DNA of 64,000 bases from Dermatobacter hominis (GTDB lineage: Bacteria; Actinomycetota; Acidimicrobiia; Acidimicrobiales; Microtrichaceae). Positions within the stretch are counted from its first letter, which is position 1. Each line of letters begins with the position of its first letter. Location of the stretch: NCBI RefSeq assembly GCF_020715685.1, contig NZ_CP085840.1, positions 2,170,001 through 2,234,000 on the forward strand, in the 5' to 3' direction. Position numbers and translations under genes: made by a program. The notes under the pieces were generated by a model, which was not told the origin of the DNA, did no database searches, and was given only the letters and a program-made list of their open reading frames with translations. Below, one piece after another: positions 1-64,000 of the stretch.

Positions 1-1471
1 GCATCGGCATCGACAGCGACAGGTCGAGCATGAGGACGGTCGAGGAGCGGACGACGGTCTCGGTCTCCTCGATCTCGAAGTCCTCGGGCCGCAGTCGCAC
101 CGGCGCGGACTCGCCGCGCACGATCGCGTTGCGGATCGTCTTCTCGATGTGGAGGTTGAACGGGTCGCCCCACTCGTAGGGCTTCGTCTGGTACGTGCGC
201 TCGTGGCCCGCACCGTTGCGCTCCATCTCGTGGCGTCCGAGCTGGTCCCGGTCGAGCTTGCGGAACAGCTGGGCGAGGGCGTTCTGCCCGAGACGTCGCA
301 TGCCCTTGGGCGTGAGCTCCAGACGGCCCTCGCGCTGCTCGACGAGGCCGGCCTCGGTGAGCATCTTCGTGATCTCGCTCATCCGCTCGAGGCTGGCGGC
401 GGCCTGGTCGCCGAGGAGCTGGCGGACGCGGTCGAGGTCGACGTCCCGGAGCGCGCCCGGATCGGAGCCGCCCCGCAGCATCTGCTCGAGCTGGTCGAGG
501 TCGCCGAGCTGGCCCATGACCGAGGAGGCCTGGGCCATGTCGAGCGGGTCGTCGCCCCGGAACTGGTAGCTGGCGCCCCAGTCCATGTCGGGGAAGGCGT
601 CGCGCAGGTTCTGGCCGAGCTGGTCCATCTGCCAGCGGAGGTCCATGTCCTCGAGCAGCTGGTCGGACAGCTCCTGGAGCTGCGCCCGCTGCTCGGGCGT
701 CATCGAGTTCATCAGCGCCTGCATCGCCTGCATGCGCTGCGCCATGATCTCGAGCAGCTCGTCGAGGTCCTTCGGGTCCTCCGGGAAGAAGTCGCCGTGG
801 CGCTCCATGAAGCCTTGGAAGTCGGGTTCCTCGCCGCGGGCCCGCTGCTCGAGCATCTGGTTGAGCTCGGCGAGCATGTCCTTCATGCGCGACATGTCCT
901 GCGGGGTCATGTTCTGCATGGCGCCGGACATCTGGTCGACGGCCTGCTGCACGAGCTGCTCGCGGAGCCGGTCCTTGAGCTGCTCGAAGCGCTCGGCGGC
1001 CTCTGGCGACGAGAAGTCGTACTGGTCCAGGCCCTTGACCTTGCCGGCGAGGTCGGGCGGCAGCATGTCGAGCTCCATGTTGCGCCCCGCCGCCGACTCC
1101 TCGGTCAGCTCGGTCCGGCGCTGGTCGCCCGAGTCCCGGGCGGTGTCGACCTGCTGCTGGAGGTGGTCGCGCTCGGCCTGCACGACCTCGTTGAGCTCGT
1201 TGGCGATGTCCTCGTAGACGCCGCCGAGGTCGAAGCGGTCGAGGAGGTCGCGGCGCTGGTCGCGGAGCTGCTCGAGCATCTCCCGCAGGCCCTGCATGCG
1301 CTCGCCGTTCCGGTCCTCGAAGCCCTGCTGCATCATCCTGCGCAGGGCCGAGTTGAGGTCCCCGTGGTAGAGCAGGTCGTCGGTCAGCTGCTCCATCACG
1401 TCGAGCGCGTCCAGCTCGAAGCCGACCTGCGTCCCGTCCCAGGGCGAGTAGCGGAAGCGGGGTCGTGCCAT
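1..1471 (-). CDS. VWA domain protein, C-terminal part cut by window edge
   Basis: The frame opens at an ATG (1471-1469) and runs without a stop to the window edge, giving 490 visible residues. The first ~450 residues are highly charged and Met/Gln/Leu-rich, predicted largely helical (many MQ, EQL and RRM runs). At residues 483-487, just before the edge, the sequence reads LDLSLSM, which fits the DxSxS MIDAS metal-binding motif that opens a von Willebrand factor A domain, so the VWA domain itself lies outside the window. Actinobacterial homologues are usually paired with a MoxR/Mg-chelatase-like AAA ATPase, and such an ATPase lies at 5284-6738 on the same strand. The likely role is an ATPase-dependent metal-insertion or chaperone complex; the substrate is unknown. 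Confidence 0.8.
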   Translation of the reverse strand, partial: MARPRFRYSPWDGTQVGFELDALDVMEQLTDDLLYHGDLNSALRRMMQQGFEDRNGERMQGLREMLEQLRDQRRDLLDRFDLGGVYEDIANELNEVVQAERDHLQQQVDTARDSGDQRRTELTEESAAGRNMELDMLPPDLAGKVKGLDQYDFSSPEAAERFEQLKDRLREQLVQQAVDQMSGAMQNMTPQDMSRMKDMLAELNQMLEQRARGEEPDFQGFMERHGDFFPEDPKDLDELLEIMAQRMQAMQALMNSMTPEQRAQLQELSDQLLEDMDLRWQMDQLGQNLRDAFPDMDWGASYQFRGDDPLDMAQASSVMGQLGDLDQLEQMLRGGSDPGALRDVDLDRVRQLLGDQAAASLERMSEITKMLTEAGLVEQREGRLELTPKGMRRLGQNALAQLFRKLDRDQLGRHEMERNGAGHERTYQTKPYEWGDPFNLHIEKTIRNAIVRGESAPVRLRPEDFEIEETETVVRSSTVLMLDLSLSMPM

Positions 1472-1607
1472 GGGCGGAGGCTACTGCGCCCGGTCCGGGG
1501 CGGCCCCTCGCCCGGCCGTGCGTGGCACGTGGAGCTCGGGGGCATCTCGGGCCCGATGTGGGCGTCCGCCGACCCGAGCTCGGGAGTGGTCGGTCTACGG
1601 TCGGCGG

Positions 1608-2579
1608 ATGGCCGCCTCCCCGTCGACCGAGGTCACCGTGGGCGAGCGCACCGTGCGGGTGTCCAACCCGGACCGCGTGTACTTCCCCGCGACCGGGGCG
1701 ACGAAGCTCGACCTCGTCGAGTACTACCTCGCCGTGGGGCCCGGCATCGTGAGGGCGTTGCGGGAGCGGCCGTGCATGCTCCACCGCTTCCCGAAGGGGC
1801 TCGACGGGAAGAAGGTCCACCAGAAGCGGATCCCCAACGGCGCGCCGCCGTGGATCGAGACGGTCCGGCTGCACTTCCCGCGGTACGGCCAGCACGCCGA
1901 CGAGCTGTGCGTGACCGAGCTCGCCCAGGTGATCTGGGCGGTGCAGATGTCGACGGTCGAGTTCCACCCCTGGAACTCCCGCCGCGCCGACACCGAGCGA
2001 CCCGACGAGTGGCGCATCGACCTGGACCCGATGCCGGACTGCCCGTTCGACCGGGTGCGGCGCGTCGCGGGCGTGGCGCACGAGGTGCTCGACGAGCTGG
2101 GCGCCGTCGGCTGGCCGAAGACCTCGGGCGGGCACGGGCTGCACGTGTACGTGCGCATCGAGCCCACGCACCCCTTCGGCGACCTGCGTCGGGCCGCGCT
2201 GGCGTTCGCCCGCGAGGTCGAGCGCCGGGCACCCGACGACGTGACGACCGCGTGGTGGCGCAAGGACCGCGACCCGGCCTCGGTGTTCGTCGACTTCAAC
2301 CAGAACGCCCGCGACCACACGATCGCGGCGGCGTACTCCGTGCGCGGCGTCCCGACCGCGACGGTCTCGGCGCCGATCCGCTGGGACGAGGTCGACGACG
2401 TCGAACCGGCCGACATCACGATGGCGACGATGCCGGCGCGCTTCGCCGAGCTCGGCGACCTCCACGAGGGGATCGACGACGCGGTGTTCGCGATCGACGA
2501 GCTCCTCGAGTGGGCCGACCGCGACGAGGCCGCCGGCGAGGCGGTGCCCGCCGAGGACGAGGACGCCGACGACGGCTGA
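1608..2579 (+). CDS. Stand-alone LigD-type polymerase (primase-polymerase) domain protein
   Basis: A 323-residue protein when started at the ATG at 1608; the frame extends upstream but that part is low-complexity and unrelated to the family. It matches the polymerase domain of the NHEJ ligase LigD. IDLDPMP carries the metal-binding Asp pair, SGGHGLHVYVRI is the conserved Ser/Gly/His motif, and VFVDFNQNARDHTIAAAYS is the third catalytic block. There is no ligase or nuclease domain and no ku gene nearby, so this is the separate PolDom form known in actinobacteria. Members add nucleotides or ribonucleotides during repair of DNA ends. The C-terminal 25 residues are acidic. It reads towards the LuxR gene 84 bp downstream. 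Confidence 0.88.
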   Translation: MAASPSTEVTVGERTVRVSNPDRVYFPATGATKLDLVEYYLAVGPGIVRALRERPCMLHRFPKGLDGKKVHQKRIPNGAPPWIETVRLHFPRYGQHADELCVTELAQVIWAVQMSTVEFHPWNSRRADTERPDEWRIDLDPMPDCPFDRVRRVAGVAHEVLDELGAVGWPKTSGGHGLHVYVRIEPTHPFGDLRRAALAFAREVERRAPDDVTTAWWRKDRDPASVFVDFNQNARDHTIAAAYSVRGVPTATVSAPIRWDEVDDVEPADITMATMPARFAELGDLHEGIDDAVFAIDELLEWADRDEAAGEAVPAEDEDADDG

Positions 2580-2663
2580 GCGCGGCGCGCGGGGATCCCC
2601 TCGGCGAGCCCGACGGCGGTCGCACCGGCCAGAGGCGGCGCGGGCGTCCTAGCCTCGGCGTGC

Positions 2664-4331
2664 ATGGACGGCGGCGAGCTGCTCGAGGCGGCCGAGGTCG
2701 CGCTGGCCGAGGGCGACTTCGACCGGGCGGTCGCGTCGTGCGAGCACGCGACGACCTTCACCGACGTCGAGGGTCCGGCTCGCGCGCTGCTCGGCGGTCT
2801 CCGCTTCATGGACGAGCGGTGGGACGACGCTCAGCGGGAGTGGGAACGATCGTTCCGGTTGCTCCGGCAGGAAGGCAGGTCACGGCGAGCGGCCCGGGTC
2901 GCGTGCGAGCTCGCCGGGCTGCAGGTCGGCGTGAAGGGCCACCCGTCGGTCGCCAACGGCTGGCGGGAACGGGCCCGTCGGTGCCTCGAGGGCGACGACC
3001 GGTGCGTGGAGCACGGCTACCTCGAGCTGGCCGTGATGGCGTGCGAGCGCTTGAACACCGACGAGCTCCTCGCATCGACCGAACGGGCGTTGGCCATCGC
3101 CGTCGAGAGCGGTGACACCACGCTCGAGGCTCGGGCGCTCTCGGACCAGGGAACGGCGCTGGTGACGCGTGGCCACGTCCGCGAGGGCTTCGACAGGCTG
3201 GACGCGGCGCTGGCGATGATCACGGCGGGCGAGGTGGAGCCCGTGTCGGTCGGCCTGTGCCTGTGCGCGATGCTCACCGCCTGCGACCGGGCGGGTGAGA
3301 TCGCCCGTGCCGAGGAGGCGACCGCCCTGGTGCAGGCCTTCTACGGCGCGATGGCGCCCCGGCCCGTCGTGATGTTCACCCACTGCCGGGTGACCTACGG
3401 GTCGGTGCTGTGCGCCTCCGGCCGGTGGCCGGAGGGCGAGGCGGAGCTGCTCTCCGCGCTCGGCCCGGCGGACGACCCGGTCCGCTCCCACCGACCCCAG
3501 GCGATCGCCCACCTCGCCGACCTGCGGATCGACCAGGGCAGGATCGAGGACGCCGCGGCCCTGCTGGACCCGTTCGGCGAGCACGTGACCTGTTCCCGGC
3601 CGCTGGCTCGACTGCACCTGGCCCGGGGGGACCTCGACCTCGCCCAGGCCACGCTGCGCCGCGGGCTCGGCGAGATGGTCGGCGACGCGCTCCGCCGGGC
3701 ACCGCTGCTCGACCTCCTCGCCGAGATGCAGCTGCGCGCCGGCGACCTGGAGGGCGCTGCGGCGACGGCGGACGAGCTCGTCGCCCTCGCCGGGGACGTC
3801 GACCTGGCAACGGTCCAGACGCATGCCGATCGCACCACGGCCCGTGTCCGCCGTGCCGCCGGGGACCGCGACGGGGCGCTCGACGCGCTGAACGCCGTGC
3901 TCAGCCGTCACGCCGGCGAGCTCACGCTGACGGTCGCCCTGGCGCACCTCCACCGGGCGGAGATCCGGACCGAGGCGGGCGACGGTCCCGGCTCGATCGA
4001 CGACGGTCGTACTGCGCTCGCCATCGGGACGCGCCTCGGTGCGGCGCCCGTGCGCGACCGGGCCGCAGCGCTGCTCCGCGACCTCGGGGACACCGGCCGG
4101 GTCCGACCGACGAGTCGCGACGAGCTGTCCGCCACGCTCTCGGCCCGGGAGCAGGAGGTGCTCGGGCTCATCGCCGAGGGCCTGACGAACGCGCAGATCG
4201 CCGAGCGCCTGTTCATCTCGCCGAAGACGGCCGAGCACCACGTGGGTCGAGTGCTCTCCAAGCTCGGGGTCCGGAGCCGGGCCGAGGCCGCGGCGCTGGC
4301 GGTCCGGCTCGCCGTGACCCCGGGCGCCTGA
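2664..4331 (+). CDS. LuxR-family transcriptional regulator with TPR-like helical repeats
   Basis: A 555-residue protein. Residues ~1-480 are Ala/Leu/Arg-rich helical repeats (paired motifs such as ALAEGDFDRAVASCEHA) typical of TPR sensor regions. The last ~65 residues form a LuxR/GerE helix-turn-helix: LSAREQEVLGLIAEGLTN, AQIAERLFISPKTAEHHVGR and VLSKLGVRSRAEA. No Walker A motif is seen, so it is not a full MalT/LAL-type ATPase regulator. The start is the ATG at 2664. It lies between the polymerase gene and the metallo-hydrolase gene on the same strand and may regulate the latter (inference). Confidence 0.9.
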   Translation: MDGGELLEAAEVALAEGDFDRAVASCEHATTFTDVEGPARALLGGLRFMDERWDDAQREWERSFRLLRQEGRSRRAARVACELAGLQVGVKGHPSVANGWRERARRCLEGDDRCVEHGYLELAVMACERLNTDELLASTERALAIAVESGDTTLEARALSDQGTALVTRGHVREGFDRLDAALAMITAGEVEPVSVGLCLCAMLTACDRAGEIARAEEATALVQAFYGAMAPRPVVMFTHCRVTYGSVLCASGRWPEGEAELLSALGPADDPVRSHRPQAIAHLADLRIDQGRIEDAAALLDPFGEHVTCSRPLARLHLARGDLDLAQATLRRGLGEMVGDALRRAPLLDLLAEMQLRAGDLEGAAATADELVALAGDVDLATVQTHADRTTARVRRAAGDRDGALDALNAVLSRHAGELTLTVALAHLHRAEIRTEAGDGPGSIDDGRTALAIGTRLGAAPVRDRAAALLRDLGDTGRVRPTSRDELSATLSAREQEVLGLIAEGLTNAQIAERLFISPKTAEHHVGRVLSKLGVRSRAEAAALAVRLAVTPGA

Positions 4332-4477
4332 ACCGGCCTTGCGACGTCGGTCACGAACCGCCACCCAGGAATGGGGGTGCAGATGGGGGTCATCCCCGAT
4401 GTGGGCAACCCCGCTCCAGGGCGATGGTGGCGGTGGGGTCGGTGCCGTGCCGGCCCGAGGAGCCAGGAGGCCCGACC

Positions 4478-5203
4478 ATGCAGACCACCGTCAACGAGAT
4501 CGCCCCCGACGTGTTCCGGCTGTCGACCAGCGTCGCCGAGGTCGGCCCCACCGGCTTCACGTTCAACCAGTTCGTGATCCGAGACGACGAGCCGTTCTTG
4601 TTCCACACCGGGATGCGTGGCCTCTTCCCGCTCGTCGCCGACGCGGTCGCACGCGTCGTGCCCCTGTCGTCGCTCCGTTGGATCTCGTTCGGCCACGTCG
4701 AGGCCGACGAGTCCGGGGCCGTGAACGAGTTCCTCGCCGCCGCACCGGAGGCTCGGGTGGTCCACGGGGCGCTGGCCTGCGACATCTCGCTGAACGACCT
4801 CTGCGACCGTCCGCCCCGCTCCATCGACCCCGGCGAGGTGCTGGACCTCGGCCACCACCGGCTGCGCTTCCTGCCCACGCCGCACGTCCCCCACAACTGG
4901 GAGAGCGGTCTCTGGTTCGACGAGTCGACCCGCACGCTGTTCGCCGGCGACCTGCTGAGCCAGGCCGGGGCCGAGCGCGCCCCGGTGGTCGAGGCCGATC
5001 TCGTCGAGGACGCGCTCCTCACGGAGGAGGTGTTCCACTCGACGTCACGGGGCCCGGACCTGGTGCCGACCCTCGAGCGCCTCGCCACCCTCGAGCCGAC
5101 GACGCTCGCCGTGATGCACGGCTCGTCGTTCCGCGGCGACGGCGCCACCCAGCTGCGCGCCCTCGCCTCCGGGTACGCGGCCGCCCTCGCGGACGCGGCC
5201 TGA
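4478..5203 (+). CDS. Metallo-beta-lactamase-fold protein, flavodiiron-like (ODP family)
   Basis: A 241-residue protein starting at the ATG at 4478, preceded by GCCAGGAGG as ribosome binding site. It resembles the di-iron domain of flavodiiron proteins. FNQFVIRDDEPFLFHTG is the entry strand, and HVEADESG gives the H-x-E-x-D metal ligands (instead of the H-x-H-x-D-H of hydrolases). Further His ligands follow at PHVPHNWESG, with FAGDLL and the C-terminal VMHGSSF. The flavodoxin domain of NO/O2 reductases is absent, so electron supply would need another protein. A role in oxygen or NO sensing or detoxification is inferred from the family; the substrate is not shown. Confidence 0.85.
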   Translation: MQTTVNEIAPDVFRLSTSVAEVGPTGFTFNQFVIRDDEPFLFHTGMRGLFPLVADAVARVVPLSSLRWISFGHVEADESGAVNEFLAAAPEARVVHGALACDISLNDLCDRPPRSIDPGEVLDLGHHRLRFLPTPHVPHNWESGLWFDESTRTLFAGDLLSQAGAERAPVVEADLVEDALLTEEVFHSTSRGPDLVPTLERLATLEPTTLAVMHGSSFRGDGATQLRALASGYAAALADAA

Positions 5204-5283
5204 CGCCCTCCCGGGACCCGGGTCGTCCCGAGCCCGCATCGGGCGCGAGGTGACCCGGGTCCGGAGGGTGGGCGCGAGTGGGG

Positions 5284-6738
5284 TCAGCCCCGGGAGCGGT
5301 ACTGCGCCCGGCCGCCCACGGCGTCCTTGTTGAGGCGCTTCGAGAGGTGCAGGCCCTCGAGCACGAGCTCGACGGCCGAGGCGATGAGCCCCGCGCTCGC
5401 CTGCTCCCCGACGAGCTGGTCGACCGGGCCACCCAGCGCGGGGAGCTCGGTGAGCAGCTCGACGTAGCGCGCCGCGGGCACGTCCTCGCCGATCTCGATC
5501 GGGTCCTGGTCCTCGAAGGCCTCGACGACCTTCGTCAGCGACTCGGGGCGGACCCGCTCGCGGAACACGGTGAGCACGGCGGAGCGGACCAGGTGGTCGA
5601 GCACCTGCTCGTCGCGACCCTCCTCGAGCGTCTCGATCTCGATCTTGCCGGCGGTCGACGCCGGGAGCGCCTCCAGGTCGCAGACACGGGGGACGACCTC
5701 CTCCTCGCCGGCGGCGAGGGCCCGGCGGGCGGCGTTGGCGACCATCGTCTCCTGGTTGGAGACCGAGAGGCGCACCGACACGCCGGAGCGCTGCGAGATG
5801 TGGGGGCTCTGGCGGGCGAGCTGCGAGATCGTTGCGATGATGTCGGACATGTGGTCGGGCACGGTGACCGACACGCCGTCGACCTCGAACGGCTCGGCTT
5901 CCTGGTGGACGATCGTCACCTCGGTCTCGACGTCGAGCGGGTAGTGCGTCCGCACCTGCGAGCCGAAGCGGTCCTTCAGCGGCGTGATCAGCCGGCCGCG
6001 GTTCGTGTAGTCCTCGGGGTTGGCCGAGGCGACGAGCAGCAGGTCGAGCGGCAGCTGGATCTTGTAGCCCCGGATCTGGATGTCACGCTCCTCGAGCACG
6101 TTCAACAGGCCCACCTGGATCCGCTCGGCCAGGTCGGGGAGCTCGTTGATGGCGAAGATGCCGCGGTTGGTGCGGGGCACCAGGCCGTAGTGGAGCGTCA
6201 GCTCGTCGGAGAGGTAGCGGCCCTCGGCGACGCGGATCGGGTCGACCTCGCCGATGAGGTCGGCGATCGCGGTGTCGGGCGTGGCGAGCTTCTCGCCGAA
6301 GCGCAGCGACCGGTGCACCCAGTCGATCGGGGTCTCCTCGCCCGCCTCGGCGACGAGGTTCCGGGCGTGCGCCGACACGGGCGCGTACGGGTCGTCGTTG
6401 ATCTCGGACCCCTCGACGATGGGCATCCACTCGTCGAGGAGGTCGACGAGCGAGCGGATCATCCGCGTCTTCGCCTGGCCGCGCTCACCCAGGAAGATGA
6501 CGTCGTGGCCCGCCAGCAGCGCGTTCTCGAGCTGCGGGAAGACGGTGTCCTCGTAGCCGAGCACGTGCGGGAACAGCGGCACGCCGTCCCGGATCCGTGC
6601 GGCGGCGTTGCGGCGGATCTCGTGCTTGACCGGCACGGAGCTCCAGCCGGAGGCGCGCAGCTCCCCGAGGGTGGACGGCAGGTCGTCGGGCTGGGTCCCG
6701 CTGTCGGCGGCGTTCGAGGGGGTGGTGGGGTCAGCCAT
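5284..6738 (-). CDS. Mg-chelatase/MoxR-type AAA+ ATPase
   Basis: A 484-residue cytoplasmic ATPase with start ATG at 6738. GERGQAKT is the Walker A loop, GIFAINELPDLAERIQV the Walker B region, and VLEERDIQIRGYKIQLP the sensor/insert region typical of ChlI/BchI and MoxR ATPases. The length fits the actinobacterial Mg-chelatase-like family rather than chlorophyll ChlI (~340 aa). Its usual partner is a VWA protein; here that gene (1-1471) is downstream on the same strand, separated by three genes read the other way. The pair probably remodels or inserts metal into a target protein; there is no sign of chlorophyll or cobalamin synthesis here. Confidence 0.88.
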   Translation of the reverse strand: MADPTTPSNAADSGTQPDDLPSTLGELRASGWSSVPVKHEIRRNAAARIRDGVPLFPHVLGYEDTVFPQLENALLAGHDVIFLGERGQAKTRMIRSLVDLLDEWMPIVEGSEINDDPYAPVSAHARNLVAEAGEETPIDWVHRSLRFGEKLATPDTAIADLIGEVDPIRVAEGRYLSDELTLHYGLVPRTNRGIFAINELPDLAERIQVGLLNVLEERDIQIRGYKIQLPLDLLLVASANPEDYTNRGRLITPLKDRFGSQVRTHYPLDVETEVTIVHQEAEPFEVDGVSVTVPDHMSDIIATISQLARQSPHISQRSGVSVRLSVSNQETMVANAARRALAAGEEEVVPRVCDLEALPASTAGKIEIETLEEGRDEQVLDHLVRSAVLTVFRERVRPESLTKVVEAFEDQDPIEIGEDVPAARYVELLTELPALGGPVDQLVGEQASAGLIASAVELVLEGLHLSKRLNKDAVGGRAQYRSRG

Positions 6739-6803
6739 GCGCGGAGGCTACCCGGGCGTCCGAGCACCGACCCGGCGGCGCCGGACGGGCCCGGCCGGCC
6801 GCG

Positions 6804-6847
6804 CCGCCGTGCCGGGAGGGCCTCGTCGGCGCCTCCCCGCACGGCGG
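6804..6847 (-). terminator. Hairpin terminator after the small basic peptide gene
   Basis: Arms CCGCCGTGCCGGGAGG (6804-6819) and CCTCCCCGCACGGCGG (6832-6847) pair over 16 positions with one mismatch around a 12-nt loop. It lies 10 nt beyond the stop of the peptide gene at 6858. There is no T-tract, as is common in high-GC actinomycetes. Confidence 0.6.
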
Positions 6848-6857
6848 AGCGGGACGG

Positions 6858-6965
6858 TCAGAGCGCCGGCGGCTTGGCGGGCTTGTAGCCGGGGGCCCGG
6901 AGCGGCTTGCGCAGGTCCTTGCGCATCGGCTTGCGGAGCGCCTTCGGCGGGATGTCGTTGACCAT
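6858..6965 (-). CDS. Small Lys/Arg/Pro-rich peptide (35 aa), unknown function
   Basis: The ATG at 6965 is preceded on the minus strand by GGAGGACACCCAC, a strong Shine-Dalgarno with 7-nt spacing, and the frame ends at 6858 followed by a long hairpin. The peptide has 6 Lys, 4 Arg and 7 Pro but only 2 Asp (net about +8). It contains a near-repeat LRKPMRKD/LRKPLRAP and ends GYKPAKPPAL. There is no signal peptide or membrane segment and no Cys, Ser, Thr or Gln. It follows the transglutaminase gene by 110 nt as the last gene of the ATP-grasp/alpha-E/transglutaminase operon. I do not recognise a family. A substrate or product carrier of those enzymes is a hypothesis; a nucleic-acid-binding peptide is an alternative. 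Confidence 0.6.
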   Translation of the reverse strand: MVNDIPPKALRKPMRKDLRKPLRAPGYKPAKPPAL

Positions 6966-7075
6966 GTGGGTGTCCTCCGTGGAGTGGTGTGTGGTGTCAC
7001 CAGGGCACGGCCCGACGCCCTGAGAGGTGGCCCCGGGCCCGGCCTGGGGAGGACGGGCAGGGGTGGTCGTGGTGC

Positions 7076-8092
7076 TCAGCCGGTCCGGCGCCGCTCCTGC
7101 TGCTGCTGGACCTGCTGCTGCTGGATGGGCCCGGCGGGGTTCGACGGGTGGGCCCGCCGGCCGGCCATCGGCATCTCGGACGGCACGTGCACGCTGCGCT
7201 GCTGGTCGGCGCTCGTGCGCCAGAGGTCGGCGCTGTCGACGCGGCGGATCTCGACGACCGGCGTGACCGTCGACGCGGCCGGGCCGAGGAAGACGCCCCG
7301 GAGCGGCTGCACGTCGTCGTAGCTGCGGCCGTGGCCGATCTTCACGTGGTGCTCGCCGACGACCTGGCCGTTGGTCGGGTCGAGCGCGAGCCAGCCCCAC
7401 CCGGGGACCGCGGCCTCCATCCAGGCGTGGGTCTGCACGTAGACGGTGTCGCCGACGGGCACCTCGCCGGTCTCGTCGCGGTCGGTGAACAGGTAGCCGG
7501 ACACGTAGCGCGCCGGCACCCCCAGCGACCGGCACATGGACACGGCGAGGTGCGCGTAGTCCTGGCAGACGCCGGCCCCGCCGGAGAGCACGTCCTCGAC
7601 GCCGATGCCGACGTCGGTCGCTCCGGGCCGGTACTGGAGGTTGGTGCCGACGAACCGGTGAATGGCGAGGATGGCGCCGACGACGTCGGGGCCGGCCAGC
7701 GCGAGCTGGCGCTGCGCCACCTCGGCGACGCCGGGGCCCCAATCGGTGTTGCGGTCGCGGCCGAGGTACTCGATGTGGGCGTCGACGAAGTCGCCGCGCT
7801 TGAGCGCCTCGGTCCGGGGAGCGGCGGTCGGCAGCGGGCGGGGTCGGGTCTCGACCGACGCCTCGGCGGTCACGGCCATCGCGGTGTGGTGGCGGCGGAT
7901 GCCGAACGCGTCGACCCGCGTGCCCCATGCGTCGATGTAGCTGAACACGCGGGCGCCGGGCTCGACGGTGACCCGGTAGTCGAGCAGCCGCTGGCTCGCG
8001 TCGGTCGTCGGGCAGGCCCGCAGCTCGTTCTGCGACTCGCTCGTCCGCTCGCTGTACTCGAACGCCGTCCGGTACCTGACGTCCAGCCTCAC
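7076..8092 (-). CDS. Transglutaminase-like cysteine protease/transferase
   Basis: A 338-residue cytoplasmic protein. The GTG at 8092 overlaps the stop of the upstream alpha-E gene (GTGA), which fixes the start. The N-terminal ~100 residues form the beta domain seen before bacterial transglutaminase cores (VRLDVRYRTAFEYSE). The core has the triad Cys176 (GAGVCQDYAHLAVSMC), His222 (VQTHAWMEAAVPG) and Asp238 (WLALDPTNG). The C-terminus is unusual: a tail reading PIQQQQVQQQQERRRTG. Homologues sit with alpha-E and permuted ATP-grasp proteins in many bacteria (mycobacterial Rv2409c-Rv2411c type), a set predicted from comparative genomics to make or edit peptide bonds or tags; the substrate is unknown. 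Confidence 0.92.
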   Translation of the reverse strand: MRLDVRYRTAFEYSERTSESQNELRACPTTDASQRLLDYRVTVEPGARVFSYIDAWGTRVDAFGIRRHHTAMAVTAEASVETRPRPLPTAAPRTEALKRGDFVDAHIEYLGRDRNTDWGPGVAEVAQRQLALAGPDVVGAILAIHRFVGTNLQYRPGATDVGIGVEDVLSGGAGVCQDYAHLAVSMCRSLGVPARYVSGYLFTDRDETGEVPVGDTVYVQTHAWMEAAVPGWGWLALDPTNGQVVGEHHVKIGHGRSYDDVQPLRGVFLGPAASTVTPVVEIRRVDSADLWRTSADQQRSVHVPSEMPMAGRRAHPSNPAGPIQQQQVQQQQERRRTG

Positions 8093-9171
8093 GTGGTGCC
8101 CCCGATCCTCGAACCCATCGAGCCCGACCCCACCGCCGAGCCCGTGCCCACCGCTGCGGCGGCCCCACCGGCGGCGCCGGCGGCGCCGTTCGCCGACAGC
8201 TCCCTGCCCTGCTCGGGCTGCTCGCCCGGCACGAGGTGCAGCTCGTGCAGGTCGAGCTCGACCCGGTAGAGGAAGCACTCGGCCGCGATGGCGCTGGCCA
8301 CGTCGCGGATCTGCGCCTCCACGACCTCGAGGGTGGGCACCAGCTCGCCGTCGCAGAGCTCGGCCGCGTCGGCGAACTCGAGCTCGGCGCGCACGCGCCC
8401 GAGCAGGCGCAGCGCCAGCGATCGGCGATCGCCGGTGATGCTCGCCAGAAGGCTCTCCGCGCCGCGCAGGGAGAAGAGGACCGAGCGCGGCAGCGTCGGC
8501 GACAGCAGCAGCAGCTCGATCAGCGCCACCTCGTCGAAGTCGCGGTAGCGGCGGCGGTAGGCGCTCAGCGCGCTCGACGCCCGCAGCGTCGCGAACCACT
8601 CGTGGACCTCGTCCTCGCGGTGGCGGGAGTGGCGGGCGCGCAGCTGGCGGACGCCCATCTCGGCCCGCTCGAGCAGCAGCCCGAGGTTGAAGAAGTGCCA
8701 GCCCTCTTCGCGGGACCACGTGCCGTCGGCGACGCCGATCACGCTCTGCACGCCCTGGCGGATGAACCCGTAGAGCTCGTGCGGCTGCCGCTGCAGGTCG
8801 AGGGCGACGTTGCGGTTGCCCAGATCGAGGTGCAACGAGTTCAGCTGCTCCCAGATCTCGACGGCCAGGTGCTCGCGCACCCCTCGGGCGTTGGTGCGGG
8901 CCTGCTCGATGCAGGCCTGGATCGAGCCACGGTTCGCCGGGTCGCAGACCAAGTACTCGCACACCGCGGTCGCGGTCAGCGGCAGGTCGGTATCCGAGAA
9001 CTCGTCGTCGAGCCCGACCGACACGAGCACGTCGACCCACGCCTCCTGCGCCTCGCCGGGCGTCGACTCGAGGAGCCGGTGGTAGGTGACGTCGAGCAGG
9101 CGGGCGGTGTCCTCGGCGCGCTCCAGGTAGCGCCCGGTCCAGAAGAGGTACTCGGCGGTGCGGGCGAGCAT
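8089..9171 (-). CDS. Alpha-E domain-containing protein
   Basis: A 360-residue, almost all-helical protein beginning MLARTAEYLFWTGRYLERAE, the signature start of the alpha-E family. The ATG at 9171 overlaps the ATP-grasp stop (TGATG), indicating translational coupling. It lacks recognisable catalytic motifs and membrane segments. The last ~40 residues are a Gly/Ala/Ser-rich tail (GAAGAAGGAAAAVGTGSAV). In the family it is always associated with permuted ATP-grasp and transglutaminase proteins, probably as a complex partner or scaffold. Confidence 0.92.
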   Translation of the reverse strand: MLARTAEYLFWTGRYLERAEDTARLLDVTYHRLLESTPGEAQEAWVDVLVSVGLDDEFSDTDLPLTATAVCEYLVCDPANRGSIQACIEQARTNARGVREHLAVEIWEQLNSLHLDLGNRNVALDLQRQPHELYGFIRQGVQSVIGVADGTWSREEGWHFFNLGLLLERAEMGVRQLRARHSRHREDEVHEWFATLRASSALSAYRRRYRDFDEVALIELLLLSPTLPRSVLFSLRGAESLLASITGDRRSLALRLLGRVRAELEFADAAELCDGELVPTLEVVEAQIRDVASAIAAECFLYRVELDLHELHLVPGEQPEQGRELSANGAAGAAGGAAAAVGTGSAVGSGSMGSRIGGTT

Positions 9172-10808
9172 CAGCTGCTGCTCCCCGACTGCACGGTCGC
9201 CCCGAGCTCGCCGAGCTGGCGGATGTCGAGGTCCGCGGGCCGGTGCGGCTCGACGATCTTGAGTTCGGCGGTGGCGGGCTCGTCCGCCGCAGCCGCGCCG
9301 ATCGACCGACCCTCCTTGACCTCGTCGTCCGCCTCGACGGTCGCGGTGTCGGGCGCCAGCACCCAGGTGTCCTTCGAGCCGCCGCCCTGCGAGCTGTTCA
9401 CGACGAGCGAGCCCTTGCGCAGCGCGACACGCGTGAGCCCGCCGGGCACGACCTCGACCTTCTCGCCGGAGAGGATGAAGGGTCGGAGGTCGATGTGGCG
9501 GCCCTCGACGTGGTCCTCGACCAGGCAGGGGTGCCGGGACAGCGAGATGACCTCCTGCGCGATGTAGTTGCGCGGGTTCTCCTCGACGAGCTTCCGGGTC
9601 TCCTCGATCTCCTCGTCGCTGGCGTGCGGACCGATCATGATCCCGTAGCCGCCGGCCTCGGCCACCGGCTTCACCACGAGCTGGTCGAGCCGGTCGAGGA
9701 CCGAGGCCCGCTGGTCGGGGTCCCAGAGGAGGTAGGTCGGCACGTTGGCGAGGATCGGCTCCTCGCCGAGGTAGTAGCGGATCATCGCCGGCACGTACGC
9801 GTAGACCGCCTTGTCGTCGGCGACGCCGTTGCCCACCGCGTTGGCGATCGTGACGTTGCCGGCCCGGGCCGCCGCCATCAGGCCGGGCACGCCGAGCGCC
9901 GAGTCGGGCCGGAACACGACCGGGTCGAGGAAGTCGTCGTCGATGCGGCGGTAGATGACGTCGACGCGGCGCAGGCCGTTGGTCGTGCGCATGTAGACGA
10001 CGTGGTCCTCGACGACGAGGTCGCGGCCCTCGACGAGCTCGACGCCCATCTGCGTCGCGAGGAACACGTGCTCGAAGTAGGCGGAGTTGTAGATGCCCGG
10101 GGTGAGGACGACCACGGTCGGCGCGTCGCCCGCGGCGGGCGGGCCGACGCGCTGCAGGGCGTGCAGCAGCATCGAGCCGTACTGGTCGACCGGCCGGACC
10201 TTCTCGCCGGCGAACAGCTGCGGCAGCACACGGGCGAGCGCAGCGCGGTTCTCGACGACGTAGGAGATGCCGCTCGGGCTGCGGAGGTTGTCCTCGAGGA
10301 CCCGGTACGTGCCCTCGTCGTCGCGGATGACGTCGACGCCGGCGACCAGGCAGCGGGCGCCGAGGGGCACCGGCACCCCGAAGGCCTCGTGGGTGAAGCC
10401 GTCGGACGACAGGACGAGCCAGCGGGGCACGACCCCGTCCTCGACGATCTGCATGCCCCCGACGTACAGGTCGTCGAGGAACCGGTTGAGCGCCCGGACC
10501 CGCTGCACGAGGCCCTGCTCCAGGTGCGACCACTCGTCCGCGGGGATCACCCGGGGCAGCAGGTCCATCGGGAAGGTGCGCTCGATGCCGGCGGGCGACG
10601 CGTCGTCGTGGTCCTCGTAGACCGTGAACGTGATGCCCTGGGTCTGGAACGCGGCGTTGCGCCGGCGCTCGGCACGGGCCAGGTCCTCGTGGCTCAGCCC
10701 TTGGAGCGCGCTGGCGACGTGCCCGTAGTGCGGTCGGACGTCTCCCTCGCCGTCGACCACCTCGTCGAAGAACCCGTCGAGGGCGTAGTCGTCGAACCAG
10801 TCGGCCAC
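9171..10808 (-). CDS. Circularly permuted type 2 ATP-grasp protein
   Basis: About 545 residues from the GTG at 10808; the start is uncertain because no strong ribosome binding site lies close, and an upstream GTG near 10864 is possible. Family blocks seen are FTVYEDHDD, VEDGVVPRWLVLSSDGF, RVLEDNLRSPSGISYVVENR, the catalytic-loop region VVVLTPGIYNSAYFEHVFLA, VGNGVADDKAVYAYVPAMI, LVVKPVAEAGGYGI and GGLTRVALRKGSLVVNSSQG. Such enzymes are predicted to ligate amino acids or peptides using ATP. It heads an operon with alpha-E, transglutaminase and a small basic peptide. The promoter region is shared with the divergent amidase gene and holds PHO-box-like repeats at 10860. Confidence 0.9.
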   Translation of the reverse strand: MADWFDDYALDGFFDEVVDGEGDVRPHYGHVASALQGLSHEDLARAERRRNAAFQTQGITFTVYEDHDDASPAGIERTFPMDLLPRVIPADEWSHLEQGLVQRVRALNRFLDDLYVGGMQIVEDGVVPRWLVLSSDGFTHEAFGVPVPLGARCLVAGVDVIRDDEGTYRVLEDNLRSPSGISYVVENRAALARVLPQLFAGEKVRPVDQYGSMLLHALQRVGPPAAGDAPTVVVLTPGIYNSAYFEHVFLATQMGVELVEGRDLVVEDHVVYMRTTNGLRRVDVIYRRIDDDFLDPVVFRPDSALGVPGLMAAARAGNVTIANAVGNGVADDKAVYAYVPAMIRYYLGEEPILANVPTYLLWDPDQRASVLDRLDQLVVKPVAEAGGYGIMIGPHASDEEIEETRKLVEENPRNYIAQEVISLSRHPCLVEDHVEGRHIDLRPFILSGEKVEVVPGGLTRVALRKGSLVVNSSQGGGSKDTWVLAPDTATVEADDEVKEGRSIGAAAADEPATAELKIVEPHRPADLDIRQLGELGATVQSGSSS

Positions 10809-10859
10809 GGAGGGGACGGTAAAGCGGTCCTCCGGCCCCGGGAAAGCCGGTGAAGGCTT

Positions 10860-10881
10860 GTTCACATCCGGTTCACATGGT
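10860..10881 (+). promoter_or_regulatory. PHO-box-like 11-nt direct repeat between divergent genes
   Basis: GTTCACATCCG (10860-10870) is followed directly by GTTCACATGGT (10871-10881). The 11-nt period and GTTCAC core match the PhoP direct-repeat units described in Streptomyces. It lies between the ATP-grasp operon and the amidase gene. Only two units are present. Confidence 0.4.
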
Positions 10882-10995
10882 CGTGATGGGGCAGGAACAC
10901 GGGCGCGGACACCAGGTCCCGGTACCCACGCGGCCGCCGGCGCAACCCCGGACCCCCACCGCTCCCGTCGGTGCCGCGCCCCTACCGTGGCGGGG

Positions 10996-12057
10996 ATGTG
11001 CGACCGCTGCGAGCGCGACGACGGGCTCCCGGGCCCGCACCGACGGGCGCTCCTGCGCGGCCTGGTGGTTGCGCCGCTGGTGACCGCGGCCGCCGTCGGG
11101 TCGGGTCCGCGGGCATCGGCCGCCGCCGGCGTCGGCGGGTCGGCGCCAGCTCGGACGACGGGAGCTCGGACTGCGGCGGCTCGGACGGCGACGGCTCGGA
11201 CGGCGACGGCTCGGTCGGTGGCGGTGCCGCCGATCGTCCGCCGGGCCGACTGGGGCGGCGACCTGCCGAGCGGACCGCTCGTCGCCGAGGACGTCCGCTT
11301 CCTGCTCGTCCACCACACCGCTGAGCCGGGCAACGACTACGGGCCCGACGACCCGGTGCGGCTGCTCCGCGGCATCCACGCCTTCCACACCGGCGCGTCC
11401 AAGGGCTGGCCCGACGTCGCGTACAACTTCTTCGTCGACCGGTACGGGACGATCTACGAGGGCCGGGCCGGCAGCGTCGACGGGCCGGTGCGGGGCTCGG
11501 CGACCGGGGGCAACCAGGGCTACAGCCAGCTCTGCTGCTTCCTCGGCGACCACACCTCGGAGCCGCCGACCCCCGAGGCGCTGGGGGCGATGTGGTCGCT
11601 CCTCGCCTGGCTCGCCGACCGGTACTCGATCGACACCGGACCCGGGGCGACCGCCCGGTTCACCTCGCTCGGCTCCAACCGCTGGCCGGCCGGCGCCGCC
11701 GTCGAGACCGCCACGATCAGCGCACACCGCGACGTGTCGCAGACCACCTGCCCGGGCGACGCCTGCTACGCCCTCGTTCGCACGACGTTCCCGGTCGAGG
11801 TCAGCGCCCGCCGTGCGCCCGGCCCCGCGGCGACGACGACCACGGCGCCGCCCGGCACGGCACCGGGCCCGACGACGCCCGCCACGACCGGATCGGCCCC
11901 GACCAGCGTGCGCGCCGCACCGGAGCGCGACGAGCCCGCCGCCGCAGGAGGTCCGGCCGGCCAGGACGAGGAGCGGTGGCCGCTCGTCGCGGGCGCGGGC
12001 GCGCTGGCCGCGGCTGCGGTGGCGGGCGTCGTGGCCCTCCGCCGCCGGCGCGGCTGA
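10996..12057 (+). CDS. Tat-exported N-acetylmuramoyl-L-alanine amidase (PGRP type)
   Basis: A 353-residue protein from the ATG at 10996. The N-terminus HRRALLRGLVVAPLVTAAAV plus an Ala-rich stretch looks like a twin-arginine signal. A degenerate TARTATAR repeat (residues ~58-73) is a linker. The amidase/peptidoglycan-recognition domain follows: PPIVRRADWGG, FLLVHHTAEPGNDY (zinc His), HAFHTGASKGWPDVAYNF, VDRYGTIYEGRAG and AHRDVSQTTCPGD (second zinc His and Cys). After a Thr/Pro-rich linker the C-terminus is one membrane helix followed by RRRRG, so the enzyme is probably held at the cell surface. It should cleave the muramoyl-alanine bond in peptidoglycan. Confidence 0.9.
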   Translation: MCDRCERDDGLPGPHRRALLRGLVVAPLVTAAAVGSGPRASAAAGVGGSAPARTTGARTAAARTATARTATARSVAVPPIVRRADWGGDLPSGPLVAEDVRFLLVHHTAEPGNDYGPDDPVRLLRGIHAFHTGASKGWPDVAYNFFVDRYGTIYEGRAGSVDGPVRGSATGGNQGYSQLCCFLGDHTSEPPTPEALGAMWSLLAWLADRYSIDTGPGATARFTSLGSNRWPAGAAVETATISAHRDVSQTTCPGDACYALVRTTFPVEVSARRAPGPAATTTTAPPGTAPGPTTPATTGSAPTSVRAAPERDEPAAAGGPAGQDEERWPLVAGAGALAAAAVAGVVALRRRRG

Positions 12058-12062
12058 CCGCC

Positions 12063-12923
12063 TCAGTCGCGGTGCAGCAGGACGGCGGACCACCCGTCGT
12101 CGTCGAGGCGGGCCACGACGTGGAGCTCGGAGCCCGAGCCCCGCACGGCCGCGATCGCCCGGTCGACCTGGCCCGTCGCGTCGTCGGCCAGCAGCCCGCT
12201 CAGCACCAGGTCGCCGCCGGGGGCCACGGCCGACGCGAGCTGCGGACCCAGCTGCTCGATGATCGGGACGAGGAGGTTGGCGAGCACGAGGTCGAACGGA
12301 CCGTGCTCGTCGACCACGTCGGCGACCGTGCGGACCGACGACTCGACGACGAGATGCTCCACCCCGCCGAGCGCCGCGGTCCGGCGCGTCGCCTCGACGG
12401 CAGCGTGATCGATGTCGACCGCGACCAGCGAGGTCGCCCCGAGGAGGAGCGCAGCGGCGCCGAGCACGCCGGTGCCCGAGCCGACGTCGAGCACGCGACC
12501 GAGCGCCGACCGGTCGGCCAGCGACTCGATCGCGGCGAGGCAGAGCCGGGTCGTCGCGTGCGACCCGGACCCGAACGAGGCGGCGGCGTCGACGACGACC
12601 TCGATCCGGCCGTCGTGCTCGGGCGACGGCGCGACCCAGGCAGGTCGGACGACCAGCCGCTCACCGACCGCCACCGCAACCGCGTGGTCGCGCCACCCGC
12701 CCGACCACGACGGGTCGACCTCGAGCACCTCGAAGGGCTGGCCGGTCGCCTCGAGGTCGGGCAGCGCGCCGACGGGCAGGTCGGCGACGAGCCGGAGCCC
12801 GCCGCCGTCGGGCGTCGCCAGCTCGGACACCGCGCTGGCACCGAGCGAGAAGAGCCGGTCCGCAAGCAGCTCGGCACCCGTCGCGCAGAACGGCGTGTCG
12901 TCGGCGACGACGGCCACGACCAT
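12063..12923 (-). CDS. prmA: Ribosomal protein L11 methyltransferase-like protein
   Basis: A 286-residue class I SAM methyltransferase. VLDVGSGTGVLGAAALLLGA is motif I, VAVDIDHAAVEAT the acidic strand that binds SAM ribose, and LVLANLLVPII the N-L-L motif IV of PrmA. Upstream, FGSGSHATTRLCL matches the FGTGxHxTT block of PrmA. The start is the ATG at 12923, with GAAGGGGG just upstream on the minus strand; an in-frame ATG 19 codons earlier lacks such a site. The N-terminal substrate domain is short but present. It likely trimethylates L11; with weak N-terminal conservation another protein target is possible. Confidence 0.85.
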   Translation of the reverse strand: MVVAVVADDTPFCATGAELLADRLFSLGASAVSELATPDGGGLRLVADLPVGALPDLEATGQPFEVLEVDPSWSGGWRDHAVAVAVGERLVVRPAWVAPSPEHDGRIEVVVDAAASFGSGSHATTRLCLAAIESLADRSALGRVLDVGSGTGVLGAAALLLGATSLVAVDIDHAAVEATRRTAALGGVEHLVVESSVRTVADVVDEHGPFDLVLANLLVPIIEQLGPQLASAVAPGGDLVLSGLLADDATGQVDRAIAAVRGSGSELHVVARLDDDGWSAVLLHRD

Positions 12924-13006
12924 GCGGGCGCCCCCTTCCTGAGCGCGGTCACCGAGCGGCTCGGGGGTCACGTGTGCCATCGCGCCCGACAGGGTAGGGA
13001 CCGACC

Positions 13007-13348
13007 ATGTCCACGTCACCAGGTGAACCGTCCCGCACCCTCGACGACCGCACCGGCCACAGCACCGAGCACACCGAGCCGGGCGTGCGTGAGGCGGAGC
13101 GACGGGACCGCGACCGGGACGAGCGCGACGACTCACCGTCCCTGCGCCAGCGACTCCACGCCGCCACCGGCGACCGCGACCGGGAGGCCGAGGCCCTGGC
13201 CGACCGCTCGCCCGACGACGTCTCGGTCGACGACGCGAAGGTGGCGGTCAACCGCGCCCACGGCCACGACCCCGAGGTCCGGCCGACCGAGAGCGAGATC
13301 GCGAGCCCCGAGGACGCCGAACAGGTGGCGGACGAGCGCGACGACTGA
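13007..13348 (+). CDS. Small highly charged hypothetical protein
   Basis: 113 residues, extremely rich in Asp, Glu, Arg and His (for example RDRDRDERDD), with no signal peptide or hydrophobic segment, so probably soluble and disordered. The central part (DDVSVDDAKVAVNRAHGHD) looks the most structured. It starts at an ATG 83 bp from the divergent prmA start and is followed by a long hairpin. I do not recognise a family. Confidence 0.6.
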   Translation: MSTSPGEPSRTLDDRTGHSTEHTEPGVREAERRDRDRDERDDSPSLRQRLHAATGDRDREAEALADRSPDDVSVDDAKVAVNRAHGHDPEVRPTESEIASPEDAEQVADERDD

Positions 13349-13369
13349 GGCTCCGTCGCGCTGTCGATC

Positions 13370-13418
13370 GTTCTTGCGTGGGTTCGCGTCGCCTGGCGAC
13401 GGGAACCCACGCAGGAAC
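13370..13418. terminator. Long hairpin after the charged hypothetical gene
   Basis: GTTCTTGCGTGGGTTC (13370-13385) pairs with GAACCCACGCAGGAAC (13403-13418), and the loop itself holds CGTCGCC/GGCGACG, giving an almost continuous stem. It lies 21 nt after the stop at 13348 and upstream of sdhC. Confidence 0.6.
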
Positions 13419-13510
13419 GGGAGGCACGAGCCGGGGCCGATCGCTCCGGGCGATCGCGGTCATCCCTGGAACACGGTGACCGTTTGTGAGCCCGCTCCAC
13501 GCGGCAGGTA

Positions 13511-13525
13511 GGTTTCGATCGAACC
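13511..13525. promoter_or_regulatory. Palindrome upstream of sdhCAB
   Basis: GGTTTCGATCGAACC is a near-perfect palindrome 57 nt before the sdhC start; a second GTTCGATCG follows at 13537. It is a candidate operator; no binding protein can be named from the sequence. Confidence 0.35.
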
Positions 13526-13581
13526 GATCCCGCAGTCGTTCGATCGCTGGTCGGTGACCCGCCGTTCAGGAGAGCACGGGC

Positions 13582-14334
13582 ATGACCCAGGCCATGGAAC
13601 GTCGAGAGGGCGCGGACGCCCCCGACGTCAACGGGACGCACAGGTCCAACAGGAACCTGTTGATCGACTTCTGGCGGTCGGCCGTCGGCAAGAAGTGGGT
13701 CATGGCCCTCACGGGCGTCGGCCTGATGGGCTTCGTGTTCGCCCACATGTTCGGCAACCTGAAGATGTTCCTCGGCCGGACCGAGTTCGACCACTACGCC
13801 GAGGGCCTGCGCTCGCTGTTCTCGCCGATCCTCCCCCACACGTGGGCGCTGTGGGCGCTGCGCATCGGGCTGATCGTGATGTTCGCCCTGCACATCATCG
13901 CGGCGGCCCAGCTCACGGCCATGAACCGGCGGTCCCGCCCGATCCGGTACCAGTCGCCGCGCGACTACATCGCCGCCAACTTCGCCTCCCGGACGATGCG
14001 CTGGACCGGCGTGATCGTCCTGCTCTACCTGCTCTTCCACCTGGCGGACCTCACCTGGGGCTGGGTCAACCCCGACTTCGTCCGCGGCGCCGCGTACGAC
14101 AACCTCGTCGCCAGCCTCGAGCAGTGGCCGGTGGCGATCATCTACCTGATCGGCAACATCGCCCTCGGCATCCACCTGTTCCACGGCGCCTGGTCGATGT
14201 TCCAGTCCATGGGCATCAACAGCCCCCGCTACAACGGCGTCCGCAAGGCGTTCGCCGCCGGCTTCGTCGTCGTCACCATCGGCATGAACTGCGCCTTCGT
14301 CGTGGCCATCCAGGCCGGCGTCGTCTCGAACTGA
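13582..14334 (+). CDS. sdhC: Succinate dehydrogenase cytochrome b subunit
   Basis: A 250-residue integral membrane protein with five predicted helices (for example [20 protein letters not shown] and [18 protein letters not shown]). His residues in [24 protein letters not shown] and IHLFHGAWS are positioned to bind two b hemes. This is the single-subunit type B anchor (Bacillus/Wolinella and mycobacterial Sdh1 type); no sdhD follows, which fits. It passes electrons from SdhB to the quinone pool. A ribosome binding site (CAGGAGAG) precedes the ATG. It is the first gene of sdhCAB. Confidence 0.93.
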
Positions 14335-14353
14335 CGCGGAGAGAGGAACCACC

Positions 14354-16282
<1,929 letters not shown>

Positions 16283-16301
16283 GCCACAGGGAGACGAGGA
16301 C

Positions 16302-17144
16302 GTGACCGACACCACCAACGCCGACTCCCCGACCGTGACCGGCGGCGTGCCCGAGCCGCCGCCGCACGGGAAGATGCTCAACCTGAAGCTGCGGGTCTGG
16401 CGCCAGCCCGGCCCCGACACGCACGGCCACTTCGAGGAGTACACGACGACCGTCGCCGACGACGCGTCGTTCCTCGAGATGCTCGACTACGTCAACGAGG
16501 ACCTGATCACCAGCGGCGACGAGCCGATCTCGTTCGACCACGACTGCCGCGAGGGCATCTGCGGCACGTGCGGCCTGATGATCAACGGCCAGGCCCACGG
16601 CCCGCAGAAGGGCACGGCCACGTGCCAGCTCCACATGCGGAAGTTCAGCGACGGCGACGAGATCACGATCGAGCCGTGGCGGGCCGCGGGCTTCCCGATC
16701 ATCAAGGACCTGGTGGTCAACCGGGCGGCGTTCGACCGCATCGTCGAGGCCGGCGGCTACATCACCGTCAACACCGGTGCGGCCCCCGACGCCAACGAGA
16801 TCCCGGTTCCCAAGGAGGCCGCCGACGCGGCCATGGACGCGGCGGCCTGCATCGGCTGCGGCGCCTGCGTGGCGGCCTGCCCGAACTCGGCGGCCAACCT
16901 CTTCACCGCGGCGAAGATCAACCACCTGAACCTGCTGCCGCAGGGCCAGGCGGAGCGCTACGACCGCACCGAGACGATGGTCGAGACGATGGAGGAGTAC
17001 TTCGGCTCCTGCACCAACTACGGGGAGTGCCAGGAGGCGTGCCCCAAGGAGATCTCGATCGACTTCATCGCCATGATGAACCGGGACTACGCCAAGTCGA
17101 AGCTGGTGAACCTGCGCCGCCTGGGCCAGAAGAAGATCGGCTGA
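16302..17144 (+). CDS. sdhB: Succinate dehydrogenase iron-sulfur subunit
   Basis: A 280-residue protein with the three iron-sulfur clusters of complex [18 protein letters not shown] with a later Cys (GTATC) binds the 2Fe-2S cluster, and [12 protein letters not shown] plus [15 protein letters not shown] bind the 4Fe-4S and 3Fe-4S clusters. It starts at a GTG at 16302 after GGGAGACGAGG. It carries electrons from SdhA to the heme subunit. Its stop lies 2 nt before a 50-nt palindromic repeat that probably ends the transcript. Confidence 0.96.
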
Positions 17145-17146
17145 CC

Positions 17147-17196
17147 GTTCTGTGATGCTGATCACGTCGGAACAGACGCATCGAGCATCACAGAAC
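17147..17196. repeat. 50-nt palindromic repeat, family 1, copy A
   Basis: Outer arms GTTCTGTGATGCT and AGCATCACAGAAC are perfectly complementary. Copies B (58503-58552) and C (63501-63550) share the outer arms and the 50-nt length. The inner stem of this copy is diverged. It lies between sdhB and the queF-like gene. Confidence 0.8.
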
Positions 17197-17209
17197 GGGC
17201 CGCATCGCC

Positions 17210-17620
17210 ATGTCGGACGCACCTGACCCGTCGAACCCGTCCGAGCCGATGCTCGGTCGGCACGTCGAGGTCGAGGAGTACGGGCGCCTGGACGTGTTCG
17301 ACGTCGACCGCCCGGTGCGCATCACGTTCCGGACCGAGGAGCTGCAGGCGTTGTGCCCCGCGGTCGACGGCATCCAGCCCGACATCTACACCGCCGAGAT
17401 CGCCTACACGGCGGTCAGCCAGGCGATCGAGTCGAAGTCGCTGAAGCTCTGGCTCACCACCTTCCGCGAGCGACCGATCTTCGCCGAGCACCTGGTCCTC
17501 GAGCTGCACGACACGATCGTGGCGCTGGGCCCCGGCCTCGCCGACGTGCGGGTCCGACTCACGCAGAACGTGCGGGGCGGCATCGAGACGATCGTCGAGC
17601 ACCCGCCACCGCTGACCTGA
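17210..17620 (+). CDS. queF: QueF-like NADPH-dependent nitrile reductase homologue
   Basis: 136 residues, close to the type I QueF length. QueF reduces preQ0 to preQ1 in queuosine synthesis. Matching blocks are ALCPAVDGIQPDIYTAEIAY (catalytic Cys49 and Asp58), IESKSLKLWLTTFRER (the NADPH-binding ESKSLK motif at residue 74) and RGGIETIV. The conserved F-H-E motif that contacts substrate reads Phe91-Ala92-Glu93, so the His is missing, and the CP-x-TGQPD block has a small insertion. No other queuosine genes are in the window. It may be a QueF with altered substrate, or a T-fold relative. A ribosome binding site is not obvious; the repeat upstream ends 14 nt before the ATG. Confidence 0.72.
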   Translation: MSDAPDPSNPSEPMLGRHVEVEEYGRLDVFDVDRPVRITFRTEELQALCPAVDGIQPDIYTAEIAYTAVSQAIESKSLKLWLTTFRERPIFAEHLVLELHDTIVALGPGLADVRVRLTQNVRGGIETIVEHPPPLT

Positions 17621-17731
17621 CCCCGCCTCTCGGGCGTCGTCGCGACCGGACCGTCCCGGTCTGAGGCGTCGCAAAGCGTCCGGGGTGGTGCCGGTCCGGG
17701 CGGCCCCGGCGGTCGGTACGATCGCCGGTCG

Positions 17732-18220
17732 ATGACCGACACCACACCCTCGTCACGCCGCCTCCGCCCGCGGCGCCGGGCCGCCGCCGGCCTGGTCGCG
17801 CTGCTCGGCGTGGTCCCGCTCGCGGCGGCGTGCAGCGACGACGGGACGACCGTCGAGGCCGACTCCCCCGCCTCGTCGACCACGACGACCGCCGCCGATC
17901 CGAACGCCTCGACCACGATCCCCGACATGGGATCGGTGGCCGGACCGGTCGGCAGCTGCCTCACCGCGGCGGCGAAGTTCACGAACCTGGTGCAGGGCGT
18001 GCTCGAGGGCAGCGAGGGGGCCAAGCGCTCGCAGGAGGCGGCCGAGCAGCTCAAGGCCGAGCTCCCCGCCGACCTGCAGGACGACGCCGACGTGGTGGCG
18101 AAGAAGTTCGGCGACATCGCCGCCCGCGGCGGCACCCTCACCGACGCGGACGTCAACGACCCGGCGTACTCCGCGGCGACCGCCGCCATCTCCGGCTACT
18201 TCGTGAAGGACTGCAAGTAG
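17732..18220 (+). CDS. Small secreted lipoprotein of unknown function
   Basis: 162 residues. The N-terminus RRLRPRRRAAAGLVALLGVV ends in PLAAACS, a lipobox-like site, followed by a Thr-rich linker (SSTTTTAADPNASTT). The mature part is helical with two Cys (GSCLTAA near residue 75 and the penultimate DCK), which could form a disulfide. No known domain is recognised. It is followed by a structured region with an intrinsic terminator at 18391. Confidence 0.75.
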   Translation: MTDTTPSSRRLRPRRRAAAGLVALLGVVPLAAACSDDGTTVEADSPASSTTTTAADPNASTTIPDMGSVAGPVGSCLTAAAKFTNLVQGVLEGSEGAKRSQEAAEQLKAELPADLQDDADVVAKKFGDIAARGGTLTDADVNDPAYSAATAAISGYFVKDCK

Positions 18221-18295
18221 GTCGCGGCGTCCGATCGCGACGGCTCGGGGGCCGGCGAGCGCAGCGGGCTGGGTACATCTCCCTCTGGCCCGGAC

Positions 18296-18432
18296 GCCGG
18301 TTCGCCCGTACCGTCATCGACAGCTCTTCGGTTCGGTGGGAACCGGGAGGGAGAACGGGGCGGCTACCCCGGCTCCGTGGGGAGATGGATCGGTTGCGGT
18401 CGGCAGGATGCCACCGCAACCGCTTCATTTTT
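18296..18432 (+). ncRNA. Candidate structured RNA or 3' leader ending in an intrinsic terminator
   Basis: On the plus strand there are successive short hairpins: GGTTC/GAACC (18330-18344), CGGGG/CCCCG (18356-18371) and CTCC/GGGAG (18373-18383). They are followed by a perfect 10-bp hairpin and a T-rich end. The stretch is not coding in either direction by any convincing frame. It could be a small RNA, or only the 3' untranslated region of the lipoprotein gene at 17732. Confidence 0.3.
18391..18432 (+). terminator. Intrinsic terminator with T-tract
   Basis: CGGTTGCGGT (18391-18400) and ACCGCAACCG (18413-18422) are exact complements with a 12-nt loop, followed by CTTCATTTTT. This is the only clear hairpin plus T-tract in the window. 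Confidence 0.75.
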
Positions 18433-18447
18433 GGCCCCGTCTCGCGA

Positions 18448-18497
18448 GCTCTGTCACGGCTCACGGTGCCGTTCGGTACCGCCAGCCGGGACAGAGC
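18448..18497. repeat. 50-nt palindromic repeat, family 3, copy 1
   Basis: It begins GCTCTGTCACGGCT and ends AGCCGGGACAGAGC, with a GCCGTTCGG centre. A second copy of the same length and sequence pattern lies at 36866-36915. This copy is between convergent genes, 16 nt before the stop of the gene at 18514. Confidence 0.75.
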
Positions 18498-18513
18498 GGG
18501 TGGGAGGGCCCGG

Positions 18514-19461
18514 TCAGGTGCGCTCGGGGAGCTTCGTGCCGGTCGGGGGCTGGTTCCACTCGATCCAGCCGCCGCCCTCGCGGCCGTCCGACGTGGTCAC
18601 CCGTGCCATCGCACGCGGGAAGCGGGCGGCCCGCCCGTCGGGGTGGACGAGCAGCACCGGCGAGAACGCGACCGGCTCGAACTCCAGGTCGAGGTCGACG
18701 ATCTTCGTCCCCGTCCGGGTGGGCAGGCGCTCCCGGCCCTCGGTGACGTCGAGCACGACCGTGTCGCCTTCGGCGAACTCCGTCGAGTCGGGGTCCAGGC
18801 GGTAGGCCACGCCCCAGTCGGCGTCGGGGAAGAAGCCCCCGGCGGAGTGCCAGCGGGTGCCGTCGGAGAGCCGGCCCGCCGTCCACGACCACTGGTTCGT
18901 CCACCAGTCGCGCGCCGCCCCCCACGAGTGGTCGCGCTGGCCCCAGCCGTCGACCTCGATGCGCTCGTCACCCACCTGCACGAACCCCTCGACGCGGCAC
19001 GGGATCTCGTAGCGGGGCGTGACCGGCGGCCACAGGTAGGCGGCGCGATCGGTGTGGAAGTCGAGCTCGAAGCCGAAGGCGACGCGGCTGCCCCGCGGCT
19101 CGGGGTGGTACACCTCGGCCGGGTCGTCGAGCTGCAGGCCGAACGCCTCGAGGTTGATCGACATGTGCTCGTTCGGCGTCTCGACGACGTGGTCGGCCCA
19201 GAGGCCTTCAGAGCGGACCTCGAGCGACGACGCGGACCTCGGCATCGGGATGTCGTGCTCGATGACGGTCACCAGCGGGCGGTCCGGACCGACGAGGCAC
19301 GCCCAGTACCAGACCCGGTCGAGGTTCGGGTAGAAGCCGATCCGCACGTAGCCGCCCAGCGACAGGTCCTCGGCGAACCAGTCCAGGTAGTACGACTCGT
19401 TCCACAGCTCCGTGTCGTCGGGGGTGTGCCGGGCCTCGTCCTGGGGGTTCGGTGCGCTCAT
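18514..19461 (-). CDS. CrtC/AttH-like beta-rich protein, function unknown
   Basis: 315 residues, no signal peptide or membrane helix. Motifs include DWFAEDLSLGGYVRIGFYPN, EVYHPEPRGSRVAFGFELDF and VDGWGQRDHSWGAARDWW. The conserved G-x-R-D-H-S-W-G pattern and double beta-barrel character resemble hydroxyneurosporene hydratase (CrtC)/AttH-like and DUF7064-type proteins acting on lipophilic substrates. The ATG at 19461 overlaps the GT2 stop (ATGA), so it is the last gene of the exosortase operon. A lipid- or isoprenoid-modifying role linked to the surface glycan is possible but not shown. Confidence 0.75.
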   Translation of the reverse strand: MSAPNPQDEARHTPDDTELWNESYYLDWFAEDLSLGGYVRIGFYPNLDRVWYWACLVGPDRPLVTVIEHDIPMPRSASSLEVRSEGLWADHVVETPNEHMSINLEAFGLQLDDPAEVYHPEPRGSRVAFGFELDFHTDRAAYLWPPVTPRYEIPCRVEGFVQVGDERIEVDGWGQRDHSWGAARDWWTNQWSWTAGRLSDGTRWHSAGGFFPDADWGVAYRLDPDSTEFAEGDTVVLDVTEGRERLPTRTGTKIVDLDLEFEPVAFSPVLLVHPDGRAARFPRAMARVTTSDGREGGGWIEWNQPPTGTKLPERT

Positions 19462-20990
19462 GCCCGGAGTCTGTCAGCCGGCTCCGGGCCGTGCGGAGCG
19501 GACGCGGCAGCCCGCTCCGCGCCGCCGTCGGGACCGCTCGACCGCGGCTCGGCGGGCCCCTTGGCCAGGCCGTGCGTCGTCTTCTCCCAGTGCGACGGGG
19601 CGGTCACGAGCTGCACCGCGGCCCGCACGCCGGCGATCGACATGAGGACCCAGTACAGCGGCGAGACGAGCACCGCGACCAGGAGGTCGGGTCGGCGCGC
19701 CTCGCGCACCGTCAGCACCGACAGGTAGACGACCGACAGGTTCCCGAGCACCCAGGCCAGCAGGGCCACGTGGTAGGTGACCCCCGGGAACATCGACTGC
19801 ACGAACGCCGCGCGCGTCGTCACCCAGACGACGGCGAGACCCCAGAACCAGAGGTTCATGACGGCGAGGATCGGGGTGCACCCGACGAAGAGCACGAGGT
19901 GCACGGTCCGACGCCAGCCGAGGTCGTCCAGCAGCGCGCGGGGGCGGCGGAACTGGACCAGGAAGGTCTGGAGGTAGCCCTTGTACCAACGGCTGCGCTG
20001 CTTCACCCAGTTGATGACGTCGGTGTTGGGCTCCTCCATCGTCGTGGAGTCGACGAGCCCGATCGTCCAGCCCCGCCGCTGGAGCCGCACGCCGAGATCG
20101 CAGTCCTCGGTGACGTTGTGGGCGTCCCACCCGCCGACCTCGCGCAGCGCGGTCGCCCGGAAGTGGTTGGAGGTGCCGCCGAGCGGGATGCAGGCGTCGC
20201 GGAGGATGAGCCCGGGCAGGTAGAGGTGGAACCACGTCAGGTACTCGGCGGTGAACCAGCGGGTCAGCAGGTTCCGGCGACCGCCGAAGAACGACAGGCG
20301 GGCCTGGAAGCAGGCGCGGCTCGCCGGCGACCGGCGGAAGGCCACGGCCACCCGCCGCAGCTGCAGCGGCTCGGGGTGGTCCTCGGCGTCGTAGATCGTG
20401 ACGAGGTCGCCCCGGGCGAACTGGAGGCCGTAGTCGAGCGCACGCGGCTTGGTGCGCGGCTCGCCGGGCGGGACGACCAGCACGTCGACGGGCAGGTCGG
20501 TCTCGATCGCCATCGCCTCGGCGATGGTGGGCTCGTCGCCGTTCTCGAGGAGCAGCTTCACGTCGAGGCGGTCGCGGGGGTACTCGAGGCGCTCGAGCGA
20601 GCGGATCAGGTCGCCGAGCACCTCGGGCTCGCCGTAGGCCGGCACCAGCACCGTGTAGACGGGCAGGTCCCGGTCGCGCAGGGCCCGCGCCGCCGCATCG
20701 GTGACCCGCACCGACGGGTCGTCCTCGAGCGACGCCCGCACGAGCGAGATCCGGTGGACGACCGTCGCCAGGTACAGGCCGGTCGAGCAGACCATCAGCG
20801 CCACGCCGACCGTCGACGGCCAGCGCCACAGGCCGGCGAGCACGAGCGCGGCGAGGACGCCGAAGACCCACCGCTGGGCCCGGGTGGTGCCGGTCGCGGC
20901 CGTGGCGCCCGGGTTGGCGAGCTCGACGTCGCGCAGCGCCTGCGCCATGCGGGCGTCCGCGATCGCCGGCGGCACCTCGTGGATGCGCAT
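19458..20990 (-). CDS. Family 2 glycosyltransferase, cellulose synthase-like
   Basis: A 510-residue membrane glycosyltransferase. It has two N-terminal helices, a cytoplasmic GT-A domain and three or four C-terminal helices. Catalytic features are VYTVLVPAYGEPEVLGDLI, TIYDAEDHPEP (metal-binding D-x-D-like), NVTEDCDLGVRLQRRGW (the TED base) and KQRSRWYKGYLQT (Q-x-x-R-W). This arrangement is that of processive synthases exporting a beta-linked polysaccharide. The ATG overlaps the exosortase stop (TGATG). A glycosyltransferase next to an exosortase fits the known link between exosortases and exopolysaccharide production. Confidence 0.92.
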   Translation of the reverse strand: MRIHEVPPAIADARMAQALRDVELANPGATAATGTTRAQRWVFGVLAALVLAGLWRWPSTVGVALMVCSTGLYLATVVHRISLVRASLEDDPSVRVTDAAARALRDRDLPVYTVLVPAYGEPEVLGDLIRSLERLEYPRDRLDVKLLLENGDEPTIAEAMAIETDLPVDVLVVPPGEPRTKPRALDYGLQFARGDLVTIYDAEDHPEPLQLRRVAVAFRRSPASRACFQARLSFFGGRRNLLTRWFTAEYLTWFHLYLPGLILRDACIPLGGTSNHFRATALREVGGWDAHNVTEDCDLGVRLQRRGWTIGLVDSTTMEEPNTDVINWVKQRSRWYKGYLQTFLVQFRRPRALLDDLGWRRTVHLVLFVGCTPILAVMNLWFWGLAVVWVTTRAAFVQSMFPGVTYHVALLAWVLGNLSVVYLSVLTVREARRPDLLVAVLVSPLYWVLMSIAGVRAAVQLVTAPSHWEKTTHGLAKGPAEPRSSGPDGGAERAAASAPHGPEPADRLRA

Positions 20991-22750
20991 CAGCCGCCCT
21001 CCCCGATCCCGTTGGAGCCGACCTGCTCGGCGACGTGCTCGGAGCGCTCGACGGACGAGGCGACGACGCCGCGGGCGAACGTCACGAGGAAGCTGCGGGA
21101 CCGGGCCTGCTGGGCGGAGGGCGAGCCGTCGGGCGACGCGCCCCGCACGAGCTCGTCGGCCCGGAGCCCGACGCTACCGGCGTCCTCCGCCGTCACCTCG
21201 GGCGCCTCGATGTCGGCGCCGTCGACGTCGTTGAGCAGCAGGACCACCCGCTCGTACGAGGTGCTGTGGCCGTCGCGCACCGCCCACACCCAGTAGACGG
21301 TCGTCCACCGGAGGCCGGTGTCGGGCTGCTCCCAGTTGAGGACGGTGCCGACGACCCCGTGGCCGAGGTCGACGCGGCGGACCCCGCCCATGTCGAAGCC
21401 GTGGAACCGGTAGCACGCCTCGAGTCCGAAGTCGCTGAACGACTGCAGGTTCGAGGTGGACACGACATCGGCCAGCACCGGGACGTCGCTGCGGAGGCCC
21501 TCCGGCCCGTCCCCCACGTACGAGTAGCGGATCCACGACGAGTCCTCGCCGAAGAACCGACGGCCGGCGTCGATCGTGTCGACCGGCTCGGCGTAGAAGC
21601 CGTCGGGCTGCGTGCCGACCTGGGCGAACGTCCCGAGCCGCGGGGCGCCGACCGACGAGGCGATCGGGTCGTACCTCGTCAGCCCGTGGTCGAAGACGCC
21701 GCCCACCAGGGCCACGACGACGAGGACCGGCAGCACCGCGCCGAGCCGGGGCACTGCGGAGCGGACCGCCAGCGCTCGGGACGGGCCCTCGCGGCGGAAC
21801 GGCAGGAGCCCGAACCGGGCCGACACCAGGACCATGGCGAAGACCCCGACGTTGAAGGTCAGCAGCCCGACGTAGGGGTGGAGGATGTCGATCGCCGCGC
21901 GCTCGCCGAACACCCGGCCGACCCCGAGGATCGACATGATCCGCACGACGTTGAGCAGCACCACGGCGGCGGCGCCGACAGCCAGCCATGCCACCTTGCG
22001 GATCCACGTGCTGCGCATCGTGATCGCGATCGCCCCGGCGACGAGCAGGAACCCGACCAGACCGTTGGCACCCGAGCAGGCCGACGCGATCTGGACGTGG
22101 AAGCCCCGCGGTCCGTGCGGCACGAGGAACGAGATGCCGTCGCCGCCGGCCCGCTCGGCGACGGGGACGATCCTCACGGCGACGCCGACCGCCGACGCCG
22201 CCAGGTCGCCCATGGGCTCGAGGGCGGCGATGGCCACGCGCTGCGCCGGGACCGGCCAGGCCAGGAAGAGGAACAGGATCGCCGCCCGGACCCGCCACAG
22301 CATCCGCACGCCGAACAGGAGGGCGACGACGCCGGCGACGAAGAGCGGCATGGTCAGCAGGTCGACCCGGTAGAGCCAGTACATCGTCGACATCTGCGCG
22401 GGCAGCAGGACGAGCGCGACCAGCGCGGCCACGATCAGGGGGACGGCCACGATGCGGTCGACCATCCGGTCGTGGATGTCGGGCTCGCCGACCTCGGGCC
22501 GGGCGAGCACGCAGCCGAGCACCAGCGCGATCACCGGCACGAGCCCGAGGAAGGCGAGCGGCGTGTCGACGGTGATGCCGCGCAGCAGGCTCCACAGCGA
22601 CGTCTGGTAGCAGACGACCACGAGGGCGACGGCGAGCGCGGTCCGCAGCACGACGGACCGCCGCAGCGCGGCGTCGGACGGGCGCGCCGCGCCGGCCACC
22701 TGCGCCACACCGGGACCGGGGGGCGGGACGGGCAGCGCGAGCGTGCTCAA
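20990..22750 (-). CDS. Exosortase/archaeosortase family transpeptidase-like protein
   Basis: About 586 residues from a TTG at 22750 that overlaps the upstream stop (TTGA); an ATG at 22813 would add 21 residues within the previous gene. Some eight or more membrane helices carry the family triad: Cys225 (IASACSGANGLVGF), Arg270 (LLNVVRIMSILGVG) and His291 (ILHPYVGLLTFN). The last ~230 residues are extracytoplasmic and hydrophilic after one more helix, resembling an EpsI-like domain fused to the exosortase. Family members cleave C-terminal PEP-CTERM-like signals. Candidate substrates in this window carry VPEAP near the C-terminus (26606 and 46986). Confidence 0.88.
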   Translation of the reverse strand: MSTLALPVPPPGPGVAQVAGAARPSDAALRRSVVLRTALAVALVVVCYQTSLWSLLRGITVDTPLAFLGLVPVIALVLGCVLARPEVGEPDIHDRMVDRIVAVPLIVAALVALVLLPAQMSTMYWLYRVDLLTMPLFVAGVVALLFGVRMLWRVRAAILFLFLAWPVPAQRVAIAALEPMGDLAASAVGVAVRIVPVAERAGGDGISFLVPHGPRGFHVQIASACSGANGLVGFLLVAGAIAITMRSTWIRKVAWLAVGAAAVVLLNVVRIMSILGVGRVFGERAAIDILHPYVGLLTFNVGVFAMVLVSARFGLLPFRREGPSRALAVRSAVPRLGAVLPVLVVVALVGGVFDHGLTRYDPIASSVGAPRLGTFAQVGTQPDGFYAEPVDTIDAGRRFFGEDSSWIRYSYVGDGPEGLRSDVPVLADVVSTSNLQSFSDFGLEACYRFHGFDMGGVRRVDLGHGVVGTVLNWEQPDTGLRWTTVYWVWAVRDGHSTSYERVVLLLNDVDGADIEAPEVTAEDAGSVGLRADELVRGASPDGSPSAQQARSRSFLVTFARGVVASSVERSEHVAEQVGSNGIGEGG

Positions 22751-23337
22751 CGGACGACCGCCTCGGCCCGCCGCCGGCGGGCCAGGATCCCGAGCGCCAA
22801 CGCCGCGAAGCACACCGCCGAGATGGGCAGCAGCGCGCCCACGACCACCTCGTCGACCGCCGCGGGCGGCTCGGCGATCGTGGTCGTCGTCGTCGGCACC
22901 GTGGTCGTGGCGCCGGGCACCGTGGTCGTCGGCCCGGCCACCGTCGTCGTGGTCTCCGCCGGCGGGACGGTCGTCTCACCCGTGGCGTCCACGCCGAGCA
23001 CGGCCTGCGCCTCTTCGGAGTACGAGGGCGAGTAGCCGTCGGTCCAGCCGGTGCCGCTGACGTCGGAGGTGTCGCCCGACGAGCCGGAGCCGCCGGTCGA
23101 ACCGTCGTCGACCACCGCGGCGGCGTCCTCGGACGCCCCCGCGACGGCGGCGTCGCCGCCGGCCGCCGGGGCGGCGGTGGTCGTGGTGGTGGTCGACGAC
23201 CGGGCCGAGGCGCGCGCCGCGGGCGAGTCGTCGCCGACGCGCCCCGCGACCAGCACGAGCGCGATCGCCAGGACGGGTGCGGCCAGCACCAGCAGCATCT
23301 TGCGGTCCGCCGGGAGGATCCTGCGCAGGCCGGTCAT
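22747..23337 (-). CDS. Thr-rich protein with N- and C-terminal membrane segments
   Basis: 196 residues. A signal-anchor helix (KMLLVLAAPVLAIALVLVAG) is followed by a long low-complexity region of Thr, Ala, Gly and Ser (SSTTTTTTAAPAAGG, ETTTTVAGPTTTVPGATTT). A C-terminal helix ALLPISAVCFAALALGILA precedes RRRRAEAVVR. The C-terminal arrangement (LLP, helix, Arg cluster) resembles the PEAP-signal proteins elsewhere in the window but with AEPPAAVDE instead of PEAP. The ATG at 23337 overlaps the upstream gene (ATGA). It may be a glycosylated stalk or an exosortase-associated partner. Confidence 0.75.
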   Translation of the reverse strand: MTGLRRILPADRKMLLVLAAPVLAIALVLVAGRVGDDSPAARASARSSTTTTTTAAPAAGGDAAVAGASEDAAAVVDDGSTGGSGSSGDTSDVSGTGWTDGYSPSYSEEAQAVLGVDATGETTVPPAETTTTVAGPTTTVPGATTTVPTTTTTIAEPPAAVDEVVVGALLPISAVCFAALALGILARRRRAEAVVR

Positions 23338-23729
23338 CGTCGGAACCCCTCCTCGGGAGTCGGTCGGGTGCGGGGAGCGGGGTCGGTGACCCGGTAGAGG
23401 CGGTACGAGGGGACGCGGGGGTCGTCGGAGCGCCAGGTGCGCACCTCGGTGAAGCGCTCGGCGTCGGGGCCGTCGTCCGATGCGAGGTCCGGGTGCAGCG
23501 ACGTGACCGCGTCACCGGCGGCGGCGGGCAGGCGGACCAGGACGTAGCGGATGCCGAAGGTGCCGGGATCGCTGACCACCGCCTCGAAGTCCCGGTCCGA
23601 CGGGATCACGTACAGCTCGGGTCGCTCCGACGCGGCGACGACGCCGAACGTCGACGACACGTCCGTCAGCACCGCGCCGGGTGCGGCGTCGGGAAGGGCC
23701 TCGACCGCGCGCGCCCACGTCGTCGGCAC
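23334..23729 (-). pseudogene. C-terminal fragment of the membrane glycosyltransferase-like protein (after frameshift)
   Basis: This frame (131 residues from a GTG at 23729) has no ribosome binding site and begins inside the 3' part of the gene at 23512-25206. It encodes a soluble alpha/beta segment (AVLTDVSSTFGVVAASERPELYVIP, TFGIRYVLVRLP, RVPSYRLYRVTDP). That kind of extracytoplasmic tail is usual after the helices of GT39/GT83-like membrane proteins, whereas the other frame becomes Arg-rich nonsense past this point. A single extra base near 23730-23735 explains the split. Its stop overlaps the next gene start (ATGA), as if the intact gene once ended here. Confidence 0.65.
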
Positions 23730-25206
23730 GGCGCTGCGCGGTGGGGTCGCCGTCGTGGCCCGACAGCGTCGCCCGGACCGCGTCGAGGGTGGCCTCGTCG
23801 TCGGTCGCGCCGTAGCTGCCCGTCACGACCGTCTGCCACGACAGGACGATCCCCGGCACCAGGGCCAGCACGACCAGCGCCGCCAGGGTCCGGCGGCGCC
23901 GGGTCCACGACCACTCGCCGCAGATCACCAGCGCGACGAGCGACGACAGCACGACCGCTCCGATGACGTAGCGGAACCACGGGAACGTCGTCCCGGACGC
24001 GGACAGGACGACCTGCGCGGCGACCGGCGCGCCGAGCACCGCGACGGCGGCGGTCGTGCGCGCCGCGGCCCGGTCGCCGATCCACACCGCCAGCGCTACG
24101 AGCGGCAGCAGCAGCGGGGCGACGACCAGGACCTGGCGGACCGTGAACCAGGTCCGCCCGGCCGGGGACAGGTCGCCCACGATCCCGCCGAGCGAGTCGC
24201 CGGCCGCGGCGACGATCGCCGAGTTGCCGTAGTCGGAGCTGAACTGCGCGAACGGCTCGCCGATGACGGCCCAGGACGCCAGCGCCCAGAAGCCGAACGC
24301 GGTGGCAGCGGGCAGGACGACCACCGCCACGTCGAGCACCGCCCGACCCCGCCGCTCCTCCCACAGCTCCAGCGGGTCCCGGTCCGTGCTCGCCGGCGCC
24401 CCGCCGACGGCGTGGCCGGCGCTGCGCCGCAGGGAGGCCACGACCACCACGACCGCGACGGCGATCACGGCCGCCACCGTCTCGTACCGGGTCAGGTAGG
24501 CGAGCGCCAGGGCGAGGCCGCACAGCGAGAGCGGCACCAACCCGTCGTCGTCGAGCCAGCGCGCCAGCTGGCGTGCCGCGACGACGAGGAAGAACAGCCA
24601 GCACGCTTCGCTCATCCCGTTCGCGCCGTACAGCAGCACGAGCGGGCTGGCGGCGGTGGCGACGGCGACGGCCCACCGCGACGGGCGCGTGGCCCGGCAG
24701 TCCTGTCCCCATCCGACGATCTGGGCGAGCGTCGCCCCCATGAACGCCGCGGACACGACGACCGCGGCCATGCCCGATCCGGCGAAGCCGGGCCACCAGT
24801 CCCGCAACCAGACGACCGGGACCTCGAACAGCGTCGGGAACGGGCCCCAGACGAACCCGATCGCCTCGGGGTGCGGGTCGCGCCCGAAGAGCACCGACTG
24901 GGCCGCGACCACCCGGGACGTGGCGTCACCGGGCACGGCCCGGGACGCCAGCGCCACGACGGCCCCGGCGGCGAGGAACACGAGCGTCCCGACGCCGCCG
25001 GCCACCCACGGCTCCCGGCGCGAGGTCGCGCCCCGGTGGCGGCGGCGGGCCCGCCGTGCGAGCTCCTCGGAGCGGACGCGGACCAGCTCGTCGCCCTCGA
25101 GGACCGCGGGGTGGGTCCAGTCCCCCGCGCCCGTCCGCTCGTGCTCCGCCGTCCGCTCCGCCACGTCCACCTGGACCCGCTCCGCCATCTCCCACTGCAC
25201 CTTCAT
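23512..25206 (-). CDS. Multi-pass membrane glycosyltransferase-like protein, apparently frameshifted
   Basis: From the ATG at 25206 the meaningful protein runs ~490 residues to about 23735, after which this frame turns into low-complexity Arg-rich sequence. It has a ~80-residue charged cytoplasmic N-terminus and then some ten helices. Blocks such as FGRDPHPEAIGFVWGPFP, LLYGANGMSEACWLFFLV and LALAYLTRYETVAAV are typical of polyprenyl-phosphate-sugar-dependent membrane glycosyltransferases. The rest of the protein continues in frame at 23334-23729. It heads the exosortase operon. The break may be a real mutation or a base-call error. Confidence 0.72.
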   Translation of the reverse strand: MKVQWEMAERVQVDVAERTAEHERTGAGDWTHPAVLEGDELVRVRSEELARRARRRHRGATSRREPWVAGGVGTLVFLAAGAVVALASRAVPGDATSRVVAAQSVLFGRDPHPEAIGFVWGPFPTLFEVPVVWLRDWWPGFAGSGMAAVVVSAAFMGATLAQIVGWGQDCRATRPSRWAVAVATAASPLVLLYGANGMSEACWLFFLVVAARQLARWLDDDGLVPLSLCGLALALAYLTRYETVAAVIAVAVVVVVASLRRSAGHAVGGAPASTDRDPLELWEERRGRAVLDVAVVVLPAATAFGFWALASWAVIGEPFAQFSSDYGNSAIVAAAGDSLGGIVGDLSPAGRTWFTVRQVLVVAPLLLPLVALAVWIGDRAAARTTAAVAVLGAPVAAQVVLSASGTTFPWFRYVIGAVVLSSLVALVICGEWSWTRRRRTLAALVVLALVPGIVLSWQTVVTGSYGATDDEATLDAVRATLSGHDGDPTAQRRADDVGARGRGPSRRRTRRGADGRVVDVRRRRRVGATRAVRDPVGPGLRGGGQRSRHLRHPLRPGPPARRRR

Positions 25207-25247
25207 GCGCGTCCGGGCGGCGTGCACCTGCCGCCCGGGCGCGCGCC

Positions 25248-25275
25248 CGGGGGCGCAGCGGTCGCTGCGCCCCCG
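25248..25275 (-). terminator. Perfect GC hairpin after the PstS-like gene
   Basis: CGGGGGCGCAGCG (25248-25260) and CGCTGCGCCCCCG (25263-25275) are exact 13-nt complements, 35 nt beyond the stop of the gene at 25310 and before the start of the exosortase operon. There is no T-tract. Confidence 0.65.
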
Positions 25276-25309
25276 GACCGGACCGGTGTGATCGGTCGCC
25301 GGCGTGGCG

Positions 25310-26464
25310 TCAGGCCACACCCGCCTGGAACTTGCAGATGCCGTTCGTGCGATCAGCCACCGGCAGTCGCACGAAGCCCGTCGCCGTGTAGATGGCGGAC
25401 AGCTCCTGGTAGTTGGTCAGGCCGGAGAAGAGGTTGTTCGAGTGCGAGCCGGTGCCCTTGCAGAGGAACTCGGTCAGCTCGCGCACCGCACCGCCCTTGC
25501 CGCCGGAGGCGCCGAGGACGTTCTCCGTCGCGGCGTCGGCGGTGGCGTCGACCTTCTTGGTGACGTGCCAGATGAACCGGGTGAACGGGTACGAGCCGTT
25601 CGACACCGAGGCGTTCGAGGCGTCGACGCCGTTGACCTGCCAGACCTTCGCGTCCTGGCGCTTGTAGGCGAACGCCTTGAACTCGGCGTACGACATCCAC
25701 CAGATGGCGTTGTTGGCCTGGAAGCCGGGGTCGGTGTTGAGCTGCTTCACGTCGTTCTCGAACGGGAAGATCCCGTTGTCGAGCTTCTTGACGCAGGCGC
25801 CGGCGTTCACGTCTGCGAGGCCCAGGAAGCCCTGGAACGTCCGCTTCGTGCCAGAGGCGGCGTTCATGCCCCACGGCTGGATGGTCTGGCCGTTCGGGGT
25901 GCCCGTGGTGAGCGTGCCCCAGTCGGTGACCGAGCAGTTCCAGATGCTGGCGAGCTGCGCCGTGGTCAGGTTGCCCGTGGTCCGGTTGCCGAACGTCACG
26001 ACGACGATGCCGTCCTTGCCGTAGGCCCAGAAGTTGACGTCGCTCTGGCCGCCACCGGCGCCCGCCGGCGCGCTGGACGAGCGGGCGTAGTCGACCTTGC
26101 CGTCCTGGAGCTCCTTGACGCCGGCACCCGAGCCGGTCGGGTACTTGGAGACCGCGTAGTCGTGGTCCCAGTTGCCGCGGGCGTCGGTCTGGCCCTGGGC
26201 CGAGCCGGTGAGGCACTGGCCGACGGTCGCCGAACCCGTCGAGTTGTTCGTGTCGCAGCCGTTGGCCTGGTTGTAGATCCTCTCGAAGCCCTGCATGAAG
26301 GCATAGGTCGTGTCCGAACCCGACCCGACGATGAGGTCGTTGACGTCGTCCCAGCCGGAGCCGGTCGGATCCGGCTCGGGCGGGTTGGGCACGGCGCCGG
26401 CCACGGCCGCCGTCGTGAGGAACGCAGCAGCGATCACGCCTGCCACGAGGACTTTCAGCTTCAT
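25310..26464 (-). CDS. PstS-like phosphate-type substrate-binding protein
   Basis: 384 residues from the ATG at 26464, chosen because AAGGTGG lies 8 nt upstream; an upstream in-frame ATG would include that site. A Sec signal (KLKVLVAGVIAAAFLTTAAVAGA) leads into DLIVGSGSDTTYAFMQGFER, YARSSSAPAGAG and WGMNAASGTKRTFQGFLG. These resemble the phosphate-contacting loops of periplasmic PstS-like proteins. Four or more Cys suggest disulfides. It has no lipobox and no C-terminal anchor, so it would be freely secreted. It lies downstream of the PEAP-signal protein on the same strand and near the pst operon. Confidence 0.78.
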   Translation of the reverse strand: MKLKVLVAGVIAAAFLTTAAVAGAVPNPPEPDPTGSGWDDVNDLIVGSGSDTTYAFMQGFERIYNQANGCDTNNSTGSATVGQCLTGSAQGQTDARGNWDHDYAVSKYPTGSGAGVKELQDGKVDYARSSSAPAGAGGGQSDVNFWAYGKDGIVVVTFGNRTTGNLTTAQLASIWNCSVTDWGTLTTGTPNGQTIQPWGMNAASGTKRTFQGFLGLADVNAGACVKKLDNGIFPFENDVKQLNTDPGFQANNAIWWMSYAEFKAFAYKRQDAKVWQVNGVDASNASVSNGSYPFTRFIWHVTKKVDATADAATENVLGASGGKGGAVRELTEFLCKGTGSHSNNLFSGLTNYQELSAIYTATGFVRLPVADRTNGICKFQAGVA

Positions 26465-26559
26465 CTGGTGCACCACCTTGGTTGGTGAGTTCGGGTTCAT
26501 CTGGCCCGTGTCGGTACAGGGGGGTTCTGGCTGTCCTGGCTCGCCGATGGAGATTCGCG

Positions 26560-26586
26560 CCGGGGGCCCTCGGCGGCTGCCCCCGG
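26560..26586 (-). terminator. Hairpin between the PEAP-signal gene and the PstS-like gene
   Basis: CCGGGGGC (26560-26567) pairs with GCCCCCGG (26579-26586). It lies 20 nt after the stop at 26606, so the PstS-like gene probably has its own promoter. Confidence 0.45.
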
Positions 26587-26605
26587 CTCGACCAGCGGGT
26601 GCCGG

Positions 26606-27190
26606 TCAGGAGATGGCAGCTCGCCGCCGGAGGAAGAAGAACCCTCCGACCGCCGCCAGGGCGCCCACGACCGGGAGGAGGACCCCCACCGGCGCCTCGG
26701 GCACCACGGCGCCGCCCACTTCGAACGTGAAGGAGGCCTCCGCGGCGTCGTCCTTGTTGCCGATGACGTTGTTCGTCACCCGCACGTAGCACGTGGTGTT
26801 CTTCTTGACGCCGCTCGGCGGCGTGTCGTTCGCCCCGTAGCAGCCCCAGCCGTTGGACTCCGAGCTCTCCTGGCCCCGGAACACCTTCACGGACGCGGAG
26901 CCGGACCCGTCGAGGGTGCCGTTCTTCGTCAACGTGGTCAGGTCGTCGCAGTCGAGCGCGACGTTGAAGGTCGGATCCGAGATGGTCTTCCCGCACACGG
27001 TGATGAAGATCAGCGTGTCGACCTTCTGCCCGGTCCAGTTGACGGTCACGTCGGCCGTCGTCTGGTCGGAGGTCATCGGGATGACGTTCTGGCTCAACGA
27101 CACCGTGCCGAGCGCACCCGCCAGTGGCGCGGCGAACGTGGCCAGCGCGACCGCCAGGCCGACCACGGGGACGATGTTGCGCAGGCGCAT
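26606..27190 (-). CDS. Secreted four-cysteine domain protein with PEAP C-terminal sorting signal
   Basis: 194 residues from the ATG at 27190 (AGGGAGA upstream). After a Sec signal (VVGLAVALATFAAPLAGALG) comes a domain with LIFITVCGKTISDPTF, NVALDCDDL, GWGCYGAND and GVKKNTTCYVRVTN: four Cys spaced as in the gene at 35292. I do not recognise this domain. The C-terminus reads VVPEAPVGVLLPVVGALAA, a helix, then FFFLRRRAAIS, which has the PEP-CTERM layout (P-E-x-P motif, helix, Arg cluster). It is a likely exosortase substrate. PHO-box-like repeats lie ~100 nt upstream. Confidence 0.8.
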   Translation of the reverse strand: MRLRNIVPVVGLAVALATFAAPLAGALGTVSLSQNVIPMTSDQTTADVTVNWTGQKVDTLIFITVCGKTISDPTFNVALDCDDLTTLTKNGTLDGSGSASVKVFRGQESSESNGWGCYGANDTPPSGVKKNTTCYVRVTNNVIGNKDDAAEASFTFEVGGAVVPEAPVGVLLPVVGALAAVGGFFFLRRRAAIS

Positions 27191-27285
27191 TGTCACTTCT
27201 GTCTCCCTCTGCAACTCGGCAGGCACGTCCTGCCGGGAGTGATCATCAGGGCGCCGCGTGCCCCCATCAACGGTTCCGAGCGACT

Positions 27286-27318
27286 GTTCGGCAACAGTTC
27301 GGCGGGTGTTCACCGATT
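27286..27318. promoter_or_regulatory. PHO-box-like triple 11-nt direct repeat
   Basis: Three consecutive 11-nt units, GTTCGGCAACA, GTTCGGCGGGT and GTTCACCGATT, on the plus strand, about 96-128 nt upstream of the minus-strand gene at 26606-27190. Period and core match the PhoP direct-repeat units known in Streptomyces, but the orientation is opposite to the gene. Confidence 0.5.
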
Positions 27319-27356
27319 GCCCGGGCGCCGTTCGCACAAGCTCCCGGGCGCGCCGC

Positions 27357-27389
27357 ACGGGCCGCCCGGCCCCAGTCCGGACGGCCCGT
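27357..27389 (-). terminator. Hairpin downstream of the sortase-like gene
   Basis: ACGGGCCG (27357-27364) pairs with CGGCCCGT (27382-27389), 45 nt beyond the stop at 27434, at the end of the pst operon. Confidence 0.4.
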
Positions 27390-27433
27390 GCCGGGGCCGA
27401 TCTCGACGCGCTCGGGAGCGCCGCTCGCGAGCG

Positions 27434-28465
27434 TCAGTAGGTCATGGGCAGGAACGAATCGAGGTGGAAGAGGACCAGACCGACGCCGAGCGCGACGGCC
27501 GGTCCGGCGACGACGACGGTCGTCACGAGCGAGGTGCGGCGCCGAAGCTCGACGGCACCGAACACGCCGAGCGCCGCCACGGCGGCGCCGCCGACGAGCA
27601 GCACGAGGCCGCCCGCACCGCGCCCGTCGAAGCCGCCCTGGTCGCCCTTGACGAGGCGCACGCGCTGGTCGTCGGGGACTGCGGGCTGCGTCCCGTCCTT
27701 GGCCGCCTGGACGACGACGCGCCGGCTGTCGAAGGGGCCGCCGGCGCTGGTCACGAGCGTCATCCGGGACGGACCGGTCGGGTCGAGGACGTCGGTGTCG
27801 TCGCCGTCGACCTCCTTCACCGACGTGACCTTGTAGACGTAGACGCGGCCGTCCCGCATGCGGGCGTAGACCAGGGATCCGCTCGTCAGGTCCTTGAGCC
27901 GGCCGAACGAGTACCCCCACAGCGTGGAGTGGCCCAGCACGACCGTGTTGCCCTGGCCGGGCGTCGCCGAGCCCTCGCGCCAGCCCGGTCCGCCGCGGAG
28001 CAGTTCGGGGGTCGCACCGGTCACGACGACCTCGTTGAACCCGATCGCCGGGATCTGCAGCGCGAACGCCGGATCCCCGGAGGTGAGGCGGGGGTCGGCC
28101 TGCGTGTACTCGTCGGCGCGGTGCGTCTGGCGGACCCGGGCGAAGGCCGGGAGCAGGAACACGACGAGCAGGGCGAACGCCACGACCCCGCCCACGACGG
28201 CGATGACGGCCCGGCGGCCGAGCGAGGACCGCGGGTCGGGACCGGTCGGCGGCGGAGGATCGGGCTCGGGGAGGTCGACGGCGGGCTGCGGCGCCGAGGC
28301 GCCGTGCTCGAACTGCGACCCCTCAGGGGCCTGCTGCGGTGACGCCTCCGGGGGGACGGGCGGCCGGGGCGCCTCGGGGACGACGGGCGGCTGCGATGCG
28401 CCGTCCCGGAGGTCGACGACGTCGCTGCGGTGGTGGAGGTCGCTCCGTGCGTGGACGTCGGTCAC
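27434..28465 (-). CDS. Sortase-like protein with Ser in place of the catalytic Cys
   Basis: 343 residues from the GTG at 28465, which overlaps the upstream stop (GTGA). The N-terminal ~85 residues are cytoplasmic and Pro-rich, followed by a membrane helix, an extracellular sortase fold and two C-terminal helices. Sortase blocks include LQIPAIGFNEVVVTGATPEL, NTVVLGHSTLWGYSFGRL (His179) and DVLDPTGPSRMTLVTSAGG. In sortases the last block ends T-L-V/I-T-C with an Arg some eight residues on; here the residue is Ser240 (codon AGC), with Arg248/Arg249 present. The protein may be inactive for transpeptidation or a scaffold. It is the last gene of the pst operon. Confidence 0.82.
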   Translation of the reverse strand: MTDVHARSDLHHRSDVVDLRDGASQPPVVPEAPRPPVPPEASPQQAPEGSQFEHGASAPQPAVDLPEPDPPPPTGPDPRSSLGRRAVIAVVGGVVAFALLVVFLLPAFARVRQTHRADEYTQADPRLTSGDPAFALQIPAIGFNEVVVTGATPELLRGGPGWREGSATPGQGNTVVLGHSTLWGYSFGRLKDLTSGSLVYARMRDGRVYVYKVTSVKEVDGDDTDVLDPTGPSRMTLVTSAGGPFDSRRVVVQAAKDGTQPAVPDDQRVRLVKGDQGGFDGRGAGGLVLLVGGAAVAALGVFGAVELRRRTSLVTTVVVAGPAVALGVGLVLFHLDSFLPMTY

Positions 28466-30237
28466 GAGGCCCACGCCCGCTTCGTGGCGAGGTTGCGCAG
28501 GATGATGAACGTGAGCGCACCGAGGCCGAGCGTCACCACGCGGTCGAGCGGCGACAGCGAGAGCGTGGGCAGCTCCATCGGCATCCTCCGGCTGATCGCC
28601 GCCGCCTCCGCCGCCTCATCGCCCACGGCGCCACCGCCGCCCGAGGCGCCGCCACTGCCGTCGACGCCGCCCGACTCGGTGATCGTCTCGAGCGGCGTGA
28701 AGCCGGAGTCGTCGACGGTCCCGTCGTCGTAGCTGCCCGGATCGCCGTATCCGAGGTCCGAATAGCCGCCGTCCGGCGCCAGCTCCCCGGACCCGTCGCC
28801 GTCGCCCGCCGGCGGGTCGCACAGCTTCATCGACGACACGCCGGTGATGGCGCCGGCGGGTGCGTAGGGTGCGCCGTCCTTCGACGTGACGACCTCGCCA
28901 CCCGCCGACCCGCAGTTGCTCTCGACGATCTGGTTGGCGGCCGTCAGCGCCTCGACGACCATCTTGTCGGTGATCTGCCCGTCGCCGATCTGCGCGGCCT
29001 GCGCCCGTCCCGTCGTCACCTGCGTGCGGATGATGGTCGCCACTGCGTTGGCCTGGGCGGCGGTCAGCCCCGAGGCCGGTGCGTAGAGGCGGTTGACCCA
29101 GGTCAGGGGGTACGCCCCGGGCACCGGTGTGGTCGCACCCGTGAGCGGTGCGCCGTCGCCGGCCGCGACCGCGGCGGTGATGGCCGCCGGAGTGGCGCTC
29201 ACCCACTCGCCGGCGCCGTTGCGCAGCTGGGCGGTGTAGAGGGGGATCTGCTCCGCCTTCGGTCGTGCGGCGTTGAGGAAGACCGACTCGGCCACCTTGC
29301 CGGGGGGCACGAAGGCGAACGCACCCGAGAAGTTCAGGATCGAGTCGCTGCCGCTCAGGCCCTCGCGAATCAACGACAGCACGTCGTCCATCGACCGCCG
29401 CGAGGTCTGGCTGTCGACCGGCCAGACCTCCGACGGCTTGGTGTCCGCCGTCTGGCCCGGGGTCTGGGCCATCCACGCCCGCCAGTCCTGGGGCTGGGTC
29501 GCCTCGACGTAGCGCTCCAGGTAGTAGTTCGAGGCGTCCGCGCCGGAGCGCACGATCGCTCGGGGGATGTCGTTCGGCGCGATCAGGGTGCGTCCGGCCA
29601 GGGCGCCGGGATCCTGGTTCGCCTTGAACTCGGTCGAGGCGAAGACGCTGCGGCCGGAGAAGATCATCTGCCCCACAGCCGACGGGGTCAGGCGGAACGG
29701 GCCGGTGAACGGCGAGATGTCGGCGAGCGCGCACGGGCTCTCTCCGTCCTCGTTCAGCTCCTCGCACCGCAGGGGCCAGGCCCGGAGCCATGCGTCCGCG
29801 GTCGGGAAGCGGTCGCCCGCGATCGGAGCGGGGATGTAGCCGAACGCCGCCAGCGCCGTGGCCTGCACCGGTGCGGAGATGACGCCCCGACCGGACTTCT
29901 GGAGGTCCGAGAGCTCCTGCGGGCCGAAGCCGACGCCGGACACGATCATGTCGGTGTCGCCCGCCACGAACGACGCCCGGGCGTCGGCGGTGTCGGTCAG
30001 GATCGTCTGCAGCGACAGGTCCACATCGGCGCCCTCGAGCCGGGCGATCGCCGAGCTGATCATCGAGTTGGCCTCGCCGCTGAGCTGGACGTCGAGGTCG
30101 ACCGCGGTCGGGGCGTCGGCGTCCTGGGCCCGTGCCGACTGCGGCAGCGCGACCCACGCCGCCGCGAGGGCCAGCATGACCACTCGGGCGAAGACGACGC
30201 GGCGCGGCGTGGGCCGGCGGGAGCGGGCGCGACTCAC
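28462..30237 (-). CDS. Membrane-anchored PstS-like binding protein, second of the operon
   Basis: 591 residues from the GTG at 30237, overlapping the upstream stop (GTGA). A signal (RVVMLALAAAWVALPQSARA) is followed by a diverged substrate-binding fold: VDLDVQLSGEANSMISSAIA, DMIVSGVGFGPQELSDLQ, TLIAPNDIPRAIVRSGADAS and AFAFVPPGKVAESVFLNAA. The canonical phosphate-binding Ser/Thr-Gly loops are not clear, so the ligand is uncertain. A Gly/Asp-rich linker leads to a C-terminal helix (VVTLGLGALTFIILRNLA) with a TKRAWAS tail. It is therefore tethered to the membrane, unlike usual lipoprotein PstS. Confidence 0.75.
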   Translation of the reverse strand: MSRARSRRPTPRRVVFARVVMLALAAAWVALPQSARAQDADAPTAVDLDVQLSGEANSMISSAIARLEGADVDLSLQTILTDTADARASFVAGDTDMIVSGVGFGPQELSDLQKSGRGVISAPVQATALAAFGYIPAPIAGDRFPTADAWLRAWPLRCEELNEDGESPCALADISPFTGPFRLTPSAVGQMIFSGRSVFASTEFKANQDPGALAGRTLIAPNDIPRAIVRSGADASNYYLERYVEATQPQDWRAWMAQTPGQTADTKPSEVWPVDSQTSRRSMDDVLSLIREGLSGSDSILNFSGAFAFVPPGKVAESVFLNAARPKAEQIPLYTAQLRNGAGEWVSATPAAITAAVAAGDGAPLTGATTPVPGAYPLTWVNRLYAPASGLTAAQANAVATIIRTQVTTGRAQAAQIGDGQITDKMVVEALTAANQIVESNCGSAGGEVVTSKDGAPYAPAGAITGVSSMKLCDPPAGDGDGSGELAPDGGYSDLGYGDPGSYDDGTVDDSGFTPLETITESGGVDGSGGASGGGGAVGDEAAEAAAISRRMPMELPTLSLSPLDRVVTLGLGALTFIILRNLATKRAWAS

Positions 30238-31768
30238 GAGCGGGCCAACCCCGACTTCGTCCCCCGGGCGATCACGGTCCCCAGCGCGACGAGCGCGCCG
30301 CCGAGGAGGAACGTGAACACGACGTCGCTGTTCTCCGGGCCGGCGGTGCCGCCCTTGGCCGCGGCGTTGCTGCCCGACGCCCCGGCGGCGGCCTGCTCGG
30401 CCGCGGCCGCATCGGCGGCTGCGGCCGCGGCGGCGGCATCGGTCGCGCCGGCTGCGGCCGACGGGTCGGCGGCGCCCGAGGCCGCCGGGTCGACGGCGCC
30501 CCCTCCGGCGCCGGCCCCGCCCGCGGCGCCGGCCCCGCCCGCACCTGCGTTCGCCCCGGGCGCCGCGGCGGGAGCCGCCGGACCGTTCTGGACCCGGACC
30601 TGCGCCGGCGCGTTGCACGTGGCGGTCGCCGGCCGCGCCGGGGCGCCGGGGATCTTGGCGATGGCGTCGAGCGCGATGTTCACGAGCGGTTCGCTGAGCC
30701 GCGAGTAGAAGAGCGGCTCGGACCGGCGCTGGCCCTGGCACGCCGCGTAGTTCAGGAACGTGGCCAGGACCTTGCCCTTCTCGGCGTTGAACCCGGCGGT
30801 CTGGGCGATCGCATACGAGTACGTCGACGGGAAGTACGCCTTCGGGTCGGTGCCGCCGTAGCTCAGCTCGAAGGTGCCGTTGCCCCGCGGCTGCGCGTAG
30901 GCCAGCGCGATCGTCGAGTTCGGGGGGTTGGGCGGCGTGAACGCCCCGGCCGGGTTCTGCACCGAGGCCACCGGCAGCTTGGTGATCGTCTTGAAGCCGG
31001 TCTCGATGTAGGTGATCGAGTCCGCGCCGGTCGATCCGTTGGCGACCGACTTGGCGATGCCGTCGGAGCTGTAGGCGGCGCTCACGCTGCCGAAGCCGCG
31101 GGGCCAGACCGAGATCGGCTTGCCCTGGGCCAGGTACTGGTCCTGGCCGAACGGGCCGCCGCCGATGGTCTGCTGGAACTTCCGCCAGACGTCGGGCGCG
31201 CGGGCGATGCAGAACTCGCTGAGCACGTAGCTGGTGCCGGCGCGGTCGTCGCGGACCACCGGTCGGATCGGCCGGTCCGGCAGCGGCGCCCCCGGATTGG
31301 CGGCCGCGATGCCGGGGTCGTTCCACTTGATCCCCGGCTCGGTGAAGATCCGGCACGCCTCGCGCTGTGTCAGCTTGAGGTCCGAGATCCGCTGCCCGTT
31401 CGTGCCCACCACGTTGAACATGAACGCCACCGCGCCTGCGGCGACCGGGACGTACACGAAGTCCTTGCGGCCGGAGCCGTTCAGCGTCCCCTGCTCGTCG
31501 GGCAGGAACTGGATGTCGCTCTGGCCGAAGTCGAGCGCGCCCGACATGTAGCGCTCACGACCGAAGCCCGACCCGGTGGCGCTGTAGTTGATGCTGAGCT
31601 TGTACGGCGGGTTGGCCACGTCGGCCTTCCACTGGTCCATCAGCAGGCCGACGAACGACGAGCCGCCGCCGGTCACGATCGGCCCCTCGGCCGAGGCGCC
31701 CGGGACGACGAGGACCGAGCTCGCGGCCAGCACGCCGACGGCGACGAGCGCTCGCAGGAACGTGCGCA

Positions 31769-31769
<1 letters not shown>
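30234..31769 (-). CDS. Membrane-anchored PstS-like phosphate-binding protein
   Basis: 511 residues from the ATG at 31769, overlapping the pstB stop (TGATG). A Sec signal (LRALVAVGVLAASSVLVVPG) leads into PstS-like blocks: GPIVTGGGSSFVGLLMDQW, INYSATGSGFGRERYMSG, LDFGQSDIQFL, DRAGTSYVLSEFCIARA and SVWPRGFGSVSAAYSS. These correspond to the phosphate-contacting loops. Residues ~400-470 are an Ala/Gly-rich linker, and a C-terminal helix (VVFTFLLGGALVALGTVIA) ends in RGTKSGLARS. No lipobox is seen, so anchoring appears to be by the C-terminal helix, allowing the domain to sit away from the membrane. Confidence 0.82.
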
Positions 31770-32830
<1,061 letters not shown>

Positions 32831-32846
32831 GGGTGACCTCCGATCG

Positions 32847-34070
32847 TCATCGCCCGGCTCCGCGCTTGCGAGCGCCGCGCGCGCCGATCCAACGGGCGGC
32901 GACGAACAGGATCAGGACCAGGATCATGAGCACGAGGGCCCCGGTCCAGGCGCGGCCGACCTGCCGGTCGTTGGGCTGGCGCAGCAGCGACCAGACGAAC
33001 AGGGGGAGGTCCGCCTGGGGGGAGCTGAACGGGTTGTAGTTGGTGGCGGTGCTGCCGAACGCGGTGAGCAGCACCGGGGCCGTCTCGCCGATCGCGCGGG
33101 CGACGCCCAGGATCGACGCGGTGATCAGGCCCGAGCGGGCCGTGGGGAGCACCACCCGCATGACGCTGCGCCACTGCGGCGCGCCCAGGGCGAGCGCCGA
33201 CTCGCGGAGGCCGTCGTCGACGGTGCGGAGGATCTCCTCGCTCGTGCGGGTGACGATCGGGATCATCATCACGGCGAGCGCGACGCCGGCCGCCGCACCC
33301 GAGAAGCCGTGGCCCTCGTTCACCCAGATCGTGAACACGATCAGACCGGCGACGATCGACGGGAGGCCGCTCATCGCGTCGACCACGAAGCGCACCGGAA
33401 CGGCGAGCCGGCCCTTGACCTCGTGGAGGTAGACGGCGGTGAGGATCGCGATCGGCACGGCGAGCACGGTGGCGATCGCGATCTGCTCGAGCGTGCCGAC
33501 GACGGCGTGGAAGGCGCCGCCGCCCGCGTCGAGCGGTCCGACCTCGGACAGGTCGTCGGTGAAGAACGCGAGGTCGAGCCCCGGCAGCCCCTTGATGATC
33601 ACGAACGTGCACATCCACACGAGCACGCCCACGGCGATCGCACCGCAGACCCAGATGAGCGTCGTCATCAGGCGGTCCTTGGCCACGACCTTGCTGGTCC
33701 GGTCCCGGGCCAGGAGGTACACCGCGACGAGGAACCAGAGCAGCGCCCAGCACCCGAAGGTGAGCGGGTGCGTCCAGTCCATGGCCGCGCACAGGGCCCA
33801 GGCGAATGCGAGTCCCGAGCCGGCGGCCAGGAGGTAGTCCATCCGGTCGTTGCGCGACAGCGTGCGCGGGCGCACCGGTTGCTCCGACAGCGGCGGCCAG
33901 GGCGTCGACGGACCTCGGTCGTCGACCCGCACGCCCTCGGAGGCCCCGCCGTCGGAGGACGGGCCGCGGCCGGGAGCGACGGCACCCGCCCCGTCGGGCG
34001 CGCCCGCCGGTGGCCGCTCGCCCACGGCGGTGGAGCGGCGCTCGAGCTCGCGCTCGTCGACGACGGTCAT
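32847..34070 (-). CDS. pstA: Phosphate ABC transporter permease
   Basis: 407 residues from the ATG at 34070 overlapping the pstC stop (TGATG). About 60 cytoplasmic residues precede two extra helices ([35 protein letters not shown]). The PstA core follows with [40 protein letters not shown] and [20 protein letters not shown], which is the EAA coupling loop contacting PstB, then [20 protein letters not shown]. It is longer than usual PstA (~290 aa) because of the N-terminal extension. Confidence 0.92.
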
Positions 34071-35071
34071 CAGACGGCCATCCGGGCGCGGGCGACGATC
34101 GTGCGGGCGACCAGGTTCACGATCAGGGTGAGGATGAACAGGGCCAGGCCGGCGGCGATGAGGCCGTTGATCTCGAGGCCGGCGGCCTCGCCGAACTTCG
34201 TGGCGATCAGGGCCGAGATCGACCCGCTGCCCTGCTCGAGGATGTGCAGGTTCGGCTTGTCGATGATCGTGATGACGAGGACCACCGCGATGGTCTCGCC
34301 GAGCGCCCGGCCGAACCCGAGCAGGACCGAGCCGACGATGCCGCTGCGCCCGAACGGCAGGACGACCGCGCGGATCATCCCCCACCGGCTGCCCCCCAGC
34401 GCCAGGGCGCCCTCGCACTGGACTCTCGGCACCTGGGCCATCACGTCACGGGAGACCGAGGTGATGATCGGCACGACCATGAACGCCACGACGGAACCGG
34501 CGATGAACGTGGACTGCGAGACCGAGGCGTCGGCCGACGTGAGGCGCAGCAGCGGGATGGCGTTGAGGTGCGATGCCAGGAACTCCGACACGCCCATCAG
34601 CGGGCCCTGCAGCGCGAAGAAGCCCCACATGCCGAAGATCAGGCTCGGGATGGCGGCGAGCAGGTCGACCGCGCTGGTGAGGACGCCGCGGATGCGGCCG
34701 GGGGCGTACTCGTTGATGAAGAGCGCGAGCCCGAGCGCCAGCGGCACGCCGATGACGAGCGCCACCGCGGCGATGAGGATCGTGTTGACCAGGATCCCCC
34801 CGACGCCGAAGTTGCCCTCGGCCGGTCGCCAGTCGGAGGTGGTGAGGAAGTCCTTGACGCCCGACTCGCTCAGGGCCGGCAGCGCCTTGACCGTGAGGAA
34901 CACGGCGGCGGTCGCCATGATCGCCAGGCAGGTGGCGGCGGCGATGCCGGAGATGCCCCGGAAGACCCGGTCCCCGAAGGTCCACGTGCGGGGCAGCGAG
35001 CGGGGGGCGTCGTCGCCCGCAGGAGCGGGCGGCGTGGGCGACGCGGCGGTCGGGGGGGTCGTCACGGCCAC
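34070..35071 (-). CDS. pstC: Phosphate ABC transporter permease
   Basis: About 333 residues from the GTG at 35071; another GTG at 35065 is equally possible, and a TTG at 35122 would overlap the PHO-box-like repeats. Six core helices with SLIFGMWGFFALQGPLMGV, SRDVMAQVPRVQCEGALALG and GSRWGMIRAVVLPFGRSGIV (EAA loop) and GFGRALGETIAVVLV are typical PstC blocks. It is the first gene of pstC-pstA-pstB, PstS-like, PstS-like, sortase-like, all joined by overlaps or a 16-nt gap. Confidence 0.92.
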   Translation of the reverse strand: MAVTTPPTAASPTPPAPAGDDAPRSLPRTWTFGDRVFRGISGIAAATCLAIMATAAVFLTVKALPALSESGVKDFLTTSDWRPAEGNFGVGGILVNTILIAAVALVIGVPLALGLALFINEYAPGRIRGVLTSAVDLLAAIPSLIFGMWGFFALQGPLMGVSEFLASHLNAIPLLRLTSADASVSQSTFIAGSVVAFMVVPIITSVSRDVMAQVPRVQCEGALALGGSRWGMIRAVVLPFGRSGIVGSVLLGFGRALGETIAVVLVITIIDKPNLHILEQGSGSISALIATKFGEAAGLEINGLIAAGLALFILTLIVNLVARTIVARARMAV

Positions 35072-35112
35072 GGACCCAAGGTGTAACGGAGCCAGGTGAC
35101 GACGGATCGACG

Positions 35113-35145
35113 GCTCGGCCAACGGGCGGGGAGCAGTAGGTGAAC
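35113..35145 (-). promoter_or_regulatory. PHO-box-like repeats upstream of pstC
   Basis: On the minus strand the units GTTCACCTACT, GCTCCCCGCCC and GTTGGCCGAGC follow each other at 11-nt period. Only the first fits the GTTCACC core fully; the others match 5 of 7 positions. The position 40-75 nt before the start suits activation by PhoP. Confidence 0.45.
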
Positions 35146-35291
35146 TCCGCCCTCACCGTCGGCGGCCGACCACGGCCCGTCGCGGGACGCGATCGAGCCC
35201 CCGGGACCGTCGTCCCGGGGGCTCGATGTGCGGTGGAGGCGTGACCGCCGCCCGGCGAACCGGGCGGGGCGGTTCGGTCAGCGCCTCCGGA

Positions 35292-36143
35292 TCAGGGAGC
35301 GACCACCGTGAAGGCGAGCTCCTTGGCCTCGTCGTTGTTCGACTGGCTCTCGTTGGTCACCCGCACGAAGCAGGTGGTGTTCTTCTGGATGCCGCCCGGG
35401 GCGGCGTCGCTGGCGGCGAAGCAGCCCCAGCCGCCGTCGCCCGACGGCTCCTCACCCCGGAAGAGGTCGAGGTTGCCGGAGGCGCCGACGCCGTTGGCCG
35501 TGCCGTTCGGCGTGATCGTCGACAGCGGGGCGCAGTCGAGGGCGACGCTGAAGGTCGGGTCGGACTTCGACTTGCGGCACACGTCCACGAAGATCAGCTT
35601 GTCGGCGTCCTGGTTCTTCCAGGCGACGGCGACCTTCTTGAGCGAGTTCGGCGCGATGGCGACCGGGTTCTCGAAGAGGTGCACGTCGGTGGGCGGGGCC
35701 TGCACCGTGACGGTGGCGGTCGCCGTGGCCGTGGCCGAGCTGGCGTCGGTCACCGTCAGCTTGGCGGTGAAGGTGCCGGAGGTGCGGTAGCGGTAGGTCG
35801 GCGTCGCGCTGGTCGAGTCGATGAAGCCGCCACCCGTGAAGTCCCACTTGTAGGTCAGGCCCGTGCCGGTGGAGCCGGCTGCGGAGAAGGCGATCGGCGC
35901 GCCCACGACCGCCGGGGCCGACGGGTTCACCGAGATCGCCGCGGTCGGGCCGCTGGGCACCGACGAGGTCGTCGAGCTGGTGGTGGAGCTGGTCGTCGAG
36001 CTCGTGGTCGAGCTGGTCGTCGAGCTCGTGGTCGAGCTGGTCGGGGGTACGGGTGTCTCGGGCGCGCACGCGGCGGCGGTGAGGACCGTCGCCAGCGCCA
36101 GGCCGGCCGTCGCCACGAGGCGGCGGGGGGTGCGGGTTCGCAT
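35292..36143 (-). CDS. Lipoprotein with PKD domain and the four-cysteine domain
   Basis: 283 residues from the ATG at 36143 (GGAGGA upstream). The signal ends in VLTAAACAPE, a lipobox-like site. A run of STTSS repeats forms a linker, then a PKD domain (residues ~45-130: GPTAAISVNPSAPAVVGAPI, YKWDFTGGG, YRYRTSGTFTAKLTVTD). The last ~120 residues are a paralogue of the domain at 26606: KLIFVDVCRKSKSDPTFSV, ALDCAPL, GWGCFAASD and GIQKNTTCFVRVTN. There is no PEAP signal here; lipid anchoring replaces it. PHO-box-like repeats lie upstream. Confidence 0.8.
   Translation of the reverse strand: MRTRTPRRLVATAGLALATVLTAAACAPETPVPPTSSTTSSTTSSTTSSTTSSTTSSTTSSVPSGPTAAISVNPSAPAVVGAPIAFSAAGSTGTGLTYKWDFTGGGFIDSTSATPTYRYRTSGTFTAKLTVTDASSATATATATVTVQAPPTDVHLFENPVAIAPNSLKKVAVAWKNQDADKLIFVDVCRKSKSDPTFSVALDCAPLSTITPNGTANGVGASGNLDLFRGEEPSGDGGWGCFAASDAAPGGIQKNTTCFVRVTNESQSNNDEAKELAFTVVAP
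35963..36042. repeat. Tandem repeat coding for the STTSS linker
   Basis: About five copies of a 15-nt unit (GTGGTCGAGCTGGTC-like on the plus strand) that encode Ser-Thr-Thr-Ser-Ser runs in the lipoprotein at 35292. It is coding and likely variable in length by slippage. Confidence 0.7.
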
Positions 36144-36253
36144 GATGAGGAGTTCCTCCGGGTCGTTGTCCAGCGGACGACGACAGCCCGTCGCCCGAGT
36201 CGCCTCATCGAGGCAAGGGAGTTGTAACGATCCAGTCCTGACGCCCGGGAGCG

Positions 36254-36329
36254 CGGAGGCCAACGTCGGGTGAACATTCGGCGGCATCCGGGCTGCGTTC
36301 ACGCCCGGTTCACCGGACGGTCACCGGGG
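36254..36329. promoter_or_regulatory. Two opposed PHO-box-like repeat clusters
   Basis: On the plus strand GTTCACGCCCG, GTTCACCGGAC and GGTCACCGGGG are consecutive 11-nt units (36297-36329). On the minus strand GTTCACCCGAC and GTTGGCCTCCG are consecutive (36254-36275). They occupy the 313-nt gap between the lipoprotein gene (start 36143) and the SCP2 gene (start 36457); the rest of that gap shows nothing else clear. Confidence 0.5.
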
Positions 36330-36456
36330 GACACCGGCGTGACCCGCAGGCCGTCGGGGCGTGCTGTGCTCGGGCGCCCGACGGCGCCGCGGCTCCTCGC
36401 CGGTCGGCGGCGCGCGCCGCAGGGCCGGCCGCCGTCGGCGGGTAGGTTGTCGAGCC

Positions 36457-36843
36457 GTGGTGGCCTACCTGAGCGACGAGTGGTTGGAGCGGGCCGGCGC
36501 CTCGCTGGCGGCGAGCGACGAGCTCGCGCAGCGGACGGCGGACCTCGATCTGGCGATCGCCTACGAGGTCGCCGGGGCGCCGGCGGGCAAGGTCGGCTAC
36601 ACGATCCGGTTCGACCACGGCACGACCTCGGTCACGCCGGGCGCGGTCGAGGCCCCCGTCTCGTTCCAGCTCGACTACGACACGGCGGCCGCCATCGCCA
36701 AGGGCGACCTGTCGGCCCAGGCCGCGTTCATGCAGGGCCGGCTCAAGCTCGTGGGCGACGTCAACGTGCTCATCCGCGACGGCGCCGTGCTCGACGGCGT
36801 CGCCGACGCGCTGGGCGAGCTCCGCGCCGACACCGAGTTCTGA
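36457..36843 (+). CDS. SCP2 sterol-binding domain protein
   Basis: About 128 residues from a GTG at 36457 (the next codon is also GTG). The small fold shows YLSDEWLERAGASLA, KVGYTIRFDHGTTSVTPG, ADLDLAIAYEVAG, SFQLDYDTAAAIAKGDLSAQ and AFMQGRLKLVGDVN. The last block (x-F-x-x-G-K/R-x-K-x-x-G-D) is the hallmark of SCP2 domains, which bind lipids or acyl-CoA. It is cytoplasmic, without a partner enzyme domain, and ends 22 nt before a palindromic repeat. Confidence 0.85.
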   Translation: MVAYLSDEWLERAGASLAASDELAQRTADLDLAIAYEVAGAPAGKVGYTIRFDHGTTSVTPGAVEAPVSFQLDYDTAAAIAKGDLSAQAAFMQGRLKLVGDVNVLIRDGAVLDGVADALGELRADTEF

Positions 36844-36865
36844 GGCTCCTCCCCCTCCCCCTCCG

Positions 36866-36915
36866 GCTCGGTCACGGCTGACGGCGCCGTTCGGCACCGC
36901 CAGCCGTGACAGAGC
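36866..36915. repeat. 50-nt palindromic repeat, family 3, copy 2
   Basis: It begins GCTCGGTCACGGCT and ends AGCCGTGACAGAGC around GCCGTTCGG. It matches the element at 18448-18497 at most positions. Arms GTCACGGCT/AGCCGTGAC are exact. It lies between the SCP2 gene and the glycosylase gene. Confidence 0.75.
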
Positions 36916-36937
36916 GGCGAGGTCGTAGCGTGGTGGG

Positions 36938-37789
36938 ATGCCCGAACTGCCCGAGGTCCAGGCCCACGTCGAACGGCTGACCGCCGACTTCGCCGGCGCG
37001 GAGCTGTCGGGCTTCCGACCGATCACCTTCACGGCGCTCAAGACCGCCCTCCCCGACCCGGGCGACGCCGTCGGCACCACGCTCGATCGCGTCGACCGGC
37101 GCGGCAAGTTCCTCCTGCTGCGCTTCGGCGGGACCGGTGAGGGCGCGCGCACGTTCGTCGTGCACCTCATGCAGGGCGGCCGCCTCGTCCCCGACGAGAC
37201 CCAGTCGGCCAAGCCCCGCAACGGCGTCGCCCGCTGGACCTTCGCGGACGGCCGGGCGCTGCTGCTCACCGAGGCGGGCAAGGAGCGCAAGGCCGGCGTG
37301 TGGGTCGTGGCCGGCGAGCCGCTCGTCCAGCCGCCGCTCGACGACCTGGGCATCGACGCCGACATCGTCACCCGTGACGAGCTCGTCGCCGCGTTGAAGG
37401 CGAAGGGGACCCGGCTACACACGTTCCTCCGCGACCAGCACGGCATCGCCGGCGTCGGCCGGATGCTCGCGAACGAGATCTGCCACCGGGCGAAGCTCTC
37501 GCCGTTCGCGAGCACGAACAAGCTCGACGACGAGCAGATCGACCGCCTGTTCGCCGCCATCCGGACGTGCATCGCCGACGCCCTCGCGTTCGAGCGGGGC
37601 ATGGACCGGATGTCGAAGTCGGCGGAGCGGCCGGGCAGCGCGCACCACCGCAAGGGCGAGGCCTGCCCGGTGTGCGGCGACACGATCCGCGCCGTCGAGT
37701 ACAGCGCGTACGAGGTCGACTACTGCCCCACCTGCCAGACCGGGGGCAAGGTGCTGGCCGACAACACGACGTCGAAGTTCCTCAAGTAG
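36938..37789 (+). CDS. DNA-formamidopyrimidine glycosylase (Fpg/Nei family)
   Basis: 283 residues starting MPELPEVQAHVERL, the family N-terminus whose Pro2 forms the Schiff base and Glu3 is catalytic. RRGKFLLLRFG holds the conserved Lys. The helix-two-turn-helix is at QHGIAGVGRMLANEICHRAKLSPF, and the C-terminal zinc finger is CPVCGD...CPTCQTGGKVLADN. It removes oxidised bases and cleaves the abasic site. The sequence does not settle whether it is MutM or a Nei/Nei2-type enzyme; the zinc finger ending lacks the usual R-x-T-x-x-C-x-x-CQ form, which argues for a diverged subfamily. Confidence 0.9.
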   Translation: MPELPEVQAHVERLTADFAGAELSGFRPITFTALKTALPDPGDAVGTTLDRVDRRGKFLLLRFGGTGEGARTFVVHLMQGGRLVPDETQSAKPRNGVARWTFADGRALLLTEAGKERKAGVWVVAGEPLVQPPLDDLGIDADIVTRDELVAALKAKGTRLHTFLRDQHGIAGVGRMLANEICHRAKLSPFASTNKLDDEQIDRLFAAIRTCIADALAFERGMDRMSKSAERPGSAHHRKGEACPVCGDTIRAVEYSAYEVDYCPTCQTGGKVLADNTTSKFLK

Positions 37790-37800
37790 CCCGGACGCGA

Positions 37801-37882
37801 CGACGCCGCGGCCCGGGCCGCGGCGTCGACCGTCGCTCTGTTCCCGAGACCTGGGGCGAACGCCCCAGGGACGAGGAACAGA
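37801..37882. terminator. Two adjacent hairpins between convergent genes
   Basis: A perfect 28-nt palindrome (CGACGCCGCGGCCC and its complement, 37801-37828) is followed by a long imperfect hairpin 37837-37882 with arms TCTGTTCC/GGAACAGA and CTGGGGCG/CGCCCCAG. They separate the glycosylase gene from mdh and may terminate in both directions. Confidence 0.6.
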
Positions 37883-37897
37883 ACGCAGCGGGTGCGG

Positions 37898-38887
37898 TCA
37901 GATCAGGCCGAGCTCGGCGACCGCGTCGCGCTCCTCCTGGAGCTCGGCGGCCGAGGCGTCGATCTTGGCGCGGGAGAAGTCGTCGATCTCGAGGCCCTGG
38001 ACGATCGAGTACTCGCCGTTCGAGCAGGTGCACGGGAACGACGAGATGATGCCCTCGGGCACGCCGTAGGAGCCGTCCGACGGGATGCCCATCGAGACCC
38101 AGTCGCCCTCGGGGGTGCCGAGGTGCCAGCTGCGGACGTGGTCGATCGCCGCGTTGGCGGCCGAGGCGGCGGAGCTGGCGCCCCGGGCGTCGATGATGGC
38201 GGCGCCGCGCTTGGCGACGGTCGGGATGAACTCGTCCTCGATCCAGGCCTGGTCGCCGACCTGCTCGGCGGCGTTCCGCCCGGCCACCTCGCAGTGGAAG
38301 AGGTCGGGGTACTGGGTCGTGGAGTGGTTGCCCCAGATCGTCATCTTCTTGACGTCGGCGACCGCGGCGTCGAGCTTCCCGGCGATCTGCGCGATCGCAC
38401 GGTTGTGGTCGAGGCGGGTCATCGCGGTGAAGCGGCCGGGATCGAGGTCGGCGGCGTTGCTCATGGCGATGAGGGCGTTGGTGTTGGCGGGGTTGCCGAC
38501 GACGAGGACCTTGATGTCCTTCTGGGCCGAGCGGCTGAGCGCCTCGCCCTGCGGCTTAAAGATGCCGCCGTTGGCGGAGAGCAGGTCGGAGCGCTCCATG
38601 CCGGCCTTGCGGGGCATCGCGCCGACGAGCAGCGCGACGCCGGCGTCGCCGAACGCGACGTCGGGGTCGTCGGTCTCGACCATGTCGACGAGCAGCGGGA
38701 ACGCGCAGTCCTCGAGCTCCATGGCGACGCCGTGCAGCGCGCCGAGCGCGGGGGTGATCTCGAGCATCTGGAGGATCACCGGCTGGTCGGGCCCGAGCAT
38801 GGCGCCGCTCGCGATGCGGAAGAGCAGGGAGTAGCCGATCTGTCCGGCTGCTCCGGTGACGGCGACACGGATGGGCGCGTTGGGCAC
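37898..38887 (-). CDS. mdh: Malate dehydrogenase (NAD-dependent, cytosolic type)
   Basis: 329 residues from a GTG at 38887 with GGAGGAACCCC upstream. [20 protein letters not shown] is the NAD fold, [17 protein letters not shown] carries substrate Arg residues, [14 protein letters not shown] and [13 protein letters not shown] the catalytic Asp region, and [13 protein letters not shown] the catalytic His. It converts malate to oxaloacetate in the TCA cycle, alongside sdhCAB and icd in this window. Length and motifs are standard. Confidence 0.96.
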
Positions 38888-39045
38888 GGGGTTCCTCCCG
38901 GGTTGTCGGACCTCGCCGGTCCGCCGGCGGGATCGAGGTGGCCCGGTGCCGATCGCGACCCCGGGCGAGGGGTACGGGAGCACGTTAGGACCGCCTCCCG
39001 GACGGGTCGAAACCGGCGCCGGGTGCTCCCCAGGGGCTGCGTGGG

Positions 39046-41754
39046 TCAGCGGCGGCCGAAGCGGAGCTCTCGGCGGGAGGTGGCGGTCACCATCGCCCCG
39101 CAGACGACCAGGAGGAGGCCGGTCAGCCAGAGGCCGTGGACCTCGGTGCCGGTGAGGGCGAGGCTCGCCCCCGGTCCGCTCCCGCCTCCGGACGCCCCCG
39201 ACCCTGACGACGCGCCGGCCGATGCGACGTCGTCGCCACCACCGGCGGCGGCCGGGGCGGCGACGGGGAGGCCGGTCGCCGACGGGGCCGCGACGGGCGG
39301 GCAGGGGGCGTCGGCCCCGGCGTCCGCATCGGTGCCCAGGCACGCGTCCACGCCGGCGATGTCGGTGGCGTCGACGTCGAGGAGCGTGACGACGGACGGG
39401 TCGGGGAAGACGACCTCGCCGTGGATGTCGAACGAGACCGGCTGGTTGCGATACCACTCCGGCTGGGCGACGTCGAAGTCGGGTTCGGCGTCGCAGTGGT
39501 CGTGACCGCCCGACACGGGCAGCGGCACGTAGAAGGCGACCAGGTACGTCACGCCCTGCGCAGCGTCCATCTCGTAGGTGCCGTCGGCCGCCGTGATGCC
39601 CCGGGTGAGGTCGATGTCGTCGTCGAGGGGCAGCCCGATGACGCAGCCACCCGCGAGGGGCGCGGCGGTCGGCTCCCAGCGCACCGTGCCGGTCACCTTC
39701 CGGAGCACGGCCACGGCGCCCGCCTCGATGGCGCCGGCGTCGCACGCGGACGCGCCGTCGCCGTCGCCGTCGACCGGTCGGGCGGCGCCGAGCTGGTCGG
39801 TCGAGGGAGTGCCGCACCCGCCGTCGGTGACGAGGTCGATCGCGGGGTTGCCCGGCTGCAGGGCGTACGAGGTCGGGTCGGCGACGCTGATGTCGCCGTC
39901 GAGCCGGTCGGCGGCGTCGGGCATGCGGGACGGGTCGCTCAGGTCCGTGCCGGTCGGCGCGCAGGAGCCGTCGTCGGACACGTTGAAGTCGCCGACCACG
40001 ATCGTCCCCGGCGCGCCGCTGCAGTCCTGGCCGCCGTTGCGGACCAGCAGGGACCGCTGCAGCGTGACCGTGCCCGATCCGAGCGTGGTCACGCCCGAGC
40101 TGTTGTCGGCGATCGTCACGTGGCGCAGCGTCGTGGTGCCGCCGCTCGAGCGCACGGCACCGTCGGCCGCCGTGCCCTTGTTGTGCGCCAGCGTCGCGTT
40201 CTCCACGTGCAGCTGGCCGCCGGCGACGACGATCCCGCCGCCGGTCGCGGCGAGCCCGGTCCGGAGGGAGCTCGGTCCGTGCAGCGTGACGTCGCCGCCC
40301 GTCATCGCCAGGTGACCGCCCCGGGCGAGCGCCGTGTTCGCCTCGGCGTCGAGCGCGACGTCGACCGTGCCGGCCAGGACCGAGAGCCCGCCGCCGTTCG
40401 CGGCCGTGGTCGACCGGATCGACACCCGCCCGTCGGGGCCGGTGCCCAGCGAGCCGCCCGTGACGCGGATGCCGCCGCCGGTCCCCGACACGGCGACGTC
40501 GTCGACCTCGAGGCGTCCGTCGACCAGGAACGTCCCGGCACCCTGCACGATGCCGCCGCCGTCGACCGCCTCGGTCGTGCGCGCCGGGTCGATCGAGTCG
40601 GCGCCGCCCCGCACCGAGAGCGTGGCGTCGTCGTAGACCCAGATGCTGCCCATGTTGACGATCCCGCCGCCGTCCCCGGACGACCAGTTCCGCGTGACGC
40701 TCGTCGGGCCGCAGCTGTCCTTGATCGCGACCTGACCGGTGGTGTCGTTGTAGAGGCCACCGCCGCCGCTCCCGCCGGGAGTGGCAGCGCCGGCGTCGAT
40801 CTCGCCGCCGACCATCGTGATCTGACCGGCGTTGTGGACGTCGCCGCCGGTCGGCGCGGTCGAGCTCCGGACAGCCCCGCGGCACCCGAGGACGAAGGTG
40901 CCCGAGTTGGCCACGCCGCCACCGACGAGGGTCGCGGAGTTCGAGTCCACGTAGACGTCGTGGGTCGGCGACATCGGGGGCGCGGAGCCGACCACCTCCA
41001 GGTAGCCGGCGTTCGCGAACGCCCCGCCGCTGCCCTGGGCGTGGTTGCCGAGGATGTCGATACGGCTGCCGGTGGTCGACGTCGACGAGTTCTTGACGAC
41101 CAGCGAGCCGCCGGAGCGGACCGCCACCGCGCCGCCGTCGCCGTCCGCCTGGTTCCCGACGAGCGGCATGAAGGGCTCGGCGTAGGTGGCGGACGGCGTG
41201 TTGGTCACCGACACGGCGCCGGAGGTGAGGACGGCGCCGCCGTCGCCCGCGCTGTGGCCGCCGGCGAGGGTGACCTCGACCAGGTCGAGCCGGCCGCCGG
41301 CCGCGACCTCGAAGTGACGGTCGCCGAGCGAGTCGCCCTTGATCGTCGTGACCGAGTTGTCGGGGTTGCGGCGGCCGTTGATGGTGATGCTCACCGACGC
41401 GGCGACGTCCAGGTCGCCGACGTCGTCGCGGCCGTCACCGTCGGCGCCGCCGGACAGCGTGAGGGCGACGGCGGTGAGCGCCGACGAGAACCCGATCGTC
41501 GTGGTGGTCCCGGGTGCCGTGTTCGCCTCCATCACCGCGGCCCGCAACGAGCACTCGCCGGCCGCGGTGGCGCACAGGCCGTCGCCCGGCACGTCGTCGA
41601 CCGCGTCGGCGGAGGTGTCGACCGTGTAGGTGCCGCCGGCGGCCGAGGCGTGCGACGCCGGCCACGTCAGCGCGGCGGCGACGACGGCCGTCGCGGCCAG
41701 GGCGCGGGCGATGCGGCGCGCCGGCCGGACAGGGTTCCCTTCCACTTCCTTCAT
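39046..41754 (-). CDS. Large beta-helix surface protein with LALTG sortase signal
   Basis: 902 residues from the ATG at 41754. After a signal ([20 protein letters not shown]) and a [11 protein letters not shown] segment typical of polymorphic-repeat surface proteins, residues ~75-650 are Gly/Asn/Val-rich strands of a right-handed parallel beta-helix ([21 protein letters not shown]-type turns). It ends with an SdrD/CNA-B-like beta domain. The C-terminus has a Ser/Gly linker, then LALTGTE, a helix ([17 protein letters not shown]) and [11 protein letters not shown]. LAxTG is the signal known for class E sortases, so the protein should be anchored to the wall by an active sortase encoded elsewhere. 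Confidence 0.85.
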
Positions 41755-41796
41755 CGGTCCCGGTCGGCGCCGGGCGACGCCCACTGAGCGGTTCGG

Positions 41797-41839
41797 GTGA
41801 CGGCGGCGTCACCGTGTCCGATCGGACAGCCGCCGTCAC
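41797..41839. promoter_or_regulatory. Nested palindromes upstream of the surface protein gene
   Basis: TGTCCGATCGGACA (41815-41828) is a perfect 14-bp palindrome enclosed by GTGACGGCGG/CCGCCGTCAC arms (41797-41806 and 41830-41839). It lies 43-85 nt upstream of the start at 41754 and is a candidate operator or a structured 5' end. Confidence 0.4.
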
Positions 41840-41952
41840 CGGCTCGTCGATGGCCCTGAGGGGGCGCGGACGACCGACGCCGGGTGGCGTCGGTTCAGGG
41901 CCGCCGGGTCAGGTGGCGCCGGGTCGGGGCGCGCCGGGTCGGGGCGACGGGG

Positions 41953-42144
41953 TCAGACGTGCAGGCGCCGGTGCGTCGCCAGCTCGTACGCCGTGCACAC
42001 GGCGACGATCGGCCAGCACACGATGCCGAGCCAGACCGACCACGAGGCGTCCCCGCCCACGAGGTCGATCACGTTCATCACGATGAGGGCGACGCTGATC
42101 ACCAGCACCACCCAGTTGAGGTTGCGTCGGGTCTGATCGGTCAC
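41953..42144 (-). CDS. Small two-helix membrane protein
   Basis: 63 residues from a GTG at 42144 (a GTG three codons earlier is an alternative). TRRNLNWVVLVISVALIVMN and SVWLGIVCWPIVAVCTAYELA are two membrane helices joined by DLVGGDAS, ending ATHRRLHV. No family is recognised; small integral membrane proteins like this are common in actinomycetes. No strong ribosome binding site is visible. Confidence 0.6.
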   Translation of the reverse strand: MTDQTRRNLNWVVLVISVALIVMNVIDLVGGDASWSVWLGIVCWPIVAVCTAYELATHRRLHV

Positions 42145-42351
42145 CGCTCCCACGGTATCGGCGAGGTCGCGGGAACCGACCGGCCTCGCGGTGTCATCGG
42201 CGTCGGCATGGTCGACGTCGACGCCCGCCGGCTCGGCGGTGCCGGGAGGGGTCGTCGCACCGCGTCGAATGTGGAGTTCTCCCTTCCGATGCCGGACGAG
42301 CGGTCGTAGGTTGGACCGCGTCAGGACCTTCTCGGGAGAGGGAGGGAACCC

Positions 42352-43155
42352 ATGCCCCGCCGACGTCGTGCGTCGGTCGCGCTCGTCGCGTCCGCGCTGC
42401 TCTGCGCGTCCGTGCTCACCGGATGCAGTCCCGTGTCCGTCACCGCCGGACCCGCGCCGCCCATCACCACCGACTGGTGGTCGACCGCCGAGTGGTGGGC
42501 GTTCGGCGACTCCCTGTTCGCCGGCCACAGCTCGGTGCCGGGCGCGCCGTCGCACCTCCGCGGCGTGGTGAACGCCGCCGCCGGGGGGACGACGCTCGTG
42601 CCGGTGACGACGTCGATGGGCAACCCGAACGGCGACCTCGCCGGCCAGATCTCGGCTGCGATCGAGCGAGCCGGACGGCCCCGCCACGTCATCATCAGCG
42701 CCGGCATGGCCGACCTCTACGCCCGCCAGGTGTGGGGCGCGGATCTGCCGCTGGCGTCCTACACGGACCGCTACGTCGACATCACCCAGTGGCTGCGCCA
42801 CCTGGGCATCGACGTGCACTGGATGACCATCACGCCGATCACGTCGTGGGGCATCGTCGGGGCCCAGGCCTGGCTGCAGTCGGCGTTGAACGCATGGCTC
42901 CGCAGCAGCGGACTCCCGCTCGTGGACTGCGAGTCCTCGCTGCAGGCACCCGGATCGCCGTGGCTCGACGACTCGCTGACGTTCGCGCTCGACGGTGTCC
43001 ACCTCAACGAGACCGGCTCGCTCACCTACGCACGCTGCATCTCGGCGGCGATCGGCGTGCCGCTGACCACCGACCCGGTCGAGCCGGACCCCCCCGTCCC
43101 CGACACGACCGCTCCCGACCCCAGCGTCCCGGATCCGGGCCCGCCCGGGCCGTAG
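42352..43155 (+). CDS. SGNH-family hydrolase lipoprotein
   Basis: 267 residues from the ATG at 42352 after GGGAGAGGGAGGG. The signal ends in SVLTGCSP (lipobox). WWAFGDSLFAGHS is block I with the nucleophile Ser, NAAAGGTTLVPV block II, HVIISAGMADLY block III (the usual Asn is replaced), and FALDGVHLNETG block V with the catalytic Asp and His. It is a probable surface esterase or lipase; the substrate is unknown. The C-terminus is a Pro/Asp-rich tail. It ends 3 nt before the convergent ABC transporter gene. Confidence 0.85.
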   Translation: MPRRRRASVALVASALLCASVLTGCSPVSVTAGPAPPITTDWWSTAEWWAFGDSLFAGHSSVPGAPSHLRGVVNAAAGGTTLVPVTTSMGNPNGDLAGQISAAIERAGRPRHVIISAGMADLYARQVWGADLPLASYTDRYVDITQWLRHLGIDVHWMTITPITSWGIVGAQAWLQSALNAWLRSSGLPLVDCESSLQAPGSPWLDDSLTFALDGVHLNETGSLTYARCISAAIGVPLTTDPVEPDPPVPDTTAPDPSVPDPGPPGP

Positions 43156-43158
43156 GGG

Positions 43159-44955
43159 TCAGGCGGCGCGGGTGTTGCCGATCCAGCTCTCGTAGAGCCG
43201 CCCGTAAACGCCGCCCTCGGCGACGAGCTCGGCGTGCGGCCCCATCTGCACGATGCGCCCGGCGTCGAAGACGACGACCACGTCGGCGGCCTCGGCGGTC
43301 GACAGGCGGTGCGCGATCGAGACGGTCGTGCGACCGGCGGCGAGCTTGGCGAGGGCCTCGGCCAGCGCGCGCTCGGTCTCGGGGTCGACGGCCGAGGTCG
43401 CCTCGTCGAGGATCAGCAGACCGGGGTCGGCGAGCTGGGCCCGGGCCAGCGCGACGAGCTGCCGCTCCCCCACCGACAGCGCCTCGCCCCGCTCCCGCAC
43501 CGGCGTGTCGAGGCCCTCGGGCAGCGTCTCGACCCACCAGTCCAGGCCGAGCGCGGAGAACGAGTCGGCGATCTCGTCATCGGTGGCGTCGGGCCGGCCC
43601 ATCCGCACGTTCTCGGCGACGGTCGAGTCGAAGAGGAAGCCGTCCTGGGGCACGAGCCGGATCGCCGAGGCGCGCGACGTCTTCGACACGTCACGCAGGT
43701 CGGTCCCTCCGAGCAGGATGCGGCCCGACGTCGGGTCCGACAGGCGGGTGAGCAGCTTGGCCATCGTCGTCTTGCCGGAGCCGGTCTCACCCACGATCGC
43801 CGCGTTGATGCCGGCGGGCAGGGACAGGTCGATCCCGTGGAGCACCGGGTGGCCGGGCTCGTACTCGAACTCCACGGCGTCGACGTCCACGTCCAGCGCC
43901 CCGCCGGGGAGGACGACGCCCGGGGCGGGCTCGGTGACCTCGACGGGCTCGTCCATCAGCCGGAGCACCTTGCGCCAGCCGGCGAGCGCCGTCTGCGTCT
44001 GGTCGAGCACCTCGCCGAGCTCGGCGACCGGCTGCACGATCAGGTTCGTGAGGAAGAGGCAGGCGACGAGCGTGCCCGCCTGCAGCCCCCAGCCCGGCCC
44101 CCACCACACGCCGACGCCGACGACCGCGGCGAGCGCCAACCCGCTGAACAGGTCGGAGACGGGGAACATGATGGCGAAGAAGAACCGGGCCCGGACCTGG
44201 GCGCGGTACTGGTGGTCGATCCGCTGCGCCAGCCGGCGCCGGGCCGCGCCGACGTCGCCGTAGGCCCGCACCACCCGGATGCCGCCGACGGTCTCGGAGA
44301 TCTCCGACAGCGTGTCACCGACGGCGTTGCGCAGGTCGTCGTACGCCTTCAGCTGGCGGCGCTGCACGAGGCGCATGATCGGCAGCACCGGCAGCAGGAC
44401 CGCGACGATGACCAGGGCGAGCTGCCAGCTGTAGATCGCGGTCATGGCCAGTGCGACGACGATCATCGTGCTGTTGACCGCCCAGCTGACCGCGCCCCAC
44501 GAGGCGAACTGGGCGAGCGTCTCGATGTCGGACGTGACCCGCGAGACGAGCACGCCCTTCTTCGCCTCGTTGTGGTGGCCGATCGACAGCTCGTGCACGT
44601 GGGCGAAGGCGCGGGTCCGCAGGCCGTAGAGCACGTTCTCGGCCGTGGTCATCAGCCGGTAGTAGGTGATCCGGTTGAGCACGGCGAGGCCGACGATCGC
44701 GACGGCCGCGGCGACGCAGGTCCAGACGACGAAGGGCCAGTCGGGGCTGCCGTCGGAGATCCCCTTGTCGAGGATCTGCTGGATGGCGATCGGCACGACG
44801 AGCTTGCCGAGTGCGATGACCATGGCGAACGCGAGCGAGGCGGCGAAGCCCTTCTTGAGCTCGGGGGTCTGGCGGACGCCGGCGCGGAGGACCTCCATGG
44901 CCTTGATCGGCTCGGCGTCCTCCTCGTCGTCGGGGGTGTTCGGCCGGATCGGCAT
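43159..44955 (-). CDS. ABC transporter, fused permease and ATPase (second half of a pair)
   Basis: 598 residues: an N-terminal six-helix type I exporter domain (residues ~30-330; GVLVSRVTSDIETLAQFASW is the characteristic intracellular loop) followed by an ATPase. NBD motifs are GETGSGKTTMAKLLTRL (Walker A), ALSVGERQLVALARAQLA (signature, degenerate LSVGE) and LLILDEATSAVDPETE (Walker B with Glu). The ATG at 44955 overlaps the stop of the upstream ABC gene (TGATG), so the two form a heterodimeric exporter. The substrate is unknown. Confidence 0.93.
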   Translation of the reverse strand: MPIRPNTPDDEEDAEPIKAMEVLRAGVRQTPELKKGFAASLAFAMVIALGKLVVPIAIQQILDKGISDGSPDWPFVVWTCVAAAVAIVGLAVLNRITYYRLMTTAENVLYGLRTRAFAHVHELSIGHHNEAKKGVLVSRVTSDIETLAQFASWGAVSWAVNSTMIVVALAMTAIYSWQLALVIVAVLLPVLPIMRLVQRRQLKAYDDLRNAVGDTLSEISETVGGIRVVRAYGDVGAARRRLAQRIDHQYRAQVRARFFFAIMFPVSDLFSGLALAAVVGVGVWWGPGWGLQAGTLVACLFLTNLIVQPVAELGEVLDQTQTALAGWRKVLRLMDEPVEVTEPAPGVVLPGGALDVDVDAVEFEYEPGHPVLHGIDLSLPAGINAAIVGETGSGKTTMAKLLTRLSDPTSGRILLGGTDLRDVSKTSRASAIRLVPQDGFLFDSTVAENVRMGRPDATDDEIADSFSALGLDWWVETLPEGLDTPVRERGEALSVGERQLVALARAQLADPGLLILDEATSAVDPETERALAEALAKLAAGRTTVSIAHRLSTAEAADVVVVFDAGRIVQMGPHAELVAEGGVYGRLYESWIGNTRAA

Positions 44956-46844
44956 CAGCGCTCACCTCCCTCGAGCTCCACGTCGGCGGGGTCGACCTCG
45001 ATCGGTTCGACCTCCGCCTCCTCCTCGTAGGCCGTGACGAGCGCCGAGTACTCCGGGTCGGCGAGCAGCGCCTCGTGGGTGCCGACGTTGCGGACCCGGC
45101 CCTGGTCCAGGTGGACGACCTTGTCGGCGAGGAGGATGGTCGACAGGCGGTGGGCGACGACGACCATCGTCGTGTCGCCCTTCCGCAGCCCGTCGAGGAT
45201 CTCGGCCTCGATCACCGGGTCGACGGCCGAGGTGGCGTCGTCGAGCACGAGCACCCGGGGCGCGCCGGCGAGGGCTCGGGCGAGCGCGACCCGCTGGCGC
45301 TGACCGCCCGAGAGCGTCACGCCGCGCTCGCCGACGACGGTGGCCTCGCCCTGGGGCAGGCGGGACACGAACCGGGCGGCCCGGGCCCGGTCGAGCGACT
45401 CGTCGACCCGGGCGACGTCGACGTCGCGCCCGAGCGTCACGTTGTCGCGGACCGGCGAGGCGAACAGGTACGACTCCTGGAAGGCGAGCGACACCGCGGA
45501 TCGGAGCTCGTCGGGGCTGAGGTCGGTGATCGGAACCCCGCCGACCAGCACCTCGCCGCCGGTCGGCTCGTCGAGGCGCACGAGCAGCTGGGCCAGCGTG
45601 GACTTCCCCGCGCCGGTCGAGCCGACGAGCGCGACGACCTCGCCCGGGTCGACCGTGAAGGACACGTCGTCGAGCACCCCCGCGTCGCCGTACGCGAAGG
45701 CGACGTCGCGGAGCTCCACCGACAGCGGACCGTCGGGCAGCGTGGCGGCCGGGGCCTCGGGACCGGCGTGCTCCACGGCCGGGTCGACCGGCTCGGCGGT
45801 CAGCTCATCCACGCGCTCGATCGACACGACGGCCCGAGGGATCGACTCGAACATGAACCCGACGATGCGCATCGGGAACGCGAGCCAGCCGAACAGCGCC
45901 ACCGCCTGGACGAGGTCGCCGGCGGTGGCGGCGCCGTGGTCGATGCGCCAGGCGCCGGCCAGCAGCAGCAGGACGGTGCCGAGGTTCGGGAGCATGTCGA
46001 GCAGCGGCTCGAACGACGCGGTCATGCGGGCCACCACGAGGCGCTGGCTGCGCAGCCGGTCGGCCGCGGCGTCGAACCGCTCCTGCTCCTCGGCCTCCCG
46101 GCCGAGCGTCTTGACGACGAGGACGCCGTCGAAGCTCTCGTGCGCGATCGACGAGACGTCGCCGAGTCGGGCCTGCACGAGCGCGGCGGGCTCGTGGACG
46201 CGGTTGGTGTACCAGCGGCTGATGAAGGTCAGCGAGGGGAACAGCAGGAGCGCGACCACGCCGAACGCGGGGTCGGCGACGAAGAGGCTGACGAGCGAGA
46301 TCAGGACCAGCGCGACGACGCCGAGCGAGAACGGCAGCGGCATGAGCGTCTGCGCGGCCGTGGTGACGTCGACGTCCGCGTTGGCGAGCAGCTCGCCGGT
46401 CGGCCGCTTCCGGTACGACGCCAGCGGCATCGTGAGGAGCCGCTCGACGACGCTGGCGCGGAGCGAGCGCTGCGTGCGGGCCTCGGTGAGCGACCCGAAC
46501 CAGCGCCGGACGCCGACCGAGATGCCGCGGGCGAGGCCGACGAGGAACAGCGCCGCGACCGCCCACCACACGGTCGAGGCGGGGATGCCCTCGTCGGAGA
46601 AGGCCGGGGTGATGACCTCGTCGGTGACGCGCCCGAGCACGTAGCTCGCCGCCACGACGATCGTCGCCCAGCCGATGCCGCCGACGAGCGACATGGCGAA
46701 CGGCCCCGGGTGCATCCGGATGAACCGGCCGATGAGCCGGGCGCCGCGGCGCGTGACGGAGTGCCCGGCGCCGTCGGTCGGCGTGGGTCCGAGGGGCGCC
46801 TCGTCGGCGGGCGCAGCATCGGGTTCAGGTGCGAGGAGGGTCAC
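44955..46844 (-). CDS. ABC transporter, fused permease and ATPase (first half of a pair)
   Basis: About 629 residues from a GTG at 46844; longer starts upstream lack support. Six helices (GPFAMSLVGGIGWATIVVAA onward) with RPTGELLANADVDVTTAAQT as the coupling loop, then an ATPase with [34 protein letters not shown] and VLVLDDATSAVDPVIE. The Walker B here is DD instead of DE, so the catalytic Glu is Asp: this half probably has the degenerate site while its partner at 43159 hydrolyses ATP, a usual asymmetry in heterodimeric exporters. Confidence 0.93.
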   Translation of the reverse strand: MTLLAPEPDAAPADEAPLGPTPTDGAGHSVTRRGARLIGRFIRMHPGPFAMSLVGGIGWATIVVAASYVLGRVTDEVITPAFSDEGIPASTVWWAVAALFLVGLARGISVGVRRWFGSLTEARTQRSLRASVVERLLTMPLASYRKRPTGELLANADVDVTTAAQTLMPLPFSLGVVALVLISLVSLFVADPAFGVVALLLFPSLTFISRWYTNRVHEPAALVQARLGDVSSIAHESFDGVLVVKTLGREAEEQERFDAAADRLRSQRLVVARMTASFEPLLDMLPNLGTVLLLLAGAWRIDHGAATAGDLVQAVALFGWLAFPMRIVGFMFESIPRAVVSIERVDELTAEPVDPAVEHAGPEAPAATLPDGPLSVELRDVAFAYGDAGVLDDVSFTVDPGEVVALVGSTGAGKSTLAQLLVRLDEPTGGEVLVGGVPITDLSPDELRSAVSLAFQESYLFASPVRDNVTLGRDVDVARVDESLDRARAARFVSRLPQGEATVVGERGVTLSGGQRQRVALARALAGAPRVLVLDDATSAVDPVIEAEILDGLRKGDTTMVVVAHRLSTILLADKVVHLDQGRVRNVGTHEALLADPEYSALVTAYEEEAEVEPIEVDPADVELEGGER

Positions 46845-46934
46845 CGGGTTCCTGCAACGTCGGGAGCGTGGGCAGCCTTCCAACGTAGACCCGACAGGCC
46901 GCCCGGTTCCCACCCGATTGCCCCGGCCTCACCC

Positions 46935-46982
46935 TTCTGGCTGTCGTTCTGCCGGTGGGGGCCGGCAGAACGACAGCCAGAA
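46935..46982. terminator. Perfect 21-bp hairpin
   Basis: TTCTGGCTGTCGTTCTGCCGG (46935-46955; 21 nt) has its exact complement at 46962-46982 with a TGGGGG loop. It begins 4 nt after the stop of the gene at 46986 and before the ABC transporter start, so it is a strong terminator or processing stem. Confidence 0.7.
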
Positions 46983-46985
46983 CGC

Positions 46986-47363
46986 TCAGGCGGCGGGAGC
47001 GGACCGTCGGCGACGGGTCCAGACCAGTGCCCCGCCGCCGACGGCCAGGGCTCCCGCCGGCAACAGGATCGCGGCCGGCGCCTCCGGGACGACGGGCGGC
47101 GGCCCGGTGTCCGGCAGCCTGCAGTTGGCCGGATCCGACCAGAGCCAGGCGGCGAGCCACTCCACCTGGGCGTTCCACTCGCCACCGGCGGCGATGAAGG
47201 CGTCCTTCTGGGCCTGACGCTCCTCGGGTCGACACGCCGGTGGCGGTGGGGTGCACGACGAGGCGAGCCCGACCAGCACCAGCAGGCCGGCCAGGGCCAC
47301 CGGTGCGATCGCCCGTCGGGCGCCTCGTCGATCTCCCCACAGCACGTCTGCATCAGACCGCAC
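46986..47363 (-). CDS. Small lipoprotein-like protein with PEAP C-terminal sorting signal
   Basis: Up to 125 residues from a GTG at 47363; since that start overlaps the upstream repeats, a GTG at 47345 may be the true start. The signal RAIAPVALAGLLVLVGLASS precedes CTPPPPAC (possible lipobox). The mature part has QKDAFIAAGGEWNAQVEWLA and a third Cys. The C-terminus reads PPPVVPEAPAAILLPAGALA, a helix (AVGGGALVW) and TRRRRSAPAA. It shares VVPEAP and LLP with the protein at 26606 and is a likely exosortase substrate. Confidence 0.75.
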   Translation of the reverse strand: MRSDADVLWGDRRGARRAIAPVALAGLLVLVGLASSCTPPPPACRPEERQAQKDAFIAAGGEWNAQVEWLAAWLWSDPANCRLPDTGPPPVVPEAPAAILLPAGALAVGGGALVWTRRRRSAPAA

Positions 47364-47406
47364 GCAGCTGAACCTGGGCGGTGGTGCGGGTGAACCCCAG
47401 GCGAAC
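47363..47406 (-). promoter_or_regulatory. PHO-box-like repeats upstream of the PEAP-signal gene
   Basis: On the minus strand GTTCGCCTGGG, GTTCACCCGCA, CCACCGCCCAG and GTTCAGCTGCG follow each other with exact 11-nt period. Three of the four units fit the GTTC core. They run in the same direction as the gene and touch its first possible start codon. Confidence 0.5.
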
Positions 47407-47554
47407 CCTTGGCGACCCGGCAGGCGCCCCGACCAGCGAGCGCGACCCGACGAGCGGACGCGGCCCGGACGCGTCGATGCCGGGTCCCTGGGGACCCGGC
47501 ACCGGCGGAAGGGAGATTGGCAGCGTCCTATCCAGTGGCCAGGAGGTCCAAACC

Positions 47555-47580
47555 ACGTTCGGAGATTTCTCCCCGAACGT
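47555..47580 (-). terminator. Hairpin after the aldehyde dehydrogenase gene
   Basis: ACGTTCGG (47555-47562) and CCGAACGT (47573-47580) are complementary around a 10-nt loop, 31 nt beyond the stop at 47612. Confidence 0.5.
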
Positions 47581-47611
47581 CCCGTCCTGGCCGGATCGGG
47601 CTGCGACCGGA

Positions 47612-49048
47612 TCAGACCGGCAGCTGGATGGACTTCGTCTCGAGGAACTCCTCGAGGCCCCAGCGCCCGCGCTCACGGGTGTTGCCCGACTGCTTGTAGC
47701 CGCCGAACGGCGCCTCGGTGTTGAACGGGGCCCCGTTGACGTCGACCTGACCGGTCCGCAGACGGCGGGCGATGCCCTTGGCCCGCTCGACGTCCGCGGA
47801 CTGCACCGCGCCCGCCAGGCCGTAGACCGTGCCGTTGGCGATGGCGACGGCGTCGTCGTCGTCGGTGTAGGTGAGGATCGACAGGACCGGCCCGAAGATC
47901 TCCTCCTGGGCGATGGTCATGTCGGGCGTGACGTCGGTGAAGACGGTCGGCTTGACGTAGAAGCCCTTCTCGAAGCCCTCGGGCTGCTCGGGGCCACCGA
48001 GCGCCAGCGTGGCGCCCTCGTCGATGCCCTTCTGGATGTAGGAGCGCACCCGCTCCTGGTGGGCCTTGGACGAGAGCGGGCCGAGGTTGTGGAACAGGTC
48101 GGGCTCGTCGGCCTTCGGGTCGACCAGGCCGACCTTCGAGGCCTCCTCGAGGACGGCGTCGATGTACTCCTGCTTGCGGGACTCGGGGACGAGCAGGCGG
48201 GTGAGCGCCGAGCAGGTCTGGCCGGAGTTGATGTAGCAGCCGAACACGGCGCCCATCGCGACGGCGGTCGGATCGGCGTCGTCGAGCACGACGTTCGCCG
48301 ACTTGCCGCCGAGCTCGAGGCCGACGCGCTTGGCCGTCGGCGCCGCGGCCTTGGTGACCTCGGCGCCCGCCCGGCCCGAGCCGGTGAAGGACACCATGTC
48401 GACGTCGGGGTGGCCGGAGATGGCCGCACCGACCTCGGGGCCGGTGCCGACGACGAGGTTGAACACGCCCTTGGGCAGCCCGACCTCGTCGAGGACCTCG
48501 GCGAGGATGTACGCGTTCAGCGGCGTGACCTCGGACGGCTTGAGCACGACGGTGCAGCCGGCGGCGAGGGCCGGGACGACCTTACAGATGATCAGGTACA
48601 GCGGGTAGTTCCACGGCGTGATCGCGCCGACGACGCCGATCGGCTCGCGGACGACCAGGCTGTTGCCCACCTGCTCCTCGAAGGCGTAGCCCTCGACGAG
48701 CTTGGCGAACGTCTCCCACTCGCCGAGCGAGAGGCCGGCCTGCACCATCTGGGCGAAGGCCTTGGGCGAGCCGACCTCGGAGGTGATGACGTCGACGATG
48801 TCGTCGTAGCGGCCGGCGAGCGCCGCGCCGATGTCGCGGAGGTACTTGGCCCGCACGTCGACCGGGGTCTGCGACCAGGTCTCGAAGGCGGCCTTGGCGG
48901 CGGCCACGGCGGCGTCGACGTCGGCGGCGGACCCCTCGGGCACGCGACCGATGACCTCTTCGGTGGCCGAGTCGATCACGTCCATCGTGCCGGTGCCCTC
49001 GGATCGCACCCACTCGCCGTTGATGTAGAAGTTCTCGTAGGCCTTCAC
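47612..49048 (-). CDS. NAD(P)-dependent aldehyde dehydrogenase
   Basis: 478 residues from a GTG at 49048 with AGGGGGACCAG upstream; the longer open frame is not coding. Family motifs are [65 protein letters not shown] (catalytic Glu), [15 protein letters not shown] (catalytic Cys) and [13 protein letters not shown]. It oxidises an aldehyde to the acid; the SGQTCSA and [19 protein letters not shown] features suit the broad-substrate group. No pathway partner is adjacent. The upstream region shared with the protease gene holds a family 2 repeat. Confidence 0.94.
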
Positions 49049-49237
49049 CTGGTCCCCCTGTGTCGTGTCTGTCTGGTCGCTGGATGGGTGGCGATCGCGG
49101 TCGCTCGGCGGTCGATCGGCGGAACTTGACCGATCCGTCAAGTTCTGTGGCGATCGTACCCCGGCCGGTGCGGTGCGTGTCCCGCGGTCGGTGTCGCCGA
49201 CCGACACTGTTGTGACGCCCCCCGCCACCCCCGCCCG

Positions 49238-49280
49238 GATATGGGGGTGCACAGCGACAACCCTTGTCGCGATCCGGACC
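49238..49280 (+). repeat. 43-nt repeat, family 2, copy 1
   Basis: It reads GGATATGGGGGTGCACAGCG and continues ACAACCCTTGTCGCGATCCG. It contains the hairpin CGACAA-CCC-TTGTCG and the palindrome GTGCAC. It lies 31 nt before the GTG of the metalloprotease gene at 49311. Other copies are at 50196, 51414 (inverted) and 55407. Confidence 0.85.
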
Positions 49281-49310
49281 ACAGATCCTGCGCCGGTAGG
49301 GTTCGGGCCA

Positions 49311-50159
49311 GTGCGGGTGCCCCGGTGCTCCACGGGCCGGGTGTCGTCGGGCTGGGCCGCGCTCCGGCGCACCGTGGCGGCGGACGTCGCGGCGCTCGTG
49401 GCCATCGCCGGCCTCGCGCTGTGTCTCGCAGCGTGCGGTGGCGAACCCGGCGGCGGGGTCACCGCCGTGCCGAGGCCCTCGGGGTGGCCGTCCGCGCCGT
49501 CCGAGGAGTGGACGGTGCCGATGGGATCGCCGCCCGCCGTGCCGACGGAGCAGGGGCCGTTCGCCTTCGTCGCCCACCAGCCCGACGGCACGTCACCCGT
49601 GGCCTGGGACCCGTGCCGGCCCATCCACTTCGTCGTCAACCCGACCGATGGGCCGGAGGACCAGGAGGAGCTGATCGACGACGCCGTCGCGCGGGTGTCG
49701 GAGGCGACGGGCCTGCAGTTCGTCGACGACGGCACCACCGACGAGACCTGGTCCCGCGAGCGCGACAGCTCCCAGCCCGACCGCTACGGCGACCGGTGGG
49801 CGCCGGTGCTCATCACCTGGGCGCACGAGTCGACGGCGCCGGTGCTGCGCGGACCCGTGGCCGGCCGGGGCGGCGCGAGCGGCGTGCGCCTGCCGGGCGG
49901 CGACGAGTTCGTGTACGTGACGGGCTCGATCGTGCTCGACGCCGTGCTCGCGAAGACCGCGTCGAGTGAGCCGGGGGCGACGGCGGTGCGGGCGCTCATC
50001 CAGCACGAGCTCGGGCACGTCGTCGGGCTCGACCACGTCGACGACCCCGACGAGCTCATGCACACCGAGTCGCTGCCCGACGAGTACACGGACTGGGGGC
50101 CCGGCGACCGGGAGGGCCTGGCGCGCCTCGGCGCCGGCCGCTGCTTCCCCGACATCTGA
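49311..50159 (+). CDS. Matrixin-like zinc metalloprotease lipoprotein
   Basis: About 282 residues from a GTG at 49311. The signal ([20 protein letters not shown]) ends in a lipobox. The catalytic motif [11 protein letters not shown] (His232, Glu233, His236, His242) followed by DDPDELMH, with the Met-turn, marks the metzincin/matrixin group. [14 protein letters not shown] and [15 protein letters not shown] are blocks shared with the paralogue at 50312. It is likely a surface protease; no propeptide Cys switch is evident. Both paralogues are preceded by a family 2 repeat. Confidence 0.82.
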
Positions 50160-50195
50160 CGGCGGCCCGGCTGACGGCGCCAGATTGCGGCCGCC

Positions 50196-50238
50196 GGATA
50201 TGGCGGTGCACAGCGACAACCCTTGTCGTGATCCCGAC
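50196..50238 (+). repeat. 43-nt repeat, family 2, copy 2
   Basis: It reads GGATATGGCGGTGCACAGCG then ACAACCCTTGTCGTGATCCC. Similarity to copy 1 continues through CAGATCCTG. It sits between the two metalloprotease genes, 74 nt before the second start. Confidence 0.85.
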
Positions 50239-50311
50239 CTCAGATCCTGGTGAGGCGCCGGCTGCCGTGGGCGCAGGCCCGTCGGTACCCTCGGCGATCG
50301 TGGGAGATGAG

Positions 50312-51313
50312 ATGGCTGACGACGACTTCGACGAGGCCGTCCGTCGCATGCTGGAGCAGGCAGAACACGCGGACGCGCCCGCCGAGCCGAGCGCGGAGGA
50401 GCGGGCCCGGGCCGCCCGGCAGGCGGACCTGGCTCGACGCCTCGAGGAGCAGGCCGAGTTCGAGCGCCAGCTCGCGCATCGCGACCGCAAGCACGAGCGG
50501 ACGGCCTCGAGAGGGTCGCGTCGGGCCAGGTGGATCGCCCCGCTGATCGTCCTCGCCATGATCGGCGCGGCGATCTGGTTCACGACCGACCGCGGCCAGG
50601 ACGCGATCGCCGGCGGCCCCGAGATCGCCCGCCCGTCGAACTGGCCCCCGGTGGCCGAGGACGTCTCGACGACCCCGCTCGGCGCACCGCCGCCCGCGCC
50701 CCAGGCGACCGGGCCGTACGAGTTCATCGCCACCCACGACGACGACTCGCCGGTGACGTGGGACCCGTGTCGGCCGATCCACTACGTGGTGAACCCGGCT
50801 GGCCAGCCCGAGGGCGGACAGGAGCTGATCGAGGCGGCCATCGCCAAGGCCTCGGCCGCGACCGGACTGCAGTTCGTCGCCGACGGCACGACCGACGAGA
50901 CGTGGGAGAAGCAGCGCGACCCGTACCTGCCCGATCGCTACGGCGAGCGGTGGGCGCCGGTGCTCATCTCCTGGTCGACCGAGCAGGAGACGCCACCGCT
51001 CGGCGGCTACGTCGCCGGGCTCGGCGGGCCGGCCAGCGTCGGCCTCTCCGAGGACGACGTCACCAACGTCAGCGGCGACATCGTGCTCGACGCGACCGAC
51101 ATCTCGGCGGTGCTCGAGGGCCCGGGCGGCGCCGCTGCGGCCCAGGGGATCATCCAGCACGAGGTCGGCCACCTGGTCGGCCTCGACCACGTCGCCGACC
51201 CGGCGCAGCTGATGAACACCGAGGGGTCGCCGACGAGCGCGACCGACTGGGGAGCGGGCGACCTTCGCGGGCTCCACGAGCTCGGCAGCGGGACGTGCCG
51301 GCCCGACATCTGA
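50312..51313 (+). CDS. Matrixin-like zinc metalloprotease, type II membrane protein
   Basis: 333 residues from the ATG at 50312 (GGGAGATGAG just upstream). The first ~75 residues are cytoplasmic and strongly charged (EERARAARQADLARRLEEQA), probably coiled coil, followed by one helix (WIAPLIVLAMIGAAIWF). The extracellular part is paralogous to the gene at 49311: [41 protein letters not shown] (His283, His287, His293) and DPAQLMN for the Met-turn. The two proteins differ in anchoring (lipid versus helix). Confidence 0.82.
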   Translation: MADDDFDEAVRRMLEQAEHADAPAEPSAEERARAARQADLARRLEEQAEFERQLAHRDRKHERTASRGSRRARWIAPLIVLAMIGAAIWFTTDRGQDAIAGGPEIARPSNWPPVAEDVSTTPLGAPPPAPQATGPYEFIATHDDDSPVTWDPCRPIHYVVNPAGQPEGGQELIEAAIAKASAATGLQFVADGTTDETWEKQRDPYLPDRYGERWAPVLISWSTEQETPPLGGYVAGLGGPASVGLSEDDVTNVSGDIVLDATDISAVLEGPGGAAAAQGIIQHEVGHLVGLDHVADPAQLMNTEGSPTSATDWGAGDLRGLHELGSGTCRPDI

Positions 51314-51413
51314 CGCTCAGGTTCAGATCAGCGGGTTCAGACCAGCGGGCTCTGGTCAGCCGGTTCAGGTCACCGACCGTCGGCGCCGGTCGCGCCACAC
51401 GGATTTCTCCGGC

Positions 51414-51454
51414 GCGGATCGCGACAAGGGTTGTCGCTGTGCACCCCTATATCG
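51414..51454 (-). repeat. 43-nt repeat, family 2, copy 3 (inverted)
   Basis: On the minus strand it reads CGATATAGGGGTGCACAGCG then ACAACCCTTGTCGCGATCC. The ATATAG at its start supplies the last codon and TAG stop of cysA. Its tail (CCGGAGAA) matches copy 4 rather than copies 1 and 2. Confidence 0.8.
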
Positions 51455-52496
51455 CGGGGACGGGGTCTGCGGGGGTGGGGGGTTCGGAGGGCTCGGGCGC
51501 CGACGGAGCGGCCACCGAGGCGTCGGCCGGCACCGTCGGCGCGTTCGGCACCGGACGGACCCAGGCGGCCGACCCCTCGGCCAGGCCGAGGCGCAGGAAC
51601 TGCGGCCGGGTCTGGGTGACCACGACGGTCCCGTCGGCGGTGGCGACGTCGAGGCGGACCTCGAAGCCCACGCGCACGATCCGCTCGATCGTCCCGGCCA
51701 GCGCACCGCGCCCGTCGGGAGCGGGTCCCGGATCCGCGGCATGGACCTCGACGTCGTGGGGCCGGATCAGGTCGCCGCCGATCCGGGTCACCGGGCCGAG
51801 GAACGACATCACGAACGTGCTGGCCGGACGGTCGTAGAGCTCGTCGGGGGTGCCGATCTGCTCCACGCGGCCCTCGTTGATCACCACGATCTCGTCGGCG
51901 ACCTCGAGCGCCTCCTCCTGGTCGTGCGTGACGAACACGGTGGTCACGTGCACGTCGTCGTGCAACCGGCGCAGCCAGTCGCGCAGCTCCTTGCGCACCT
52001 TGGCGTCGAGCGCGCCGAACGGCTCGTCGAGCAGCAGGACCTTCGGTTCCACCGCCAGCGCCCGGGCGAGCGCCATGCGCTGGCGCTGACCGCCCGACAA
52101 CTGTGCCGGCAGGCGGTCGGCGAACTGGTCGAGGTGCACGAGCTCGAGCAGCTCCGTGACCTTGCGGCGGATCTCGTCCTTCGGGCGCTTGCGGATCTCG
52201 AGCCCGAACGCCACGTTGCGGAACACCGACAGGTGCTTGAACGCCGCGTAGTGCTGGAACACGAAGCCGACGTCGCGGCGCTGCGGGCTGAGGTCGGTGG
52301 CGTCGGTGCCCTCGATGAACACGCTGCCCGAGTCGGGCCGCTCGAGCCCCGCGATGATCCGCAGCAGCGTCGACTTGCCGCCGCCGCTCGGGCCGAGCAG
52401 CGCGGTGAGCTGGCCGCTCGGGATGCTGACCGACACGTCGTCCAGGGCGACGAAGTCCCCGAACCGCTTGCCGATGTGCGACACCTCGATGCTCAC
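51447..52496 (-). CDS. cysA: Sulfate/thiosulfate ABC transporter ATP-binding protein
   Basis: 349 residues from a GTG at 52496 overlapping the cysW stop (GTGA). [17 protein letters not shown] is Walker [21 protein letters not shown] the Q-loop region characteristic of Cys[18 protein letters not shown] the signature and [15 protein letters not shown] Walker B. Residues ~235-320 form a TOBE-like domain ([10 protein letters not shown]). The final Pro/Ala-rich tail ends in a TAG that belongs to a family 2 repeat, so the repeat has probably truncated or changed the C-terminus. It powers sulfate import. Confidence 0.93.
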
Positions 52497-53401
52497 GAGG
52501 CCTCCTCGTTGTCGTCCGACGTGTCGGGCCGGATGATCGCCACGACGACGATGCACGCGACCGACACGAGCGCCAGCAGGAAGGCGACGGCGTAGGCGCC
52601 GCCCTTGTCGAAGTTGAGGTACTTCTCCTCCACCACCAGCGTGGCGGTGCGGGTCTCGCCCAACAGGTTGCCGGACACGACCTTCACGGCGCCGAACTCG
52701 CCGAGCGAGCGGGCCAGGCTGAGCACGACGCCGTAGACGACGGCCCACCGGATGGCGGGGAAGGTGATCCGCCAGAACGTCTGCCACGAGTTGGCGCCGA
52801 GCGTCTGCGCGGCCCGCTCGGAGTCGGTGCCGATCTCCTCGAGCACGGGCACGACCTCGCGGATCACGAGCGGCAGCGCCACGAAGACCGTGGCCATGAT
52901 GATCCCGGGCGTGGCGTAGATGACCTGGAACCCGGCGTCCTCGAGCGCAGGTCCGAACCAGCCGTCACGGCCGCCGTAGACCAGCACGAGCGACAGGCCG
53001 ACGACGATCGGCGACACCGCGAGCGGCAGGTCGACGAGCGCGCTGAGCAGCCGCTTGCCGGGGAACTCGTAGCGCACGAGCAGGATCGACATGCTCACGC
53101 CGAAGACCGTGTTGATGACGACGGCGATGACCGCCACCACGAGCGTGAGGCGCAGCGCCTGCACGACGTCGGGGTCCTCGAGGACGCCGCGGAGGTTGTC
53201 GAGGCCGCCCTCGAAGGTGCGCTGCCCGACCAGCGCCACCGGCCAGGCCACGAGGAAGAACAGGTAGACGACGACGAAGAACCGCAGGGCGTATGTCCCG
53301 AAGCCCTTCCGCTCCTTGGTGCGGCGCCGTGGGACGGCATCGAGCTCGCGCTGGTCGTCGTCGCGGTGGTGCGGGACGTCGAGGAGGGAGATGTCAGCCA
53401 C
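52493..53401 (-). CDS. cysW: Sulfate ABC transporter permease
   Basis: 302 residues from a GTG at 53401, overlapping the cysT stop by 8 nt. About 35 charged cytoplasmic residues precede six helices ([40 protein letters not shown]). The EAA-type loop is [20 protein letters not shown] followed by [18 protein letters not shown]. It pairs with CysT to form the membrane channel. Confidence 0.92.
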
Positions 53402-54254
53402 GACGCACCAGCCTCCGCTGCAGGAGGTCGATCGCCACGATGACGACGAGCGAGACCAGCAGCAGCACGGTCGCGACCGCGGCGGCGCCCGCCCGGTTGT
53501 CGTTCTCGAGGCTGGACAGGATGCGCACCGACGTCACCTCGGTGCTGTACGGCAGGTTGCCGGACAGCAGCACGAGCGAGCCGTACTCGCTGACCCCGCG
53601 GGCGAACGACAGGGCGGCACCGGCGGCGATCGCCGGCGTGATGCTCGGCAGGATGATGCGACGGAAGGTCGTGAGGCGGCTGGCGCCGAGCGAGGCCGCG
53701 GCCTCCTCGACGTCGCGGTCGAGCTCCTGCAGCACGGGCTGCACGGTGCGGACCACGAACGGCAGCGTGACGAACAGGAACGCCAGGCCGACCGCGATGC
53801 GGGTGTTGGCGACGTCGACGCCGAGCGGGCTGGTCGGGCCGTACAGCGACAGCAGCACGAGGCCGGCGACGATCGTCGGGAGGGCGAAGGGGATGTCGAT
53901 GAGCACGTCGAGCACCGACTTGCCCCAGAACCGGTCGCGCACGAGCACCCACGCGATCGCTGTGCCGGTCACGACGTTGAGCAGGGTGACGATGATCGCG
54001 GTGCCGAGCGTCAGCCGGATGGCGGCGAAGGTCTGCTCGTTGGTGATCGTCGTCCAGAACTTGTCCCACCCGCCGGCGGCCGACACGCCCACGACGGCGG
54101 CCAGCGGGATGAGCACGAGGATGCTGAACCACAGGAGGGTCACCCCCAGCCCGATGCCCGAGCTGAGGGTGAGCCTCCCGTCCACGGACGGCCGGCGCCA
54201 GCGCGCCGACCGTCCGCTCCGGATCGAGTCCGACCCGGTGAGGGCAGTCGTCAC
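53394..54254 (-). CDS. cysT: Sulfate ABC transporter permease
   Basis: 286 residues from a GTG at 54254 overlapping the binding-protein stop (GTGA). Six helices with LIDIPFALPTIVAGLVLLSL, VEEAAASLGASRLTTFRRII (EAA loop) and LSFARGVSEYGSLVLLSGNL, all typical of CysT/CysU. It is the second gene of the sulfate operon (binding protein, cysT, cysW, cysA). Confidence 0.92.
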   Translation of the reverse strand: MTTALTGSDSIRSGRSARWRRPSVDGRLTLSSGIGLGVTLLWFSILVLIPLAAVVGVSAAGGWDKFWTTITNEQTFAAIRLTLGTAIIVTLLNVVTGTAIAWVLVRDRFWGKSVLDVLIDIPFALPTIVAGLVLLSLYGPTSPLGVDVANTRIAVGLAFLFVTLPFVVRTVQPVLQELDRDVEEAAASLGASRLTTFRRIILPSITPAIAAGAALSFARGVSEYGSLVLLSGNLPYSTEVTSVRILSSLENDNRAGAAAVATVLLLVSLVVIVAIDLLQRRLVRRG

Positions 54255-55300
54255 TGCGCCTTCCCGGACTCGGCGATGATCTTCGTGATGATTCCGTTCT
54301 CCTCGTCGAAGAACTTCTTGGACAGGTCGCCCCAGCTCCCGAAGCTCTCCTGGACCGTCAGCAGCTTCTCGGGCTGCGGGAAGGGATCGGACGGGTCGGT
54401 GGCGCCCTCGACCTCGTCGACGTCGACCGTGGCGCCCTCGATCGGGCGGAAGCCCTTCAGCGCGAACTGGGTCTGGCCGGCGTCGCTCAGGACGAAGTCG
54501 AGCCACTCGGTCGCCTTCGGCGTGGCGTCCTTCAGGACCGCACCCGGGTTCTCGATCTTCAGCGTCGTCGGCGGGATGACGTAGTCGAAGTCCTCACCGT
54601 TCTGACGGGCGAGGATCGCCTCGTTCTCGTACGTGAGGAAGACGTTGCCGGTGCCGCTGGTGAAGGCGGTGGTGGCGTCACGGCCGCTGTTGGGCAGCGA
54701 CACGACGTTGCCGTAGAGCTTGGTGACGTACTCCTGCGCGTCGGCCTCGGTGCCGCCGTTGGCGATGACCTGGCCCCACGCCGCGAGGGCGTTCCAGCGC
54801 GCCGCTCCCGACGAGGCCGGGTTCGGCGTCACGATCTCGACGCCGGGCTTGATGAGGTCGTCCCAGTCCTTGATGTCGTTCGGGTTCCCCTTCGGCACCG
54901 CGAACACGACGACCGACGTCGAGACGACGCCCTTGTTGTCCCCGGTGTTCCAGTCCTCGGCGACGAGGCCGGCGTCGACCAGGCGGGTCACGTCGCTCGG
55001 CACGGAGAAGTGCACGTAGTCGGCCTTCAGGCCGTCGGCCACGGCGCGGCTCTGGTCGCCCGACGCGCCGTAGGAGGTCTTGAACTCGACGTTCTCGCCC
55101 TCGGGGGTCTTGGCCCACTCGGCAGCGATCGCCTTGTTGGCCGCCTCCGGCACGGCGAAGCCGACCAGGTTGATCGTGGTCGGCTCGGAGCTGCCGCCCG
55201 AGTCGCCGGAGGCGTCGTCGTCGTCGCCCCCGCAAGCCCCTGCCACCAGCATCACGCCGACGACCGCCAGGGCGAACAGGCCCCTCCATCGCTGCTTCAT
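54251..55300 (-). CDS. Sulfate-binding lipoprotein
   Basis: 349 residues from the ATG at 55300 with AAGGAAGGA upstream. The signal [20 protein letters not shown] ends in AGACGG (lipobox). Sulfate-binding-protein blocks are [57 protein letters not shown] and [15 protein letters not shown], which correspond to the loops that hydrogen-bond sulfate in Sbp/CysP. It is the first gene of the operon, with a clear promoter at 55352-55381. Confidence 0.93.
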
Positions 55301-55351
55301 CTGACCGTCCTTCCTTCGAGCGCCGCTTCCTTGCGGCGCATCCGGCGGACC

Positions 55352-55381
55352 ACCCTACGAATACCCGACCATTTCGGTCAA
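55352..55381 (-). promoter_or_regulatory. Probable sigma-A promoter of the sulfate operon
   Basis: On the minus strand TTGACC (-35) and TAGGGT (-10) are separated by 18 nt. GACC-GAAAT-GGTC forms an imperfect inverted repeat overlapping the -35 box. Downstream, GCGCCGC/GCGGCGC (55320-55339) would form a hairpin in the 5' leader before the start at 55300. Together with the family 2 repeat this accounts for most of the 314-nt gap before icd. Confidence 0.5.
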
Positions 55382-55406
55382 CATTGCCGACCAGATGGGT
55401 TTCACG

Positions 55407-55449
55407 GGATATAGGGGTGCACAGCGACATCCCTTGTCCCGGTCCCGAC
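55407..55449 (+). repeat. 43-nt repeat, family 2, copy 4
   Basis: It reads GGATATAGGGGTGCACAGCG then ACATCCCTTGTCCCGGTCCC, with two changes that weaken the CGACAA/TTGTCG hairpin. It lies between the sulfate operon promoter and icd. Confidence 0.8.
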
Positions 55450-55614
55450 CGGAGAACCGGGCGAGGCACAGGTGCGGGGCCAGGTGCGGAGCCAAGTGCG
55501 GCCGGGCGCGACTGGACGCTCGGTCGCCACTTGTCTGCAACCTGTATGCTTTCGCCGGTTCGTCAGCAGCGGCCGGCCCCGAGCCGGCCCACGAGAGAAC
55601 AGGTGCGCACCGCC

Positions 55615-56835
55615 ATGGCGAAGATCAAGGTCCAGAACCCGGTCGTCGAGCTCGACGGCGACGAGATGACCCGCATCATCTGGGAGTTCATCAAGGACAA
55701 GCTGATCCTCCCCTACCTCGACGTCGACCTGAAGTACTACGACCTCGGCATCGAGTCCCGCGACGCCACCGACGACCAGATCACGATCGACGCGGCCAAC
55801 GCCATCAAGGAGTTCGGCGTCGGCGTGAAGTGCGCCACCATCACGCCCGACGAGGCCCGCGTCGAGGAGTTCGGCCTCAAGAAGATGTGGCGCTCGCCCA
55901 ACGGGACGATCCGCAACATCCTCGGCGGCGTCGTCTTCCGCGAGCCGATCATCTGCTCGAACATCCCGCGGCTCGTCCCGGGTTGGACCAAGCCGATCGT
56001 CATCGGCCGCCATGCGCACGGCGACCAGTACAAGGCGACCGACCTCAAGATCCCCGGCGCCGGCACGATCACGCTGACCTACACGCCGGCCGACGGCTCC
56101 GAGCCGATGGAGTTCGAGGTCGTCGACATGCCCGAGGGCGGCGGCGTCGCGATGGGCATGTACAACTTCAACGAGTCGATCCGGGACTTCGCCCGGGCCT
56201 CGTTCCGCTACGGACTGCAGCGCAACTACCCGGTGTACCTGTCGACGAAGAACACGATCCTCAAGGCCTACGACGGCCAGTTCAAGGACCTGTTCCAGGA
56301 GGTCTTCGACGCCGAGTTCGCCGAGGCCTTCAAGGCCGCCGGCCTGACCTACGAGCACCGGCTGATCGACGACATGGTCGCCGCGGCGCTGAAGTGGGAC
56401 GGCGGCTACGTCTGGGCGTGCAAGAACTACGACGGCGACGTGCAGTCCGACATCGTCGCCCAGGGATTCGGCTCGCTCGGCCTCATGACCTCCGTGCTGA
56501 TGACGCCCGACGGCAAGACGGTCGAGGCCGAGGCCGCACACGGCACCGTGACCCGCCACTACCGGGAGCACCAGAAGGGCAACCCGACGTCGACCAACCC
56601 GATCGCGTCGATCTTCGCCTGGACCCAGGGCCTGTCGCATCGCGGCAAGCTGGACGGGACCCCCGAGGTGACCGAGTTCGCCACGGCGCTCGAGGAGGTC
56701 TGCGTGTCGACCGTCGAGGGCGGCCAGATGACCAAGGACCTGGCGCTGCTCGTCGGCAAGGACCAGCCGTGGCTCACCACGGAGGAGTTCCTGGCCGCGC
56801 TGGACGAGAACCTGCAGCAGCGCCTCGGCGCCTGA
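55615..56835 (+). CDS. icd: Isocitrate dehydrogenase, NADP-dependent (eukaryotic-like type)
   Basis: 406 residues from the ATG at 55615. Motifs [37 protein letters not shown] (substrate Ser/Asn/Arg), [29 protein letters not shown] and [20 protein letters not shown] place it in the homodimeric NADP-IDH subfamily found in eukaryotes and many actinomycetes, not the E. coli type. It oxidises isocitrate to 2-oxoglutarate with NADPH formation. It is followed by a bidirectional hairpin. Confidence 0.97.
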
Positions 56836-56849
56836 TCACGCTGACCCGG

Positions 56850-56899
56850 GATGTGGGGGTCGCGCCCGGACGAGGATCGTCCGGCGCGACCCCCGCATC
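56850..56899. terminator. Long hairpin between convergent icd and carotenoid oxygenase genes
   Basis: GATGTGGGGGTCGCGC (56850-56865) pairs with GCGCGACCCCCGCATC (56884-56899) with one G-T wobble, and the loop holds CGGACGA/CGTCCG. It serves as a terminator for both genes. Confidence 0.65.
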
Positions 56900-56914
56900 G
56901 CGTCCGGGGTGGTG

Positions 56915-58372
56915 TCAGGCGGGCCAGCGGGAGGATTCGACCCAGTTGCCGTGGAAGCCGAACGGCACCCGTCGCGGGATCCGCACCCGGGCCACCTCCT
57001 CGAGCGCCCCGGCATCGACGACCACCAGATCCGTCTCCCCCTCGGGTGAGGTCACGAGGTTGAGGAGCCACCCGGCGTCGTGCTCGCCGGTGGCGCCGTC
57101 GGAACCGGTCGCACGGGTCGGATCGGGCGCGAACACGGCCTCGCCGGCGTAGCTGCCGGCGCCGTAGTCGAACACCTCGCTCGTGCCGTTCCAGAGGTCG
57201 TGCTTGACGACGCTGTCGAACGCGATCGGCTCGTCGCCCCACCGGCCGGTGGCGGCGACGTAGCCGTAGCGGGCCGGCAGGCCCGCGAACCGGTCGTCGA
57301 CCCGGGGGAAGTCGCCCGGCCGGTCGTCGAGCTGCTCGTCGGACACCGTCCCCGCGGCGGGGTCGATCGTCCAGCGGTGCAGCGTCGGCTGCGCCGGCTC
57401 CGACAGCACGTCGTCGCCGAAGGTGATCGGCAGGCGCGGCGAGCGGCACCCCTCCACCACGATCTGGTCGCCGATGCCGCCGACCACGCGGTCGTGCGCG
57501 TTGAGGAAGTGGAAGACGTAGAACGGCTCGACGTCGATCCAGGTGGTGATGTCGGCGGCCGAGGTGACGTCGGCGGGCAGCGCCGCCAGCTCGGCCCGGT
57601 CGATCACGCCGATGCGGGCGCCGCGCTCGGGCTCCCATCGGATGCCCGCACCGCCGGACAGCATCGCCTCCACGTCGAAGACCGCCGGCAGGTCGAAGAG
57701 CACGATTCGGGTGGCCGAGACGGCGAAGTCGTGCATCATCACCGGCCCGAGCAGGTCGACGTCGACAGATCGCACGAGCGCACCCGAGGCGTCGACCACG
57801 TGCAGGCGGAGGAACGGCGGGAACGGGCTGTAGCCGAAGAACACCATCTCGCCGGTGACCGGGTCGACCTTGGGGTGCGCGGTCATCGAGCCCGCCAGGC
57901 GACCGCCGAAGTCGATCTCGCCGAGCGTGCCGAGCCGGCCGTCGACCTGGATCGGGCGGGCCGCCTCCATGAGCGCCAGCAGCCGGCCGCCGTGCTCGAC
58001 GACGTTGGTGTTGGCGGTGTTCTTCATCATCCCGACGCGGTCGATGACGTCCTGCGGCGGCAGCTGGAACTCCGACAGGCCGCCGAAGAGCGCCCGGCCC
58101 GCCTCCCACTCGGCCTCGAGCCCCGCCGAGCGGACCCAGCGGTTCCGGTAGCTCGCCCGGCCGTCCCGGAGTGTGATCGCGTGGAGCATCCCGTCGCCGT
58201 CGAACACGTGGTAGCGGCCGACCGGCGGGTAGGCCGGGTTCGGGCCGTTGCGCACGTAGGTGCCGTCGAGCGCCTCGGGCAGCGTGCCGAGCACCTCGAG
58301 CTCGTCGTCGTCACGCTCATCGTCGACGGGGGCGAAGACGCCCTGAAGGTACGGGCTGGTGATCGTGCTCAT
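56915..58372 (-). CDS. Carotenoid cleavage oxygenase family protein
   Basis: 485 residues from the ATG at 58372, a seven-bladed propeller enzyme. The four iron-binding His are seen in MTAHPKVDP, MMHDFAVS, YVFHFLNAHD and PFGFHGNWV. YVRNGPNPAYPP and FDGDGMLHAI are the usual N-terminal motifs. Members cleave a double bond of carotenoids or lignin-like stilbenes with O2. No carotenoid synthesis genes are adjacent; the CrtC-like protein at 18514 is distant. The 200-nt region upstream contains repeat copy B. Confidence 0.93.
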   Translation of the reverse strand: MSTITSPYLQGVFAPVDDERDDDELEVLGTLPEALDGTYVRNGPNPAYPPVGRYHVFDGDGMLHAITLRDGRASYRNRWVRSAGLEAEWEAGRALFGGLSEFQLPPQDVIDRVGMMKNTANTNVVEHGGRLLALMEAARPIQVDGRLGTLGEIDFGGRLAGSMTAHPKVDPVTGEMVFFGYSPFPPFLRLHVVDASGALVRSVDVDLLGPVMMHDFAVSATRIVLFDLPAVFDVEAMLSGGAGIRWEPERGARIGVIDRAELAALPADVTSAADITTWIDVEPFYVFHFLNAHDRVVGGIGDQIVVEGCRSPRLPITFGDDVLSEPAQPTLHRWTIDPAAGTVSDEQLDDRPGDFPRVDDRFAGLPARYGYVAATGRWGDEPIAFDSVVKHDLWNGTSEVFDYGAGSYAGEAVFAPDPTRATGSDGATGEHDAGWLLNLVTSPEGETDLVVVDAGALEEVARVRIPRRVPFGFHGNWVESSRWPA

Positions 58373-58502
58373 CGGTTCCCCCTCGGACCGGCTCGGCGCC
58401 CGCTCCCGACCGCCGCCGGCTCCAGCATGGCAGCAAGTCCGCCCGACGGGCAGGCTCGGCTCACCCGTCGCACCTTCCGTCCGCCGCCCGCCGCCCCCGA
58501 CG

Positions 58503-58552
58503 GTTCTGTGATGCTCGAGACGTCGATCCAGACGTATCGAGCATCACAGAAG
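58503..58552. repeat. 50-nt palindromic repeat, family 1, copy B
   Basis: TTCTGTGATGCTCGAGACGTC faces GACGTATCGAGCATCACAGAA around a GATCCA loop, pairing at 20 of 21 positions. It lies 21 nt beyond the stop of livF, at the end of the branched-chain transporter operon. Copy C lies just before the start of that operon. Confidence 0.85.
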
Positions 58553-58573
58553 CGCTTGGGACTGGTCCGAGGG

Positions 58574-59290
58574 TCAGCCGAGGTAGGCGGTGGCGAGCAC
58601 CTCGGCGTCGTCGCGCAGCTCGGCCGCCGGCGCGCTGAGCCGCACCTCGCCCCGGTTGAGGACGACGGCGTGGTCGGCCACGTCGAGCACCATCGCCACG
58701 TGCTGCTCGACGAGGAGGAAGCCGGTGCCCTCGTCGTCGGCCACACCGCGCAGCACGGCGAGCAGGTCGGCCACGATGCGAGGCGCCAGGCCCAGGCTCA
58801 GCTCGTCGACCATGACGACCTCCGGGTGCGACACCAGCGCCCTGGCGATGGCGAGCATCTGCTGCTCGCCCCCGGACAGCAGCCCGGCGCGTCGATCGCG
58901 CAGCTCGTCGAGCGCGGGGAACAGCTCGACACCGCGCGCCACCGCGGCGCGGCCCTCGCGCCAACCGGTCCCGAGCGTGAGGTGCTCGGCGACGGTCAGG
59001 CCCGGGAAGAGGGAGCGGTCCTCGGGGACGTGGGCGAGACCCGCACGGGCTCGACGGCCGACGGCGGCTCGCCGGGCGCGGTTCGGCACCTCGTCGCCGA
59101 GCACCCGGATCGTGCCGGCGGTCGGGGCGACCAGGCCCGAGACGGTGAGCAGCGTCGTCGTCTTGCCGGCGCCGTTCGGGCCGAGCAGCGCGACGAGCTG
59201 ACCCGCCTGCACCGCCAGGTCGACGCCGCGCACCACCGGCACGCCGCCGTAGCCGGCGCACACCCCGTCCAGCTCGAGGAGCGCGGTCAC
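58574..59290 (-). CDS. livF: Branched-chain amino acid-type ABC transporter ATPase
   Basis: 238 residues from a GTG at 59290 overlapping the livG stop (GTGA). GPNGAGKTTTLLTVSGL is Walker A, RAGLAHVPEDRSLFPGLTV the LivF-type Q-loop region, LLSGGEQQMLAIARALV the signature and VVMVDELSLGLAPR the Walker B/LivF hallmark. It is the last gene of the operon binding protein, livHM fusion, livG, livF. The transported substrate could be a branched-chain amino acid, amide or urea. Confidence 0.92.
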   Translation of the reverse strand: MTALLELDGVCAGYGGVPVVRGVDLAVQAGQLVALLGPNGAGKTTTLLTVSGLVAPTAGTIRVLGDEVPNRARRAAVGRRARAGLAHVPEDRSLFPGLTVAEHLTLGTGWREGRAAVARGVELFPALDELRDRRAGLLSGGEQQMLAIARALVSHPEVVMVDELSLGLAPRIVADLLAVLRGVADDEGTGFLLVEQHVAMVLDVADHAVVLNRGEVRLSAPAAELRDDAEVLATAYLG

Positions 59291-60039
59291 GTCACCCCCA
59301 GGTAGGCGCGGAGGACCTCGGGATCGATGCGGACGTCCTCGGGCGAACCCGAGGCGATGAGCCGACCGGCGTCGAGCACGTGGACGGTGGCGCACGAGCC
59401 GAGCACCAGCGCCATGTCGTGCTCGACCAGCAGCACGGCGGTGCCGGCGGCGCTGATCCGCTGCAGCAGCTCGGCCAGCTCCGCGGTCTCGCCGGGGTCG
59501 AGCCCAGCCGCCGGCTCGTCGAGAAGCAGGACCGTCGGCTCGGCCACGAGGGCGCGCGCCAGCGCGACACGCCGGCGGTCGACGTTGGACAGGGTCGTCG
59601 GACGGCCCCCACCGCAACGCTCGAGCCCGACCGTCGACAGCGCGTCCTCCACCCGGGCCGCCGTCGACGGCAGCGGGATCTCCTCCTCGGTCTCCTCGTG
59701 GAGGGTCGGGGCGGCGGGGGTGGCGGCGGCAACGACCGCCAGGTTCTCCTCGACGGTCAGGTCGTCGAACAGCTCCAGCGTCTGGAAGGTGCGGGTGAGA
59801 CCCAGGCGGGCGATCCGGTGCGGCGGCAGCGCGGTGCAGTCGACGCCGCCGACCACGACCGCACCGCTCGAGGGTCGGGCGAAGCCGCTGACCCCGTCGA
59901 GGAAGGTCGTCTTGCCGGCGCCGTTCGGACCGATGAGCCCGTGCAGCTCGCCGGCGGGGACCGCGAGCGTCACCCCGTCGAGCGCCACCACCCCGCCGTA
60001 GCGGACCGACAGGTCTCGCACCTCGAGCGCCGCGGTCAC
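59287..60039 (-). CDS. livG: Branched-chain amino acid-type ABC transporter ATPase
   Basis: 250 residues from a GTG at 60039 overlapping the permease stop (GTGA). GPNGAGKTTFLDGVSGF (Walker A), GLTRTFQTLELFDDLTVEEN (Q-loop, LivG type) and VLLLDEPAAGLDPGET (Walker B) are standard. The signature region reads TTLSNVDRRRVALARALV, where LivG normally has LSYGxQRR: the Gly of LSGGQ is replaced by Val. This may lower ATPase activity of the site it forms with LivF. Confidence 0.9.
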   Translation of the reverse strand: MTAALEVRDLSVRYGGVVALDGVTLAVPAGELHGLIGPNGAGKTTFLDGVSGFARPSSGAVVVGGVDCTALPPHRIARLGLTRTFQTLELFDDLTVEENLAVVAAATPAAPTLHEETEEEIPLPSTAARVEDALSTVGLERCGGGRPTTLSNVDRRRVALARALVAEPTVLLLDEPAAGLDPGETAELAELLQRISAAGTAVLLVEHDMALVLGSCATVHVLDAGRLIASGSPEDVRIDPEVLRAYLGVT

Positions 60040-62099
60040 GACGCGCTCCCGGCGCCGGCCGCGGCGGTGGCCCCGTCGCCCCGCGATGCGCCTCGGCCCG
60101 CGCCCCCGCCCCCGCCGGGGGCGTCGGCCCCGTCCGTCGAGCGCGCCCGGCCGAACCGGTCCCGCGCGGCGCGGGCCAGACCGAGGATGCCCTCGGGCGC
60201 GAAGTTCGCGGCGAGCACCAGCGCCACGCCGGCCCAGGCGTAGAGGTGCGGCACGCCGTCGCCCGAGCCGAGCGAGGTCAGCAGCCCTCCCTGCACGATG
60301 AGCGCCGCCACCACCGCACCCCACGCGGTCGACACGCCGCCGAGGAACACGAGCGCGACGACCACCAGCGAGCCGAACACCGTGAACGACGCGGGCGACA
60401 GCGTGGAGGTGGAGTAGGCGGACAGGGCACCGCTGACGCCGGCCAGCGCGGCCGAGACGCCGAAGGCGACGAGCCGGGCGCGGCCGACGTCGACGCCACC
60501 GGCGGCGGCCGCACGCTCGTTGGCCCGCAGCGCCAGCCAGCGCAGGCCGAGCTCGCTGCGCCGCAGGGCCAGCACACCGGCGAAGCACAGCGCGACCACG
60601 ACCGCGACCATCACCACGAACGCCGGCCGGACGTCGTCGACCCCCGACGACTGCGCGCCCAGATCGATGCCGAAGAGCGACGGACGGGGTGCCGTCAGCC
60701 CGGCCGCTCCGCCCGAGAGCCACGGGCTCGCCAGCACCAGCTGCTCGAGCGCGACGGCGATCGCGAGCGTCGCCACCGCGAACGTCATGCCGCGCAGCCG
60801 GGAGGTCGCCGCACCGATCGCGACGCCGACCGCCGTCGCGACGAGCGCGCCGGCGAGCAGGTCGAACGGGAACGGCACCGACCCGTCGGCCACGTGGACC
60901 ACCGTGAAGCCCGAGATGCCGGCGAGGGCGAGCTGCGCCAGCGAGATGCGCCCGGCGTAGCCGCAGATGACGACGACCGACAGCCCGAGGACCGAGAAGG
61001 CCAGCGAGACGACCAGGCCGCGACGGTCGCCGGCGTCGAGGACCAGCGCGCCGAGCACGCCGACCGTCGCCAGCACGACCGGACCGATCGGCCACCACCG
61101 CCCGGGCGTGGGCGCGGGCTTCGGCGCCCGGTCGACGATCGCACCCCGCCCGGGCAGCACGTCGCCCCGGAGCGTCAGCGCGGCCAGGATCACGACCACC
61201 GGGATCACCTGCTGCAGCCCGGCCGCCGGCAACCAGTCGGGCAGCCAGTCGGCCTCGGGCTGCACGGTCCAGCCCAGGATCAGCGACTGCACCACGCCGA
61301 TGCCCAGGCCGGCGGCCGCGGTCCAGGCGAACGAGGTCAGGCGGCCGACGAGCGCCGCCGCCAGCGCCGGCACGACCAGGAGGCTGGTCGTCGCACCGTC
61401 GAGCCCGGCGATGGGCTCGATCAGCACGACCGCGAACCCGGCGAGCACCGTGGCGAGCGCCCAGTTCGCCGCCGCGACGAGGTCGGGCCGGAGCCCGATG
61501 AGGAGCGCGCCCTTGTCGCTCTCGGCCGACGCGCGCGTGACCAGCCCGAACCGGGTCCACCGGAACGTCGCCGCCAGCGCGGCCGCGACCACGACGACGA
61601 CCAGCGCGAGCCACAGCCGGTTGGCGCTCACCCCGACGCCGAGGATCTCGACCGGTCCGTCGGGCAGCACCGGGAACCGGGTGATCACCGCGGCGCCGGC
61701 GGTCGGGAACCGGTTGCGGATCAGCTCCTGGAAGTAGAGGAAGAGGCCGAGCGAGGCCACGATCCGCGCCAACACCGACGCCGAGCGGAGCGGGCGGAAG
61801 ACCAGCAGGTGGATGACGACCCCGAGCGCGGCGGCGTAGAGCGCGAGGACGACGATGGCGGTGCCGATCGTCGGCGTCGGGATGATGCGGATGCGGTCGG
61901 GCAGGCCCAGGACGGGCAGCACGAGGTCGCCGCGGTCGCGGAACTCGAAGTACGCGTAGGCCAGGAACGTGCCGGTCGCGGCGTGGGCGAAGTTGATGAC
62001 GTTCGACGCCCGGTTCGTGAGGACCAAGCCGAGCCCGAGCGCGGCGACGACGGCGCCCCCACCCAACCCGGCCAGGGCGAAGCCCAGGTACGTGCTCAG
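60036..62099 (-). CDS. Fused LivH-LivM-type permease
   Basis: About 687 residues. No ATG, GTG or TTG fits the N-terminus; the reading begins L-S-T-Y-L-G-F at a CTG (62099) that overlaps the upstream stop (CTGA) and sits 7 nt after GGAGG, so CTG is the probable start. The first ~340 residues match LivH (LVLTNRASNVINFAHAATG, RPLRSASVLARIVASLGLFL) and the rest LivM (VVICGYAGRISLAQLALAG, LRGMTFAVATLAIAVALEQL, GGVSTAWGAVVAALIV). The C-terminus is a Gly/Ala-rich tail. One chain thus forms the whole membrane channel. Confidence 0.88.
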   Translation of the reverse strand: MSTYLGFALAGLGGGAVVAALGLGLVLTNRASNVINFAHAATGTFLAYAYFEFRDRGDLVLPVLGLPDRIRIIPTPTIGTAIVVLALYAAALGVVIHLLVFRPLRSASVLARIVASLGLFLYFQELIRNRFPTAGAAVITRFPVLPDGPVEILGVGVSANRLWLALVVVVVAAALAATFRWTRFGLVTRASAESDKGALLIGLRPDLVAAANWALATVLAGFAVVLIEPIAGLDGATTSLLVVPALAAALVGRLTSFAWTAAAGLGIGVVQSLILGWTVQPEADWLPDWLPAAGLQQVIPVVVILAALTLRGDVLPGRGAIVDRAPKPAPTPGRWWPIGPVVLATVGVLGALVLDAGDRRGLVVSLAFSVLGLSVVVICGYAGRISLAQLALAGISGFTVVHVADGSVPFPFDLLAGALVATAVGVAIGAATSRLRGMTFAVATLAIAVALEQLVLASPWLSGGAAGLTAPRPSLFGIDLGAQSSGVDDVRPAFVVMVAVVVALCFAGVLALRRSELGLRWLALRANERAAAAGGVDVGRARLVAFGVSAALAGVSGALSAYSTSTLSPASFTVFGSLVVVALVFLGGVSTAWGAVVAALIVQGGLLTSLGSGDGVPHLYAWAGVALVLAANFAPEGILGLARAARDRFGRARSTDGADAPGGGGGAGRGASRGDGATAAAGAGSAS

Positions 62100-63406
62100 C
62101 GCGAGGCCTCCAGCTCCGCGCCGACGTCGATCCAGCCGCCCACCTGCTCCAGCGCGCCGTCGTGCATCTGGACGACCACCTGCTGCGGCGAGCAGGCGGC
62201 GGGCAGGCCCGGGAACTGCCTCCCGTCGCACGTGTAGGCGTGGCCCATGAAGCTCGGCTCGTCCGCCTTCGCCCTCAGCGCGTCGGTCACCGCGTGCGGC
62301 GTGATGCCGTCGGCGCCGAGCTCTCGCAACACCGCGTAGAGGTTGACGAAGGACCGGGCCGACACCGTGCCGGCCCCGACAGGGTCGAGCCCGGGCGCCA
62401 TCGCCGCGAGGACGCTCGTGTAGAGGTCGGTGTCGGGCTGGGGCTGGTCGGGCTGCACCTCCTGCTCGACGTTGAAATAGGCGCCGTCGGCCCGGTCGCC
62501 GACCTGCGAGATGATCGTCGGCGAGGCGCAGGCGCCCACGAAGTAGAGGGCCGAGGTGATGCCGATCGTCGCAGCGGCGTCGAACGCCGCCTTGCAGGCG
62601 GTGTCGGCGGCGATCACGAAGATGGCGTCGGGTTCGCCGGCCCACGCGGCCTGCAGCGGTGAGCCCAGGTCGGTGGCGATCACCGGGAACGGCACCATCT
62701 GCACGTCGACCCCCTTCGCCTCGAGCACCTGCTTCGCGGCGCCGGCACCCTCGGCGATCGAGCCGAAGTCGCCATAGACGATGGCGACCTCCTTCGCATC
62801 GAGGTCCTCGACAGCGCGGTGCGCGAACGCGACCGCCGCGCCCCAGGTGCCGCCGCTCCACTGGAACGAGCTCGGTGAGGTCATCGACTGCTGGCTCACC
62901 GGGATGCCGCCCACGTACGGGATGCCGTCGGCCGCCAGCACGTCGACCGCGTTGCCGAACACGTCGATGCCGCCGAGCACGACCGGCACCTGCTCGGCGA
63001 CGAACCGCTGACCGCAGGCCGTCGAGCCCTCGGCGCTGAAGCCGGTGTTGCAGACGTCGAGGCGGAGCGGCCGGCCGTCGATGCCCCCGAGGTCCTCGTT
63101 CACGAAGTCGACGAAGGCCTGCGCCGCCCGGCTCAGCTCGGGGAACGACCCGGCCGGGGTGTTCTCCTGGTTGATCATGCCGATCGTGATCGGCTCACCG
63201 GTCGCCGCCGTGGGCTCGTCGGGGACGAGGTCGGCGATCGTGGAGGCGCGTGCGCAGTCGAGGAGGTGCTGGGCGTCGCAGGTGATCGGTGGCGCCGAGA
63301 CGGTGGTGGACGACGCGGTCCGGTCCTCGCTGCAGCCGACGGCGACCAGCGCGGCGGTCACGATCAGGCTGACGGCCGCGACGATCGGACGAGCACCTCC
63401 GGTCAC
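62096..63406 (-). CDS. Periplasmic-binding-fold lipoprotein of the branched-chain transporter
   Basis: 436 residues from a GTG at 63406. The signal IVAAVSLIVTAALVAV ends in GCSEDR (lipobox). The type I binding fold shows PITIGMINQENTPAGSFPEL, AFVDFVNEDLGGIDGRPLRL, VAEQVPVVLGGIDVFGNAVD and AIVYGDFGSIAEGAGAAKQV, matching LivJ-like proteins. Several Cys pairs may form disulfides. It delivers substrate to the fused permease whose gene overlaps its stop. Repeat copy C lies ~95 nt upstream. Confidence 0.9.
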   Translation of the reverse strand: MTGGARPIVAAVSLIVTAALVAVGCSEDRTASSTTVSAPPITCDAQHLLDCARASTIADLVPDEPTAATGEPITIGMINQENTPAGSFPELSRAAQAFVDFVNEDLGGIDGRPLRLDVCNTGFSAEGSTACGQRFVAEQVPVVLGGIDVFGNAVDVLAADGIPYVGGIPVSQQSMTSPSSFQWSGGTWGAAVAFAHRAVEDLDAKEVAIVYGDFGSIAEGAGAAKQVLEAKGVDVQMVPFPVIATDLGSPLQAAWAGEPDAIFVIAADTACKAAFDAAATIGITSALYFVGACASPTIISQVGDRADGAYFNVEQEVQPDQPQPDTDLYTSVLAAMAPGLDPVGAGTVSARSFVNLYAVLRELGADGITPHAVTDALRAKADEPSFMGHAYTCDGRQFPGLPAACSPQQVVVQMHDGALEQVGGWIDVGAELEASR

Positions 63407-63500
63407 CCCTGGACTCCCCCCTGGCGCACGACCGCTGGACCGCTCGGGACCCTAGCGGTCCGCCCCGCCCCACGGCCCCGCCAGTACCCGGCCGGTACCC

Positions 63501-63550
63501 GCTTTGTGATGCTCGATACGTCGATCCAGACGTATCGAGCATCACAGAAC
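63501..63550. repeat. 50-nt palindromic repeat, family 1, copy C
   Basis: It reads GCTTTGTGATGCTCGATACG, then TCGATCCAGACGTATCGAGC, ending ATCACAGAAC. Pairing is near-perfect over 21 bp. It lies in the 188-nt region between the divergent binding-protein gene and the partial gene at 63595. Confidence 0.85.
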
Positions 63551-63594
63551 GGCCGGGGATCGGTCCCCGGTGACGGGAGCACCGCACGTGGTCG

Positions 63595-64000
63595 ATGGTG
63601 GCGCACGTGTACCACGACGTCGTCGAACGGCTCGCCGAGCACCGCCACGGGGTGGTGGCGACCTGGGAGCTCATCGCGGCCGGGTTGACGCACGACCAGA
63701 TCCGGCGCCTGCTCGATTCCCGCCACTGGGAACGCGTCGGATCCGGGGTGGTCCGGCGTCGCGGTTCCGCACCGACCGCCGACCAACGCGTCGTGGCCGC
63801 GGTGCTGGACCACGGCTCAGGAGCCGGCGCAGCGTTCCTGACCGGCGCCCACCTGTTCGGCTGCGCGGGCGCACCCCTGCTGCCGATCCAGATCGTCGGA
63901 ACGGTCGCCACCCGTCGCTACCGCACGGACGTCGGCTACCACCGGGTCCGTCGCATCCCCGATCGGTGGATGACGGAGGTGCGGGGCATCCCGGTCGTGG
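63595..64000 (+). CDS. AbiEi-antitoxin-like/DUF559-type protein, 3' end beyond window
   Basis: The ATG at 63595 opens a frame that stays open to the window edge (135 visible residues): VVERLAEHRHGVVATWELIA, HDQIRRLLDSRHWERVGSGV and GAAFLTGAHLFGCAGAPLLP. This N-terminal helix-turn-helix-like region is typical of actinobacterial proteins annotated as type IV toxin-antitoxin AbiEi-domain proteins, often followed by a DUF559 (Vsr-like) nuclease domain. The C-terminal domain is outside the window, so the role is open. Confidence 0.7.
   Translation, partial: MVAHVYHDVVERLAEHRHGVVATWELIAAGLTHDQIRRLLDSRHWERVGSGVVRRRGSAPTADQRVVAAVLDHGSGAGAAFLTGAHLFGCAGAPLLPIQIVGTVATRRYRTDVGYHRVRRIPDRWMTEVRGIPVV

Follow-up and report, generated by a model that had tools for sequence, protein, structure and literature searches.

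Which proteins are handled by an exosortase that is encoded in an actinobacterial genome, and does the enzyme belong to one of the named exosortase systems? These questions were raised by a gene cluster of Dermatobacter hominis (contig NZ_CP085840.1) lying in the 64,000-nucleotide stretch that was analysed here (the window). In our study, the exosortase and a V-P-E-x-P tail at the C-terminus of a few secreted proteins probably form a previously undescribed sorting system, because the tail was found only in exosortase-containing genomes among those searched. We give a probability of about 0.78 to a dedicated exosortase sorting system, a new subfamily with its own V-P-E-x-P signal, in which cleavage and the acceptor are inferred steps. 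What was computed directly is the family assignment of the exosortase, the tail common to the proteins, its co-occurrence with the enzyme and the order of the genes. G, C, L and f denote the genomes, contigs, loci and families of the survey.

Organization of the exosortase operon

The operon was found on the minus strand (18514–25206) and contained five reading frames, which overlapped by 4, 4, 1 and 4 nucleotides as read from the sequence (Table 1). The genes had been described in the first-pass annotation as joined by overlaps of 1–4 nucleotides, and the ORFs and their overlaps were recovered at the same minus-strand coordinates. The stop codon of the second GT39 frame overlapped the ATG of the Thr-rich gene by 4 nucleotides (ATGA, 23337–23334), and the stop codon of the Thr-rich gene overlapped the TTG of the exosortase, again by 4 (TTGA, 22750–22747). 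The exosortase and GT2 genes overlapped by a single nucleotide (TGATG at 20990), followed by a 4-nucleotide overlap between the GT2 and CrtC-like genes (ATGA, 19461–19458). The alternative start of the exosortase was a GTG at 22708. The genes encoding the Thr-rich protein, the exosortase, the GT2 and the DUF7064/CrtC-like protein were four overlapping genes behind a GT39-type membrane gene. The Thr-rich tail protein and the cellulose-synthase-like GT2 were both borne out as operon members.

Table 1. Features of the exosortase operon and its surroundings (positions in the window)
Feature	Position	Strand	Evidence
CrtC/AttH-like protein (DUF7065 + DUF7064), accessory	18514..19461	-	PF23212 E 3e-20, PF23213 E 2e-16, above cut-offs
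GT2 family membrane glycosyltransferase (cellulose-synthase/PgaC-like)	19458..20990	-	PF13641 E 7e-27
Exosortase with C-terminal extracytoplasmic domain (roughly residues 350–586)	20990..22750	-	PF09721 E 2e-22
Presumed exosortase substrate: secreted or membrane protein rich in Thr, Ser and Pro, ending in the tripartite tail	22747..23337	-	
C-terminal tail of the Thr-rich protein, degenerate: VDEVVVGALLPISA...RRRR	22762..22869	-	tail profile E 5e-14, the tail being itself one row of the profile
GT39-like gene, second-frame C-terminal part	23334..23729	-	relatives' GT39 sequences in tblastn, frame -3
GT39/PMT-like polytopic glycosyltransferase, first frame	23512..25206	-	PF13231 E 6e-4, below cut-off
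PstS-like PBP-superfamily secreted protein	25310..26500	-	PF12849 E 5e-15; position conserved in L022, L023, L065, L072, L075, L077
Secreted beta-sandwich (neocarzinostatin/chromoprotein-like) protein, tail VVPEAPVGVLLPVVG...RRR; presumed exosortase substrate	26606..27190	-	NF040680 E 7e-4, below cut-off
V-P-E-A-P C-terminal tail of the beta-sandwich protein	26615..26713	-	tail profile E 5e-14
Class-E-like sortase	27434..28474	-	PF04203 E 1e-24; class_E_sortase best NCBIfam match, below cut-off
Conserved secreted/membrane protein P28	28462..30183	-	homologues in L022, L023, L158, L159, L160; no Pfam or NCBIfam match
PstS-like substrate-binding protein P30, C-terminal membrane helix	30234..31769	-	PF12849 E 1e-22, TIGR00975 E 3e-36
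Phosphate-type ABC transporter genes for PstB, PstA and PstC, at the head of the locus	31769..35071	-	TIGR00972 E 6e-100, TIGR00974 E 1e-75, TIGR02138 E 1e-74
Third tail-bearing protein, end CRLPDTGPPPVVPEAPAAILLP...RRRR, with LPxTG-like and VPEAP motifs in tandem	46986..47300	-	tail 46995–47102, profile E 3e-14

The GT39-like gene showed 42–51% identity to intact relatives of 661–690 amino acids and was clearly orthologous to them. In this assembly it was frameshifted, and the residues matching the relatives passed from the frame at 23512–25206 into that at 23334–23729. The frame changed somewhere in the interval from about 23757 to 23715, next to a GCGCGCGC GC repeat that contained no long homopolymer, and the gene was intact in the relatives. 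The shift may be either an error of sequencing or a true inactivation of the gene. The membrane glycosyltransferase of the first-pass annotation was thus confirmed as a GT39-like gene but not as a single ORF.

The operon was the continuation of a longer same-strand block, containing Pst genes, a sortase, and beta-sandwich and PstS-like genes. The earlier reading of the operon was right for the exosortase, GT2, GT39-like and Thr-rich genes but incomplete, the Pst/class-E-like sortase/PBP locus having been omitted. The gene set of this locus was found around the exosortase, with its order kept or rearranged, in other genera and families (L022, L023/L065, L158 of G402, and L024/L078 of G328) and in more distant exosortase neighbourhoods (L076/L171). 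The unit of Thr-rich protein, exosortase and GT2 was constant in the window's family, and a GT2 gene came after the exosortase in nearly all relatives with a contig long enough to show it. Only the window and L071 had a CrtC-like gene beside the GT2, so this gene is not a core member. It had earlier been counted as part of the unfamiliar combination; the neighbourhood survey places it outside the conserved unit, so the novelty lies in the V-P-E-x-P tail together with the Pst/class-E-like sortase/PBP locus and not in the pairing of an exosortase with a CrtC-like protein.

In the window, the PstSCAB-like locus (28462–35071) encoded PstS-like proteins tethered to the membrane as well as the class-E-like sortase. 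The PstS-like proteins of L076/L171 ended in sortase-like LSFTG/LAFTG motifs. The neocarzinostatin-like beta-sandwich family of secreted proteins was expanded, with further members in the window (35292–36143), L020 (2254–2808), L021 (7802–8371), L022 (5954–6316), L160 (8201–8782) and L065 (5972–6733). Several members of this family were tail-less, and two ended in LRFTG- or LQFAG-like motifs.

The exosortase and its C-terminal domain

The exosortase matched PF09721 with 80 bits (cut-off 25.7) and the NCBIfam model exo_archaeo (TIGR04178) with 50.7 bits (cut-off 23). The Cys225/Arg270/His291 triad, numbered from the TTG at 22750 (C211/R256/H277 from the GTG), was invariant in six homologues. 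The exosortase with this triad and a C-terminal extension, as first proposed, was upheld by both the superfamily models and the residues. The check proposed with it, a run of the NCBIfam Xrt profiles, assigned the enzyme to no named Xrt subfamily; every Xrt/Art subfamily model remained below its cut-off, the best being XrtA with 61.9 bits against a cut-off of 208. In the exosortase-core scores, the members reached 317–534 bits and the exosortase of G562 reached 90, followed by at most 23 in the other exosortases tested. A tree of the cores with other actinobacterial exosortases, which were short or very divergent, gave no resolution, and the group was delimited by the score gap alone and not by a tree. 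The enzyme apparently represents an undescribed subfamily with its own sorting signal.

An exopolysaccharide/exosortase locus of ordinary kind, like those known for XrtA or EpsH, is a very improbable reading of the operon. XrtA was the best subfamily match and a GT2 of the polysaccharide-synthase type adjoins the exosortase, but the XrtA score was far below the cut-off, the other Xrt models came nowhere near theirs, the PEP-CTERM models were below cut-off on the tails, and no separate EpsI gene was recognised in the locus.

The exosortase carried about 230 residues after the core. This domain gave non-significant matches to DUF3485 (E 0.015) and EpsI_type_V (E 0.017) in one member each, and otherwise nothing sensible was found. 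The hhalign comparison with one EpsI sequence was non-significant, although the Cys motif was aligned, and a comparison with EpsI through plasmids found nothing. The AlphaFold2 model of the domain was usable (pLDDT 75.8); its PDB neighbours were DcrB (Z 8.8), Mog1 (Z 8.5) and PsbP-like proteins, all in the range of a common arrangement, and no EpsI structure was present among the fold matches. For the whole exosortase, a prediction from six homologues was of poor quality (pLDDT 55) and was left unused. The C-terminal domain is likely a divergent EpsI-like domain.

The V-P-E-x-P tail

The tail was tripartite, with conserved V-P-E-x-P-x3-L-L-P followed by a membrane helix and an Arg cluster. Three proteins of the window bore it: the Thr-rich protein encoded beside the exosortase, the beta-sandwich protein, whose gene lies 4 kb upstream, and a third one at a distance of 24 kb. 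In the alignment of ten tails, E, L, P and R were invariant and the spacing was fixed. The tail of the Thr-rich protein of the window read VDEVV, with the spacing kept and both prolines lost; the Thr-rich tails of relatives read VPESP/VSESP...LLPIS. None of the Pfam and NCBIfam sorting-domain models, PEP-CTERM included, reached its cut-off on the A3 tail, the member tabulated in full, and over all ten tails the best E-values were weak (1e-3 to 0.3). A plain DNA pattern for VPExPx3LLP had a background of about 0.2 per genome; being too noisy, it was replaced by a tail profile, and the tail-bearing proteins were found through the profile search only.

The tail ended unrelated proteins (Thr-rich, beta-sandwich, a 227-aa secreted protein and a PD40/WD40-like propeller) and was missing from beta-sandwich paralogues. 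Judged from these sequences, the tail is a detachable module. Tail proteins were also encoded on other contigs (G380 C9, G374 C166). In the relatives, the gene of the Thr-rich tail protein immediately preceded the exosortase gene and in most cases overlapped it, and the Thr/Pro-rich linker of the Thr-rich proteins contained 13–23% Thr.

The tail might instead be a mere C-terminal membrane anchor inherited with the locus, its motif being no processing signal. The low number of copies per genome, the inheritance of the locus as a block and the degenerate motif of the Thr-rich protein in the window would suit such an anchor; the same motif and spacing at the ends of unrelated proteins, some of them on other contigs, and the nearby anchored P28 and P30 without the motif argue against it, and we consider it improbable.

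Distribution of the tail and the exosortase

Full-length relatives of the exosortase were found in 7 of the 395 sampled Acidimicrobiia genomes, the copy of G374 being cut by the contig end. Counting exosortases of any kind, 11 of the 395 were positive, as were 8 of 208 genomes from a phylum-wide sample. The scan of named genomes gave 17 loci, mostly from environmental MAGs, many of them lake-named, and one from the strain Actinobacteria bacterium IMCC26207. The exosortase carriers are a small group of mostly freshwater actinobacteria.

At E<=1e-4 the tail profile gave 15 matches in 7 of the 395 Acidimicrobiia genomes, which were exactly the exosortase carriers, and none in the other 388. The ten tails used as profile rows all came from exosortase-positive genomes, so the 7/7 count is partly circular and the negative side (0/388) is its stronger half. 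A cleaner test is provided by genomes without rows in the profile. All four exosortase-positive genomes of this kind matched (G402, 2.6e-9; G480, 4.5e-7; G481, 1.5e-13; G482, 1.3e-11), and ten other genomes, one of which contained PEP-CTERM proteins and an XrtA-type exosortase, gave no match below 0.003. The most informative of these was G402, first met through a weak beta-sandwich match, in a protein ending in VVPEAPFAALLP; an exosortase was sought afterwards and turned up on that contig at a distance of about 8 kb.

Within each of two genera, exosortase and tail were both present or both absent (G328 versus G138; G374 versus G229, G308 and G390). When a profile was built from the window's family alone and run on 6,230 ORFs, it picked out the tails of the other families with E-values of 3e-9 to 3e-5. 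The pairing was found in at least four families (f1, f5, f10, f68), the genome counts not being independent events because the genomes are related. Only 1–3 tails were present per genome.

In G562, which belongs to another class, a distant exosortase (33% identical) was overlapped by the gene of a small secreted protein ending in PAVPDVPAAVLGG...RRTRR (L169, 8345–9019 and 9016–10686), with a GT2 next door; it is possibly an outlying member. The VPDVP tail of this protein gave no match to the tail profile, so the likeness is one by eye only, and no homologue of the window's sortase was seen in the 12 kb of L169 examined. L168 (G658) contained an XrtA-type exosortase and several PEP-CTERM proteins; the genome is filed under Actinomycetota with 89% completeness and 5% contamination, and the contig may be of proteobacterial origin and have been misbinned.

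Which enzyme reads the tail

The main alternative is that the class-E-like sortase of the locus reads the V-P-E-x-P tail, leaving the exosortase with a different, unseen substrate or with a role in glycan assembly alone. In the window's family this sortase occurs only with the locus and also co-occurs with the tail, so that co-occurrence alone cannot name the enzyme that reads the tail. An L-x-x-T-G-type motif (L(P/A)xTG-like) was also found just ahead of (V/I)PExP in two proteins, the third tail-bearing protein of the window (46986–47300) and one of L171 (5887–7524), which counts for the sortase. Except in these two, no LAXTG/LPXTG-type motif preceded the helix and the tails carried VPExP; VPEAP is without the Thr-Gly typical of known sortase signals. 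Sortases were present in 13 of 13 genomes tested, tail-less ones included. In L024, two neighbouring paralogues (14055–14738 and 14913–15884), 82% identical over 180 amino acids, ended in VPEIPLSILLP and LPRTG, respectively, the two motifs thus being alternatives. The gene of the Thr-rich tail protein was coupled to the exosortase and not to the sortase. The ubiquity of sortases, the L024 pair and this coupling favour the exosortase as the reader of the tail. VPEAP was initially read as a sortase signal; weakened by the 13 genomes and by the L024 pair, this reading is kept as an alternative that we regard as unlikely.

The tandem motifs leave room for a dual system. In such a locus of a Gram-positive envelope, the exosortase and the class-E-like sortase would share the PstSCAB-like cluster and split the surface proteins between two signals, some of them in tandem; this is a tentative possibility. 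If it is true, the same protein family goes either to a membrane/glycolipid acceptor or to the wall.

Proposed mechanism and significance

For the dedicated exosortase system, we infer cleavage, an acceptor, glycosylation and a role like that of EpsI. The substrates would be secreted by an N-terminal signal peptide and stay held in the membrane through the tail. The polytopic exosortase, with Cys225 as the putative nucleophile and with Arg270 and His291, would cleave at or near V-P-E-x-P and would hand the protein over to an acceptor in the membrane or envelope. These cleavage and anchoring steps are proposed by analogy with archaeosortase A, the substrates of which are cleaved and lipid-anchored (PMC7157517). 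The GT39-like enzyme probably O-glycosylates the Thr/Pro-rich linker of the adjacent substrate, the GT2 probably makes the glycan or glycolipid involved, and the C-terminal domain of the exosortase probably replaces the separate EpsI partner of the Gram-negative systems. The class-E-like sortase of the same PstSCAB-like surface locus would act on a different signal. As a guess from the PstSCAB setting, the surface structure may be tied to phosphate or ligand capture. The VDEVV tail of the Thr-rich protein, the GT39 frameshift, the few tails per genome and the non-significant EpsI-like match count against the proposed system.

To our knowledge, the chemistry of exosortases, that is, the partner to which the substrate is attached, is still unsolved. 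With this locus, Actinomycetota gain a subfamily of exosortases together with a sorting signal. The few substrates (one to three per genome, against dozens of PEP-CTERM proteins in a Gram-negative comparison host), the fused C-terminal domain, the availability of at least one sequenced, named strain (IMCC26207) and the paralogue pair differing mainly in the tail would make exosortase chemistry easier to test. No paper joining an exosortase with Acidimicrobiia was found among the open-access full texts searched; the subscription literature may differ.

Comparison with known systems

Exosortases are known to go with PEP-CTERM signals, and sortases with LPXTG (PMC11980579). The XrtA/EpsH and PEP-CTERM system of Gram-negative bacteria shares with the present one a polytopic Cys/Arg/His enzyme, a tripartite C-terminal signal with Pro-Glu and nearby glycosyltransferases of the polysaccharide type. 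However, the enzyme of the window falls far below the XrtA cut-off, its tail is unmatched by the PEP-CTERM models, and 1–3 substrates stand against dozens for XrtA; the system is also actinobacterial, bears a C-terminal domain on the enzyme in place of a recognised EpsI gene and contains a sortase in the locus. An exosortase core within a longer protein is shared with XrtD/VPLPA, XrtW, XrtT and XrtE/VPEID (models of 472–516 positions), whereas the exosortase of the window scored 12–32 bits against their cut-offs of 150–425. XrtG with glyc2_xrt_Gpos1 likewise pairs an exosortase with a GT2 in Gram-positive bacteria, but the GT2 of the window reached 30 bits with the model of the XrtG-associated enzyme (cut-off 364), and XrtG was not among the exosortase matches. 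Archaeosortase A with PGF-CTERM of Haloferax provides the working model, in which surface proteins are cleaved by a Cys protease and anchored to a membrane lipid (PMC7157517), whereas the signal, the domain of life and the partners differ. The class E sortase with LAXTG-LPXTG of actinobacteria shares a tripartite C-terminal signal, and a class-E-like sortase is present in the locus of the window; however, the enzyme family is unrelated, VPExP is without Thr-Gly, and the L024 pair separates the two signals.
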